Of a DNA stretch of 64,000 nucleotides, positions 1 to 64,000 are shown piece by piece. The notes beneath the pieces were generated by a model that was not told the origin of the DNA, made no database searches, and worked only from the letters and a program-made list of their open reading frames with translations. Where the stretch lies: the NCBI GenBank assembly GCA_905160935.1, contig CAJHZI010000262.1, positions 84,501-148,500 on the forward strand. Direction: 5' to 3'. The position numbers and the translations under genes are program-made. The stretch comes from Enchytraeus crypticus (Eukaryota; Annelida; Clitellata; Enchytraeida; Enchytraeidae). The first letter of the stretch is position 1; each line of letters begins with the position of its first letter.

Positions 1-839
1 TAAGACACTCTATTGTCCAAAACCATCGACCAATTTATAGGCAATCTAACGCAATCACACAGTTTATCTAGTTCCCTCAGCAAATGTCTAGTTACAAAGT
101 GTTTTAAAATTATATTTCTACTGACTCTATGTAGCCTGTTTCTAAATACTACAGGGAGCGTTTACTAAACTACATCGATTTTTAAGGATACTTACCAATT
201 TGCCATATTCATTGAATATGTCATAGTGACTGGTTTCTGTTTTTATCGAAGGTTCAAAAACTGAAAGAAATACACACACATACCGAAATATAAATTTTGA
301 TTTATTAATTAATTATGCATTCCTTTTCAATATTATTAATAATATTATTCAATATAATATTTCATTACTACAGATTATGTAATACATTGGATGACAATTT
401 TAGTCTTATGACATACAACCATGAGAACTGACGTAATGACAATAAATAAAATATATTGATGGCAAAGGCCCTATTCTGAACTTGTGCACGTCAAAGAACT
501 AGGATAGAGATCCACAAAAAAGACTCCGAAGTATGAAAAATACATGAGGAGGAGGAGGAGGAATATATGTTTATTTAAGAAAAGAAAAACGTCACACAAA
601 ATGCGTACAATCAAGCAAAAAGAATTCAAAATATACACAAACACTGTTACAATAAAACCAGTAATCAATACACAAATAAATAGCCATCAAAGAGAACGAG
701 GCCCGTTCTTTCTGGTTGAACACCTATTATCCAAAGTTCAATGAATACTTAAATACTATACTGAGTGAGACTGATTTCTATCATTTTTCTGCTGTTGTTT
801 AACATTTATGCATAAGCAATGATATAAGAGGCCATTGAA
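1..839. other. AT-rich non-coding stretch, no gene seen
   Basis: I see no exon-like coding segment, RNA gene or clear transposon. The only local structure is a short GGA-triplet run at about 546-563 and AT-rich low-complexity sequence near 300-360. Short open frames here lack any family resemblance. Confidence 0.5.
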
Positions 840-1640
840 GACATTGCAGAAAGAATAAAAGTAGGAGGTAAATTGTTGCAAGATGTGAGAAGAATGACAG
901 AGGATCAAGGAATAGCAGCAGGAAGCGAGAATTGACTGCAGCAGGTAATGGAAGTATGAACCACACAGGCTACAGGAGAATATCGTTCAAAAAGTAAAGT
1001 ATTAAGATTACATCAAAAAGCCAAAAGCGATGAGAGTTCCAGGAAAGAAGAAAAGTCTAAATCACAATAAACGGTACGAGATCGGAACAGGTAAGGAGCT
1101 TCATATATTTAGACCATACTATAACAGATGATGATGAATGTGACATGAAAAAGATAGTATGATTGTGCAAGAAAATGAAGCCTTCGGTAATAGGAAAGAA
1201 TTTTAAACAAAATGCCTAAAGGAAACCACAAACCTTAGCTTGGTTCACACCATTATATGGATGTGAAACATGATCCTTAAGGAAGGAAAATATCAAGAAA
1301 CTAGCAGCGTTACAAATGTGGATATAGAGGAGAATGGAAAAGATTAGCTGAATCCAAAATTTTACAAATGAGGAAGTCCAGAAAAAGTCAGTTCAGAAAG
1401 AATTGACAAATGCATGAAGAATGAGAAATAGGAAGAAAAATTGCACAGGACATAATCCAATGGGGGATAGTTTAATAATGTAGGTCATAGAAGGTGGAAT
1501 GGAAGAAAAGAGAAGCAGAGGCAGACCGAGATTAGGAATGATAGATGATTTAAGGATCCACTCATAAGTGGACGTAAAGAGGGAAACAAAAGACAGAGAA
1601 AAGTAGAGGTGTTACAAACAATGGACCTGCCCCGTAGGCA
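840..1640 (+). mobile_element. Degenerate LINE ORF2 3' end
   Basis: Read on the plus strand with frame corrections, this gives the tail typical of many animal LINE reverse-transcriptase proteins: an LYGCET-like block near 1250-1270, an MWIWRRMEKI-like block near 1317-1345, a GRPR(I/L)GMIDDL-like block near 1520-1550, and a final MDLP at 1620. Many stops and frameshifts break it. Related pieces lie at 39060-39360 (plus) and 25265-25490, 54630-54830 and 55695-55925 (minus). This is a dead, 5'-truncated copy; the clade is not determined. Confidence 0.6.
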
Positions 1641-1654
1641 GTGCTCTACACAAG

Positions 1655-1735
1655 AGAGAGAGAAGAGAGAGAGAGATAGAGAGAGCGCGAGAGAGCGAGA
1701 GAGAGAGAACTAGAGAGAGATAGATAGAGAGATCC
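1655..1735. repeat. GA-rich microsatellite
   Basis: Imperfect (GA)n with GATA and GCGA interruptions. The open frame on the minus strand over it is Ser/Leu low complexity and is not a gene. Confidence 0.85.
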
Positions 1736-1834
1736 ATATGCTACATTATCAGCAGATGGAGGTTCAGTGAATACATCAATTGACGGCAGGAGATAGGACA
1801 GCTGATAATGTGATGATACCGTCAAAGGGTTGGG

Positions 1835-1965
1835 CCGCTGGTTTGTTGACATGTTGTTCGACAGCGGATCCGTAGGTGCAGGGTTCAAATCCAGTGCTCT
1901 CCCTGTCACTGACCTGCTGTTTGAGCAGGAAACAGACGCTAAACTTGGCTTTAGCCTTAAGGCAT
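1835..1965 (+). mobile_element. Diverged SINE1 copy
   Basis: Contains the B-box-like GGTTCAAATCC of the main SINE of this window, followed by the body (CCCTGTCACTGAC) and a diverged tail resembling GGAAACTGACGTTAAC. It is clearly the same family as the copies at 29690 and 63426 but older. Confidence 0.6.
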
Positions 1966-2061
1966 AATTAAGCTACAAAAAATTAGTGAAAAACGGTTCT
2001 ATTTATGTAAAAACATCATAATGCTTTTAAACTATATGTGAATTACAATTAAAGAAGATTT

Positions 2062-2153
<92 letters not shown>

Positions 2154-2164
2154 TATATTATATA

Positions 2165-2198
<34 letters not shown>

Positions 2199-2203
2199 AT
2201 ATC

Positions 2204-2262
<59 letters not shown>
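2062..2262. repeat. (AT)n microsatellite
   Basis: About 200 bp of nearly pure TA dinucleotides with short TGTG interruptions near 2166-2176. Confidence 0.95.
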
Positions 2263-2263
<1 letters not shown>

Positions 2264-3709
2264 CTATTAAATTCTTTAGTTCTTAAAACTATACAGCAGA
2301 TCTTTTTCTCACCTCAAGCGCTCATTTGTCCAGTTTACACATTCATGGTCGAAATTGCACCACTTTAAGAAGTGGTGCAATTTTAAAATGAAAGGTGTAG
2401 GAAAGCAAGTGGCATATAATACATTTTTGATTGGCATTCACAATGTTCAGTTCCCATATCTTATAAGATTAGCTTTCCACCATGTTCCTTTAAGAACTTC
2501 TTGTACTATGGAAGTTGTGGGAATGCTAAATTATTATCAAAATAAGTAGGATTTCAGGAGCTTTATGATAAAAATTAATTCTTTGTTTGAATCTGTTTCT
2601 GACAAGAGTCATTATCACTACCTCGAAGGTATAGACCTTTAAAGTCTTGAAGACCTTTATATTAATGTATGCTAACACTCATGAGTCAACTAACAAAATC
2701 TCAAGGGTATTTACTTCTATATTTGAAATTCATTCACAAATTTTATAAAACAATAAGTATCATGAGCAACAAAACAAGTTAAACAACAAACAAGTAAGGT
2801 ATTATAATTATAAACGAATATAGCAATTTAAATTATTTTATACCAAAAAGATTGTAGTAATTTATACAAAATAAAAATAAAGTAATAAAATTGTGAACCA
2901 ATTATATATAGCACATTAGCAATAAAACAATAATTGACGACGATTGACAGTTTGACATTAAATTATAGTGTCTTGTCGCAGCTAGAAAGCTAGGCCTACT
3001 ATAACTTAATCAACAATGTAATATTCCTTAATATTGTCATCATTGTGGACTAAGATTCAGCAATAAGTTACTAGATCCGTATTTACATTATAAAATGTAG
3101 CATAATCGCTCAAAGCTAGTTGGCCACGAGCCCCACCCAGTAGTAGTATTATTGGTAATTTTTTGATAAAATTGTTTATATTATTATTTGTTGATGCAAA
3201 GCTGACAATTAGAATAATTTGCTAAGAATTGCATTAATTAATAGTGATATTAAATAAAAGCGCCAATCAGTGAATGTAAACAATTTGGTTAAATTTTTCA
3301 TTAAGTTTTATGAACTTAAATTTTATTTAATTCTAACTCTCGTCAGATGTTTTCTCTCCTGACCTTGGCCATCCAACTAAACGTTCACTTAAGCTTAAGA
3401 CCGTACAAACACTAATTTCATCACGAGAATGCTTTGCAAAGATTTTGACTAAATCTACGATTGATATTAATGCATACTTGGCTTCTATCAATTGTCTTTA
3501 TAGTCATAGCTTTTTAGTCTTGTTGATTCAATTTTCCTGTAGTAATTACAGTGTAATTTCTTAATTCTAATATTCTACAGTCATCTCCATTATAGTGCAA
3601 TGTTCATTGTTTTGCAGACAAAAGCAAGATTGGCAGCAGATTTCTTGTGATTTTTTCGTGTTTGTGTTACGTTTAACAACCTTAATAGTAATACAAGCTA
3701 AAATAGCTG
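2263..3709. other. Non-coding stretch, nothing recognised
   Basis: AT-rich DNA without a recognisable exon or repeat family. A 64-codon open frame at 2355-2549 has no family resemblance and no splice context. Confidence 0.4.
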
Positions 3710-3861
3710 AGTGGAATGCCGTACGTTCAATCCTAACCTAAAAAGGAATGGGACGGCAGGGGAATGCCTTTTCAACGATTTCTACATGTAACAGGAACAC
3801 CGTTCCCAATCAGAAAAAAGTCACGGAACGGCATTCCCATGTGTTCCCGCACAATTCCACT
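3710..3861. mobile_element. Candidate short MITE with AGTGGAAT ends
   Basis: The segment begins AGTGGAATGCC and ends in the complement (AATTCCACT), with internal GGAATGCC/GGCATTCC motifs in both orientations. No clear target duplication is visible, so the ends are approximate. Confidence 0.4.
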
Positions 3862-4740
3862 ATTAACTTTAAGACTAGAATTGACACAAGGAATTGACGA
3901 GGATCATGCACATGCAGCACATGGCAGTACATCTAGATAATAGTACGATGCTGTGTAGCCTAATCTTGAAGTTATGACCAAAAGTACTATATTGTCATAA
4001 CAGTTGGAATAAAATATTTGAAATTAATTACCGTATGTATTTTACATATATTATTTTAGAAGGTATATTAACTAATTATTGTAAACAATGATTAGCTATC
4101 CCTTTGGCACAATGAAATTTATAATTATTAAAGAGTCGAGAGCTATACAAAAATAGTCGCTTACGTAGACACTTTTCATCCATGAATGATTTTATTGGTA
4201 TCTCTAGCATCGGGTCAGCTAGAAATGTAATTAAATTATCAACTAATTTAACATTATAATTTGCCGTCATTTTGTTGATAATATTTGTTACTATAGCAAC
4301 AAGGTTATCCAGGTAAATGCTCTGCACTTTTGCATCAAATAAACAAGACGAAGAAGAAGAATTCTGCTGTTGTCAATGAAAACATCGAGCACTAGTGAGC
4401 CATGGCGATGCCGAAGAGAAAAGGGGTCCAAAAGTAGTGCAAAATCCAGAAAACCAGTCCAAATGTGTGGCATTAATGAAAACAAGGTTTGCATGTTAAA
4501 TATGAAAGTGTGTGGCGATAGTTAAGGATCGACGTAACCTACTTAATGAATGGGACTTAAATGAGCATCCTAGCTGTGCCTTCGAAACAAGAATGCTGTT
4601 AAGCTATGCTACTTTGCATGATGGCCGTAACTCATAATTTTAAACTCTTGATATTAACTAACCTTAATTGTACTGGTTCGAAAAGGACAATTCTTCCAAG
4701 CAACGATATGATTGCAATATAATATGAGTATAATTCTTAA
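3862..4740. other. Non-coding stretch, nothing recognised
   Basis: No exon with recognisable product. Two short minus-strand open frames (4076-4327, 4291-4494) lack support. Confidence 0.4.
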
Positions 4741-4747
4741 TATTATT

Positions 4748-5000
4748 AGTCGGAATACGAATAGTCTGTCTCAAATCCTCTCTGTCCTACACCACACCAC
4801 CAGCCAATCCCCTATCTGAGACTTTTCCTTTCGTTTACATTTTTGTAGCAATCTCTGGAGCCAAGGCGCTCACCAACCGAATGCGAATGCCCTTTCTAAC
4901 GTTGGAATGGATCTTAGTGCTTTAGTCGCCTTCTACGACACATGCAGTCACCGGTTGGGTCAATTATTCAAACAACCCCTACACATCTCGGACACATCTC
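4748..5000 (+). mobile_element. Repeat family 2 copy
   Basis: Shares the blocks GGAGCC(T/A)AGGCGCTCACCAA and GGATCTTAGTGCTTTAGTCG with copies at 20983-21190 (plus), 27380-27650 (minus), 31975-32092 plus 33068-33150 (plus, interrupted), 42260-42420 (plus), 46290-46440 (minus), 50015-50070 (minus) and 51500-51820 (minus, interrupted). It is an interspersed, probably non-autonomous retroposon of about 280 bp. I see no pol III boxes in it. Confidence 0.7.
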
Positions 5001-5388
5001 ATCTGCATTATAAGATCTATTATGTATATTATATTATGTTGATATGAAAGAGTTATTTTATTAAGAGGCTCTTTCTAACAAGTCTATATTACAATTATAG
5101 GCTAAGTTAAGAAAATCATTTCAAGTCAAAAGTAGGCATAGCTAAATATGTTGCACGTTTATTAATTAAGTCACGTCAATTGTCGTGATGGTTAAACTTT
5201 GAAATATTTGGAGGTTTTTAAGTATAATTTACTTAAAAACCATAACGAAATAAGCTGTATACTCGATAGTTGTATCATTTTAGGTGAGATTTAAAAAGTA
5301 TTTTATTGTTAACCATGTTTGTGTATGAAACTTTATTTAGCTTAAAAGTTACAATTCTGATATATTAGTTATATTAATCTATCTTAAT

Positions 5389-5511
5389 CTAATGTTGGAT
5401 AGCCGCATTAACCCTGAGCATAAAATCATCATCATCTGCACTGACGAATTTCATCGCCAGGATAGCGAACAGAGCAGCTAGCATGAACGACGCCAGTATG
5501 TAAGATTTCAT
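5389..5511 (-). CDS. Small secreted peptide precursor, copy C (40 aa)
   Basis: The ATG at 5511 follows a 35-nt untranslated leader that begins at a splice acceptor (TATTTTCAG). Residues 1-25 form a signal peptide: MKSY start, hydrophobic core FMLAALFAILAM, and a small-residue end FVSA. After it comes DDDD and an 11-residue tail (FMLRVNAAIQH), then TAG. The paralogue at 11354-11473 is almost identical through DDDD and in the leader but differs completely afterwards. Sharing of leader, splice acceptor, first exon and promoter across copies argues for a real gene. The function is unknown; a processed secreted peptide is my inference. The tail may instead run into a further exon, because a weak donor-like GGTTAA follows the Asp tract. 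I know of no family it belongs to. Confidence 0.6.
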   Translation of the reverse strand: MKSYILASFMLAALFAILAMKFVSADDDDFMLRVNAAIQH

Positions 5512-5546
5512 CCTTGCAGCTCTCTCCTGTGCTTCTGATATTGCTT
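5512..5546 (-). other. 5' untranslated part of exon 2, copy C
   Basis: Leader between acceptor and ATG. It contains AGAGAGCTGCAAGG immediately before the ATG, identical to the plus-strand copy at 11340-11353. Confidence 0.6.
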
Positions 5547-6454
5547 CTGAAAATATAATATTTAAGTTTCAAAATTTAAGCACAATATAAATAAAAGTAC
5601 TATATAATCTTTATGAAAAGCAAATTAATTAAAGTTAATTAGTGTAGTAGTATCGATTCAAGTAAATTTTTCATTAGGTTTAACAACAGGACGAGTTAAA
5701 ATCATCACAATCTTTCAAATTACAAATCAATAGCTGTAAAGTTGTCAGATCATCATGCTAAATTAGGTATTTAAAAATTTAAATGTTGTGAACATTTTGT
5801 TACGATATAAGCCCATGTGCAGTAGGCACGTCTGTAGTAGCTGAGATAATGTAAAACGATGAACGGGTGTTGTAAATTATTTTGTACAGTGTAGGTGACC
5901 ACATAATATTATGTAGTTTAACTTCCTAAACGTAGTTAAGTCGAAAAGTTTAACTACGGTACTTGAAAAATGTTAGCAATTTAAAAAGTACACTTAGGCT
6001 AATTAATTGGTTTGGTAATTAGCTAAAATTAAAATAACGTTTGCAGTGAAAGACACAAATTATACGACTGATTTAACATACTGTCACATAAGCCTACATG
6101 TTGTTATCAGCTTATAATACAGTAAAAAATAGGAAGATGAAAAGCTTGCATGTATTTGTTAAATGTCCTAGATTACTTGAAGATGTTAAAGAAAGAAGAA
6201 CGAACAACGAAAATTTATAAATCTGAGACGATCAGAATCTATCGTAAAGGCTAAATTAGTTTAATTACAGGGAGCATGGAGATATAGGCGTAATCATAAA
6301 TGATGGTAATTGTCTAATGCAATTTCTGATGCTATTTCTACTCTCTGTAGCAGGATGAAAATGCATCTCTTCTCACAGATTTATTTAACCTTGCATGGCT
6401 GTCTTTTTTGTCAACCGAATCGCAACCGCTTAGGAACTTACTTCTCTCTCATGG

Positions 6455-6580
6455 TTTTCAAATCGTTTGGGTGAATCGATTTATAATGACATGTGAAGGA
6501 GGGGCGTCCCTGATATCATCACTGTATGAGAAAATGGACGTTAAATCTTTATTTAATTTAATTATTATGTTGTATTGCCT
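6455..6580 (+). mobile_element. LINE 3' tail fragment
   Basis: Contains GGGGCGTCCCTGATATCATC followed by TATGAGAAAATGGACGTTAAA and TTTATTTAATT. This is the same 3' end as the LINE at 41760-42230. It lies in the intron of peptide gene copy C. Confidence 0.55.
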
Positions 6581-6649
6581 TAAGAATTTAAAAGCTAATG
6601 ATGAAGAGTTGGCGTAAAATATAAACCGTTGTCTAGTAAGACTACTTAC

Positions 6650-6715
6650 GTTTCTAAGAATTGTCTTAGGAAGGCGATTTGTCTTTCTATGATGATAAAC
6701 TTAACCAGCGAAGGA
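6650..6715 (-). other. Non-coding exon 1 of peptide gene copy C
   Basis: Ends in AGAAAC|GTAAGTAG (donor at 6649-6648). Aligns with the exon-1 sequences at 10280-10350 and 14330-14395 (shared CGCTGGTTAAGTTTAT and GAAAGA...CCTAAG blocks). The upstream boundary is estimated from the TATA box. Confidence 0.5.
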
Positions 6716-6737
6716 AATGTTGGATGATTTTTCTGCC

Positions 6738-6747
6738 CTTTTTATAC
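6738..6747 (-). promoter_or_regulatory. TATA box of peptide gene copy C
   Basis: TATAAAAAGG on the minus strand, about 30 bp before the inferred start of exon 1. A matching TATAAAAATAG lies at the same place in the plus-strand copy. Confidence 0.55.
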
Positions 6748-7029
6748 AACTCATTTGAAAACAAGTATAGGCGTTCACATGTATAGGCCCTATTATTTGA
6801 CTCTCATTGTTAACATAGCAATAGCAAATTAATTGTCCTGGAGATTCGGCGAAATTGAAACTTAAAAGTTACAAATAATTATATGAAGAGAATTTCTTTT
6901 AAAATGGTTATAAATTTGTCAACTTTATGAGCTTATTGACTAGATTTTTGGATTACTAAGAGACAAATATCGAGCCGTTCTCGTTATTCAGATGGTAGAA
7001 CGTTTCAATAGACTTATAAAAATATTTAA

Positions 7030-7540
<511 letters not shown>

Positions 7541-7629
7541 ATGGAAACGTAAATAAGGGCCAGTTTCCAAATTAGTATAGTTTGTTTTCATGACCTTAAA
7601 GTATAGGCCTGCTTGATTCAGAATCCAGT

Positions 7630-7790
7630 TGTTTGCTACATGAAGTTTTTAATGGCAGATACTGAGATGAATTGAATTCTCGTGGGTTCGAATCCCAGCC
7701 GAGATTACCAAATACGATATTCTTTCTGTTATATGCCGCTAATTTAGTGCCTAAATTATTGACTTTGAATGTCTTCTGTATGGTAGGCAT
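7630..7790 (+). mobile_element. SINE3 fragment
   Basis: Contains GGGTTCGAATCCCAGCC, a tRNA-type B box, after ATTGAATTCTCGT. It resembles the copies at 26515-26745 (plus) and 61410-61640 (minus). Confidence 0.45.
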
Positions 7791-8064
7791 GTATTATAGC
7801 ATGACAAGATATCGCGTGTTTATTGAAAAGCAGTTATGATCTCAAAAAATTAATCATAGGCCAAATCCAGCGAGAGAGCTCGGATCGCTTCCGTTGATTA
7901 ATTATCCCGTTGGTACATGCCTAAAGCAGCTCAGGTAGTTGATGTTCAAGACATGTAGGCCCCTATAGGCCTATATTTCATTTTGCATAGCATGTTTTAA
8001 AGGGATTTTAATGTAAGTGACAAAAACCGAAAAATTTCTCGACGACGATCACGCAAAAGTACTG

Positions 8065-8105
8065 CGAGACTCAAGATTTTAACCACGCATATACTGATCC
8101 GCGTT
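8065..8105 (-). mobile_element. SINE1 copy, first half (split by hAT)
   Basis: Ends in ACTGATCCGCGTT; the SINE continues at 8861 with CGAATATCTTACCGAC. Together they match the minus-strand SINE1 copies at 16092 and 32637. Confidence 0.6.
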
Positions 8106-8852
8106 CAGGGGCGGATCCAGGAATTTTTTAAGGGGGGGCTCGAAAATGTTTTTTGGACTACACATTTTTGCTTATGCCCCGCCTTCTTCGGGACCTGACG
8201 TAACCAGAAAAAATGCTGTGTGGGGGCTTAAAATTTTTCAGCATACTGGGCTCGGCTCATAGAGTGAGTATATCCCCGTATCTTACCCCCCCCCCCTCAT
8301 ACCCGGACTAAAGTGAGAGGAAAACCTAAAATGCCTAAAATCCTACATTTGTTTAGGAAAAAAGTAGGTTAATTTTTTCACATCTGAGGCTCTGAAGAAA
8401 CTCAGCGGATCTGGATCAATTGCAAAAGTGACCTAATTTTGGCGGAATATGGGGGGGCTAAAGCACCTCGATCCCAGCCAAGGCGGTTTGCACCACTGTT
8501 CCTGGAGAGAGTTCACATTTTTATTTACATCAATTTTCCTCTCTTATACAGTGGCTAAAGTGAAAATTGAGAGCTAGTGAAAAGGTCAACATTTTTCGGG
8601 CCCCCCTACCGTTATATGGGCTCATATTTGAAAAAATTCCAGGTAGTCGGACTGTTCGAGTTCCCTTTTGTGCCCCTCTAACGCCCTTAAAATATATTTA
8701 CACCTAGAAATTGCATAGAAACAATGAAAATATAGTTTAAAATTTTTTAAAGTTGGGCCTAAGGGGGGGGACCGGGCCCCCTGGGCCCGGGCCCCCCCTT
8801 AGGCCCAACCTTAAAAAATTACCCCCCTTAGGCCCCCCTGGATCCGCCACTG
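8106..8852. mobile_element. Non-autonomous hAT-type element with 8-bp target duplication
   Basis: Begins CAGGGGCGGATCCAGG and ends CCTGGATCCGCCACTG: inverted ends of about 16 bp with one mismatch. Identical TCCGCGTT flanks lie at 8098-8105 and 8853-8860. CAG...CTG ends and an 8-bp duplication are hAT hallmarks. No transposase is encoded. The target is a SINE1 copy, so the element is younger than that SINE. Confidence 0.8.
8740..8820. repeat. Large GC-rich palindrome inside the hAT element
   Basis: AAAGTTGGGCCTAAGGGGGG is mirrored by CCCCCCTTAGGCCCAACCTT around a GGGCCC-rich centre. It would form a very stable hairpin. Confidence 0.8.
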
Positions 8853-8860
8853 TCCGCGTT

Positions 8861-8905
8861 CGAATATCTTACCGACATATCCACTGGCTCCAGCCAGTGG
8901 CCTAC
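8861..8905 (-). mobile_element. SINE1 copy, second half
   Basis: Continuation of the SINE after the hAT insertion; ends in CACTGGCTCCAGCC, the complement of the SINE1 head. Confidence 0.6.
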
Positions 8906-10249
8906 ACTAATCAACAGGCCTAAGTAATTTTATTTGCTGCGGGGTTTGAACCCTCTTGGCTGATGTATGACCCCTGCTAAGGTTTTACCCCTTAATTGTT
9001 ATAGCCTTCTTTCTGTGGCAATTCTGACGACCCCTCCCTGGTAAGCCTTCGACCCCCCAACCCCATCGAACACCTAGGAAAAAGTTAACAAATACAACTC
9101 TGCCGTTCAGTTAAAGCTAGTAAGTAGAAATAATCATATTAAGCGCTCAACTGTTTTCTGGGTAAGCCCATACGGGCCTGCCTCTTCATAATTTTTAAAT
9201 TTCAATATCAACACCGAAAGGTGAATATTATTAATGATCGATTTTAAATGCAACCGAAATTTCTACAAGTTTAGGCTAATATTCTATTACTCACGGAACT
9301 CCGTGTATATCCGATAAGTTTTTAAAGGAAAAATCTACAGGAATTTTTCTGGCTAAATATACAATTGTATTTTAAATGAGTATATGAAACTTATCCAATT
9401 TTTAAATGAAAAATCTACTGGCTTTACTCTGATTCAATATGGAATTTAATATTAAATGAGTATTTGAAACCTCTCCATTTAAGAGTAGGCTAATTTTTTA
9501 TGGCTTTAAGTTTAAATATACTGTAGCCTACCGTATTAGATATAGTAGCTTAGTCTTTCGCAAAATGTAGGCCAATTTACTTATGATTTAAAAAATCAAC
9601 TCGATCGCTGATTTTGTCATGCATCAGTTTAGAAGTATGCCTAGACCTATACGAATGAATTTATGATGAAATTATAGTTCATAATACTGTATATTGCATT
9701 GCTTTTCCAAAAGGAAATGATCCTAGGACGAAATGATTTTTGACAACCGAAAAATGTAGTAGTCTTACACAGAAACGTTGATTAGAATTTAACTGTTGAA
9801 GAATAGAGAGTATTTTGAGATCCTAATAATATAAAGATCTTAATGCTTAAACCTATAATTAACAGATTTAACTAATATTTTTTGATTTGACTAAATGAGT
9901 TTAGCAACTAAAATGTTGAGTCAATTTCACATTTTAACTCAATTAATATTTGGAGTTATGGTTATGCTTTGACTCAAAATCCGAATTTTCTTCGTAATTG
10001 GTAACTCACCTATCACGGCTAATAAAAGGCCGAAAATTTTTTCTAACATCTGGATTCTGCGAACGGATCGATATTAGTCTATAAATATCCGGTCAATAAG
10101 CATACAGTAGAAAATGTAAATGCATAAGTGTAATCGATCTGAATAAATTTCTACTCACTGGATAACAACATTTTTTTTTTTTTTTTCAAAAGACAATATG
10201 CTAGTGTCTTGCTAACAATGATTTGTAGGCCTTATGCTTGCTCAAACTG

Positions 10250-10260
10250 TATAAAAATAG
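10250..10260 (+). promoter_or_regulatory. TATA box of peptide gene copy A
   Basis: TATAAAAATAG, 30 bp before the inferred start of the non-coding first exon. Confidence 0.5.
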
Positions 10261-10279
10261 CTGAAAATGTATCTTATTC

Positions 10280-10350
10280 AGTACTTCTTCCGGCTGCTAA
10301 GTTAATTTCTGCAGAAAAAGGTTCGACTTCCTTAGACTATTCTTCAAAAC
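10280..10350 (+). other. Non-coding exon 1 of peptide gene copy A
   Basis: Starts around CAGTACTTCTTCCGG and ends CAAAAC|GTAAGTACT. The donor is strong and shared with the other two copies. The intron to 11320 is 970 bp. Confidence 0.5.
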
Positions 10351-11353
10351 GTAAGTACTATATTTAGTTATTTTTATTTTACGCAAACTGTTATCACTTT
10401 TAGTAACTTTTAGCAGCACGACTAGTGTAAGATATCGTCACCATTTAAATATATCCAGATGAGGCCCATCCATAATCCAGTACTTTCTCGATCCCTTACT
10501 TTTCACACGTAGACCTAATTCGGCAATTCAAATGATCAATTAAAGTAGACCTATAGGCCTGTTTGGGTTAGTTAATTGTTTTTAATGAATCCTGACAAGC
10601 ATGTAATTGCTTTCTGACCCAGTACAGCTGTGATATATTTAAATCTGTAATTCTTCTTTGTTCATTCTTAATTCTTCTTTCAATTACCTCTTTAGGTAAT
10701 TTAGGCTATTACAAAATAGCATATACAAGCACTTCGGTTTGTTATTTCTTAAAGTACCATAAGCTGCCTATCAGTATACAAATTTATCAAACATATGTAT
10801 TAACGAGTTACATTTATCTTTTACTGCAAAATCTATTGGAAGTTATTTGCATTCTAGTTAATTGCTAAGCCAATTAAATTAAAACCATGCCATGGTTGTA
10901 GTTTTAAAATTATCATAATTCGCGTAGCAGTCCTACCTAGCAAACCTCTAAGTACTTATTCAACATAGCTGCTCTCTTGAGTTCAGTTACTCTCATAATT
11001 TTTATCTTAGTCTTTAAATATCATTACTTAATGCGAATGATCGAATCTATGTAAGTTTTCAAGGCAAATGAAGCAACAAAGCTATGTACGTTTGCAACGA
11101 AGCTATGTACGTTTTCAAAAACAATTATTTTTATTCTCCATATACTAATGCAAATATACATGTATATCAGAGGAGGACTTAGTTTGGATCTTCACAAAAT
11201 TGTCACCACATTTTATTTGGCAAGCTGGTCAACAATTTTATAGCTATTGCTTTACAATTTGAAACAATATGATGATTTTTGACTCATCTCTACAGATAAA
11301 TACACGTATAATATTTTCAGAAGGGATCAGAAGCACAAGAGAGAGCTGCAAGG

Positions 11354-11468
11354 ATGCAATCTTACATACTGTCGTCGTTTATGCTGGCTGCTCTGTTCGC
11401 AATCCTGGCGATGAAATTCGTCAATGCAGATGATGATGATATTCTAAGTTTTGACTTGCTTGGAAACA

Positions 11469-11473
<5 letters not shown>
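11354..11473 (+). CDS. Small secreted peptide precursor, copy A (39 aa)
   Basis: Exon 2 starts at 11321 after ATATTTTCAG, and the ATG is at 11354. The signal peptide is MQSY followed by the core FMLAALFAILAM and FVNA, with predicted cleavage after residue 25. The mature part is DDDD plus ILSFDLLGNK, then TAA. Only three residues differ from copy C in the first 29; after the Asp tract no similarity remains. This pattern, a constant signal and a variable mature peptide, is known for secreted effector, antimicrobial and signalling peptides, but I do not recognise a family. An (AT)n tract starts at the stop codon and may have truncated the original reading frame. Confidence 0.6.

Positions 11474-11517
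<44 letters not shown>
11471..11517. repeat. (AT)n microsatellite
   Basis: Pure TA run directly at the stop codon of the plus-strand peptide gene, followed by further ATATAC-rich sequence to about 11585. Confidence 0.9.
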
Positions 11518-11523
<6 letters not shown>

Positions 11524-11655
11524 GTATATATACATGTATATATAGCCTATATATATACATGTGTATATATATGATATAATATGCATTAACATTGTTATCA
11601 ATAAGATGTTTTAAGAGATCTAACATATAACCCGTCTCGAAGACACAAATGAATT

Positions 11656-11661
11656 AATAAA
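11656..11661 (+). terminator. Candidate poly(A) signal, copy A
   Basis: AATAAA about 180 bp after the stop. Homology with the 3' flank of the minus-strand copy continues past it (AGAGCCTCTTAA at 11742-11753 matches 5063-5074 inverted), so the true end could lie further on. Confidence 0.3.
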
Positions 11662-11819
11662 TTTACTATATATTGAGCTGTCAACTGTTGACTTTAAATG
11701 AATTACTTAACGTGTCATTGTAGTAGATTTATTTTAGGAAGAGCCTCTTAAAAACTTTTTTCATATTAAAATCTCCAATTCCACTTCAAAGCCAAACTTA
11801 AAACCAAGTATAACATACG

Positions 11820-11900
11820 TTTCTTATCTCGAAATTGGGTCAATGATGGAGTGCTGAATGTGAACCATGCATCTACTGACCCGCAGTCCGGTCACTTACC
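11820..11900 (-). mobile_element. SINE1-like fragment
   Basis: GTGAACCATGCATCTACTGACCC resembles the B-box and centre of minus-strand SINE1 copies. Strongly diverged. Confidence 0.35.
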
Positions 11901-11965
11901 AACAAGCTACGTACCAAACAGCTAACACATAATATGCCCATGCTATAGTGAAATGATATTTCATG

Positions 11966-12022
<57 letters not shown>
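11966..12022. repeat. (AT)n microsatellite
   Basis: TA dinucleotide run ending in ATAGGCCTATATAT. Confidence 0.95.
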
Positions 12023-12025
<3 letters not shown>

Positions 12026-12148
12026 CCTATATATATATCAGTTTTAGTATCACATGTTCCAACCAATAGATATTTAATTAATAGTGAATTATCCATTTTA
12101 GGCTACCAGTTCTGTGAGTGCTCGAAAGTTGACTCTCTCATTTTATTC

Positions 12149-12159
12149 TCTCTCTCTCT

Positions 12160-12195
<36 letters not shown>
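12149..12195. repeat. (CT)n microsatellite
   Basis: CT dinucleotides next to a tRNA-like SINE head. The same arrangement is present in the duplicate at 15370-15400. Confidence 0.9.
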
Positions 12196-12197
<2 letters not shown>

Positions 12198-12275
12198 TCA
12201 ACCGGGAACTGAGCCGACGACCTTTCTGACGCTACGAGACACTCACTCTACGCAATGAGCTATTTACGCATTCTA
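12196..12275 (-). mobile_element. tRNA-like SINE head (family 5)
   Basis: On the minus strand this reads TAGCTCATTGCGTAGAGTGAG (A-box-like) and GGCTCAGTTCCCGG (B-box-like) before a (GA)n tail. It is duplicated in unit B at 15400-15490. Confidence 0.45.
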
Positions 12276-12479
12276 TATAATAACACAATGTGTCATAAAA
12301 GGAAAAATGTATGATAATAAACTGTTGATGCATCGCGTTTACATATCAGCGCTTAAAGTGAAAGTGGTGGATGTTGTGAAAGTGGACCGTATGCTGCAAT
12401 GACATAGAAACAAAAACTTATAAAATTACATCAATTCCTTTAAAATAATTAAAAAATTAACCAGAGTGATCTAATAACT

Positions 12480-13079
12480 TAGCATGGAAAACAGTATTAA
12501 AGAAATAATTCACTAATTATTGAATTGAATTGTACATCTTCATCAAATTCCTCTCTGCAGTAAACTGAAGTAAGCGATGACCGTTAGCGTCCTGCATTGT
12601 CGAACAAAATTCACTGAGATGAGCTAAAGACCATGAAAAAGAAGGAAGTATAATTTCTCCCACTCATTAAACTGGTGCTGATGCAGATTGAAATTGTTTC
12701 GCAATCCAATGGTGGTAAGATTGAGGTTTGATTGAAGAAAATATTTAAGAGAAATAGTAGGCCTATAAAGAATTGGAATAATAGAGGATTGGAAGAAATT
12801 AATAGAAAGGTCAATTGCAGAGAACAGAAATGCAGCAGAAAAAGTGAAGATTCATGAAATTGGAGCAGTAGGCTAATCGAGAATATGTATGGAATTAGAT
12901 AAAAGAGTCTATAAAAGCGGGAAAACAAATTATATGGTTTCAAATAATTAGCAAGAGCCAAAAAGGCATAGATCGTAAATGAAATGCTAAACATGATGGA
13001 TGAAAGAAAATGGAAAAATTTAAATAAGTAGGACCTATGCAAGACTAATACAGCAATACTGTAGATTTATGTTATGGCT
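12480..13079. other. Spacer between duplication units, no gene
   Basis: Purine-rich plus strand with many stops. The 143-codon minus-strand frame (12611-13042) is only its Phe/Ser/Leu-rich complement. It may be a decayed LINE, but no motif is clear. Confidence 0.35.
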
Positions 13080-14329
13080 ATAGGCTATTTGCTGTGAGGT
13101 TCGAAGGACCCCTCTTGGCCAATGTGTAACCCCTGCTAAAGTGTTACCCCCCCCCCCATTTGTATTTGTTTTAGCCTCCTTTCTGTGACAAATTCTTATG
13201 ACCCTTCCCTGGAAAACCTTCGACCCCCAACGAGCCCCCCTTGGAAATTTTTTTAAAATTTAATACAACTTTGCCGTTACGTTAAAGCTAGTATGTAGGC
13301 CTAGACATAATTATATTAACCGATTAAATGTTTCTAGGTAAGATTATACAAGCAGTATAGGCCTGTATCTTCAGTATTTTTAAATTTCAATATCTACACT
13401 GAAAGATGAATATTATTAATGATCGATTTTAAATGCAGCCTAAATTTATACAAGATTGCCTACGCTAATTTTATAATAATGGCGGAAATTCATCTATGTC
13501 CGATGAGTTTTTGAAGGAAAAATCTACTGGAATTCTTCCGGCTAAATATAGAATGGAATTTTAAATGATTATATGAAACTCATCCATTTTTAAAATGAAA
13601 AATCTACTGACATTAACCTGGTTGAATATTGAATGAATTTAAAATGAGTAGGCTTATTTGAACCTTAACCAATTAACATTAGGCTAATTTAAAATTTATG
13701 CTATCTTTAATTAAGCCTATAAATATACTATACCGTTTACGATATTGCTGCTTAGTCTTTCGCAAAATGTAGGCTAATTTACTTATGGTTTAAAAATCCT
13801 ACTCAATCACTGATTCTCTTATTTAGCAGTTTATAAGGAGGTCTATATGAATGAATTTACGATGCAATTTGATTTCATAATATCTTACAATGCATCTTCA
13901 AAAGGAAATGTTCCTAGGATGATATAATTTTGGACAACTGAAAAAATGCAGTAATCCTGGTCCTATACAATTTTTGGAGCAATTAACTAATTTTTTTTAG
14001 TTTAACTAAATGAGTTAGCATCTAAAATATCGAATCAATTTCACATTTTAACTCAATTTTTGAGATAGCCTATAGTTGATGCCTATCACGGCTAATAAAA
14101 GGACGAATATAATTTCCAATATCTGGATTCTACGAACGGATCGATATTGGTTTGTAATACCTCAATGGATAATAAAATTTTTTATCTACTCAATGGATAA
14201 TTACATTTATTTATATCTCTGAATCTCGAAAGACCATGTGTCATGTTAACAGTGATACATATCCTATACTTGTTCAACTAACTGTTTAACAACAGCTGAA
14301 AATTTATCCAGTACTTATTTACTATCCAG

Positions 14330-14395
14330 TACTTCTTCCGCTGGTTAAGTTTATATTTGCAGAAAGAAAGATTTCCTAAGTCTCTTCTTAAAAAC
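14330..14395 (+). pseudogene. Relic exon 1 of a third peptide gene (copy B)
   Basis: CAGTACTTCTTCCGCTGGTT through AAAAAC|GTAAGTACT aligns with exon 1 of copies A and C, including the donor. The TATA position reads TGTTTAACA instead of TGTATAAAAA, and no signal-peptide exon follows within the unit. I read it as a dead copy. Confidence 0.55.
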
Positions 14396-14672
14396 GTAAG
14401 TACTAGTCAGTTATTTACATTTTACGCAAACTCTTATAACTTTTAGTAACTTTTGGCGGTATAACAAATGTAAGTTTAAACTTTGGACTGATTTTCTTGA
14501 TTTTGGAATTTTCACCGTTTTTGGACCTTCTTTTTGCTCGCCGGCTTGATTTTGTCTCAATAGTGCTCGATGTTGTCATTGATGACTGTAGCACTCTAAT
14601 TGCTATTATTATTATTATGATATCGTCACCATTTAGGATATATCCAGATGAGGCCTATCCATAGTGTTGTAC

Positions 14673-14835
14673 GAAAGTACTTAACAAAATACTTTAAGTA
14701 AAAGTAAAAGTAAATGTTTGATAAAAGTAAAAGTAAAAAGTACTTTATCAGAATTTTACTTAAGTAAAAAGTAAAAGTACTCGACAAAAAGTAGTACTTT
14801 TAAGTAAAAAGTAAAAGTATTCTGAATTTTTACGA
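14673..14835. mobile_element. MITE of the AAGTAAAAGTA type
   Basis: Begins GTGTTGTACGAAAGTACTT and is filled with (A)AGTAAAAGTA in both orientations, as in widespread hAT-derived MITEs. The right end is unclear. Confidence 0.5.
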
Positions 14836-15119
14836 AAACAAATTACACCTTAATAGAAAAGTTCTGCACGTTCTTAAATTAGTTTAGTTAGTCACTCCAT
14901 TTAAATTCATATTACGAACGGAAACTTTAAACTCAGTGACTGAAGTTTCTGAACTAAAAGAATATTCGACCCAAATGCGCAGGCTTATATTAGATTTTAA
15001 ATTTTTACATTACATTAAATGTTAAATTCACAATTAAGTTAAATTAACATGGTCAACTCAGACTCTCTCTCCAGTGTCCTATTAAGTAAGTAGCAGGTCT
15101 AATGTGATCATACTCCTAC

Positions 15120-15200
15120 TTACATGCTGCCTTCACTACCTTCGCGCTCCTTAAAGAGCACTCCACTGACTAAAGAGTTATCCCTGCTCAAATGTCTATG
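15120..15200 (-). mobile_element. Repeat family D fragment
   Basis: CCTTAAAGAGCACTCCACTGA matches the inverted end of family D seen at 52025 and 63855. Confidence 0.4.
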
Positions 15201-16091
15201 AATTACACCTTAATTTTTCCGAAAACTTCAATAGGAATTGTCGTTCTCAGATCTGACTCGGTCGCCTCTTAAGGCAAAGTCTACTGTCGACGTGATATGA
15301 TTTTCTTTGTATAAATGTAGTATATTTTTTATAAAAAGAGACCCGTAACAAGCGCACCGAGATTTCTCTCATTTCATTCTCTCTCTATCTCTCTCTTTGC
15401 TCAACCTGGGACATGACCTGATGACCTTAAGAAAGCCACATAAAAGTTCCTGACGCTACCAGACACTCTAAGCACAGAGAGAATTAGACATCTATATAAT
15501 AATACAATGTATCATAAAAGGAAAAATGTATGATGATAAACTGTTGATGTATCGCGCTAACATATCAGCGATTAAGAGGAAAGCGGCGGATGTGTGAAAG
15601 AGGATCGTACATGTATGCTGCAGTGACAAGGAAGCAAGAAAATTATAAAATTACATCAATTCCTTTAAAATAATCTAAAAATTAATTGGTAGCAAACGTA
15701 TAAATTAAGATGCCAGCTTCGGATTTGCATACCTCGGTATATAATGAATAGGCCTACCCACATACTACCTCAGCTACGGCACGACATAGGCCTATTAGTC
15801 GAAACTTATAAACTCAAGAAAATAGTTCAAGATGATTAGTGTTGGTATAACGAAGTCTGATGTGCTACTAAAAATTACATTTTTGGACAAAAGTACACAT
15901 TCGGCTGCACAATTCAGTAAAATAAAGCACAAATCAGCTGTAGCAGTAGTACAGTGAAGCAAGTACAGCAGTTTCCTATAATATTAAAACTTTATGCGGA
16001 AGAAAGTGAGAAGATGTCCTCTAGCGGACACATCGAACAGCAGACAAGTATATTACATATATGGAGAGATATAAGTGTACGAGAGCTACAT

Positions 16092-16225
16092 TTAAAGCTG
16101 GTAAAGCTAAGGTAAACGTCAGTTTCCTCACTCGAAAGCGATGTCAGTGACGGGCGAGACCAGGATTTGAACCCCGCATATAGTATTCCGCGGTCGAGTA
16201 TCTTACCGACAGTGTATAGATGGTA
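16092..16225 (-). mobile_element. SINE1 copy
   Basis: Minus-strand copy with tail AAAGCTAAGGTAAACGTCAG, TTTCCTCACTCGAAAGC, B-box complement GGATTTGAACCCCG and GTCGAGTATCTTACCGAC. Confidence 0.8.
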
Positions 16226-16440
16226 CTGGTCCATCTTTGCTGGCATATGCTTTTTTTCACAAGTCAGGAGGTTTCTAGTTCATCTTATCTGATGACAAAG
16301 CGGGGATGTAATATAAAGGCGATTTTTTAATTTATAGGAGGCAAAAATATTACATTAGTTGATTGTAAAAATGGAAAAAAATTCGGCAGTTTGAATTGAA
16401 AGTGTAACATGCGATGTACGAGTCTCTTCTTCTTCTTTTA

Positions 16441-16525
16441 TGCGGGGTTCAAATCCTGAGCTCTCCCGTCAATGACATAGCTTTCGAGTGAGGAAACTGA
16501 AGTTAACGTTAGCTTTACTAGGTTT
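16441..16525 (+). mobile_element. SINE1 copy, 5'-truncated
   Basis: Starts at the B box (GGGGTTCAAATCCTGAGC) and runs to GAGGAAACTGAAGTTAACG. It faces the copy at 16092 about 220 bp away. Confidence 0.75.
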
Positions 16526-16529
16526 AGAA

Positions 16530-17685
16530 ATGTATCCACAAGGTCAGGAACGCTTCGCCGTCTATGCGAGGGTTGACTTATTTAACAAATGTCCAAACCA
16601 AACAATGGATTTCTGGTATATTAAGTTATTACTTTCCAAAAGACTTCCTTCATTTTCTAATTAAAATGCAATTTCAGAAAAAAATTAAGGTGATATCACG
16701 ATCACCGTGAATTTGATATATTCATGGAAGCAAAACTAAAAGGAAGTAGTAATTGAAGCTAATTAAGACGTTGAGAAAATCCATAAATCCGATTCAATTG
16801 CATTATAGCCATAGTTAAAAATTTACATGTTAGGAATCTTTCACAATATCATCGTTTACGTAACTGACAGCTATTTATATATTTATCTAACTTTCAACAA
16901 ATGTGCGCAATAAAAATATTAGTATAAAAACAAAAAATATGAATTGTAAGCCTTACGATCTTACAGACATTTTATTTATAAACACCTGCCAATTCAATAC
17001 GATAAACCATAGATAAACTAAATACTTTTAAGGACGCAAAAGTAATGTGCAAAAGGCAACTTTAATTAATTATACCTACGTGTTCGTAATTTTACACGTT
17101 AACTTAATCTACATCTTTAACATTAACTACACGATAGCTCCTCCAAACAATAGACTTTATTTCACACCAGTCTTATGCATACTTAGCTCACAAAATTAAG
17201 GCACTCCAATATGTACAAGTTACAACACGGTTCTCTCTCTCTAGTTTTCAGAACAATAGTCAGTCCTGTGTACTTATATTTACCAAAAGTGTGCCTTCAT
17301 GCAGTAAGCAGTGCTCTATCTCTCAAGCGCGATGGTTCTCGAAGTAACAACTACATCAAAGTTTGATAAAGGTGGATCCTTTGTGATAACGATCCTATCA
17401 CATACGTTCCATCTTTATGAAACTTAAATCTAGACGACTGGAGTAGTTTTCAGTTGTTTTCCATAGCTCCCAGTTAGTCGCTTCTAGAAAACCTACGGTT
17501 CAATTCTTAGCATCCTTGACACAACAAGGTATTCTATAGCAGCTAAAACAATGCGCAGGAACCTGAAAACTCTGAACTTAAGATCGAGTGCTATATCTAA
17601 TCATAGCTATCTTCTATCTATGCACAACGAACAGGAGATAAACTCAGATTTTTGTGAGTTTTAAACTTAATATTCTTTGAGCAGG
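16530..17685. other. Non-coding stretch, nothing recognised
   Basis: AT-rich, no exon-like frame and no repeat family that recurs in the window. Confidence 0.4.
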
Positions 17686-17840
17686 GGATGTGGCGAAACG
17701 ATTAGTGTTCGCCTCGGATGCAAATGGCATGGGTTCAAAGCCCGAGTTAGCGCTAGAAAATGAAGGATATATCCATGGGCCCATAGAAGGGTTTGCTTCC
17801 AGTTTGAGCTAATAAATGAGAGATGTAATCCATCGATAGG
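17686..17840 (+). mobile_element. SINE4 copy
   Basis: GGGATGTGGCGAAACGATTA (A-box region) and ATGGGTTCAAAGCCCGAG (B-box) form a tRNA-like head. A truncated relative lies at 58790-58870. Confidence 0.5.
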
Positions 17841-17965
17841 ATTGACAATAACCTATCAGAACCTGTAAACAGTCTAAATGGATCTTAAAACAAGCATGTA
17901 ACCTTATGCTTTCTAACCCAACACTGCTATTATTATCACTTTTATTATTATTATTATCCGCATAC

Positions 17966-17972
<7 letters not shown>

Positions 17973-18007
<35 letters not shown>
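17973..18007. repeat. (AT)n microsatellite
   Basis: Short TA dinucleotide run. Confidence 0.9.
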
Positions 18008-18009
<2 letters not shown>

Positions 18010-18351
18010 TCATTTATACAATTAGTACAATGAATTATTAATTGTATATATTTTACATTAAAGCTACAACTAAGAGCAATTAAATACTCATATGCAAAAA
18101 ATACAAATTTCTATAAAACTAGTCTACATTGTCAAAACCTCTAAAGAGATTTTGTAGACGAGCCTTAAAAATAAATTCGCTTAACACTTTACAATTCACA
18201 GCCTGCAGTTTGCCATTAAACACATCATACCACGTAGTGACGCATATATTACCTATTATTTGCAAAAATAACAATTCAAAATGCATTAAGTTCAATAATT
18301 ATTCATATTATACAATGTTATGCATTTATTTCAACAGTAATGTATTAACGT

Positions 18352-18778
18352 TATAGACCTTTCATAATATGTAGTGGTACCTTTGCACAAATTATAAATA
18401 AAGCCAAGTTGCGCAGTGGTGGGGGAATGGGGAGGGGTGTGTGTTGATATTGACGGCAGGCAATGTTTAATACATAAGCATAAAATTATTAGGTATTTTT
18501 CATTTATTAACAGAATGACATTAAATAAATTCGAAAGGAAATTACATTTCAATTGATTATATTATCAAATGATTATAAAATAATATCTAATTTACATTTA
18601 TTGTGTTTAGATTAAAAAATCTAGAGAATATACCTTACATTTATGAGATACCTTACATTAAAATGCCTGCCGTAAAACAGTCAACTGTTGAGTGCCCAGT
18701 GGTGCCCTCCGACGAATAAGAAAATATACAAGGTGATTTTTTCAAAGTATCTTAAACAAGTTTTATCAAAGGTCTATA
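18352..18778. mobile_element. MITE family M, copy 1
   Basis: Starts TATAGACCTTTCATA and ends TATCAAAGGTCTATA. The 427-bp interior aligns throughout with 58292-58714, including AATAAAGCC, GTGGTGGG, CATTTATTAACAGAAT and CTCCGACGAAT. No coding capacity. Confidence 0.75.
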
Positions 18779-18779
18779 A

Positions 18780-20145
18780 AGTTAAGTTTATTGTTTGTTT
18801 CCGCTTCTAAGTGCACTGTTAGCAAAGGCCGGGCTGGAAATAAAATAACCATCCATTTGTCAGATAAACAAGCCATCTATTTCACCGTCTCGTCCATCAA
18901 AATGGTACTTAAATAAGACAAAATTACTAAATACACTTGATTTTAAATGCACTTAATACAGGTTAGAGCATTGATAAAACAGATATTTCGTTGAAATAGG
19001 CAACTTGGAGCTCACATAAATGTGTAAATACATTGTGTGAGTTTACAGAATCTATAGTTATACTCACTTTGCGGCATACAATAAACTGAACAGTATAAAT
19101 GTTGCTGACGTTCAGATTAATCTATCTGTGGATAATGGCAGTGATAGAATTACAATTTACCTCAGAAATAAGAAGACAGAAAAGTTACAATAATCAAAAG
19201 ATAGAGCAAAAAGAAACAGTATCTAAATATTGTTGATTACTCTTAACTAAAATTATAGAGAAAAAAGTATATAAGCATACATAGTATTTTAAAAGAGAAT
19301 TACAATTGAGAATTACATAGTTGAGATAAAATTACATCAAATCACATGACTCAAATGAGCGATATATAGTGATATAAATTATATCATACACACAGAGTCA
19401 TTTGATAATTAACTCTATTATGTTCAAGTTTCGGTTAATGTAAGTTAAAATATATCAGTGGATGCTCATATGATAATTAATTCATCAACACTAAAAACTG
19501 GAGGATAATCAAATTACATCTAAATATAAAGTATTGGTAAGTTGCAGGTAGTAGTAAAACATACAATATCAATGTGTTGACGAAGATACTCACTAAAATG
19601 TGCATACATACAGGCGCTGAAATGAACATACATAGATTTACTAAAATACGCACACAGTACACAAATGATACAATGATGAATACACATGTAGCACAGTGAC
19701 GCATACACATATAAGGAAGTACAGGATTACATGCAGGAACATTAACACATACATACCAAATATTCCACAGAGTCGCATATGCAGCACACATGAGAATTCA
19801 ACATAACCTAATATGATCGTACAAAAACTTACGCATATAGACTAAACAAACAAAAATGCTAGCACACAGAGGAAGTACAGCCGGGCTGTGCATACATCAG
19901 ATATACATGTGCTCAAATTTAATGTACAACAATTAAAAAATTGTTGCACGTATATTTGTACAAAATTTCGGTCAAGCATGCACAGTTGTGTATACATATG
20001 CCAGGTAGCTACAGTATGACACACGCTTAAGTCGTTGATCTTTGTGCAATAGTCAGTGAATACAGAGATTTGTAGTCTCGTGGAGAGAAAGACGGAGGAA
20101 AGATGTCTTGGAAGAGTCCAACGCTTAATGTTCCTATTGCTGCGG
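18780..20145. other. Possible 3' untranslated or downstream region of the ORP gene
   Basis: No further coding exon is seen below the ORP stop at 20146. Minus-strand frames at 19477-19791 and 19842-20210 are not supported; the second overlaps the true last exon in another frame. Confidence 0.35.
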
Positions 20146-20248
20146 CTAGTATATATCCTGACATCTCGCCCAATCACGCTTCCAGTACTCACCCGTAAAC
20201 AACCAATCATCTTTCTGCGTATATAGGTTCTTCCCCTGCTTAAACCAT
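20146..20248 (-). CDS. ORP exon 13 (C-terminus)
   Basis: Acceptor ACTTCCAG|A, stop TAG at 20146-20148. Encodes [20 protein letters not shown] and [13 protein letters not shown], matching W.TRWFYPG...DWLYAGDYF...CPDIY at the end of ORP1/2. Confidence 0.92.
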
Positions 20249-23200
20249 CTGGAAGTATCCATAAATAGAATAGAATAGATAATATGTTTATTTTTCAGCA
20301 AAGACACAAAATGCATATCGCGAGAAAAATTGGTCGTCAGTGAAGATACAGAGTAGGCTATCTTATCTAGCTGACTACCATGATAATTATTTTACTTACA
20401 GTTCTTAATAAAGCTAGTATTAGTTCCTAGTTCATAATACATACAAAGTTGATCTTTTAATCTACATGTTTAAGTACATGTATAAATATGAAGATTTTCA
20501 ATTTCCTAAAGGATATAATATAACTCCTTAAGATCAGAATGCATTTGATGATTGTCCTAGAACCATTCTGAATGTTTGAACTACCAATTAACAAGTTAAT
20601 ATCCTCATAGAAATTTCATGTCCTTTCGATTACAAAAATATACACAATATGCAAACTTAGTCTGAAAAATCTATTATATTTATGGGTAATATCACTAAGC
20701 AATATCTAAAACTAATTCTTACGAGATATATGCTTTATAATGTCCATTATAAATAACCAGCATTTATCTACCAAATCAATTCTGAAGCATTTACTAAACA
20801 AAAGTAATTTCTAAATTGAAATTAACTGCATTAACAAATTAACTGGAAGACACTGCAAGTATTGACATATCAATAAATAGAAAAAATATTTTATGTTAAA
20901 GAATATTTTTGAAAAGCTTTAAGCCTTGATAAGTTAGTAGCTATCCTCTTCTGCCTTTGCCTTGTAAGCAACTAACATCATCATCATCTTCCCTTGAAAC
21001 CCAGTTTAACAAGGGTCGGATTAGAAAATCTTGCGAAATTTCTGGAGCCTAGGCGCTCACCAAGAACTAAACAATGAAAGCCCAATCTTCAACCGAATTA
21101 ATGAATTCTGGCGTTGGTTTGGATCTTAGTGCTTTGTCGCCTTTTACGACAAGAGCACTCCACGGTTGGTCTATTCTTCAGCAATCCGTATACAACAAGA
21201 AATAAAGGTATAAGGGTATAAGGCTCTGTAAACAACTAATAAATGACAAAATTTCTAATAAAGTTATTTAGTACTTTAGACCTACAGTATCTTTTAAACT
21301 TTTATCAAGCTAATAATTCTTCTCATTCTCACAAATTCTAATAATTCTCATTTTTCTCACGCTCTCTCATTCTCCTTAGCGTTGTGACAAAACGATAGTT
21401 AAAAAGGTTCAATAATGAAAAAAATTGATTTAAGTAGAAATAATCGTGAGCACTACAAAATATATAAGAGAATAAGTTTGATAACTATAACAGATAAGTT
21501 CTCAGTAAAATCAATGGAAACCAATCAGTGTTCTGGCAGTATTAAATATTTACTCACACAGGCTCGGGGTCTTTCTTCTTTCTCTTGTCCTTCCTCGAGG
21601 CTCGCTGCTTCTCCTCAATCCTACTCTTCTCCTCGCCTGCCATATCTAAACAACAACAACAACAACAATGAATAATAAAACATCAATGCAGCAGCAATAT
21701 TTTAGCCACATTAGGCTGAAAAATCATCTCCATGAAATAGAGTAAAAGTTTACAGATGATGTTTAGTTTTATGAGGATGTGTCGCACTAGATACGACCAC
21801 AGGCCATGAAGATTTTTACATAATTATGAGTGCACTACTTAGAACATTCTACATTAGCTAAGTTTTCTTCAACTGTAAAAATGAGAATAAGAACATTACA
21901 AAATTATACAAATTATTAGCCTAAATATTAATGATAGAGTAATTTCGTAAGATTTACTGTATCACAGCTGTATTATTACCACTGACTAAGTAAAACGATT
22001 GCCTACGAAATATCTAAATTTGAATTTGTTATGAATTAGTCTCTAAAAGTATGATATTCATCTAGTAACTATAAAAATAAGAAAATAACACATTTCATAA
22101 ATAAAAACTCAGTGCACGAAGCTTTTCAGATTTACAAGAAAGCAGTCAGAGCCTGTCCGATTGAGATTCGAACCAGTAGCCTTTTATATATGGGGCACAC
22201 AACATACCTATCGAACCCTCTTCCATCTTTCTGATGTCAGGTCGAAGTCTCGAGTCAGTGGGAGGAAGACGTCTAACTAGTGAATCATCCAGTTCATTCA
22301 ACATCAGAGCAAAACTTGTGAAACCGTAGTACTGCGTCAATCAATCAATCAGTTAATTGATTAATCCATTAATCGCTCAAGCGATCATTTGATCATACAG
22401 TCAATCAATCAACCAATCGATCAACCAATCGTTAGAAGCAATGAGATCCTAACAGAAATAAATGAAATATTCATTTAATTAAGTCTTATTAATTAATAAT
22501 TAACACAAAATATCAGGCAGAAATACCAATCAGTGAATAGCATATTTAATCAACCAACTAATCAATCAATATATCAGCAAAGTAGGCTACGCAAGAGCAC
22601 TACAGTATAAATTCACACAGAGCCAAGAGCACATGTCTAACAGTACTATATACTGCTAGTATCAAATCCTTAACTTTACTAGGCATTCAAATGCTCAACT
22701 GGCTATTTTTAACATCAACGTCTGCTTTGGAAAATCATCAAAACAAAAACAACAACGTACCATATGAGCATCGCTGGGCTTGGCTGTGGCCATCCACAGC
22801 AGCTTCTGAGATGGAAGTTTGAGGTCGCAGGTGGAACTCCGGACAGGCACGTCTTCTGGAACGTTCATTCCATCCACACCGACGTCAGCGGACAATCCGT
22901 CGGTGTTTGGAGTGCTGTACATCGGCATGAACGGCTCGCTGTTTGATTTCTCTAGGACAGCTTTCACAGAGGCGCCACCTGACGAGAGATCTCCCTCCGA
23001 GGTCACACTCGTGTGAAGCTGCCACAAAGTGTTGTGTATGTAGTAAAATATAGGACGTAGCAGTGATGGTAACACGAACAAGTACTTTGATTGTCATATC
23101 AAAGTACTTGTTGTGTGTGTAGTAGAGGCGTCACGGCAAAAATATAGGACGTAGAGGAGATGGTAACACGAACAAGTACTCTGATAGTCATATCAAAGTA

Positions 23201-24668
23201 CTAGTTGTGTATGTAGTAGAGTCGTCACGGTAAAATATAGGACGTAGCAGAGATGGTAAGACGAAAAAGTACTTTGATAGTCATATCAAAGTACCGTGGC
23301 GTACAGTGTATATCAATCATTAATGTCATACAATTAATTATACACTAGAAATAGTAAAAAAAATTTGCCATGGAAGGTAGAAAAAACGGATTAAATTCTT
23401 ATAAAGAAATGTAGAACTAAATGCTATATCAGGTTATATATGTATTGCAGTAAATGGTTCATTGGTTTTCAAATTAGTAGCCTATAGGTTATCAGACAAG
23501 CTTGCTATCACCTCGGCTGCTATACCGCACAACAGAGATGTTTACAACATCAGCCACAAATAGTAAGAGGCACATAGTTCTGTGGCTCAAGTGGTAACTT
23601 TACATATTTTTTATTATCATGGAAGGATTTCAAATACTGGCAAAGCTGATCAAAACTGAAACTAAAGGCATAGAGCTGCTAAGCATTGTTGTTAATCATT
23701 GTACTGCAATCTGAATAAAATGTTTGAGAATTTAAGAATGAGATAATTTTACTAAATATTTCATTAATTTGGTTAATTTAATACCATGTACGTAAAACCT
23801 TACACCCTAGAACAGGATAACACGCTAAAGCAATGTTAACACGTTAAAGCAATGATGACACGATAAAGCAATGTTAACACGTTAAACCAATGATAACACG
23901 TTAAAGCAATGATAACACGTGAAACCAATGATAACACGTTAAAGCAATGATAACACGTTAAAACAATGATAACACGTTAAAGCAATGATAACACGTTACA
24001 GCAATGTTAACACGTTAAAGCAATGTTAACACGTTAAAGCAATGATAACACGTTAAACCAATGATAACACGTTAAAGCAATGATTACATATTACACCAAT
24101 GATCACAGATATTTGAAAAGCTATCGTAGACTTACATAGTTGGACGGAGGCGACGTTGATGAAGATTGTTTATTAGACGACGACATAGACAGCTGCTTCA
24201 TGTATTCATCATACTCATCCACACGGAAGCTGTACATAGCATCCACCCATTTCCCATAGAAAGCTCTTATCTTCCGCTTCCTACAGCAAATCAATCCATT
24301 ATATATTTTTTGATTAAATCAATCAATCTATATGTTAATTAATCTCATAAGAAAAACTCAATCAATAGTAGATCAACTAGATTTAAGTTGTTGAGTTAGA
24401 GTTAAATGCTACCATTTATAATCATCTCACACTATCTAACCTTAAGGATAGGCTAACCTTTACGATAGGCGAAAGAAGTGTATCCTCTATGATTAACTTC
24501 ACTGAAAATCTAATCAAAACCACGTTTAAAGTAAGTTTCACGTCTCAAAAGCATATCAGCCTCTGTGCGAGCCCTATATTTGAACCACGTACCTACCGAT
24601 CCGCAATCGGCCACCTTTCGAACCTTTTATGGACTCAGTCCAACTCTAAACGATATAACCCAAAAGAG

Positions 24669-24712
<44 letters not shown>

Positions 24713-24804
24713 ATAGATATATAAGATATATAAGAAGATATATAATATATATATAGATATATATATATCTATATATATATATATAAGATATATAAGATAA
24801 TATA

Positions 24805-24848
<44 letters not shown>

Positions 24849-27800
24849 ATATATATATAGATTATATATATATAAGAGTTATATACCTAGGACCTGACAA
24901 CAGACCAGGAGAAAAAGAGTGAGAATAATACTTTATATTAATTCTTCCTATGTCCATTCACAAATGCAGAAAATAAATTGGAAAACGAAATTGAATGCTA
25001 AAACATTATATACGCATATTTTCTACGGCAAACAGCTACTCACTGATTATCAAATAGAAATCCCTCAACTTTATGTAAGTCTTTACCGAACCAGCCGCAC
25101 GGCTTGAAGTTGAGCACAGATTTATAGTTGTTCTTGTAGTTTATCACTTCCATTGTTCCGTACTGCATGAAAAGAAAACTATATAATAAAATCATACACC
25201 ATAGCTTAAGTTGCAAATGTTATTCTATAGATTCTTATATAAAATTAACATAAAAACATTATCTCACAGCACTGTCTATTGGCAGGACCATGGTATATAC
25301 TGCCTCCACTCTTCTCTGTCTTCCGTTTTCCTCTTTATTTCCGCAAAATAGTGGATCTTTAAATATTCTAACAGTCTTAATCTTGGTCTGCCTCTATTTC
25401 TCCTTCTTCCATTCTACTTTTTATGAACTCCTTTAGTAAACTATCCCCCATTAGAAAGTGTCCTATGCATTTCTTCTTCCTAACAAAATATACAATACAA
25501 CCAGTGGAATTGGACTGAGGTTATTCACAAAGCGTTGATTGCTGAAATAGACGCTTGAACTTAAATAAAAGATGACCATGATATGTTTTACATAGTCAGG
25601 ATGTATGGATAGTATACGATTAGTATACGATAGTATACAGGATGTATGGATAGTATACGATTAGTATACGATAGTATACAGGATGTATGGATAGTATACG
25701 ATTAGTATACGATAGTATACAGGATGTATGGATAGTATACGATTAGTATACGATAGTATACAGGATGTATGGATAGTATACGATTAGTATACGATAGTAT
25801 ACAGGATGTATGGATAGTATACGATTGACTGGGCTTTTTACAAAGCATTCGTCGTTTTCTTTCATCGTCAATCTAAGTCAATCAGATAACGAAACAAACT
25901 TAAAATTACCGCTCTCAGAGTGGTCCACGTAATAAATCTAACAATTTACTAATTTTACACTTAAATAAGATTAAAATTGTTATCAGCTTTAATATTATTT
26001 AATATTATTTAATATTATTTAATATTATTTAATATTATTTAATATTATTTTACAAGCAAGCTCTTACATGCTCGATCCAGAGTTTTCCCACAATGATGTT
26101 ATGAACACAACAGTTAATGTTTTGCCATGAGTAGGCTTCGTTGTGTCTATAATCAATCAATCAATTAATCAACCAAACAATAAAATCAATCAGTCACTCC
26201 CTCCCTTCGAAAAGCTACGTAAAACTCTACCTAGTAATACTTTCGTTATAGACACAAACTACGGATGATGTAATAATGACGATTAACGTGATGATTGCCT
26301 GCTGCGAATTAGAGCTTTCGTGTCATAATTCCGATAATGATAAACGATCAATGATAGAAAGATATAATAGAAGTCCTAATAATTAATTAAGGAAAGCTTA
26401 AAGTCTGCTTTTATATTACAAGTGGACTGTCGGCGACGGTGAGTCTAAAACTCTCTGACTCCACCAACTTTATCGCCAACCGGTGTTACTAAAAATATCT
26501 CATCAAACTATTGAATGTCTCAATAGCGTAGGGGTAAAGTCATGAACTTTTAAAAATGACAGATCCTGAGGTGAATTAAACCTTCATGGGTTCGATTCCC
26601 AGCCGCGCTGATCTGAGAGTAAAATCTCGGACATTCACTGGGCTGGATACAGGGAATATATTCTAACATGCCTAACGGTTTAAACATATGATATTAAAAG
26701 TGATAGACATCAACATAGTTGATCATTTCACTATAATGCGTGTTTACTTTTTACTTACTCAGAAATTATAAGAAGATTACAAATTAATATTTGTACGTTT
26801 AGCATAACGAACCGCTTAAGATAGAGCGTGACAAGACCCTTTGGCGTGACCTCGACGGACTTGCCCCAGAACTTGAGCTTGGGGTGCATGGAGCCGTGAA
26901 AAGTGTAGTCAGGCGAGTCCGCGTGGAAAGCGCTTATAGGCGGGTGATGACTCACCTGCTCACAGACAATCCTAAATCCCAGGTCCTCTCTACGATCAAT
27001 CAATAGTCGAACAGACATGGGTTAATTAATTAGTCTAATAAGCTCAACTGATTGATAAGTCAATAGATCAATCAATAGTTGAATAAATCAATCAATAGTT
27101 CAATAGACATAGGTAAATTAATTAGTGTTAATATACTCAATAGATTGGTAAGTCAATAGATCAATCAATAATAGATCAAATAATAGTTGAACAGACATCC
27201 GTTAATTAATTAGTTTAATAAACTCAATTAGCAGATAAGTAATTAAAATTCCCTTTCAACAGTTTCAAACTCAATTGATTGATAAATCAATATAATTTCT
27301 TTCAAACAGTTACATTTAATTTTCGTTATATATCTTTTGAAAGGAGTATTAAATAATACTATATCTCTAATATTCCCCGTGTTGTGTCCGGGTTGTTTGA
27401 AGACTTGACCAACCGGTGACTGCACGGGTCGTGGAAGGCGATTAAAGCACTAAGATCCACACCAAAGTCAGAAAGGGCATTCAGTTGTTGAGCGCCTAGG
27501 CTCCAGAAATTGCTACAAAATTTAAAAGACTTAAAATGTCTCAAATAGGGGAATGACTGATGTATGATATGATGTAGGACAGAAAGGATTTGAGACAGTC
27601 TATTCGTAGCCCGACCCTTGTTAAACTGGGATTCAAGGGAATATGATGTTGATGACGACGTTGTCCATAATAAATTATTGTGTCCGGAAACGGATGTGAA
27701 ACATTTATTGTTATTATTATTAAATATCAGATCCATGGTAAATCACTAAAAATTGTTGGCAATGAAGCTCATAAAGATCAAGACAACCACTAACTAGTTG

Positions 27801-29559
27801 ATCCCCTTTATTCTCTCATCGCACAAAAATCTACAGCCGTAAGGCAATACAGTTTTCATTCAAATCAAAAAATTTACCGAAACATCGATTTAGATTTTAT
27901 AAGTTTCGAATGTCCAAAACTGCAATTAAACACCTCACGAACAGCGATAAATATAAATTAATATAGGAATCGGACTTAAGTACCTATCTAGTTCGTAAGT
28001 CTCACAAAGCAGCGGATTGAAAGGCTTTCCTATTCTCTCCCAGTTCGATGCCGCCGCAGAAACTGCGAAAGCCGTCACCAGCTGTTAGCAAAAACAGTAT
28101 AAAAGAATAAAAATACAACTCAAGGTATCTACTGGAAATAAAGTACGAGTGAATCACATATTAATAATATTAATAATATTATAACATAACACAGAAAAAG
28201 TATAATAAAACAGGTTAACTGCAAGGCTGTTTAGTCTTTAAGCTAAAGTCTTGTTAAGGTCAATAAATTGTTGTTAAAGTCAGTTTCATCTCTAACAAGG
28301 AAATTAGTGACCGGGGAGCCCAGGATTTGAACCCCACATTCTGTTCCCAGTCCGGCAGAAGGAAAAATGATTAAACATCAATTTGTCGGCTGATTCGTCC
28401 CACTTACTCTCACCACACAAACTGATTCCACAGAGACACTTCACCTGTCTGCAGAGAAACAATTCTGCCTGTACAAAAGTCACTATCGGTGCGGCGCCAG
28501 CCTGGAAATACTTAACAAAATGTCCGGCATTGTTTTTATACGTGTCCGGTCACGTTTTTATACGTTTAATCTATGGAATACATGTTTCCTTTGTTCAATT
28601 ACATCAGACAAACTTTTTACAGTTTTGTCACAGAGTTTTTCATACATGTCTTTTAAAATAAAATATTCATCAGCTTCCAATCACAGAGGCACAGAAGGAA
28701 ATAACTAGATTCACTGCCCAATTCATAACTGATTTAGCAGCGGTATTGAGTGTTCAAAAATTCTTCCTCTGCAGTATTTAATGTAAAAGTTATTACTATG
28801 GCACCCACGCGAGAAAATCTCCGACAGTACATTTATGGGTGCGCAATAGCCAGTAATACTAAGCTACTATCTACACTAGTAATACTAGCTATACTAGTAA
28901 TTTACACTACGAGGAAAAAGCACCAGCAATACCCAAACGAAAAAACCCCATGAAAAAACATGCCTTTCACATGGGATCCCCATGTGAAATTCTCTAAATT
29001 TTTGTTTCACATGTGTTTGATATGAATCACATGTGGTCTATTCATGTTATTTTGTGTGAATTACATGTTGGGTTCATGGTGCACATGTGAATCACACGTA
29101 TCCCATAGAGTATTTAAAATAAACCCCATGTGATAACATGGGAATTCTTCATGTGGAGTTATGGGGTTGTGGAAACACATGTGAATAGTACCAGATAAAT
29201 ACATGTATATAATACATTTCTGTCCAGCGAGAGCGTTTACAAAGTAATTTCTTTATATAATCGTATTTATGCCATTTCGTTTAGTTTTGTTAGTTCTGTA
29301 CACTATTATATCAAATGGAAGTATTTGATGTTGAGATCTTTCTCTCTCTCTCTCTTTCTCTCTGTCTCTATCTTTCTATCTATCTATCTGTCTCTCTCTC
29401 TCTCTCTATCTTTCTATCTATCCATCTATCTCTCTCTTTCTCCTGCTTCTATCTGTCTCTCTCTCTCTCTATCCTCTCTCTCTCTCTCTCTCTTCTCTCT
29501 CCCTGACTCTCTCTCTGTCTCTCTCTCTGTCTCTATTTTTCTTTCTATCCATCCATCCA

Positions 29560-29595
<36 letters not shown>

Positions 29596-32500
29596 CCCCT
29601 CTCTCTCTGGTGTTCTAACATGTGCGATGTTCAATTAATTTAGATATATATTTCTGTTCACATTTTGCTTTCTTTTCTGTCCACATTCGGCTGGAGCCAG
29701 TGGCGAAGTCGGTAAGATACTCGACCGCGGATCAGTAGGTGCGGGTTCAAATCCTGGGCTCGCCCGTCACTGGCATCGCTTTCGAGTGAGGAAACTGACG
29801 TTAACCTTAGCTTTTTTATAGCTTTTTTCACCTCCCCACAGAGACGTTCATGAATTTTTACTGTCTCCGCCCCTATCGTAAAGTCATGGAATGCTGGGAT
29901 AGGTGTGATAATGATCGTATTAGGGTCGTATCATCCACGTACAATAGAACAATGGCAGGGCCGTAGCGACCCTCTACGCTCTGCCCTATGGAGCGCGTTA
30001 TGAGCAGTCCATCTATTATAATATAGCAATTTCTTACAATTGCCTTACAACTGCCCTCCTGGGCTCGCCAGTCACTGACATCGCCTTCAGTAAGGAAACT
30101 ACATGCCGTCAATATTAGAATTCTTAGCATTTACAACTGCAAGTAATTCTGAGAGTATTATTATAATGAGAGTAAATCACATTCAGTATAATTCACAGGA
30201 TTGATTACACGGAAATCGAATAAATCAATTGCCTCACTGTCTAAATCTGTGGTAGTAAAATTGGTCGATATGAACATGATTGCTCATTTCACTGTAATGT
30301 TTGTTATTACAAAAGGCTATAGGCCTAAATTACGTCGCCTACGTAGTAGGCCTACGTAGCTTACGGATCATTCAATCATAAGCATTCCGGGGGCGCGAAT
30401 TAATGCAGTATCGAACACTTTAATTTTAACAATTAAGTCTCTCAACTTACTAAGCAAGAATTATATAAGTTAAGCTAAATATAATATTTTGCTTCTTCAA
30501 AAAATGAGTTCCATCGAAATTCAAGTAGGCACGCACCTAAATTCAAATATTTAAAGTTGTTAGAACAAAAATCAGCTTCTGCAGTAATTAAGCAGAGACT
30601 ACTATTGCTTGGAGGGTCGTAAAGTAACAGTATCTCCTTTTACATCTAGGCCTATAGCAATTGCCTGAAATTATCTTTTTAATGATAATAGTCGAAATAA
30701 TAAATAATAGCCTAATAATAAATATTAATTTAGCTGATGGATTTATTTACATGTTATTTACAAGAGATCCATTTTTAATTGGACTGATTCTCTGGAACTT
30801 AGACTTTGAACCGTTTTAGGATCTAGTTATTTTTATCCGTCGCTTGAAAAAATGACGTCCCACAGTGATAGGTGTTATCGTTGAGGAAAGTTAATTTAAT
30901 ACGCTCATTTATGTTGTTGTTGCTGCAAGAAATTACTTTAAATGACATAGTTTTCGAAACATGGTAATACTGAATAGAAACACATGTTTTGAAACAACAA
31001 TGGCGGCGTTGTTAAAATACAAATCGAAACAAAAATTTAATTTAATTAAGATCTTCTAGCATTTTTGAGATTTCTTTAAACTGATGGTGAAGACTATAAA
31101 GATTTTGCAAATACTTTAGTTAAATTAATACAGCTAAATAAGTTAATATTCTATAAGTTAAATACAGCGTAGAAATTAAGAAGTAGAAAAATGAAGTTCG
31201 CACTCGTGGATTATTTGGACAAAACATTTATGAAACAATGTATCTGAATATATCCAGGGTAGAGACCATGTATCGTTGAAAAATGAAAAGTTGAAATTAA
31301 AGGAGGTTCTTCGAGTTGATTGGTCGAACACAACTGGTAATCTACAAAGAGATCACCTTGTGAATTCACATTTTGCCCGTCAAAACTCTGAGATTTTCAA
31401 GTAAGCCTAATTCGATTGGCTATTTACAGTGCTATCACTAATTTTTACACATTTTATTTTGTATTTGCCATTGTATCCATAATAAACCACTAATTTATAT
31501 TACATTTCATTGTGTTTTAAGTGTATTTATTTCTTGTTGCATGTAATTGTATATTATATATTATCAAGTTGTTTCATCAGGACTTCAAGCTAGGTATTTT
31601 TTTCAGTTTTTTCACTGATAGTCTATACGAAATCTTTCTTTTACTTGATAGATTTAACAGTTTACTTTATAAGTTTCAAATGTTATTTCTGCTTATAATT
31701 TTATAAGCCCTAACAAAATTTCAACTGGGTAAGCATTCAAGCGCCCTCAGCGACATCCAATGAATTTGGTCGAGTGATGTTAACTGCTTTGTTTTCCTGC
31801 TACAGATGATCGCCTGCATGGTGACTGGCAACGATGCTAAAACAGAGAGTAGGCCTACTCTCTTACAGAGCAATAAATGATGGAATGTGAAGAGCGTTTT
31901 GCACCGAGGATGAAGACGAGTTACAGGTTGAATATAGTTGTACTGTTTATTTTTGTGTTGTCATTATATTAGAGTCATCATTTCCCTTGAATCCCAGTTT
32001 AACTAGGGTCTGGATACGAAAGGACCGTCTCAAATCCTCTTTGTCTTACATCATATCGTCAGGAAGTTCCCTATTTGAAACTTTTCCATTCGCTGAGTTG
32101 GCATGATTATAATCAGTTTATTATAGTCATTTAAAAAATCACGATTTATTGGATTTTTTAAATGAATAAAAATTTTAAAAATAATTTTTTAATTTTTAAA
32201 AATGTTAGTGATTTTTTAATTTTCAAGAATTTGCCCAATAAAAAATGCAAAATAAGTTCAATTCAAATTAACTTTAATCAACCTGGTAAAGAATGACACA
32301 ATTTGCCGAGCAGCGTACATATTCTGCCTAATCAGCTGGATTAGAGACTCTTTAGTACATTAAAGCTGACTTATGCTAATCTTAGAACTCAGCTAGGCGC
32401 TGAAAAAGCTGGAAAACTAGCATTTATGTACCATGCGCTCAACAAAGAAAAATAAATCTTCTTACAAAATGTTGTAAACCAAACATTGATAGTAATAATG

Positions 32501-35500
32501 GGACATTTTACTCAGTATCTAACCTAATAACCTAATTAATAGCTAATTTTGATTTAGTTACCAAAGTAGTCTAATTAGGAAGTTATTAGGAACCCAGTAG
32601 GATAAGATTTATTTTTTACCTTTAGTTTGTTAAGTAAAACGCTGGTAAAGCTAAGGTTAACGTCAGTTTCCTCACTCGAAAGCGACGTCAGTGATGGGCG
32701 AGCCCAGGATTTGAACACCGCACCTACTGATCCGCTGTCGAGTATCTTACAGACTTCGCCACTGACTCCAGCCAATGGCGAAGTGTTACATGGTAAATCC
32801 TTTCTTCATGTACCTATTGCCTTTTTATTGTCTTTTCAATTTATTCTGTATGCCAATACCTAGTGGTCATAAACTTTCTAAGTGTAATAGATTTATAACA
32901 AGTAATGAAATATTAAGCAACGTTTATAGACATTTGGTCATCTTATCATTCATTAAGAAAAAAATCATAAAAGTTGATAATAAAAAATATCGTGATAACA
33001 ATCAGAAAAAGCATCCAATTTTTTGTAATGTAAAAAAATCGGACTTTTGACCAACCCTGTCCTTTCGTTTACAGTTTTGAAGCTACTTCTGGAGCCTAGG
33101 CGCTCACCAACCAAATGCCCTTTCTGACGATGGTATGGATCGTAGTGCTTTCAATAAAATGGATTTCAATAAAAAATTATTCAAATAATGTCATAGTTTC
33201 ATATTTTTTAAATATGATTTGCAGAAAATTAACTAGTGTAATATCCGAATCACAAAGGACACTGTCATAGCCGGTCTAATAAAGGATTAGTATATGTACA
33301 TTGTAAAATGTCAGCCATAGAATTTTGGAACTTTTTGTACTGGTTTCACTTTGCATTAATTTGTCAGACCCCAACTGTTTTAAACTAAATTTCTCAGATT
33401 ATGAATGGATCGAAGTTCTTAAATGACCATGATATGCATATTTGTGTGCCCTTTGGCTTCAGAAAATGTGGAGTTTATCATATGTCTGTTAGGTACTTTA
33501 TTTTCAGTTATTATACGGCTTTATACTACTAACTTTAAACTCAAAAAGACCTCTAAAGTTTTCCTATTTATAAAAGTTTGAGCATATGGTACAATTTTCA
33601 ATTTTTCAAAGTAACGGGAATTGTTGGATAGTATGTATGTAATACTAGTTATTGTTTCATATATATAAAAATGTTAAGTTTTTTACAAACTTTATAAACT
33701 GTTACTTAGTAGTCATCAGTCTTGAATACCATAGTTGTTGTAATTTGTGAAGCATATAGTTGGAAATTGTAAAGTATGAAACAGCTTCTGCTGTTAAAAA
33801 TATACGATCATGATAAAGACCATAATTAGACTGCGTTCATATTTATAAATCAAGAACTAGCTGTTTCATCAAGAATTAGATCAAACTGGTACAGATAAAA
33901 TAAGAGATACAATGATGCTTAAAGTGTAAGAAAGTTTTAACTGTCTAGTGTCTACTACTCTGTTATTTTATTATATTTCAGGTAAAGTGGTTGAGAAATT
34001 TTCTGCATTGACATGATGAAATCGAAAATGGTGCAAAAATGCGAAGACGAAAGAAATGCTGTCAGCAGATTCAAAACTCATCTAGCGTCTACTGAACAAT
34101 TTTCACTCTAACATATCTCAATCTCTGAGTAACTGTAATTTTTGCATATTAATATGATAAGATGCTAATGTTAGTGAAATAAAGAATAATAGAAAATACC
34201 TTTTATTTCTTTCACATGTTTCCGTAAGGAAAGATTGTATTAGAAATACACAGTTTTTGTGTGTGATGAAACTAATTACTAAGCACTGGAACCATACAAA
34301 CGTTTATATTGTTTACTTGTATAGCTAAGTTTGAATAGCATGTGATTCGTTCATAGAAAATGTGAATTGCATCACATACGAAGCATATGTTGCTTAGGCC
34401 TTATCACATAAATCACACTCTTTAATATTTATTTTAATACTAACATGCATGTTAGTAATATATATTTATTATTCGTTTCCTTGAACAAATTAAAAATTAA
34501 AATTTTTAATCACAGTCTTCACATGTTTTCCTCATGAGAAGAATATGTGAATCATATGCTTTTATGTTTCACATGTATATACACTTAGGAATGGTATGTG
34601 ATTCATATGCAAATTACATATGTAGATATTCACATGAAAACGACATAATCATAAGAATAATCATAATCATATAAATCATATGCCATGGTTTTGTTATGTT
34701 TCGTATTGCACAAGCCAATGAATGGTATGTGATTCACATGCAAAACACATTGATAGTTACATGAAAACCTCATAAGAATCACAGGGTTTTACTATAGGCT
34801 TCACAAGTGCACAAACCTATGTATATAATGTGATTCACATGCTAAACATATAGAAAATTACATGAGAAACACATATGAATCATATGGTTTTCTTATAGGT
34901 TTCACATGTGCACAAACCTATGTATATAATGTGATTCACATGCTAAACATATAGATAATCACATGAGAAACTCATGAATCACATGGGTTTACTATAGGTT
35001 TCACATGTGCACATACCTATGAATATAGTGTGATTCACATGGTAAACACATCTAATCTCATGATTTTAACTTAAATTTCATATGAGAAAACACATAGCAA
35101 TCACACGGATTTGTAATGTGTCATATGTGTTTCCCATATGTTTCACATGTTATAAACTCTATGTGAACCCAATGTTAATCGAATTGTAGCATGTGGATCA
35201 TATGTTTTTCAAGTGTGATAAGTTATATTATCCACATGTGAACAGTTGATATATTTCACATGATAAACATGAGATTCACATGTGATCAAGTGCATGTGAT
35301 CACATGAAAACCCCACAGCCAAACTAACATGCGAAAATTTCACATGTGAAATTTCTATGGGGTTTTTCCGTAAGGAATATGCATTTTCATAAAGACAATG
35401 GAAAATTTTTCTAGAAAGCTGGTAACCTCGTGTCGTTCTATGGGATCATCAGAGTCAGCTGCTCTCTTGAGCAGCGAGTGATATTCGAGATACTCGACGA

Positions 35501-38500
35501 CTCTCTGCAGAAAACTCAGTGGCTCGTTGAACACCACTGGCATCGTTATCTTAGACAATTCCTGCACAACAACATTACCAAAATACAAACTACACAAAGT
35601 CGTAAATTGTAATAATTAATAAATAATTAATTGTAATAACTACACAACGTAGTGAATTGCAATAATTAATAAATAATAATTAATTAATTGCAATTACACA
35701 ACGTCTTAAATTGTAATAATTAAATGTAACAATTACACAACGTTGTAAATTTTAATAATTAATAATTAAATGTAATAATTACACAACGTCGTTCCGGAAC
35801 AACTGGAACTGGATTGAGGTAAAAGTTACATAATAAAACATGATCAATTATATCAGGTCAAGTGATCGAATGATAGCAATTACTGAAATCAATACAATTA
35901 GACTGCATGAAGCTCCAATTTATAATATATCAGACAACATGCAATATCACCTAATTCCATCCAACTATATTCCTACAATTGAAGTAGCACTTGTTAGCAG
36001 AGACAATAATCTTAAATTAAATACAGCACATTCTCATGAAATAGTTTTCAATTAACCCAGCTCTATATTTCTTCCAGTGCTGCACTACCACTTGTGGATG
36101 ATATAGCCAGAGTCAATTCACTTAATCGCTTGGTAATTATATGGATTCTAATTTCTCCTTCACTGAACGCTTTCTTCTTCATTGAACACACCCGTGAGGT
36201 CATTAGCAGCTGCGAGGTCATTAACGGCTGCGCATCAAATCTCGTTACTATAAATCTAAGGGTCAGGATGTTGAATTATTGTTGTAAAGTTTTCAAGCCT
36301 ACCATTTTGTTGCAAAAAACCACACATCTCAGTTCTGGTACCATTGAGCTTTATGGCAACCGCTGATTATGTGAGACTCGAGTCTATTTCTAGAAATGCT
36401 AAAAAGTACAATTTCTACGATGGTATTTATTTTTCTAACAAAAATTGGGGAAGAGGCAGATAGAAAATTGTTTACTTCATTAATTCTCATGCTTTGTTTT
36501 CCATTGAGCCTCCAATGAAAGCATCTTGTTGCTGTAAACTTAAGTGATTGAGACCTCGTTCATTTATAATTAAACTTTAAACTGTATTAAAAAGGAGTGA
36601 CAATTACTTCATCATGAGAATGTAGTACAAGAATTGCTACTAAATTTATATTTGATATTAGTGAATCTTTGACTCTCTCTACACTCAAGTTATAATCTAT
36701 GTTGACTCTTGATTACCTTTCATATAGTATATCAGTTATTAATTCTAATAGGCTTCAATTATCTCCATTATATTTAAATATCGTTTGCCTAGTATAAAAG
36801 GCAATGATGTTTTATTTAGTATTTTAGCCTTACTCAATCCATATGAGTCCTACCCAGCTCTTCTTCTTTCTTATTTCTTGAGGCTTTTATCAACTGTCTA
36901 CCAGTACAGGGTCCGTAACTTCTTCATTTGCAACTTTTTTGGGTCTAGCTCTCATAAAATTACATTTTTCTCCATACCCACATTTCCCGAGCTTTAGTTT
37001 CCTAATAACATCCTGGAAACTAGAAGCGTTGAAAATGTGGTCATAGAGAAAAATGAAAAAAATATTAGTACTGAGTACAACATTGTGAGGTGCTATAAAT
37101 AGAACTTAACAATACAAATCACCCTACCTGAGCTTATGCAGCAGTGTTGTTTATTGTACTAAACAACACTGGCTGTCCGACCTAATTTATATATATGATC
37201 TTTATTTCACCAAAATACATGGCAGTATAAACAGAACAAGAAATGAAAAATAATGCACGAACTGAGCAACAGAAAGCAAGGATTAAACATCAAAGAGTCT
37301 ACAAATTTAGAGAAATTTAAACTAAAATCGCCGTTTTTCTTAGGATCGGCTTTCAATAATACTACAATTTATATAGTAGTATTTTTAAAAATTAATACAA
37401 CTATTCACCAATTAATATTTTGAATTTATAAATTAATATCTGATGCCAGTCTTAGTATTTACTACTAACAAAATCAATAATTAATTAACTGTCCCACCTT
37501 TCCTATGCAGTGCCTCAGAAAGCTCCAGATACTGAAGTCATTGCGGGAAAACATGATCGCTGGAAGCTTCTTCCTACAAGTATTAATCAGCACTAATATT
37601 AATAGAAATAATATTAATAGAAATAATACTAGTAGAAATAATATTAGTAGAAATAATATTAGTAGAAATAATATTAGTAGAAATAATATTAATAGAAATA
37701 ATATTTGTCGAAATAATATTAGTAGAAATAATATTAGTAGAAATAATATTAGTAGAAATAATATTAATAGAAATAATATTTGTCGAAATAATATTAGTAG
37801 AAATAATATTAGTAGAAATAATATTAATAGAAATAATATTAATAGAAATAATATTAATAGAAATAATATTAATAGAAATAATATTAATAGAAATAATATT
37901 AATAGAAATAATATTAATAGAAATAATATTAATAGAAATAATATTAGTAGAAATAATATTAGTAGAAATAATATTAGTAGAAATAATATTAGTAGAAATA
38001 ATATTAATAGAAATAATATTAATAGAAATAATATTAGTAGAAATAATATTAGTAGAAATAATATTAATAGAAATAATATTTGTAGAAATAATATTAGTAG
38101 AAATAATATTAGTAGAAATAATATTAGTAGAAATAATATTAATAGAAATAATATTAAATAGTAGAAATAATATTAGTAGAAATAATATTAGTAGAAATAA
38201 TATTAATAGAAATAATATTTGTCGAAATAATATTAGTAGAAATAATATTAGTAGAAATAATATTAGTAGAAATAATATTAATAGAAATAATATTAATAGA
38301 AATAATATTAGTAGAAATAATATTAGTAGAAATAATATTAATAGAAATAATATTAATAGTAGAAATAATATTAGTAGAAATAATATTAATAGAAATAATA
38401 TTAATAGAAATAATATTAATAGAAATAATATTAATAGAAATAATATTAATAGAAATAATATTAATAGAAATAATATTAATAGAAATAATATTAATAGAAA

Positions 38501-41500
38501 TAATATTAGTAGAAATTCGGCGATTTGAGAGTCAACGTACAATAGAGAACATACTGCGTTATATAACGATTAGTTAGCCAGCTGTCGCCAATATATGCAT
38601 GTGAAATGCATACAGGTCAATAATCACACAACAATTCATTTAACTAACTACTAAAGCAATAATAAAGGTTTAATTGTAGAGTTAGTTTGATCACACGGCT
38701 GCAGTCTGACGAGAGATGGCGGCTGCAGTCGTCAAGCCTGGATGAACTAGAAAGATTTACTTGTAGCCAGCATTTTACCTCAACATGACTCAAGAGTTTT
38801 CTTTCAGCATGAGAAACTGTTCGAGACAGATGTTGGACGTAGAGACGAGTAGGTTTCTATTTACAGTCCTGTTAAAATTGAAGGACGTCTTTTGAAGCAT
38901 CATTTGAGGCAGTGATTTGCGAAAAAACCAAGAATAGAATCGATTCAGAACAGCCGAGATGTGATCCAATTTATTCAACATCAAAGGCAGAAAACAAATT
39001 ACGAATTAGTTACAGCTTCTTCAGATTTATCACTATACAGATAGTGATAAAGATAGTGAAAACCTTGGTTTAGACCACGCTATTATATGGATGTGAAACG
39101 TGGACCTTAACGAAGATATCAGGAAACTAGAGGCATTGGAAATGTAGACTCAAAAGGTTACAAATGAGGAAGTTCTGGAGTGAGTTTGGTACACACAGAG
39201 AGTTGATAAATGTATTAGGAAACAGGAAGAAGAGTTGGATAGGCTGAGATTAGGTATGTCAGTTGATTTAGAGACCCACTTATATGTGGATATGAAGAGG
39301 AAAGCGGAAGCCAGAGACGAGTGGAGGCGTTATATACCATGGACCTGCCAGAACAAACTCTTCCAACAAATTCTATCCTCAGTTGCAATCCACTTAATAA
39401 TATAGCGCAAGTGCAGCTATTGTGGCGCGGGAAGACGTGTCAGCCTGTCGGGTGTCCCTGACGTAATGTTGATAAACCTAGGCGAGGTTGTTAGCGCACG
39501 CACACAAGTGCTAGAGTACCGTCGATGTACTTAACGAGTCTCGCTATACACATCGCGTGATTTAACTACAAACAATATAAGCCGCTAATTACGTTCACAC
39601 GGCAACGACCATACAACGCGCTCGGCTACAACTGCAACAACTTCATAACAACGAGACGGAGCCCATTTATATTCGCATATAGATCTACTTGCATTGTTTT
39701 GTTTCTATAAAATTTCACCCCTGTAGAAGCTTAAATAGTGTATGTTACGGTTCATAACGGCCAATTCTTTAAACCGAACTGCAAGCATGCTTTAAATGAA
39801 ATTAGAGAACATTTTATCATTTTTATATACGTAATCACCAGTATCACGTTAGTATAACCTATATAGTTGCAAAAATCGATTCTCTAAGAAAAAATCGTTA
39901 TAAATAAATATTTTTAGTAACCAGGTTATCACAAGTCCTAAATGGTTTGACAGTCGTAATCTCCACAATTCGAGATATAAATGACACAGTAGTTCATAGC
40001 AGAGAAATCAATGAAATAACACTGACTTCTAATATATCCACTGTCAAGTAGTATATAGCAGAGAAATAAAAAAAATGACACTGACTTCTAATACATCCAC
40101 TGTCGCAGTAGTCGCCTCTTTAGAACATATGCGAATTCAACTCAGTCTATTCAAAATTTACATTCCAAGAAATCATAAAATAAATATATTTGTGCAAGTG
40201 AACTGGCTGATTTGGTAACATAGTAGATATGTATGCAGACGGTCTGTGAAAGTATTATCAAGATTGCTAAAAGCTATATAGCTTTAAATATAAACCAAGC
40301 CCCTATCTCCTATTACACCACAGAATATAAAGACGAAACTTCACTAAACCTTTAATCATTGTTTTCATTGAATGATTGATCGAATGATTGATAAACAGAT
40401 ACCTGGCGCCCCAGACTGATAGTTCAGCACTTGATGACGAGGTTTTCGAGGTCTTACTCCGCTCATTGGTCTTGTTAGGAGCGACGTGACCGTTCCTCGT
40501 ATAGGCAGAGACGCCGTTACCAGTCGTCACACGACTTCCTTCAACAAATGCGTCGCCTGCAACAGCACACAATACGACAATACAATACAATACAGCGCAA
40601 AATACGACATTACAATACAGCATACAATAAGATATAAATACAATACAGCACACAATACGACAATACAATACAATAGAGCACACAATAAGGCATAAATATA
40701 ATGCGACACACAATTCAACGTAAACACAATACAACACACAATACGACGTCAATACTATACAACACACAACAAGACGTCAGCACAAAACAATACGATACAC
40801 AATATAAAGTCAGCAACATACGTGTATAGCATGTTGCCTAAACTAACATGCGTCTTTAAAATACCCAATTCTGTTTAATTTAGATAATTTTAGATAATTT
40901 AGATAATACTGTTTCAATTTAGATAATAAATAATTTCTGTCTAGAATCGAATTTGTGAGCAATAAGAGACCTTATAATAAGTGAATGTCGGTACTTTAAC
41001 TTATATAAGCACATATGATCCAACTAATTTCATTGCTTTCAAGAGTTGACCTTGGTCTAGAATAGGGTAGTTGTATTTACGCCGCACGGCGGACAAGATC
41101 ACGTGAGCAAGGGTGCGCAGTATTGCAGCAGAGGTTCTATAAGACGCTAAAGTTTTAGTCATAGATAAAAATATCCAAATATAAAAAAGCTGGTATAGCT
41201 AAGGTTAACGTCAGTTTCCTCACTCGAAAGCGACGTCAGTGGCGGGCATACAGTAATACTGATCAACAGTAATACTGATCAACAGTGAAGGTCTTCGATG
41301 ACAAAGCCTGTTCAATTACACCAGAAAGATTATCAGCTTAAAACAACAACATCATGAGATGAACGATACCTTGGTTTACATTCAATGTTTTAAAACAATA
41401 TCGACAGTCTATAGAATGTAGCGTCCTCTGATATTAAACGACTGAAGACAAATAGAGAGCAGAAATAGTGGTTGTTTTAGTAGTATCAACTTACGCTATA

Positions 41501-42191
41501 TGCACCTAACATTTCCAAGTACACACACTTGATCGTTTCAAACAACGCCTACTGTTTGCATTACAAATAATGAGATCATAGGGGTATGCGACAAGAGAGT
41601 ACAAAGCTCTAGAATTATCATGTGCAGATGAGATGATATAATTTCATATCATTTTAAATTTCTAGACACGGCTAAAAGCGTGCCACAGCTTAACGTATAA
41701 ACAAAAGATTATATGTAATATATTACAAAGTAGACAAATATCATCATCATCACCATCACCGTCACCATCATCATATCATGCGATTTGGCAAGCCTTCTTG
41801 CTTATCTGAAATTCTTCTTCCCTATCGTCTCTCCCGTGCACTTCGCTCCACTGATGCCAATCTTCTCTCAATTCCAAATATTCTCACGTCATTGGGCAGA
41901 CGTTCATTTTCTTACGCAGCACCCACAATCTGGAACTCTTTACCTACTAATCTTCGCTCTTATTTTTCTCTTTCAACATTCTCTAGCAAGCTTAAAACTT
42001 ACCTTTTCCCACCATAGACATAATCAATCTACCTTGACCATTTCTTGATCACCGGACTGGCTTTCGTTTAGGACCCTACTTCTCCTCAGCACATTTCTTT
42101 CGCAGATTGGTCTGGGTGAATTGATGTAGTGATGTGTGCTGTTAGGGACGTCCCAAACATCATCCCTGGATGAGGAAACGGACGTTAAACC

Positions 42192-42226
<35 letters not shown>

Positions 42227-43313
42227 CATCACCATCATTATCATCATTATCGTCATCATCATCATCTTCCCTTAAATCCCAGTTTAACCAGAGTCGGGAT
42301 GCGAATAGACTTTCTCCAGTCCTTCCTGTCCCACACCATATCATCAGCCAATCCCCTACTTTTCATGTCCTTCTTAATTTCCGCATCTCACGTCAATTGC
42401 GGTCTACCTCTCTCTAGCTTAACATCAGCTAACAAAAGTAGACAAATATATATTATTATTATATAGTACAAGGAAGGAGAACGGGAAATAGGCCACACAA
42501 CCCCGAAGGCACTGACATCGAGCATATATTTAAAGTTTTCTTTTAAAAAGGGTTATAGTTTTATTTCAAAGTACGATCTAATTCTGAAAACAATATTCTG
42601 CAAAGGAAATTAGGAATGGCATACATGTACCTTAAAGCTTCATCACAACAAGTTTGAAGAAATTAGATTTCAGACATTCAAATATTTAATGTCCATTTTC
42701 AAAGTAGCAGCTGTGCTAAATAGTCTAAAATAGAAGTAGATTAAGTGCTAAAAATAAATTAATTCCACTGCCGCTCAATTAATAACAAAAAACTTAGAAG
42801 AGCCGATTAACTCATCCGATTTCAATCCAATTGTGAAATGCTAATAATACTTTTTAATGGACTGCATCAACTGTTATGTTAGGCTCCCATTCTCAGAAAG
42901 AAATTTCTGCCACCTCCTTTTAACAGAACTGTATACTTTTTAACGTTATACTTTATACTTTAACTTTATACTGTATCGTAGACACTCATTTTTAAATGCT
43001 TTCAACCTATCATAACAACAAACACGTCAAAACTAAAGGTAAGGTTATAACTACAATAGAAATTGCAACGAACACCTTCTAAGGGAGCCAACAAAGCATT
43101 TGCTGGAACAGTTTCAGTGACAATCTGAGCGTAGAACAGTTCAAGGTAATACTACTGTGCTGTCTACGTCAAGACAAACACCTTTATTTCACACGCTGTT
43201 GGTTAAGAAAACAGATTATTTATCATATTTTTCACCTTGAATAACACAACAAACTCTACCGTACAGAAGAGCATAAACATAGACTACACTGCCACGCCAA
43301 GCCGAGCCAACCT

Positions 43314-43352
<39 letters not shown>

Positions 43353-44169
43353 ATTCTGCCATTCTAGCTCATTCTCAGTTCTCTCTTTCTCAACATCCAG
43401 CACATCGATAGATTTAATTTCTTGGAATATATTTCAACATACTAATCCCGATAGCGGGGTCCTCATTTCATGTTATGAAACACGGATTGAACTCTATATA
43501 ATGATATACTGATAATGTACTCTACTGATAATTTACTATAATTCTACTGATAAAATACTGATAATTTATTTTAATCAGGAATCCTCAAACGTTGCTTGAT
43601 TGGCGTTCTTTTAGAGACAGCATCCTATCGATCAAATTTTCTACGAACAGCAAAATATTATATCAAATGCGTCAAAAAAATATATCGTTTTCTTTACTGA
43701 TTACTTCCAAATGTCGCTTATCTAATAACCGTTTATAAATTTACTACTTAATTGTTGGTTTTTGACTGAAGAGTCAAAAGCAAATAAATATGCTCTGAAT
43801 ATTGTATAGTATATAGAACAGTATAGTATAGTATAGTACAGTATAGTATATAGAATGTATAATATATAGCCGAAGTAGTTAAGCGACACTAGCAACTGTA
43901 ATTTGGGATCCAGCTCAACTTGAAGATATGGCATTTAGTCCTGGATAACGTTAACATCTCGTCTAACTAACGTTTGGTGCCTATAAACTACTAAATTACT
44001 TTGAATTACGTATCCGGTAGAGAATGTCGCTGATATAGTCGACAAATGACGAAACTGGCTTAAATGCTTCTTAACGGAATTATAACATAAAAAAGTACGG
44101 AAAAATTAAACACAACTTACCGTTTTCAGAACAATCATGAAACGTATCCTCGTTATCCGATTCAGACAT
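20146..44169 (-). CDS. Oxysterol-binding-protein-related protein, ORP1/ORP2 type (13 exons)
   Basis: Lipid-transfer protein of the OSBP/ORP family; relatives exchange sterol or other lipids for phosphoinositides at membrane contacts. Joining 13 exons (start 44169, stop 20146-20148), all with GT-AG ends and matching phases, gives about 534 residues if one extra base in exon 8 is disregarded. In order: acidic N-terminus with FFAT-like TFHDCSE (residues 9-15), a Ser/Thr-rich linker (18-68), then the ORD starting [15 protein letters not shown] (71-85). It continues with [18 protein letters not shown] (159-168), signature EQVSHHPP (181-188), [32 protein letters not shown] and C-terminal DWLFTGEYW. 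No PH or ankyrin part is seen, as in OSBPL2. Oddities are the frameshift in exon 8 and Gly-to-Cys in FNPLLGET. ORP1/2 assignment is by resemblance recalled from the family. Confidence 0.93.
20983..21190 (+). mobile_element. Repeat family 2 copy (ORP intron 12)
   Basis: Begins CATCATCTTCCCTTGAAACC and carries GGAGCCTAGGCGCTCACCAA and GGATCTTAGTGCTTTGTCGC. Internally deleted compared with 4748-5000. Confidence 0.7.
21558..21645 (-). CDS. ORP exon 12 (basic helix)
   Basis: Acceptor TTTAG|AT, donor CCTGT|GTGAGTA. Encodes [20 protein letters not shown], matching the EKERLEEKQREARR helix of ORPs. Confidence 0.88.
22208..22331 (-). CDS. ORP exon 11 ([11 protein letters not shown])
   Basis: Acceptor GACGCAG|TAC, donor GATAG|GTATGTT. 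Encodes [16 protein letters not shown] and [20 protein letters not shown], a conserved ORP block. Confidence 0.95.
22761..23018 (-). CDS. ORP exon 10 (variable loop, then KLLW)
   Basis: Acceptor TGTGGCAG|CTT, donor CATATG|GTACGTT. Largely poorly conserved acidic/Ser-rich sequence, ending [19 protein letters not shown], which matches the SKLLW...PP.SAQM segment of ORP1/2. At 86 codons it is the longest exon. Confidence 0.9.
23041..23295. repeat. Three tandem ~94-bp units with internal hairpins (ORP intron 9)
   Basis: TATAGGACGTAG recurs at about 23049, 23143 and 23236. Each unit carries AAGTACTTTGA...TCAAAGTACTT arms (about 12 bp) around an 8-base loop. Confidence 0.85.
23812..24105. repeat. 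19-bp tandem array (ORP intron 9)
   Basis: About 15 copies of CGTTAAAGCAATGATAACA with point variants. It ends about 30 bp from the donor of exon 9. Confidence 0.92.
24136..24280 (-). CDS. ORP exon 9
   Basis: Acceptor GCTGTAG|G, donor AACTAT|GTAAGT. Encodes [20 protein letters not shown], then an acidic and Ser-rich stretch. Matches the IYGKWTE region of ORP1/2. Confidence 0.9.
24555..24625 (-). mobile_element. SINE1-like fragment
   Basis: TTTGAACCACGTACCTACCG and ATCCGCAATCGGCCACC resemble the SINE1 centre, inverted. Confidence 0.4.
24670..24870. repeat. (AT)n-rich low complexity (ORP intron 8)
   Basis: TA dinucleotides with AGATATA interruptions. Confidence 0.9.
25044..25163 (-). CDS. 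ORP exon 8 (carries a 1-base frameshift)
   Basis: Acceptor TTCATGCAG|TAC, donor AATCA|GTGAGTA. The first part reads YGTMEVI and the second NYK...[20 protein letters not shown], but they are in different frames. An A-run at about 25140-25143 (AAAA on the minus strand) has one base too many; as written, the upstream frame reaches TAA 17 bases further on. With one base fewer the exon is 119 nt and its phase fits exon 9. Confidence 0.88.
25265..25490 (-). mobile_element. LINE ORF2 tail remnant
   Basis: Inverted: CATGGTCCTGCCAATAG end, GGCAGACCAAGATTAAGA (GRPRL) and TGGGGGATAGTTTACTAAAG. Same element type as 840-1640. Lies in ORP intron 7. Confidence 0.55.
25603..25825. repeat. 41-bp tandem array (ORP intron 7)
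   Basis: Five nearly identical units built on GGATGTATGGATAGTATACG and two further GTATACGAT-type motifs. GTATAC is itself palindromic. Confidence 0.95.
25988..26050. repeat. 10-bp tandem repeat AATATTATTT
   Basis: Six or so copies, immediately after the donor of ORP exon 7 (in transcript sense). Confidence 0.95.
26068..26146 (-). CDS. ORP exon 7
   Basis: Acceptor GATTATAG|A, donor GAGCAT|GTAAGA. Encodes [20 protein letters not shown] and KLWIEH, matching HNEAYTW...CCVHN...GKLWIEQ of ORP1/2. Confidence 0.93.
26515..26745 (+). mobile_element. SINE3 copy (ORP intron 6)
   Basis: A tRNA-like head (GCGTAGGGGTAAAGTCATGA, then GGGTTCGATTCCCAGCC) is followed by a body ending near ATCATTTCACTATAATGCG. 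A full inverted copy lies at 61410-61640. Confidence 0.7.
26813..26989 (-). CDS. ORP exon 6 (EQVSHHPP signature)
   Basis: Acceptor GATCGTAG|A, donor AAGCG|GTTCGT (weak). Encodes [20 protein letters not shown] followed by [17 protein letters not shown]. The His pair is the phosphoinositide-binding site in ORPs. Confidence 0.97.
27000..27290. repeat. TCAATCAA-rich tandem region (ORP intron 5)
   Basis: Imperfect units of about 90 bp containing AATCAATAGTTGAA, AGACAT(A/G/C)(G/C)GTTAATTAATTAG and AACTCAATTGATTG. Confidence 0.75.
27380..27650 (-). mobile_element. Repeat family 2 copy (ORP intron 5)
   Basis: Full-length inverted copy: CAACCGGTGACTGCACGGGT, GCACTAAGATCCACACC, GAGCGCCTAGGCTCCAGAAA, GAGACAGTCTATTCGTAGCC and GTTAAACTGGGATTCAAGGG. 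Confidence 0.8.
27984..28081 (-). CDS. ORP exon 5 ([10 protein letters not shown])
   Basis: Acceptor GCTAACAG|CTG, donor GATAG|GTACTT. Encodes [20 protein letters not shown] and [10 protein letters not shown]. The codon for the nearly invariant Gly of FNPLLGET reads TGT (Cys). Confidence 0.92.
28255..28345 (-). mobile_element. Diverged SINE1 copy
   Basis: AGTCAGTTTC...AACAAGGAAATTAGTGACC and GAGCCCAGGATTTGAACCCC match the inverted SINE1 body and B box. Confidence 0.55.
28960..29190. repeat. CACATGTG-rich left subterminal array
   Basis: About ten CACATG/CATGTG motifs with AATCACATGTG and CCCCATGTG contexts. Confidence 0.8.
29338..29607. repeat. CT-rich microsatellite
   Basis: (CT)n with CTAT, CTGT and CTTT variants over 270 bp. 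Open frames across it (Ser/Leu/Ile) are not genes. Confidence 0.95.
29690..29820 (+). mobile_element. SINE1 copy, near-complete
   Basis: Reads in order: head GGCTGGAGCCAGTGGCGAAG, TCGGTAAGATACTCGACCGC, GGATCAGTAGGTGCGGGTTC, AAATCCTGGGCTCGCCCGTC, then CGCTTTCGAGTGAGGAAACT and GACGTTAACCTTAGC plus T-rich tail. The GGTTCAAATCC B box supports a tRNA-derived, pol III-transcribed SINE. Confidence 0.88.
29870..29990 (-). mobile_element. Reverse-transcriptase fragment with YVDD box
   Basis: The minus-strand frame reads [20 protein letters not shown], which resembles the catalytic (Y/F)xDD strand-turn-strand of LINE or retroelement RT. Only about 30 residues are recognisable; SINE1 sequence flanks both sides. 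Confidence 0.45.
30053..30105 (+). mobile_element. SINE1 fragment
   Basis: CCTGGGCTCGCCAGTCACTG and CATCGCCTTCAGTAAGGAAA match the SINE1 body. Confidence 0.6.
30110..31190. other. AT-rich interior of the candidate element, nothing recognised
   Basis: Includes a palindromic CTACGTAG-TAGGCCTA-CGTAG cluster at about 30340-30360 and a SINE3 tail-like piece at 30255-30310. No exon was identified. Confidence 0.35.
31191..31400 (+). pseudogene. Possible frameshifted exon of an element-borne gene
   Basis: Starts [15 protein letters not shown]; a +1 shift then gives an open run, [20 protein letters not shown] and [20 protein letters not shown], ending at a good donor AA|GTAAGC (31401). The composition looks like protein and the start resembles the openings of some invertebrate repeat-encoded proteins, but I cannot name a domain. 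A matching acceptor (TTTTCCTGCTACAG) lies at 31806. It could be chance. Confidence 0.25.
31975..32092 (+). mobile_element. Repeat family 2 copy, first part
   Basis: CATTTCCCTTGAATCCCAGT through GAAACTTTTCCATTCG; the copy resumes at 33068 after the hAT insertion. Confidence 0.75.
32093..33059. mobile_element. hAT-like element inserted in repeat family 2
   Basis: Left end CTGAGTTGGCATGA, right end TGACCAACCCTG (inverted CAGGGTTGGTCA). Flanks TCCATTCG (32085-32092) and TCCTTTCG (33060-33067) form an 8-bp target duplication with one mismatch. Internal poly-A/T blocks with AAATC(A/G)G(A/T) occur near both ends. It contains a SINE1 at 32637. No intact transposase. Confidence 0.65.
32637..32780 (-). 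mobile_element. SINE1 copy inside the hAT-like element
   Basis: AACGCTGGTAAAGCTAAGGT through GACTCCAGCCAATGGCGAAG; full-length inverted copy. Confidence 0.85.
33068..33150 (+). mobile_element. Repeat family 2 copy, second part
   Basis: TTTACAGTTTTGAAGC, GGAGCCTAGGCGCTCACCAA and TATGGATCGTAGTGCTTT. Confidence 0.75.
33160..34260. other. AT-rich interior, no gene recognised
   Basis: A splice-acceptor-like TTATATTTCAG at 33981 precedes a short frame, and AATAAAGAATAA lies at about 34180. Without a recognisable product I do not call an exon. Confidence 0.3.
34270..35372. repeat. CACATGTG-rich right subterminal array with ~100-bp units
   Basis: Units marked by CACAAACCTATG-like anchors at about 34709, 34810, 34911 and 35010 (spacing 99-101 bp). 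Each contains TGTGATTCACATG and a TTTCACATGTG. The array ends at ATGGGGTTTTTCC. Confidence 0.8.
35427..35561 (-). CDS. ORP exon 4
   Basis: Acceptor TTGTGCAG|GAA, donor CACGAG|GTTACC (weak). Encodes [20 protein letters not shown] and [14 protein letters not shown], the sterol-lid and early beta-barrel part of the ORD. Confidence 0.92.
35600..35790. repeat. Tandem ACACAACG...AATAATTAA units (ORP intron 3)
   Basis: Four or five imperfect units of TACACAACGT(C/A/T)GTAAATTG plus TAATAATTAA, beginning about 40 bp above the acceptor of exon 4. Confidence 0.8.
35800..37490. other. ORP intron 3, nothing recognised
   Basis: Several plus-strand open frames (35840-36055, 36094-36366, 36785-36997) show no family resemblance. 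A short direct repeat GCGAGGTCATTA(A/G)C(A/G)GCTGCG lies near 36195-36230. Confidence 0.35.
37498..37573 (-). CDS. ORP exon 3 (start of lipid-binding domain)
   Basis: Acceptor TTGTAG|G, donor GGAAAG|GTGGGA. Encodes [20 protein letters not shown], very close to [15 protein letters not shown] of ORP1/2. A tandem array of about 950 bp starts within about 20 bp of its acceptor. Confidence 0.92.
37590..38515. repeat. 15-bp minisatellite, ~60 units (ORP intron 2)
   Basis: Unit AGAAATAATATTA(A/G)T in higher-order patterns with the variant AATATTTGTCG. It lies directly above the acceptor of ORP exon 3. The long frames on both strands (218 and 319 codons) are products of the repeat. Confidence 0.97.
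38540..39050. other. Unresolved segment of ORP intron 2
   Basis: Slightly GC-richer DNA with a plus-strand run [20 protein letters not shown] near 38784. It could be a decayed transposon, but no motif is diagnostic. Confidence 0.25.
39060..39360 (+). mobile_element. LINE ORF2 tail remnant (ORP intron 2)
   Basis: TATTATATGGATGTGAAACG (YGCET), ACAAATGAGGAAGTTCTGGA, TAGGCTGAGATTAGGTATGT and TATACCATGGACCTGCCA; same order as 840-1640 with deletions. Confidence 0.65.
40403..40556 (-). CDS. ORP exon 2 (Ser/Thr-rich linker)
   Basis: Acceptor TTGCAG|GC completes Gly17; donor CCAG|GTATCTG. It is rich in Ser, Thr, Asn and Lys ([10 protein letters not shown]) and not conserved, a probable flexible linker. 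Confidence 0.85.
40560..40810. repeat. Imperfect ACAATACGACA-type repeat (ORP intron 1)
   Basis: Variants of CACAATACGACAATACAATA run for 250 bp from the acceptor of exon 2. On the transcript strand it is T-rich. Confidence 0.8.
41189..41250 (-). mobile_element. SINE1 fragment
   Basis: AGCTGGTATAGCTAAGGTTA, ACGTCAGTTTCCTCACTCGA and AAGCGACGTCAGTGGCGGGC. Confidence 0.75.
41760..42230 (+). mobile_element. 5'-truncated LINE (CR1/L2-like) with 3' tail
   Basis: The frame 41778-42017 reads [20 protein letters not shown] and [14 protein letters not shown], the C-terminus typical of CR1/L2/Jockey-like ORF2 proteins. The 3' untranslated part includes GGGACGTCCCAAACATCATC, TGGATGAGGAAACGGACGTT and AAACC, followed by (TTA)n. 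The last block is shared with SINE1. Confidence 0.8.
42260..42420 (+). mobile_element. Repeat family 2, 5' part
   Basis: CATCATCTTCCCTTAAATCC, CAGTTTAACCAGAGTCGGGA and CACACCATATCATCAGCCAA. Confidence 0.75.
42430..43310. other. ORP intron 1, nothing recognised
   Basis: No exon or known repeat family seen. Confidence 0.35.
43316..43350. repeat. (CT)n microsatellite
   Basis: Pure CT run. Confidence 0.95.
44121..44169 (-). CDS. ORP exon 1 (start codon, FFAT-like motif)
   Basis: ATG at 44169, 16 codons plus one base, donor G|GTAAGTTG. Encodes [16 protein letters not shown]: an acidic run then TFHDCSE, close to the FFAT core E-F-F-D-A-x-E used to bind VAP proteins of the ER. Human OSBPL2 has EFFDA in the same position. 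Confidence 0.85.
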
Positions 44170-44861
44170 TATTCCTCTACGAAATACCGATGATTTAATG
44201 GCCTAATGGAGTGTGGAGATTCTAACCTACTAACTACCTATTACTAGTGTAGCTAGTAACAGATTTATTACATCAGTATTTATACTCTTAAATTAGAGTA
44301 ATTGTCGCCTAGAAGTCGATAATTCTATATATTAAATATTGTAGATTTCAACTGTAATAAATTCATAAATCAATCATTTAAATAATTCCTTGCATAGCGT
44401 CATAAACAATACACAAGAGAGAGTAACATAGCCAGCATAATAAAAGCTAGATCAGAGCAATGGTCTAATATTTCAATGTTTGTTAATAAACCTAGAAATA
44501 TCTACCAAACAAAAGTTCAATCCATTAAATTGTATATAATGAATATGTATTTACGACATTGCTAAATGGCAGCATTTATGTCTAGGAAAATCTATCAAAC
44601 TGATCAATTATAACATCTTTTTTTACTTTGATATGTATTATGTACATACACCTGTAATACGATATGCACACATAGATCTGCCAGTCACACATAATCGGTC
44701 ATGATATCAGTAGCGCTTAATAAGAGCAAAACAATTGTGCGATATTTCATAACAGGCGCAACAATTAGGTCAGCATACGTGTATATGTGTACAAGTGTCA
44801 GAATCAATGTCAACTAGATAGAATGTTTCATCTGAACATACATGTACAACTCTCTTTTAGC

Positions 44862-44891
44862 TCTAGTTTAGCTAACCGTCTCGCTCTCTCC

Positions 44892-44957
<66 letters not shown>

Positions 44958-45131
44958 GATAGGCACTCACCGTATTTGGCTAATTGTTCTTCCTAATGTT
45001 CCTACAGTACAACTCTAGTTTAGCTCTAGTTTAGCTAACCCTCTCGCTCTCTCCGTCTCTCTCTCTCTCTCCCTCTCTCACAGATAGGCACTCACCGTAT
45101 TTGGCTAATTGTTCTTCCTAATGTTCCTACC
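44862..45131. repeat. Direct duplication of a ~120-140-bp block with (CT)n
   Basis: TAGTTTAGCTAACC(G/C)TCTCGC, (CT)n, then CACAGATAGGCACTCACCGT and ATTTGGCTAATTGTTCTTCC occur twice (44862-45004 and 45013-45131). The CT run is much longer in the first copy. Confidence 0.9.
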
Positions 45132-45139
45132 TAGTAAGG

Positions 45140-45555
45140 CATGTACGAGGAATTCGCACACTATTGGTAAATAAGGTAAAGAGGTATATTTTCTATTTTA
45201 GAATTAAACTAATCTAAATCATTTTCAATCCATCTCTTCTTCTTGCATCCATAATCACAATGCTGCCTCTAATCACAACGAGCACTGCTTTTAATCAATA
45301 TGCTGCATTGGCAGCTTAATCACAATGCTGCCAATACTGCACAAAGCAGTGCGGAAAGCTCAGAGCATTTTGCACTGCATAAATTGTCTGCTCAAATTTT
45401 ACCATTCACTGCAGCCCACATTTCTTATGAATTTACTTCGCCCACACTAAACAGCATTCAGGCCTCTGAAACCACATCATTATAGGATCTTTCGACGTAT
45501 TCAAGCTCACTCTAAGCATCTCTTAAATTTAAGACTTTGCAAGGTTGACTATCCT
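45140..45555. other. Intergenic, nothing recognised
   Basis: A local AATCACAATGCTGCC motif repeats around 45256-45335; no gene seen. Confidence 0.4.
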
Positions 45556-45567
45556 CAAGTTTTGACT

Positions 45568-45726
45568 AGAGATGGGAATCGAACCGAACCCGAACCGAAC
45601 TTTCATTTTCGACAAACCGAACCGAACCGAACTCTCAAATTGTCAACTGCTAACCGAACCGAACTTTCATTTTCAACTAACCGAACCGAACCCGAACTCT
45701 GGAAATTTATAAAATTCCCATCTCTA
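45568..45726. mobile_element. hAT-type MITE with perfect 8-bp target duplication
   Basis: Ends TAGAGATGGGAAT and ATTCCCATCTCTA are perfect inverted repeats of 13 bp. GTTTTGAC flanks both sides (45560-45567 and 45727-45734). The 159-bp interior is built of CCGAACCGAA repeats. Confidence 0.88.
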
Positions 45727-45781
45727 GTTTTGACCAAATTTATAGGCAACAATGTAATCCGCCACCAATGGTTAGTTATCC

Positions 45782-45850
45782 TAGTTCAAATCCAGTGCCC
45801 TCCCCGTCATTGACAAACTGACGTTAAACTTGATTTTAGCTTTTTTTACT
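45782..45850 (+). mobile_element. SINE1 fragment
   Basis: TAGTTCAAATCCAGTGCCCT, CCCCGTCATTGAC, AACTGACGTTAAACTTG and a T-rich tail; close to the diverged copy at 1835. Confidence 0.6.
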
Positions 45851-46289
45851 CAAAAACAACGCTATTAAACTTTTACCAAATAGTCAAATGAGTTCATATG
45901 GATAAAAAGATCATAAGATGCTACTGCATTTTCTGCGGATCTCGAATTTGAATTTTTTTGTCAGAGCATATACATGAATATTTAAAAGTTGAATAAATAC
46001 ATGAATATTTAAAAGTTGAAATTTTTTCTCAATATTCAACAAAATTCTTCCTTACCATCTCTTTAGACAGATTAAATTACGAAGAATGTATAACAGAGTT
46101 ATAGTCCCTGACTCGCTTCATTACCAGGGGCTTCAAGCCTTCAATAGCTTGTATAATACCCCTCTCTATTTTGAACACATTAGCACAATTCGCACTTTCA
46201 ATTTGTGATTAAATCTCTTAGTGTATGATCATAATTATAAATTAAAATTAAAAATGAATCAGATATCAATTTTTTTATCAAAGAACGTT

Positions 46290-46440
46290 AGGCTGGAGAG
46301 CTCTAGCCTCCAGAAATTGCTACAAAATCTTCTAAAACGAATTAAAAAGGTCTATTCTTATCCTGACTCGAGTTTCGATTCTATGGAAGACGAAGATGAT
46401 GATGATGACGATGAAGAACGTGAATTAGATAAAAATTATT
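46290..46440 (-). mobile_element. Repeat family 2 fragment
   Basis: CCAGAAATTGCTACAAAATC, TCTATTCTTATCCTGACTCG and GAAGATGATGATGATG match the inverted family. The acidic frame 46221-46442 over it is not a gene. Confidence 0.5.
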
Positions 46441-46714
46441 AAATAAATTAAATTACATACCAACTAGGTCTCGATTTAGTATTAATTGGGTTAATAACAT
46501 AATTTTTATCAATTAGACCTTATCCACAACGTCGTGATTCATGAATGATGCGAGACAGCGAGTAAGTGTGCGACAGGCCTGTGCGTGAAGAGCGTGTGCT
46601 AGGCGTCAATCAATATTGATCGACAACGATCAGTGAAAGTCTGCGCTCTCACCTAGCTGCTCAAAGTCGACCTATCACTAGATAATCTACGTAACGATTC
46701 GTCATACTACTTAC

Positions 46715-46797
46715 GTCTCTCCTTCAATCAGCCCCTCGTCTCGGCGTTTTCTAATAAGCGCTTCAAACTTTCGACTACTAGGTTTAGATTTCACCAT
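46715..46797 (-). CDS. Candidate first exon of unknown gene or alternative ORP start
   Basis: The ATG at 46797 opens MVKSKPSSRKFEALIRKRRD followed by EGLIEGE, ending at a consensus donor GAGAC|GTAAGTAG in phase 2. Codon use and charge look like protein. ORP exon 3 (37573) starts in the phase needed, so an alternative transcript reading ...[12 protein letters not shown] is possible; exon 2 would not fit. Equally it may start an independent gene whose next exon I cannot see. I do not recognise the sequence. Confidence 0.35.
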
Positions 46798-47085
46798 ATC
46801 ACATAAAATATTTGTTAATGTATTTTATGAGATTTATTTTATTTATTTCTATTTGAAATATAGTATTTTTAAACCTTGTTTACACTTATCACCATAGTTC
46901 ACAAGCAATAATTCACTAAATCTTAAAAAAATAAATCATAAAACTCAATAAGATCTGACAGCTGGATGTTCTAGGAATGGAGTAAAGCTCTGACAAACTA
47001 ATATCTAAATTCCTGATCCGGCTCAGTATTGTAGACTATATCATACCGACCATTCTAAGGAAGCAAATTATTTTTAGTACTAAAT

Positions 47086-47094
<9 letters not shown>

Positions 47095-47158
<64 letters not shown>

Positions 47159-47159
47159 C

Positions 47160-47209
<50 letters not shown>

Positions 47210-47218
47210 ATATATATA
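47095..47218. repeat. (AT)n microsatellite, left of mariner
   Basis: TA dinucleotide run with ATACAT interruptions. Confidence 0.95.
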
Positions 47219-47231
47219 TACTAGATATATA

Positions 47232-48192
47232 CGAGGGGCAGTCATAAAGTTCGAGGACTACATTTATTACACAAAAACTGTTAATGCTATTTACAAAATT
47301 TAAGTTTGGCCTTCAAAATACATCCATTGGGAATCGATACACTTCGTCCAGCGATCCTTCCAAGCCTCGAAGTAGTGCCATAGGCCATTCTTGGACAGCA
47401 CCTTCAGCGCACCCGAAACAGCTGCGTTGACCTCATCATCTGACTGAAACCGTTGACCACGGAGGTAATCTTTCAGGTCAGGAAATAGAGAATGGTCACA
47501 GGGAGCAAGGTCAGGTGAGTAGGCAGGGTGAGCAAGCAGTTCACAGCCGATTTCAGCGATGGTCTGCTGGCAAATCTGGGACCGGTGAGCTGGCGCATTA
47601 TCGTGGTGCAAGATCCATCCATTTTCAATCAGTTTAGGGCGCTTCTCGTTCAATTTTATCATGAGTTTCCTTTTCAGTACTGTCGAGTAATAGTTTCCAG
47701 TTACTGTTTGTCCTTTCGGCAATCTGTGATCATAGATGATTCCCTGATAATCAAAGAAAATCAGGTGCATCACCTTGCCAGCACTTCTCGCAACTTTTGC
47801 TTTATGAGGTCTTGGGCTTGATTGGTGCTTCCAAACTGACGATTGCTGCTTAGATTCAGGATCGATTGATTTTGATGCAGAGCCTTCTCCATATGCTGTA
47901 GTCAACATTTGAAGCGCTTCCGTTTGAGTTTTGCCAAGCTTAAAGCAAAATTTGATCGAATAACGAACTTCTAACTTTGACGCCATTTTGTTTGTTTATT
48001 TGTCTGACTGGGTGTAAAATAGTATCAACACAGAAATGTTTCTATATCCGGTTGCGTTGAACCCATAGGGCAAGTAATTATATCAGTAGAAAGCCAAGAA
48101 AATAAGCTTTCACAATATGTCAGTCTAACGTTTGAAGATCCCACACCCTTTTCGAATTTTGACTAGTCCTCGAACTTTATGACCGCCCCTCG
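47232..48192 (-). mobile_element. Internally deleted mariner element
   Basis: Inverted ends of 27 bp with one mismatch (CGAGGGGC(A/G)GTCATAAAG...) and TA at both borders (47230-47231, 48193-48194), as for Tc1/mariner insertion. The 961-bp element is shorter than a typical 1.3-kb mariner. It sits inside an (AT)n microsatellite. Confidence 0.93.
47300..47986 (-). pseudogene. Mariner transposase with an in-frame internal deletion (228 aa)
   Basis: DDE transposase of the mariner family. Residues 1-36 are the start of the N-terminal helix-turn-helix region (KFCFKLGKTQTEALQML). The sequence then jumps to DPESKQQS and SPRPHKAKVARSAGKVM, runs through LPKGQTVTGNYYS and HHDNAPAHRS (second Asp), then YSPDLAPCD (third Asp), and ends near WTKCIDSQWMYFEG. 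The second and third Asp are 34 residues apart, the D34D mariner signature. About 115 residues holding the rest of the DNA-binding part and the first catalytic Asp (GDE block) are missing, so it should be inactive although the frame is open. A usual mariner transposase has about 345 residues. Confidence 0.9.
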
Positions 48193-48194
48193 TA

Positions 48195-48214
48195 TATATA
48201 TATATATAGGCCTA

Positions 48215-48300
<86 letters not shown>
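48195..48300. repeat. (AT)n microsatellite, right of mariner
   Basis: Long TA run; together with 47095-47218 it is the host site of the mariner. Confidence 0.95.
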
Positions 48301-48302
<2 letters not shown>

Positions 48303-48844
48303 TATTGGAAGCAGATAGCCCGTCATAATTTTCAGACACATCATTGTATAACGTTACAGTATTCCATCAATGTTCAGTCGAAATATAATTAAATGAATTG
48401 AAATACAATGTAAAGAATAATTCTTATAAACAATATTCTGTTCTACACTACACCAGTCGTGTAGAATATTTAACTATCACAAGAATAGTGACATAAGAAA
48501 TTATAGGGGGGACCATCGTCGCCTCTGCTCCCTAGGATCGCGGCCACAGGAGCAAGTGCAGGTCACCACGAATGACTGGAATTTAGCGGATCATGAACGC
48601 ATTGTAGTTGAGAAAAACAGGTATGATAAACGAAATAAAACGAAATAAAGCGCAGTGCTTTTGTGCAGAGTCATCATATTGCTGGGACAAATACCCACTG
48701 CAATAACAATGGCGTTAAGCCTCAAGACCATCAGGCGCAATGTCAGACCTAAGTACATGTTCTACCTGACTACTGTACGTGTTCCATATAAAGCCCTTCA
48801 TATATAAACCACGCCCACGTCTTTTCATCTTTACGGTTGAGTGA
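48301..48844. other. Intergenic, nothing recognised
   Basis: Slightly GC-richer at 48510-48600; a CATATATAAACC near 48800 could be a TATA box, but what follows is a tandem repeat and no gene is supported. Confidence 0.3.
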
Positions 48845-48861
48845 CATTGCGCTTAAGATTT

Positions 48862-49105
48862 CCAACTGTGCATCAGTGTGTACATCAGTGTGTACATCAG
48901 TGTGTACATCAGAGTGTATATCAGTGAATACATCAGTGTGTACATCAGTGCGTGCACCAGTGTGTATATCAGTGAATACATCAGTGTGTACATCAGTGTG
49001 TGCATCAGTGTGTACACCAGTGTGTACACCAGTGTGTGTACACCAGTGTGTACATCAGTATGTACTCCAGTGTGTACATCAGTGCGTACAACAAAGTGTA
49101 TTCAG
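48862..49105. repeat. 12-bp tandem array TGTGTACATCAG
   Basis: About 20 imperfect units with variants (ACACCAG, AATACATCAG). Cys/Thr/Ser/Val frames across it are a by-product of a period divisible by three. Confidence 0.95.
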
Positions 49106-50010
49106 TACGTACGGAGTTGAATACCGTCACTGATATTCTGTAGAGATATAAAATAGACGTTAAAAAGATTTTATTATTGACAACAGCACCTATATTCCGT
49201 AGTTCCTATAACGAGCATATCAACGATCAATAATATGAGCTGAGCTGGTCTCATTATAAGTTCAAGAAAATGGATATATCCAAGGATATAGTTAACTAAT
49301 ACTAAATTGTGTCACACCACTATGTTTCACATCAACATTTCAAAATACCCAATTTTCTGGAGAGTATTGTTGCATTTTCTTCTTAAGTTGGGTAAAAATC
49401 ATAAATACAACGTGAGCCTAATATCAATGGCATCACTCGATACATAACAATGATAATGGAAAATCATAAGACACGATTAAGGCTAGTTATTTTTAGCTAT
49501 TTTAGATACTCCCTCACTCTCTCTCTCTCTCTCTCTAATAAAATAGCAACATGTCACGGTGTACGATTTTTCAAAAAATCGGCAAAGATGCTTCATTTAA
49601 AGACTCAGTTTAAACCTTGAATTAAATTTCGATCTTATCTTAACATGGCTCATCGCCTATCTCTTTTCCTATCACTTTCCCTCTATCTCTCACACACTCT
49701 CCTACTCTCTCTCTCTCTCTCTCTCTCTCCTTCTCTCTCTAGTGTCCAAAAGCCCATTACGGAAGTAGGCGTAAAAGGTTCTATAGACTAAATTCAAAAT
49801 AACATTTCCTAGTTAAATATAAGATATTTAGCCACTTATATAGGTTGGTGTCAAATGACCTTCTCTTACATCATAATCTCCCTCTATCACAGTCATAGAA
49901 ACCAAAGTTTATGTTAAAATAGCATTTACTGCGTACTATATAGGGGCCCAATATACAGGTAATGAAACTTCTTTCTTAATGCCTTTAATTAATTATATAT
50001 ATCAATAATT
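49106..50010. other. Intergenic, microsatellites only
   Basis: (CT)n at 49513-49538 and 49705-49740; no gene. Confidence 0.5.
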
Positions 50011-50014
50011 TTGA

Positions 50015-50070
50015 GACAGTTTATTCGTATCCCGACCCTAGTTAAACTGGGATTCAAGGGAAGATGAAGT
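50015..50070 (-). mobile_element. Repeat family 2 fragment
   Basis: GAGACAGTTTATTCGTATCC, CGACCCTAGTTAAACTGGGA and TTCAAGGGAAGATGA. Confidence 0.7.
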
Positions 50071-50192
50071 GATTAATGTTTTTCTGAAAATGGAGACGAT
50101 TTCTATTTGTCGTACTCCATGAGACACTGCCCACATGCTTGCTTAATTGTACTTACAAAACACAGATTTCGTATAATGTCATGCCAGGTTAA

Positions 50193-50345
50193 AGGTAAAG
50201 CTAAAGCTAAGGTTAACGTCAGTTTCCTCACTCGAAAGCGATGTCAGTGACGGCGAGCCCAGGATTTGAACTCGCATCTACTGATCCGCGGTCGAGTAGC
50301 TTACCGACTTCGCCACTGGCTGGAGCCAGTGGCGAAGTCGGTAAG
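50193..50345 (-). mobile_element. SINE1 copy ending in an inverted head
   Basis: Complete minus-strand SINE1 followed at once by an inverted copy of its first 22 bp. Positions 50300-50321 and 50324-50345 are perfect inverted repeats with a 2-bp centre (CTTACCGACTTCGCCACTGG...). Confidence 0.85.
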
Positions 50346-50349
50346 ATAT

Positions 50350-51010
50350 AGTTTAGCCAGTTATATTTTAAAAATGTTATAAATTTTGCATTCTCAAAAA
50401 TCTAAGCTCTCTGGCGTCTGTACTAAGAGCCAGATGTAAAGCTTAATTATAATGGAGACATAGAATAAGTGCGCTGAAGATAAGTAATTTGCAAGAAATT
50501 AAACATGGCTGACGAATACAGCGTGGAAAGAATTTTATGAAGCACTGATATTTAGATTGATAGAGTGCTGCTGAAGGTATGATGTAGAATTGAGTATAAA
50601 AAAGTGAATTTGATGACAGAGAGAAATTACTTAAATAAGGAACCTGGAATGCCTTTTAAAGATGGCGTAGCATAATTATTACGCTGTGCATAAAATAGAA
50701 TATATCGTTTGGCAGAGGACTCGAGAGAGATGGACGACAGACCTAAGGAAGTCATAATACACAACGCACGTTCTAAAAGCGTATGTTTATGTAGACGCTT
50801 AATGCAGAACGGATTTGGCAGAGGAATGAACAAAACAGGCTACATGATTGTCGACAAAGCTGACAAAGCCAGCCGTACTTCAAGTCAACGAAAGATTCCA
50901 CAAAAAACAGCCGCATTCTCTGGTTACAAAACAACTCAACAAATAGTGAAAAGATACAGACAACTAAAGTCTCAATAGAAAGAGAAAGGAGAAAGAAGAG
51001 AGCGAGAGAA
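50350..51010. other. Unresolved intergenic segment
   Basis: An 89-codon plus-strand frame (50709-50978; MAEDSREMDDRPKEVI...) lacks recognisable motifs. It could be a decayed LINE or chance. Confidence 0.25.
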
Positions 51011-51014
51011 TGAA

Positions 51015-51130
<116 letters not shown>

Positions 51131-51499
51131 AGGAATTAAACAAGAGTGGAGATACTCTGAGAGTGGCTCAACCTCACCCAGTTCTGTTTCTATAGACATT
51201 CTCATATACATGTAATCGAAGGCCACTAACTTGGACATTAAATTCGGTCATGACATTCCATACTAACTTACTACAGGAAATCTTTTAGGCCAACTGATAT
51301 TACTTCACTCATAAAGGTATTTAAGTTCGCTACGATTTTAAATATGGTGCTTGAAGTTGACAAAGATGGCAGTTTCAATATAAAATATTTTGGTATTAAA
51401 TTAATTTATAAAATTATTTTAATACTATATAATATTATACATTGCTACTGTTGTTATTATATTTCTGTTGTTGAGGATGTAGTAGAAACTTTAGCGAGA

Positions 51500-51820
51500 A
51501 GAGCTTGATGTTAAGCTAGAGAGAGTTACGCCACAACGGACGTAGGATGCGATGATTAAGAAGGCCATGAAAAATAGGGGATTGACTGATGATATGGTGT
51601 GGGACAGAGAGGATTGGAGAAGATTTATTAGTACCCACTGGCTGGAACCAATGGCGAAGGCAGTAAGACACTCGACCGCGGATCAGTATGTGCGGGGCTA
51701 AAATCCTGGGCTCGCCTATCACTAACATCGCTCTCGAGTGAGGAAACTGACGTTAACCTTAGCTCTTTATCTTTATGCCGACCCTAGTTAAACTGTGATT
51801 TATCGGAAGATGAAGATGCC
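51500..51820 (-). mobile_element. Repeat family 2 copy interrupted by SINE1
   Basis: AGAGAGTTACGCCACAACGG, ATGATATGGTGTGGGACAGA and GGATTGGAGAAGATTTATTA, then a SINE1 (51635-51775), then CCGACCCTAGTTAAACTGTG. Confidence 0.7.
51635..51775 (+). mobile_element. SINE1 copy
   Basis: CACTGGCTGGAACCAATGGC, AGACACTCGACCGCGGATCA, CTCTCGAGTGAGGAAACTGA and CGTTAACCTTAGC. Confidence 0.85.
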
Positions 51821-51854
51821 CATAGTATTACATTAATTATGTTTCTTTATTTCG

Positions 51855-51965
51855 CGCGTCGTGTCAGGAACACTGAAGAATAAGACCAGCCGTTAACTGT
51901 ACGTGTCATAAGAGGCGACGCGTCGTAAGAGAAAGCAACAGGAAACTTTTCCCTCTGCACATCCT
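51855..51965 (+). mobile_element. Repeat family D fragment
   Basis: GTGTCAGGAACACTGAAGAA, CCAGCCGTTAACTGTACGTG and AGAGGCGACGCGTCG. Related: 56285-56530, 56945-57240 (plus) and 63795-63900 (minus). Confidence 0.6.
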
Positions 51966-52234
51966 ACCATAGTAAATGCTTATATACCGAAGTATATATT
52001 TCCATTATAAAATTGTTTCAAAGCTCATTAAAGAGCACTCCATCGATCAGACAGAGCTCCCATCCAGATGGATGTGTTTTTATCAGACCTTACTTAGTCT
52101 TAACCATGGAAAAATATGATTATTATAGTATATACAATTATCTAGGATAACTATAAATAAACAATCTTATCCAAGACACGGCTGACTAAAGCTATACGAA
52201 CTCACTAGACCTGACAATGCTGACGCACTTATCT

Positions 52235-52575
52235 TCAGCATATCACTCTTATCTTAAGCATATAATACTTATCTTCGGCATATCATACTTATCTTCAGCA
52301 TATCACACTTATCTTCAGCATATAACACTTATCTTCAGCATATAACACTTATCTTCAGCATATAACACTTATCTTCAGCATATAACACTTATCTTCAGCA
52401 TATCACACTTATCTTCAGCATATAACACTTATCTTCAGCATATAACACTTATCTTCAGCATATCACACTTATCTTCAGCATATAACACTTATCTTCAGCA
52501 TATAACACTTATCTTCAGCATATAACACTTATCTTCAGCATATAACACTTATCTTCAGCATATCACACACATCTT
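52235..52575. repeat. 20-bp tandem array
   Basis: About 17 copies of CTTATCTTCAGCATATAACA, with a TCACA variant in several units. Confidence 0.97.
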
Positions 52576-52579
52576 CGGC

Positions 52580-53852
52580 ATATTACTAGTATAAGACTGT
52601 ATATTTCAGTACCAGCAGGATGGATGACCGAGTTAGTATCGTACTGGCCTGGTAACACAAGGGCCTTGAATCGAACCTCAGCAAATTGTCATTCACACTA
52701 TTCGTACGATAAAGAAAGGGGCACTAATCCAACAATACAGCTTTATTTAATATTTCTATTAATAGATAATCAATCCTAACCGTCGAAAGCGTCGTACTGA
52801 GCCCTATCGTGATAACCAATATTAATCATAGCGACCAAAATCGACTTTTCTCTATCATCAGTATCAGATCTCTAAATTTAAAATTTCGAAATTACGACAT
52901 TTTAGGATACTTTCGCGCTTAATATTTGATAAGTGCACTGAAATTTCTGCTTGATATTTTACTACACCACCAACGAAACTTCCTTCCGGGGAGCTCTCAC
53001 CGCAGCCCGGGGATGATATACTTTAAGAACCATGTACCAAGTCAATGGTCAATGCTGTGGTCGATGCTGGATATTTACTTAATTTATCTAATTCATAGTT
53101 CTACAGAAACACTCACTCAGTATAGAGTAAGTAAAGCACTTAGTTTTAAAAGTTAGTTACGACTTAATGCGTGAATAACTGTGCAACAATTTACAGTCAT
53201 TAAACTTAAATAGATATCCCACTGCAAACGACGTTCCTTAGCACTGACATCAGTTCCAACACCACAATAATGTCTAATTATTATTACTAACTAGTAATTA
53301 CCATACGTTTAACATGCAGCTTAACGACAAGCATAAAACTACTACGCAACAAAACACGAATGTGATATAAATATAATATAAACACGGTGTTGACAAAGAC
53401 CGCGCGTACACTGCAGTAGAAGCCTGCCCGCACAACTACAAAGTAAGTGCTCGATGCATTGAAGCATTGTTAGCAGCCTGCCTGCAGTAGGCCTGCTTCA
53501 ATAGGACCAGTCCGCTAGCGTGTCGCCTCTCCGTTGTGTCAGCAAGCAGTTAAATGACTTCCTACAAGGCCATAGAGTCAATTAAGCAAACCAATTTACC
53601 GATGATTTAATAGCCATTCAATATGTAATATTCAATAATTAAATAATCATTTTTAATAACTAAAATATTTAATAGTTAATAAATAGTCAATAGCCTAGCT
53701 AACCTTTAGGAAGACAAAAAGGGCGTTAGAAGAACGATAGAGAGAGAGAGAGAGAATCGACTGAGAAAGGAAGGGAGAAACAAGGACAGATACCAATTAC
53801 TCACACACCGAATGACGAAAAGAGAACGCGAGCGAGCGAGAAAGTGAGCGAG

Positions 53853-53887
<35 letters not shown>

Positions 53888-54060
53888 GAAAGAGAGAGAC
53901 AGACAGACAGACAGACAGAACTTAAATGCTTTTCACGCAGGACACAGGTGAGTTTTATAATGAGAATAGTTGCACATCCAAATAACAACCCACAAGCTGT
54001 ATAGAGCACGTAAAATAATCAGATGTTAGTGCTTTCTCATTAGATTATTCACTGCTATCT
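52580..54060. other. Intergenic, no gene recognised
   Basis: A GC-richer patch lies at about 53390-53540 without an exon-like frame; GA-rich low complexity at 53738-53755 and 53850-53920. Confidence 0.4.
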
Positions 54061-54081
54061 ACTATCTATGTTTAACCCATC

Positions 54082-54097
54082 GGGGGGGGGGGGGGGG
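54082..54097. repeat. G16 homopolymer
   Basis: Sixteen consecutive G followed by A-rich sequence; length is likely uncertain in the assembly. Confidence 0.9.
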
Positions 54098-54629
54098 AAA
54101 AAAGGGAATGACTGAGAAAAGGATTTTATATTTATACAACACGACGTCTCTATAACTAAAGATATAGTCCACTAATACTATCACGTGCAGTTGCCTCCAT
54201 TATAATCCGTCCAGATTCGCAAGAGTATGCGAGCATATATTTAGAGTATGTACAGTTGTACATCTGCGCACGCGCGTACATGTATATTTAATTGTCTACC
54301 ATTCGTTAAATTGTAAGCATTTATGTACATGTGTGCACCATAGTAGTAAATTAACAATACTTAAAACAGCGCAACGCCTCTGCACAAATATTCGTAACAG
54401 CCCAGTCTAGTCGACTTGAGTGAAGCCTCATGTAATATTTAGTACTCAATCAACACGTGTGCAAATGCCTGTGAAGAGCTATGCACTATTGTACATGCAG
54501 GAGTATATCAATATAGTAACGCTCGTAGAATTCATTATACAAGTCTACTTTGCCGTCCACACAAGTACCATAGCCACATTGGTGATGTATATACAGTGTC
54601 ACGATATAGTATCTCTCTCTTTCTTATTA

Positions 54630-54830
54630 GCGCGCTGCTTACTGGCAGGTCCAGGGCATGTAACTCCTTCACATATTTCTATCATCTGCCTTTTTCTCCA
54701 TATCAACATATGAATTAATGATCAAATCATCCAACATCCCAAGTCTAGGTCTTCCTCTAACCGACAAGATAGTATAGGTCTATTAAATTCCTAAGCATTT
54801 CGTCGCCTGTTGTATAATAGGCTTACTAGA
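54630..54830 (-). mobile_element. LINE ORF2 tail remnant
   Basis: Inverted: ACATGCCCTGGACCTGCCAG, GTTGATATGGAGAAAAAGGC, and AGAGGAAGACCTAGACTTGG (GRPRL). Confidence 0.6.
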
Positions 54831-55020
54831 ATAATAATTAAAAAAAACTCGCGAAAATTATATACACCTAACAGAATCCCACACAGTTTTGTTATTCGCG
54901 AAATTCTATATAGATACCTATTAATAGTTGAGCGACAATGTGATATTGAACACGAAGCACAGACCTACCAGACTTTGTACAGAAGTGGTAGCCGTGCGTA
55001 TACTCCATTTACAAATCTAT

Positions 55021-55641
55021 AGTGTTGTTGTCAAGACCAAGACCAAGATCACAAGGCTTGAGACAAAGACCAAGACCTCAAGTGTACGTGCGAGTGTAAA
55101 ATTATTCAAATTTCAAGCAGCAGAAATATAGTACAAATATACAGTAAAATATATAATAGAGCCATTAGGATATAGAAAAAAACGCATTCAAATCAGATTC
55201 AAGAAAGAGTCAACATGCCTCAGACGTTACAAACTACCGATCATGTATTCTTGTTAGGAATCGTCACAACTTTTCTATAATTATGCGACACAATATGTAG
55301 TTCCTTCGACGCCATGATATAGCGCTATAATGCTGATGTCAAAAAACTTGGAACAACAAACAACTTATTGTTATAACTTTTGGACTTAAGCACAATCCAA
55401 AAATCAACAACGATTAACGATTTTTTTTCAAGAAACACAGAAAAGAAGAGTTACTGTTTAGTTTGAATTACATGCGATAGCTGCATGCAATAAATAACAT
55501 TTTTACATGGTCTCGACCAAGATCAAGACCAATGCCTTAGACCAAGACCGAGATCAAGACCACAAGTCTTAAGAACACGACCTTAAAAATGGCCTCGAGT
55601 GGTCTTGAAACCAAGACCACGGTCTTGAGGACAACAACACT
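55021..55641. mobile_element. Element with AGTGTTGTTGTC ends and CAAGACC subterminal repeats
   Basis: Perfect 12-bp inverted ends (AGTGTTGTTGTC / GACAACAACACT). Inside both ends lie clusters of CAAGACCAAGAC/GGTCTTG. The 621-bp interior has no coding capacity. No clear target duplication. Confidence 0.7.
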
Positions 55642-55694
55642 ATACATTTGCATTTGCAAGTTTTACATCCCTGTCTCTCTCTCTCTCTCTCTCT

Positions 55695-55925
55695 CTCATA
55701 GTGCACTGGCTATTGGCATATAACTCCTCTGCATATTTCTATCGTCTGCCTTTCTCTTCATGTCAACACATGAGTAAGTTATCAAATCATTCAACGTTCC
55801 AAGACTCGGTCTTCCTCTAACCTTTTACCCTTTCATTCTTCCAAGTTTTACATAGATCACACATAATACCTGACGAACTCATACTTTCCAACTTCTCTCA
55901 TCCTAGTCCATAAACTGCACTATAG
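55695..55925 (-). mobile_element. LINE ORF2 tail remnant
   Basis: Same layout as 54630-54830 (GTTGACATGAAGAGAAAGGC; AGAGGAAGACCGAGTCTTGG), about 1 kb away on the other side of the 55021 element. Confidence 0.6.
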
Positions 55926-56284
55926 TATGAAAAGTTCAAATGATATCTGGCTGCACAATTAATTAAAAACTTAATAACTATAACTAATTTACAAAGAATG
56001 CAAGTAAAGGAATTTAAAGCTACAAATTGTAAGATAACTAATTGCTAATTCGTTAAATTTCAAAAGGACAACATATTTTCTTGAAAATAGTATTTTGGAG
56101 TCTTCTTATCGCAACTTATGCATGACCATTTGTATTACAATGTATTATCGGCATTTAAGCAATTCTCCTCCATACTGTAATACACATAATATACAATTAC
56201 TTTCCATGTTTAGATAGAGTTTTATTATTTCTAAGGTGCATTAAACATAGCCTATGGAAGTAAAGCTAATAAGAATCTAATACT

Positions 56285-56530
56285 AGCAATGTTGTGTCAG
56301 AAACATTGAAGAATACACCAACTGTTAATTGCAACATGCAAAAACTGATGAAGGCAAATGTAAACCACCACAGAAGCCATATATTTTTACAGCTATAGGC
56401 TACAAGTATCTCATACATATCATACCTATTTTTGAAGGGACTAAGTTGTAGATCTATCAGCTATGGTAATCTTTATGGAACATGAAAGCTGACTCTGAGT
56501 ATGAACCTTGGGCCTGCAACTTGACAGAGC
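56285..56530 (+). mobile_element. Repeat family D copy
   Basis: TGTCAGAAACATTGAAGAAT, CCAACTGTTAATTGCA, and GAACATGAAAGCTGACTC near the end. Confidence 0.5.
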
Positions 56531-56944
56531 ACTAGAGAAAGAGAGAAAATGAAGGAGAATTTTTAGAGTTTGTGCAATAACAAGAAGGAGCTTTGAAGGA
56601 TACAATACAGAGTACTGATAATTTAGGATAAGAAAACGGTAGAAGATAGCAAACCAGTTATTAATATTTAATTCTAAACTCCCTTCTTATTTGAATATTC
56701 TACAAGAACATTACGAAGGGAAGATAACTCAAAACTGGAAGCACTCTAAATAACACTATTGCCACATTATTTTATGCTGTTATTATTGTTGTATATTATT
56801 ATAATATTATTATTACTATTATATTATATATTACGGTAAGAGCTGGAAAAATAGAGGGGAAGAGAGCTATCAGAAGACTGCAACTTTGGATGATAAGTAA
56901 TTTAATAACAAAACTAATTTTCATATATTATACTAAGGTGACAC

Positions 56945-57240
56945 TAGCCCATCTTGTGTCCGGGACACTGAAGAATAGACCAACCATTTACTGCTCACGA
57001 CGTAAGAGGCGACAAAGCATAAACCGAAGAAGGCAACAGGGAACTACCTCAGTAGCCATATTTTTTCAAAAGCATAGGCTACATAAGGAACGGGTAAGGC
57101 ATAGCAACTTATTAAGGGATTAACTTGTTGAACTATGGAGCGCTCTATATGGAGTGTGAAAGCAGACTCGAGAGTATGAATATGTACCATGGACCTGTCG
57201 TTTGGCAGAAGAGGGAGCGAGAAGAGGATATGAAAAGAAA
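56945..57240 (+). mobile_element. Repeat family D copy, best preserved
   Basis: GTGTCCGGGACACTGAAGAA, TAGACCAACCATTTACTGCT, ACGTAAGAGGCGACAAAGCA, GGAGTGTGAAAGCAGACTCG and ACCATGGACCTGTCG. The last block resembles the LINE tail at 1620 and 39350. Confidence 0.6.
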
Positions 57241-57244
57241 ACAG

Positions 57245-58285
57245 CTGATTAGAATATCTGGAGGAGTTATGGACCTGCCAATATACTCATAGAAATACAT
57301 TTATTAGCAAAATGACAAGAAAGCTACAAAGATTAATTGCTTAAATAATGGATTATTTATATTGCCAGAAAATGTATCATAATATATCATAATTTATGTC
57401 TGAATTAAAAATTTATTCAGACAAGCTGTTTTACTATAGAAACTTTCTACAGCACTTATACTAGCAATTTAGAAGATGAAACGAATATGTTTTCAGGAAC
57501 GATGTTTTGTTACAGAGAATCAATAGTTGTTAGACTCAATAAAATAGCATTCATGTCTTCTCAAAAAGTTAGTCAGCTGCAAAAAAATTTAACACAAGAA
57601 TTTCAGTCAAAATACATTTTCTAGAAGAACTGTTGGCTGCCTACGGTATGGCAAACAGGAGTTCAGATATTTAATGAGATAGATAACACAGCATAAATAA
57701 GAGAAAAATGTATAAAGTTGTATGATTTCATTTCCAATGCCTTAACTAACTTGTTCTTTATTCTCTCTCCTCATTGATCTATTAATCATCAGCGAAGGTA
57801 AAAGAGCAAAAGTGCATTAACTGTGTAACAGATGATGAGTATTTCAGTGCATTAGTCATCTCACCATCCATCACAATGAAGTGCAGACACATGCAACAAC
57901 ATTCAATTGCGAAATTCGAATTACTACGAGATGTATTAAGTACAGATGAACTATAGAAATATGTACATGTAGAAAATTGGTGCTAGAATGCAGATAGACT
58001 GCAACTTGCAAAAACAGACTAAGCTATTGGTAATTGTTACATTGTTTTATATGCACTGCTTTATTCTGCATAAAAGCGAAAAAATTGAATTATACAAATA
58101 GAGTAGCTTTGATACAACAAAATTACTTCCTAAATCCTTCTAAAGGGCTAAAGTTGCACAATAATTCAATGTGTTCCACATGAAATATTGCTTTAATCTT
58201 TGATTTAACTCGTCTTGATTATAAGATAACAGAATTTGCTATTTTCCTCAATCAAATTAAATCATAGGATTTGAGTCACCATATG
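57245..58285. other. Intergenic, nothing recognised
   Basis: AT-rich, no exon or recurrent repeat. Confidence 0.4.
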
Positions 58286-58291
58286 CTATAT

Positions 58292-58714
58292 TATAGACCT
58301 TTTAATATATGTAATGGTAGCTCTGCTCATACAATAAATAAAGCCCAGTGGGGAAGTGGTGGGAGAGTGGGGAGGTGTGTGTGCTTATATCGATGGCTGG
58401 CAATATTTATTCAATATATTTTCAAATATTTATTACGTAATTCTTCATTTATTAACAGAATTGTATTTTATAAAATTACAAATGAATTATATTTCAATTA
58501 CTTATCAAATGAGGATAAACATATGTCTTAATTTGCATTTAATATGTTTAGATAGAATATCTAATGAGGCTAGACTACATTTTTAGGAAATATTACACTG
58601 CAGTTGCCTTCCACAAAAACAATCAAGTGTATGATTGCACGGTGGTACCTCCAACGAATGGATAAATATATACGGTGTTCTTTTAAAGTAAACACCTTTT
58701 ATAGAAGGTCTATA
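58292..58714. mobile_element. MITE family M, copy 2
   Basis: TATAGACCTTTTAATA ... ATAGAAGGTCTATA; aligns with 18352-18778 over its whole length. Confidence 0.75.
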
Positions 58715-58789
58715 TTAATTATATGATAATATAGAAAAACTCCAGATAGCATGGATAGAAAATTTCAAATGATTAAAGTATTAAATGCC

Positions 58790-58870
58790 ATGGGGTAGGA
58801 CGTAATAGTTAGTGTTCGTCTCGGCAGCAAGTGATTTTAATACCAATAGGCACTATCAATAGAGAGGTTT
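58790..58870 (+). mobile_element. SINE4 head fragment
   Basis: ATGCCATGGGGTAGGACG...TTAGTGTTCGTCTCGG resembles 17686-17740. Confidence 0.35.
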
Positions 58871-59088
58871 CATGAACACGTCATTTTTTGTTTACATTAC
58901 AAAACCGCCATTTTGATATACGACACTCTATATGATACACGGCTATATATGTATCTTTAAGTAGTTTTTCATCTTAATTTGGTATAAAATTGTGTCTGGA
59001 ATATTGGCTCTTTCTTACAGATTAATGAACTGGTAGTGGATACGATGGTTCTTGAAAGCTTTGTTACACATAATTTCAGCATTTCTGC

Positions 59089-59126
59089 CATTTCTGCCAA
59101 ATAGTGCAGGCTAATTGGCAGAAATG
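59089..59126. repeat. Inverted repeat, 12-bp arms
   Basis: CATTTCTGCCAA and TTGGCAGAAATG around a 14-base loop; further TTTCTGCCATTT motifs lie at 59080 and 59310. Confidence 0.75.
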
Positions 59127-59329
59127 GCAAAAATTTGGACTCCATGAGTGGAATTCAGGAAAATGGGACAAAAATCTGTCCGCACGATGTGTTTCTGTTT
59201 TGTTGTGTACTTAGTCTATGTATTTAATTGTGTTGTCGAAATATAAGATAGGCCTATTGGTGGCAAGCTTTAATGGTTTGACGAAATTAGTAATTGCAAA
59301 GCTTCTACCATTTCTGCCATTTACGTAAT

Positions 59330-61405
59330 GCACATTAAGGTCAAATTTCTCAAAACTGGGAAAAGTTATTAGCATACACATAGATCTGTAAACAAAAAAT
59401 TATTTAAAATTTTGACTTTGTGCATCAGCCTATAGTTTAAGACTTCCGGTTTGTATTTGAATCCTTTACGGTCTTTGTGTATTGAGGCATTAAATTACGA
59501 CTAGACTAGTGTTACAAGGCCTCAATCAAGACCTACTGAACTAGTATAATTAAGTCTTCAACTATAGAATCCACCTACATAACGAATCTACAGCGTACGG
59601 CTTACTGGTAAGATCAGAGCTCATATATTCCATACGTAAGTTCATACAACTTTAGCACATAGGTAGGCCTACACCGTCTGTGTATATAACTAATAAATCG
59701 TGTGCATTTTTACAAATTGCAATATACGTACATATATAGAAATTTTATTTTTTATATGCATATATATCTATATATAGGTAATGCTAAAAATCAACAGACG
59801 TAATCCAATATGGATGCCAATGCCGGTAGGTGTATAAAAGTGGGCGCGGCTAACAGCTGTGAAAATCCTCTATCGCAGAGATTTAAAAAAAAACTCTTCC
59901 CAAACCAATCTAAGCTATAGATACAAAATAGTTATTAAGCATTTAAAAGTTGAAATTATTTTTAAACTTCTTTTATTTAACATATAACACTTGCGCAAAT
60001 TCTTTTCTAATTTAGATTTCAAATGTTTGCTGTCTTGTACAAAATTAATATAGGAATATTAAAAAGTTATTTGCAAATTTAATGAACTAAAGAACAAATG
60101 TTTTAAAAAATGGCAATAAATCACAAAACAATGCAAGATAATTAAGTTTATTTAAACACAGCACAAAACGTGCAGTATTACGAAAATAAAACCATATAGC
60201 TTAATAATCTATTAGATATTTAATGAAATTTACCTGCCTATCGTAAGATTTTATGGTGTTTGTAAACATTAAACATTTAAGAACAGCGTTGCCATACATT
60301 TAAATATTCGCTTAAATATTCTACGAAAAATTTGATTAACTACAGTTGTGGTTGATCAAGCACAAAAATTTAACCTTCGATGAAGCAGGTCGAAAATTAA
60401 ATGTCATTGCCTAAAATTGTAAATTAATAGAAATATATTGTATATTAAATAGTAGTATACGCGCATGGGCATGCATAAGTGAATGCATGTTTGTATGTGT
60501 GTGTGATTCCATTTGCATGAATAGCTGCATCTGTTTCAATTGCTGTCTATCATGATATCATCTATTGATGCATAGATGATATCATCTATACATGTATGCG
60601 TTCTCTAGCATTCTTAGCTTTCTTCAAAGTTTACTATTTCAAAAGCCGCAATATTTAGTTTTTACAAAAAGTTCAATTTAAAGCTTAAAATGTTGACTTT
60701 TAAGAGAAAATATAGATCATATCAAGATCAAGAAGATAGATCTATCAAACGCCATTACACGCAGTTGGCCTAATAATTCTTGCTAACAGTAATTTTATCG
60801 TATCATTATTTCTCCAAAAATCGCATAACTATCAATACATAGATCAATCAAAGATGACTAGTCGCCATTGGACGCCCATGGCATTTAATAGAGTCGTGGA
60901 CATGGGTGGCAGTTCAGTGACAATATAGTCCATGATGATCCATAATAACGTAATATTGACAATCCATAATAATGACAATACAATCCATGATCATTGATTT
61001 AAAATTACCATCTTTGCATTTTTATTATACTTCATATATCTATGGTTTAAAGTAAGAAAATTGGTGGGCGTGGCGGTATTCACATGATTGTAAACAATTC
61101 GTTTATTGAAATATTTTAAGATTTTCAGGTTTCTGGTGCGCATTTCTGTTAGGACTTATAAATATGATACTTATCAGTAATTAGAAGTATAAGAGAACAG
61201 CTGTTGATTTCAACGTAGGCTTTGGTTTGTGCAGAAAATTATTAGTATTATAAAATTTCTTATTGAGCTCAAATATATTCAACAACAATATGATTAGAGT
61301 GCTACTGTTGTCCATGACAACATTGAGCACTGTATTCATGCTTTACTAACTCTTCTTTTACTTACTCTTCATTCATAAATAAGTAAAAAGCAAAAAAAAT
61401 GCGCA
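59330..61405. other. Intergenic, no gene recognised
   Basis: A TATAAAAGTGGGCGCGGC at about 59832 looks like a core promoter but is followed by no detectable exon. No repeat family recurs here. Confidence 0.35.
60554..60583. repeat. Inverted repeat, 12-bp arms
   Basis: GATATCATCTAT and ATAGATGATATC around TGATGC. Confidence 0.85.
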
Positions 61406-61409
61406 TGCA

Positions 61410-61640
61410 TTATAGTGAAATGACCAACTGTGTTGATATCTATCATTTTAATACCACATGTTTAAACCGTTAGGCAATTTAGTCCATTTTCCGTGTAACC
61501 AGTCCGGTGAATGTTCGAGATTTAACTCTCAGATCAGCGTGGCTGGGATTCGAACCCACGAGGGTTCAATTCAGCGCAGGATTTGTCATTTAAAACTTCA
61601 TGACATTACCCCTACGCTATTGAGACATTCTAATAATTGC
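61410..61640 (-). mobile_element. SINE3 copy
   Basis: Inverted relative of 26515-26745: GCATTATAGTGAAATGA, TTTAAACCGTTAGGCA, GGCTGGGATTCGAACCCACG and CATTACCCCTACGC. Confidence 0.75.
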
Positions 61641-62074
61641 ATAGTCTTTTGTCAATGAATTTACTGGTTAATAGAGGGATTGCTCTTTAGGCAGCGTTAA
61701 GGAAGAATGTTGAATGTGTATCTTGTACCCACTTCTTTGCAAATTATTATAATTATTATGAAATTATACTTTTTAGATTAAAGAGCCTGTCATTTACAAG
61801 ACACCTTTATCAGCCTATAATTCCATCACCAGACCTGGACAAAGTTGCATGTCTCAGTTATGGTGTGGGCGTGAAGAGCTTATACAGTTATCTTATAAAA
61901 CTAGCTCTTTTGTGTACTGTAATGATCGATCTGCCAGTACTCTTTGAAGTTTGCTCAAGTCTATACATCACAAGCAAAAATTATATCACACAGATTTCCA
62001 TCTACCTGATTTAATTTTTCAATAGGCTTATGCAACAATTGATCAGCAAGAAAAGACATTCAATCACGTCATTG

Positions 62075-62112
62075 TGCAACATGGACAATTTGCAAAAAGT
62101 GTCCATGTTGCA
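62075..62112. repeat. Inverted repeat, 13-bp arms
   Basis: TGCAACATGGACA and TGTCCATGTTGCA around a 12-base loop, about 340 bp before the WASHC2 start codon. Confidence 0.85.
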
Positions 62113-62451
62113 TTTACGACATCTTGAAAAAGTAAAAGAATACATAGTGATGCTGAAAATATTCGAAACCAATCGCTGGAGACCAATGACTGAACAAACT
62201 GAAGTGACTGGAATCTTGGAGACTTAGACTTAGACCGGCAAAACTCAGTCCAAGCAGACTCAAGATTGAAACCAGGGTCTTGAGCACTTCAAGTCTGCGC
62301 ATATGTCTAGTTAAAGACTTAGTTTTAACTATTTTCTACAAATATTGAGACATCTTGGCATTGATTTACCGTGTTTGGCATTTTTCAGCTACTAATCAAA
62401 GCACTTTTAAAATGTTGAGATTATAGCTGCATTTATCTTATATATTAAATA

Positions 62452-62577
62452 ATGAACGGAGATATAAATTCACAAGCGGCTGCAGCATCGCCTGGTACTA
62501 AACCATGGGAGAAACCTTGGTCTATCGATGAACTCAAAAAATCAGCTGCTAACTGGTCATTGGCCAGTGATGCTGGG
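62452..62577 (+). CDS. WASHC2 exon 1
   Basis: ATG at 62452 (AATAATGAAC), donor GCTGGG|GTAGGT. The Trp-Glu-x-Pro-Trp-Ser core is diagnostic. Confidence 0.92.
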
Positions 62578-64000
62578 GTAGGTTTTCTGCTGAAATTTTC
62601 ATTTTTAGCATCACTATGATATTATCCTCCTGTTCTTATTTTCAAGAGTTCCTTTGCTTATTTATTTGACAGCTGCATTTATAAACTTGGATTTTTTCAA
62701 CTCTATCTTTCAATTTTTTCCTTTTACTGTGAAAACATAGGTTGCTTGGCAAGTATGTTTCAAGTATTTTGCGCTTTTGCTTGTGTTTCAGATGTTACAA
62801 CATGTGCAGGAGTACTCGCAGAGACTGATAAGTCAAACACATGATATACAAGCGCAGATGGATGGATTAGCTCATGAAGCTAAGGTATTGGTCACTATAT
62901 CAGTTAGTGGTGGACTGGCATGCAGTCAGTCAGTTAACAATCATTTAACCAATCTGTATAGCAATTAATTGATTAGTCAGTGAGTGAGTTAGTGTGAGTC
63001 GGGCAGTCACTCATTAACAAATCAATTATTAAACCATTCAATATATCAGTCACTTAATTCAAGTATCTATCAGATATTCAATCTGAGAGTCAGTCAATCT
63101 GAGAGTCAGTCAATCTATTATTTAATCAATCAATCAATAAATCATACGACCAATCTATCAGTGTGTCAGACAGCAGAATATATATATATATATATATCAC
63201 TTATTTCATTCATTCTGGAATCCATAAATGCATTATAATATATTAAGACAAATTAGAAAGGAACATACATTGAACAGTGCAAAACACTCAACACTCAGAT
63301 CAATCTTTTAAGCACTTTCAATGGCTGACACTAACAAGTTACTAGATATTTGACACATGATTACGTTTGCTAACATTATGTATTATGTTGTATTCTATTA
63401 TTATTTATTGCAGTATTATTTATTAAGGCTTGAGTCAGTGGCAATGTCAGTAAGGTACTCGACCGCGGATCAGTATATGTGGGGTTCAAATTCTGGGCTC
63501 GCCCGTCATTGACATCTCTTTCGAGTGAAGAAACTGACGTTAACATTAGTTTTAGCTTTACTTTTTATTTAGTGCATTACGTAGTATTATCATTATGTAG
63601 TGCATTATGTAGCGCTTTGTCAAATCTAGGTAAACCATGATACTTGAAACCTTCAATGACACGATTGTACTGTGCTTAAGTTTGGCTTGTAAGTAGTTTC
63701 CTTTGTTGTCTTCTTTATCTGCATGTGCTATGTCACATGCTTTAAAATTTGTTATATATATATTTTTTCTATTGTCATATATTTGGACCTCTCTTTGTCT
63801 AGTTTTTTGCCGAATGGCAGGTCCAAGGTACATATTGATACTTACTTGCTTTCAGGTTCCATAAAGAGCACTCCCTTGATGAATGAGTTAACACCTTCAA
63901 TCCCTTCATTTTTAGACCTAACACAATTGAAATGCTACACTGGTACATTGAAATTATTGTGATTTTATCAATTTCAGCTAACAAATGCAAGACTGAGCAA
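62452..64000 (+). CDS. WASH complex subunit 2 (FAM21), 5' end, truncated by window
   Basis: FAM21/WASHC2 is the large subunit that links the WASH actin-nucleating complex to retromer on endosomes. Exon 1 (62452-62577) encodes 42 residues containing KPWEKPWSIDELKKSAANWS and LASDAG, matching [20 protein letters not shown] and AADAG of vertebrate FAM21. Exon 2 (62792-62884) encodes MLQHVQEYSQRLISQTHDIQ and AQMDGLAHEAK, matching [20 protein letters not shown]. Exon 3 starts at 63978 with LTNARLSN (family ATDCRLHN) and leaves the window. All three junctions are phase 0. These residues belong to the N-terminal head that binds the other WASH subunits; the acidic LFa-repeat tail must lie beyond the window. 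Confidence 0.93.
62792..62884 (+). CDS. WASHC2 exon 2
   Basis: Acceptor TGTGTTTCAG|ATG, donor GCTAAG|GTATTG; 31 codons. Confidence 0.92.
62920..63170. repeat. TCAG/TCAA-type repeats (WASHC2 intron 2)
   Basis: Imperfect CAGTCAGT, AATCAATC and a duplicated CAATCTGAGAGTCAGT block; (AT)n at 63178-63197 follows. Confidence 0.75.
63426..63565 (+). mobile_element. SINE1 copy (WASHC2 intron 2)
   Basis: GTACTCGACCGCGGATCAGT, GGGGTTCAAATTCTGGGCTC, TTTCGAGTGAAGAAACTGAC and GTTAACATTAG. Confidence 0.85.
63795..63900 (-). mobile_element. Repeat family D fragment (WASHC2 intron 2)
   Basis: GGCAGGTCCAAGGTACATAT and CATAAAGAGCACTCCCTTGA, inverted. Confidence 0.55.
63978..64000 (+). CDS. WASHC2 exon 3, partial
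   Basis: Acceptor TCAATTTCAG|CTA; seven codons plus two bases before the window ends. Confidence 0.8.

Follow-up and report, generated by a model that had tools for sequence, protein, structure and literature searches.

Can two very short open reading frames of an annelid contig encode secreted peptides, and where in such a product does conservation end? The question was raised by two frames lying in opposite orientation in a window of 64,000 nucleotides from Enchytraeus crypticus (contig CAJHZI010000262.1). Genes for peptides of fewer than 50 residues are easily overlooked in annotation.

Gene Structure and Coordinates

The frame of gene A was found at 11354-11473 on the plus strand (39 aa) and that of gene B at 5511-5389 on the minus strand (40 aa). 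The features of the two genes and of a third copy (copy C) were as follows.

10250..10255, +, TATA box of gene A (TATAAA), aligned with that of B and degenerate in copy C
10280..10350, +, exon 1 of gene A, non-coding, without ATG; predicted start site, alignments
GTAAGTAC at 10351, +, donor of gene A exon 1, sequence
10351..11320, +, predicted intron of gene A, 970 nt, from donor and acceptor sequence
11321..11353, +, exon 2 leader of gene A, its last 28 nt with one difference from B
11354..11428, +, signal-peptide codons 1-25 of gene A, MQSYILSSFMLAALFAILAMKFVNA, V at -3 and A at -1
11429..11440, +, DDDD of gene A, (GAT)4, sequence
11441..11473, +, tail ILSFDLLGNK and stop of gene A, followed by a (TA)n tract, sequence
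11656..11661, +, polyadenylation signal AATAAA of gene A, aligned with that of B
6741..6746, -, TATA box of gene B, sequence and alignment
6650..6715, -, exon 1 of gene B, non-coding, without ATG; predicted start site, alignments
GTAAGTAG at 6649, -, donor of gene B exon 1, alignments
5547..6649, -, predicted intron of gene B, 1103 nt, alignment
5512..5546, -, exon 2 leader of gene B, alignment
5437..5511, -, signal-peptide codons 1-25 of gene B, MKSYILASFMLAALFAILAMKFVSA, sequence
5425..5436, -, DDDD of gene B, (GAT)4, sequence
5389..5424, -, tail FMLRVNAAIQH and stop of gene B, sequence
5158..5163, -, polyadenylation signal AATAAA of gene B, alignments
13086..14672, +, 5' part of copy C, duplicate of A 8931-10483, TATA box degenerate, exon 1 donor intact
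15279..15712, +, 3' part of copy C, duplicate of A 11680-11754 and 12159-12486

The alignments contained a TATA box, exon 1, GTAAGTA donor, ATATTTTCAG acceptor and leader common to A and B. In both predicted mRNAs the frame started at the first ATG, with an A at -3 and no ATG in exon 1. The two-exon genes look complete, since the frame opens at the first ATG of the mRNA and is followed by a conserved downstream polyadenylation signal; the AATAAA conserved 3' of both frames makes a third exon unnecessary. We infer the transcription starts, splicing and poly(A) sites of A and B from these signals. The intron of B, at about 6332-6568, matched other places on the contig, which marks a dispersed repeat. 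Copy C (13086-15712) was found to have kept exon 1 and lost exon 2, which was absent between its 5' and 3' parts; its degenerate TATA box is expected, since the coding exon is gone.

Conserved Block Between the Two Genes

A 11326-11443 and B 5539-5422 were identical at 110 of 118 positions (93%); outside the exon 2 window the identity of A and B ranged from 32 to 75% (windows of a single global alignment). Chance is excluded for this block (E 1.8e-38), and the probability of at most 6 differences in 87 positions at 35% divergence is about 8e-10. Directly 5' of the ATG, 27 of 28 nucleotides were identical. Codons 1-29 contained six substitutions, three synonymous and three non-synonymous (dN 0.046, dS 0.174, NG86). 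Of the three amino-acid changes, one lay at n-region position 2, one affected a small h-region residue and one sat at -2, which are sites where signal peptides tolerate change; V at -3 and A at -1 were both kept. The block started 5 nt past the splice acceptor and ended at DDDD, borders that are more readily explained by selection on exon 2 than by a conversion tract blind to function.

Over the whole block the signal frame contained four synonymous and four non-synonymous changes, the most synonymous of the three sense frames; the two remaining sense frames contained one and seven each. One antisense frame likewise gave four and four, but contained a stop in each copy. Close to the acceptor, an indel of 2 nt put A and B out of phase in all frames. 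An N-terminal extension in frame with SEAQERAAR, open in exon 2 of both genes, was rejected on account of this indel, an in-frame stop in exon 1 and the lack of an ATG there. Judged from the alignments, the duplication and the common gene anatomy are evident, and the signal and DDDD are constrained, in the signal frame and up to the end of DDDD. The preliminary description had placed two frames in opposite orientation here, and both were recovered; the TATA box, exon 1, donor, acceptor and leader that it described as common are visible in the alignments. Its near-identical signal plus DDDD was confirmed, and its view of a gene duplication that includes the non-coding parts is supported by the same alignments.

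Tails and Predicted Peptide Properties

The best identity between the tails of A and B was 15/33 (shuffle p 0.13), which is indistinguishable from a random pair, and this two-sequence comparison is also what bears on positive selection on the mature part. The tail length of 10-11 codons is what random DNA gives here before a stop. The tails thus appear to resemble unconstrained sequence, their length and similarity being as expected by chance. The 10-11 C-terminal residues had been called unrelated; their divergence stands, and the pair is indistinguishable from random sequence. As there are two sequences only, diversifying selection and a lack of constraint are inseparable.

The best 15-residue mean hydropathy was 2.49 in the A peptide and 2.66 in the B peptide; both contained V-x-A before DDDD and passed a simple signal filter. 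In the window, 11 of 292 ATG frames of 30-60 aa passed this filter, namely A, B and nine others (nested starts counted). Signal-like short frames are therefore not rare, and the signal claim rests on conservation. The strict identity across the 16-residue hydrophobic stretch exceeds the usual need of a signal peptide. The predicted mature peptides, DDDDILSFDLLGNK and DDDDFMLRVNAAIQH, were acidic, with net charges of -4 and -3. Neither the A nor the B sequence contained a cysteine or a dibasic site (KK, KR, RK, RR); dibasic sites, often with an amidation Gly, mark neuropeptide precursors. Trypsinogen-type activation peptides carry DDDDK, and a peptide of this type was not preferred here, as DDDD is followed neither by K nor by a protease domain.

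Searches for Relatives

In the 524 Mb assembly, protein A matched only A and B at E<=1e-3. A small family had been proposed earlier; two intact copies and one broken copy were found, and no wider family in the assembly, so that A and B appear to be a pair and not a family as far as the searches reached. There was no match in Pfam for A or B (E<=10) and none in PDB for B. Among 5.8 billion proteins no candidate relative of B was found, which is a weak negative: a match requires three 5-residue words in common, frames of this shortness are possibly missing from the set, and the host is seemingly absent from it. The absence of the host is suggested by the neighbouring ORP, whose best relative in the set was about 75% identical (267/358). 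Animal proteins were present in the set, with 907 matches for a mariner control (E<=1e-3) and 729 for the ORP (E<=1e-100). From the tree of a neighbouring ORP1/2 gene, the host is most likely an annelid. Pattern scans of viral and prokaryote contigs gave 120 and 52 matches, with no relative among them, and the literature search returned nothing on the sequence or kind of A and B, ten letters of B leading to no paper. A known protein family was thus rejected for the pair on the Pfam, PDB and protein-set searches, in agreement with the earlier remark that no described family was recognised.

Explanations of the Pair

We put at about even (roughly 0.5) the probability that A and B are real, old, lineage-restricted annelid paralogues encoding cleaved, secreted acidic micro-peptides constrained through DDDD. 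They would have originated by inverted and tandem local duplication, and each would have a TATA promoter and a non-coding exon 1, separated by one intron from the only coding exon, which would give a precursor of 39-40 aa. The hydrophobic N-terminus would be a cleavable signal peptide, with the cut predicted after VNA or VSA, and an acidic peptide of 14-15 residues beginning with DDDD would be exported. Purifying selection would act on the signal, on DDDD and on the final 28 nt of the leader, and the 10-11 residue tail past DDDD would drift freely or change fast. Splicing, translation, cleavage and export of the products are presumed here.

The main rival, which we regard as rather unlikely, is an uncleaved single-pass membrane micro-peptide, whose helix and DDDD would bind or regulate a membrane protein and whose tail would be an unimportant leftover before the stop. 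It accounts for the strict conservation of SFMLAALFAILAMKFV and DDDD beside a random-looking tail of chance length, and the n-region of A (MQSY) is without Lys or Arg. A was modelled as a single helix (residues 3-38, mean pLDDT 78), a prediction that suits this rival but is not discriminating. Against the membrane reading stand the favourable cleavage site, with V-x-A preceding acidic residues, and the amino-acid changes, which lie at sites of the kind that signal peptides can vary. The earlier proposal, in which selection has diversified the mature part of a secreted family of effector, immune or signalling peptides, is unlikely. The constant signal, divergent tail, local duplication and exon loss in copy C agree with it, and precedents exist, in the portions of the accounts available, in aphid cassette effectors (PMC7495047) and conotoxin genes (PMC3862624); however, just two intact copies were found, the tails fit chance in similarity and length, and no marking charge (-4 and -3), cysteine or processing site points to such a function. 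It is quite improbable, both parts taken jointly, that the pair is a two-gene, lineage-born secretion cassette in which a fixed leader, signal and Asp4, under constraint at nearly every nucleotide, present interchangeable tails, and that these tails were acquired from adjacent non-coding DNA, read through as far as the first stop codon; if true, it would be a minimal device to test new short extracellular peptides.

We give very little credence to the view that the signal frame is not the product, so that exon 2 would be the final coding exon of a different protein, read in a different sense frame, or the block would act as RNA. This view would explain the conserved leader before the ATG, and one other sense frame (..IRSTxESCKDxILHTxVVxAxCSVRxPGDEIRQCR) crosses the block without a stop in either copy until it terminates within the GAT repeat, at the conservation boundary. 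As a coding frame it was rejected, with some doubt, given its seven non-synonymous changes against one synonymous, the lack of a Pfam match and of an ATG in exon 1 or leader, and the phase break at the indel. Equally improbable is that A and B recently underwent gene conversion, which would give exon 2 the look of constraint, one or both copies being possibly in decay. The synonymous divergence of 0.17 is lower than that of the intron and flanks, but the block has functional borders at both ends (acceptor and DDDD), neither frame is broken, and each copy retains its promoter, splice sites and poly(A) signal. The low dS, which could reflect conversion, and the number of sequences, two only, count against the secreted-peptide reading.

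The peptides are best read as probable secreted acidic micro-peptides that are specific to the lineage and conserved as far as DDDD. The pair has a full gene anatomy, and within one exon its constrained sequence gives way abruptly to free sequence; it could thus be used to test if new mature peptides arise by drift behind a fixed secretion signal. It may be one among many orphan secreted micro-genes, its product being predicted from sequence.

Comparison with Known Systems

The signal is conserved in conotoxin superfamilies, and A and B resemble conotoxins in their conserved signal and variable mature part. In the available part of one account, most changes in conotoxin genes fall in the mature-peptide exon, introns are conserved within a superfamily, and eight of the nine superfamilies studied have three exons, corresponding approximately to signal, pro-region and mature part (PMC3862624). 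Unlike conotoxins, with their cysteine-rich mature part, A and B have no Cys framework and carry signal and tail in one exon.

The arminins and periculins of Hydra, in the excerpted source, are restricted to the genus and encoded by clustered genes; the peptides are small and secreted and carry a signal peptide, with many paralogues, bipartite charge and cysteine patterns, and the excerpts mention no constant signal beside a free remainder (PMC10945409). A and B are likewise clustered and small, and probably lineage-restricted and secreted, but they are two genes with an acidic stretch only. Animal antimicrobial peptides in general are cut from signal-peptide precursors; among those of annelids, the BRICHOS-AMPs have a BRICHOS domain and a cationic Cys-bridged hairpin, and hedistin is linear with bromotryptophan (PMC6780910, in the part at hand). 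A and B are also short annelid peptides, but have no BRICHOS domain (no Pfam match at E<=10, length 39-40 aa), cationic Cys-bridged hairpin or linear bromotryptophan peptide.

The aphid KQY/KHI cassette effectors, as far as the available sections describe them, are proteins of 9.2-24.4 kDa encoded by eleven and six genes with many tiny exons (37 in KQY1a), documented by salivary proteomics; among most KQY members some identity extends to the 3' region of the transcripts (PMC7495047). In contrast, A and B are two genes with predicted 39-40 aa products and a predicted single coding exon, known from sequence, and the KQY and KHI signal motifs were absent from them. In both systems, according to the same sections, a highly conserved signal-peptide coding region is joined to divergent sequence (PMC7495047).

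Conservation between the paired genes

Two paralogous genes, A on the plus strand and B on the minus strand, were compared in one global alignment divided into 100-column windows. The main exon 2 window was 93% identical, whereas the windows outside it showed 32-75% identity, the value of 75% resting on 12 ungapped columns. A gap-free block of 118 bp (A 11326-11443, B 5539-5422) contained 110 identical positions out of 118. Six substitutions were found in codons 1-29, of which 3 were synonymous; assuming 35% divergence, the probability of 6 or fewer differences in 87 is about 8e-10. Both open reading frames (ORFs) were found where the preliminary description, which proposed a small family of secreted micro-peptide genes, had placed them. 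The transcript features listed here are inferred throughout from the sequence.

Features of genes A and B
10250, plus: TATAAA of gene A
10280-10350, plus: predicted exon 1 of gene A, without ATG
after exon 1, plus: predicted donor of gene A, GTAAGTAC
end at 11320, plus: predicted acceptor of gene A
11354-11473, plus: ORF A, 39 aa, in exon 2
11656-11661, plus: AATAAA 3' of ORF A, conserved with B
6746-6741, minus: TATAAA of gene B
6715-6650, minus: predicted exon 1 of gene B, without ATG
after exon 1, minus: predicted donor of gene B, GTAAGTAG
end at 5547, minus: predicted acceptor of gene B
5511-5389, minus: ORF B, 40 aa, in exon 2
5163-5158, minus: AATAAA 3' of ORF B, conserved with A

In both predicted mRNAs the first ATG is the start of the ORF, with an A at position -3. 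As the AATAAA was kept 3' of both ORFs, the gene can end there and a third exon is unnecessary. A long GACA/GATA microsatellite (7070-7540) adjoins gene B.

Reading frames of the conserved block

The frame of ORFs A and B contained 4 synonymous and 4 non-synonymous changes within the block, and each of the two remaining sense frames contained 1 and 7. On the opposite strand the counts were 2 and 6, 4 and 4, and 2 and 6 for the three frames, all of which have at least one stop. A second sense frame (ESCKD..CSVR..GDEIRQCR; 11326-11443 and 5422-5539) was open across the block in both copies and terminated inside the GAT repeat as TGA TGA TGA, exactly at the border of conservation; it would explain the 28 conserved nucleotides preceding the ATG. 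As a gene product this frame is disfavoured by its 7 non-synonymous changes against 1 synonymous, the lack of a start codon and a Pfam search without match. Alternatively, the 28 nucleotides may be a purine-rich splicing enhancer or a translation leader.

Predicted products

The proteins of ORFs A and B begin with MQSY or MKSY, followed by a hydrophobic core, KFVNA or KFVSA, and DDDD, the layout of a putative signal peptide. A simple signal filter passed A, B and 9 more of the short ATG ORFs in the window (11/292, nested starts included), so the case rests on conservation and not on the appearance of the ORFs. Cleavage would leave DDDDILSFDLLGNK or DDDDFMLRVNAAIQH, with net charges of -4 and -3 and neither Cys nor dibasic sites. 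Aligned in frame with a gap of one codon, the tails (the 10-11 residues after DDDD) shared at best 15 of 33 bases, a value reached by 13% of shuffles, and a stop was met within 11 codons from 55% of random window positions. Identity and length being at chance level, the tails show no sign of being kept. They are compatible with lack of constraint and likewise with fast change under selection; since two sequences fit drift and selection alike, the effector, immune or signalling role suggested in the preliminary description is a possibility only.

Copy number

Copy C, a third copy of the gene region, is a broken gene. Its 5' part repeats A 8931-10483 at 13086-14672 in two pieces (68% and 86% identical), and its 3' part repeats A 11680-11754 and 12159-12486 at 15279-15351 and 15363-15712. 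The TATA box was degenerate, and about 600 bp of other sequence occupied the expected place of exon 2. Inside copy C, neither the second exon of A nor that of B had a counterpart, the best match (E 1.2, 5' of exon 1) being due to chance. No additional copy was detected at E<=1e-3 in the 20 kb left of the window, where the matches were to a repeat from the intron of B. A search of the assembly (524,188,772 bases, 802 contigs) with protein A at E<=1e-3 gave 2 matches, A itself and B; there may be paralogues with a different second exon.

Neighbouring gene and repeats

An oxysterol-binding-protein-related gene of ORP1/2 type was found at 20149-35615 (minus) as ten exon pieces, of which three are weak; two pieces matched Pfam PF01237. 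A tree was made from 62 of the 120 listed matches and the window's protein, with no echinoderm among the named rows. The window's protein fell in a 19-row fork (support 100/100) whose named members were only the annelids Ridgeia and Helobdella, which places the host most probably among annelids.

A shortened mariner-type transposase ORF (47300-47986, minus) encoded 228 aa, against about 350 aa for most relatives listed; one protein of the public set was 98% identical across 82% of it. A dispersed repeat, perhaps a SINE, of about 60-140 bp and 80-95% identity was present in both orientations at 16093-16210, 29684-29814, 32636-32784, 41184-41247, 50191-50338, 51635-51775 and 63427-63570. A long repeat (37505-38542) contained long ORFs on both strands, NINRN in type on one and LILFL in type on the other. 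Copy offsets in a tandem array (52226-52586) were multiples of 20 bp.

Comparison with known systems

No sequence relatives were found in the protein collection, Pfam, PDB, or viral and prokaryote contigs, and a ten-letter string from B did not occur in the literature searched. We regard A and B as a new pair of orphan genes that are predicted to encode secreted micro-peptides. The pair merits annotation, and its interest will stay modest until it is seen to be expressed or orthologues turn up. The defining features of conotoxins, neuropeptide precursors and annelid BRICHOS antimicrobial peptides (the last as described in PMC6780910) were tested and were absent from A and B. Aphid cassette effectors are described as combining a fixed signal with a remainder that diverges (PMC7495047), the mature-peptide exon holds most changes in conotoxin genes (PMC3862624), and clustered, genus-restricted secreted peptides are described in Hydra (PMC10945409).
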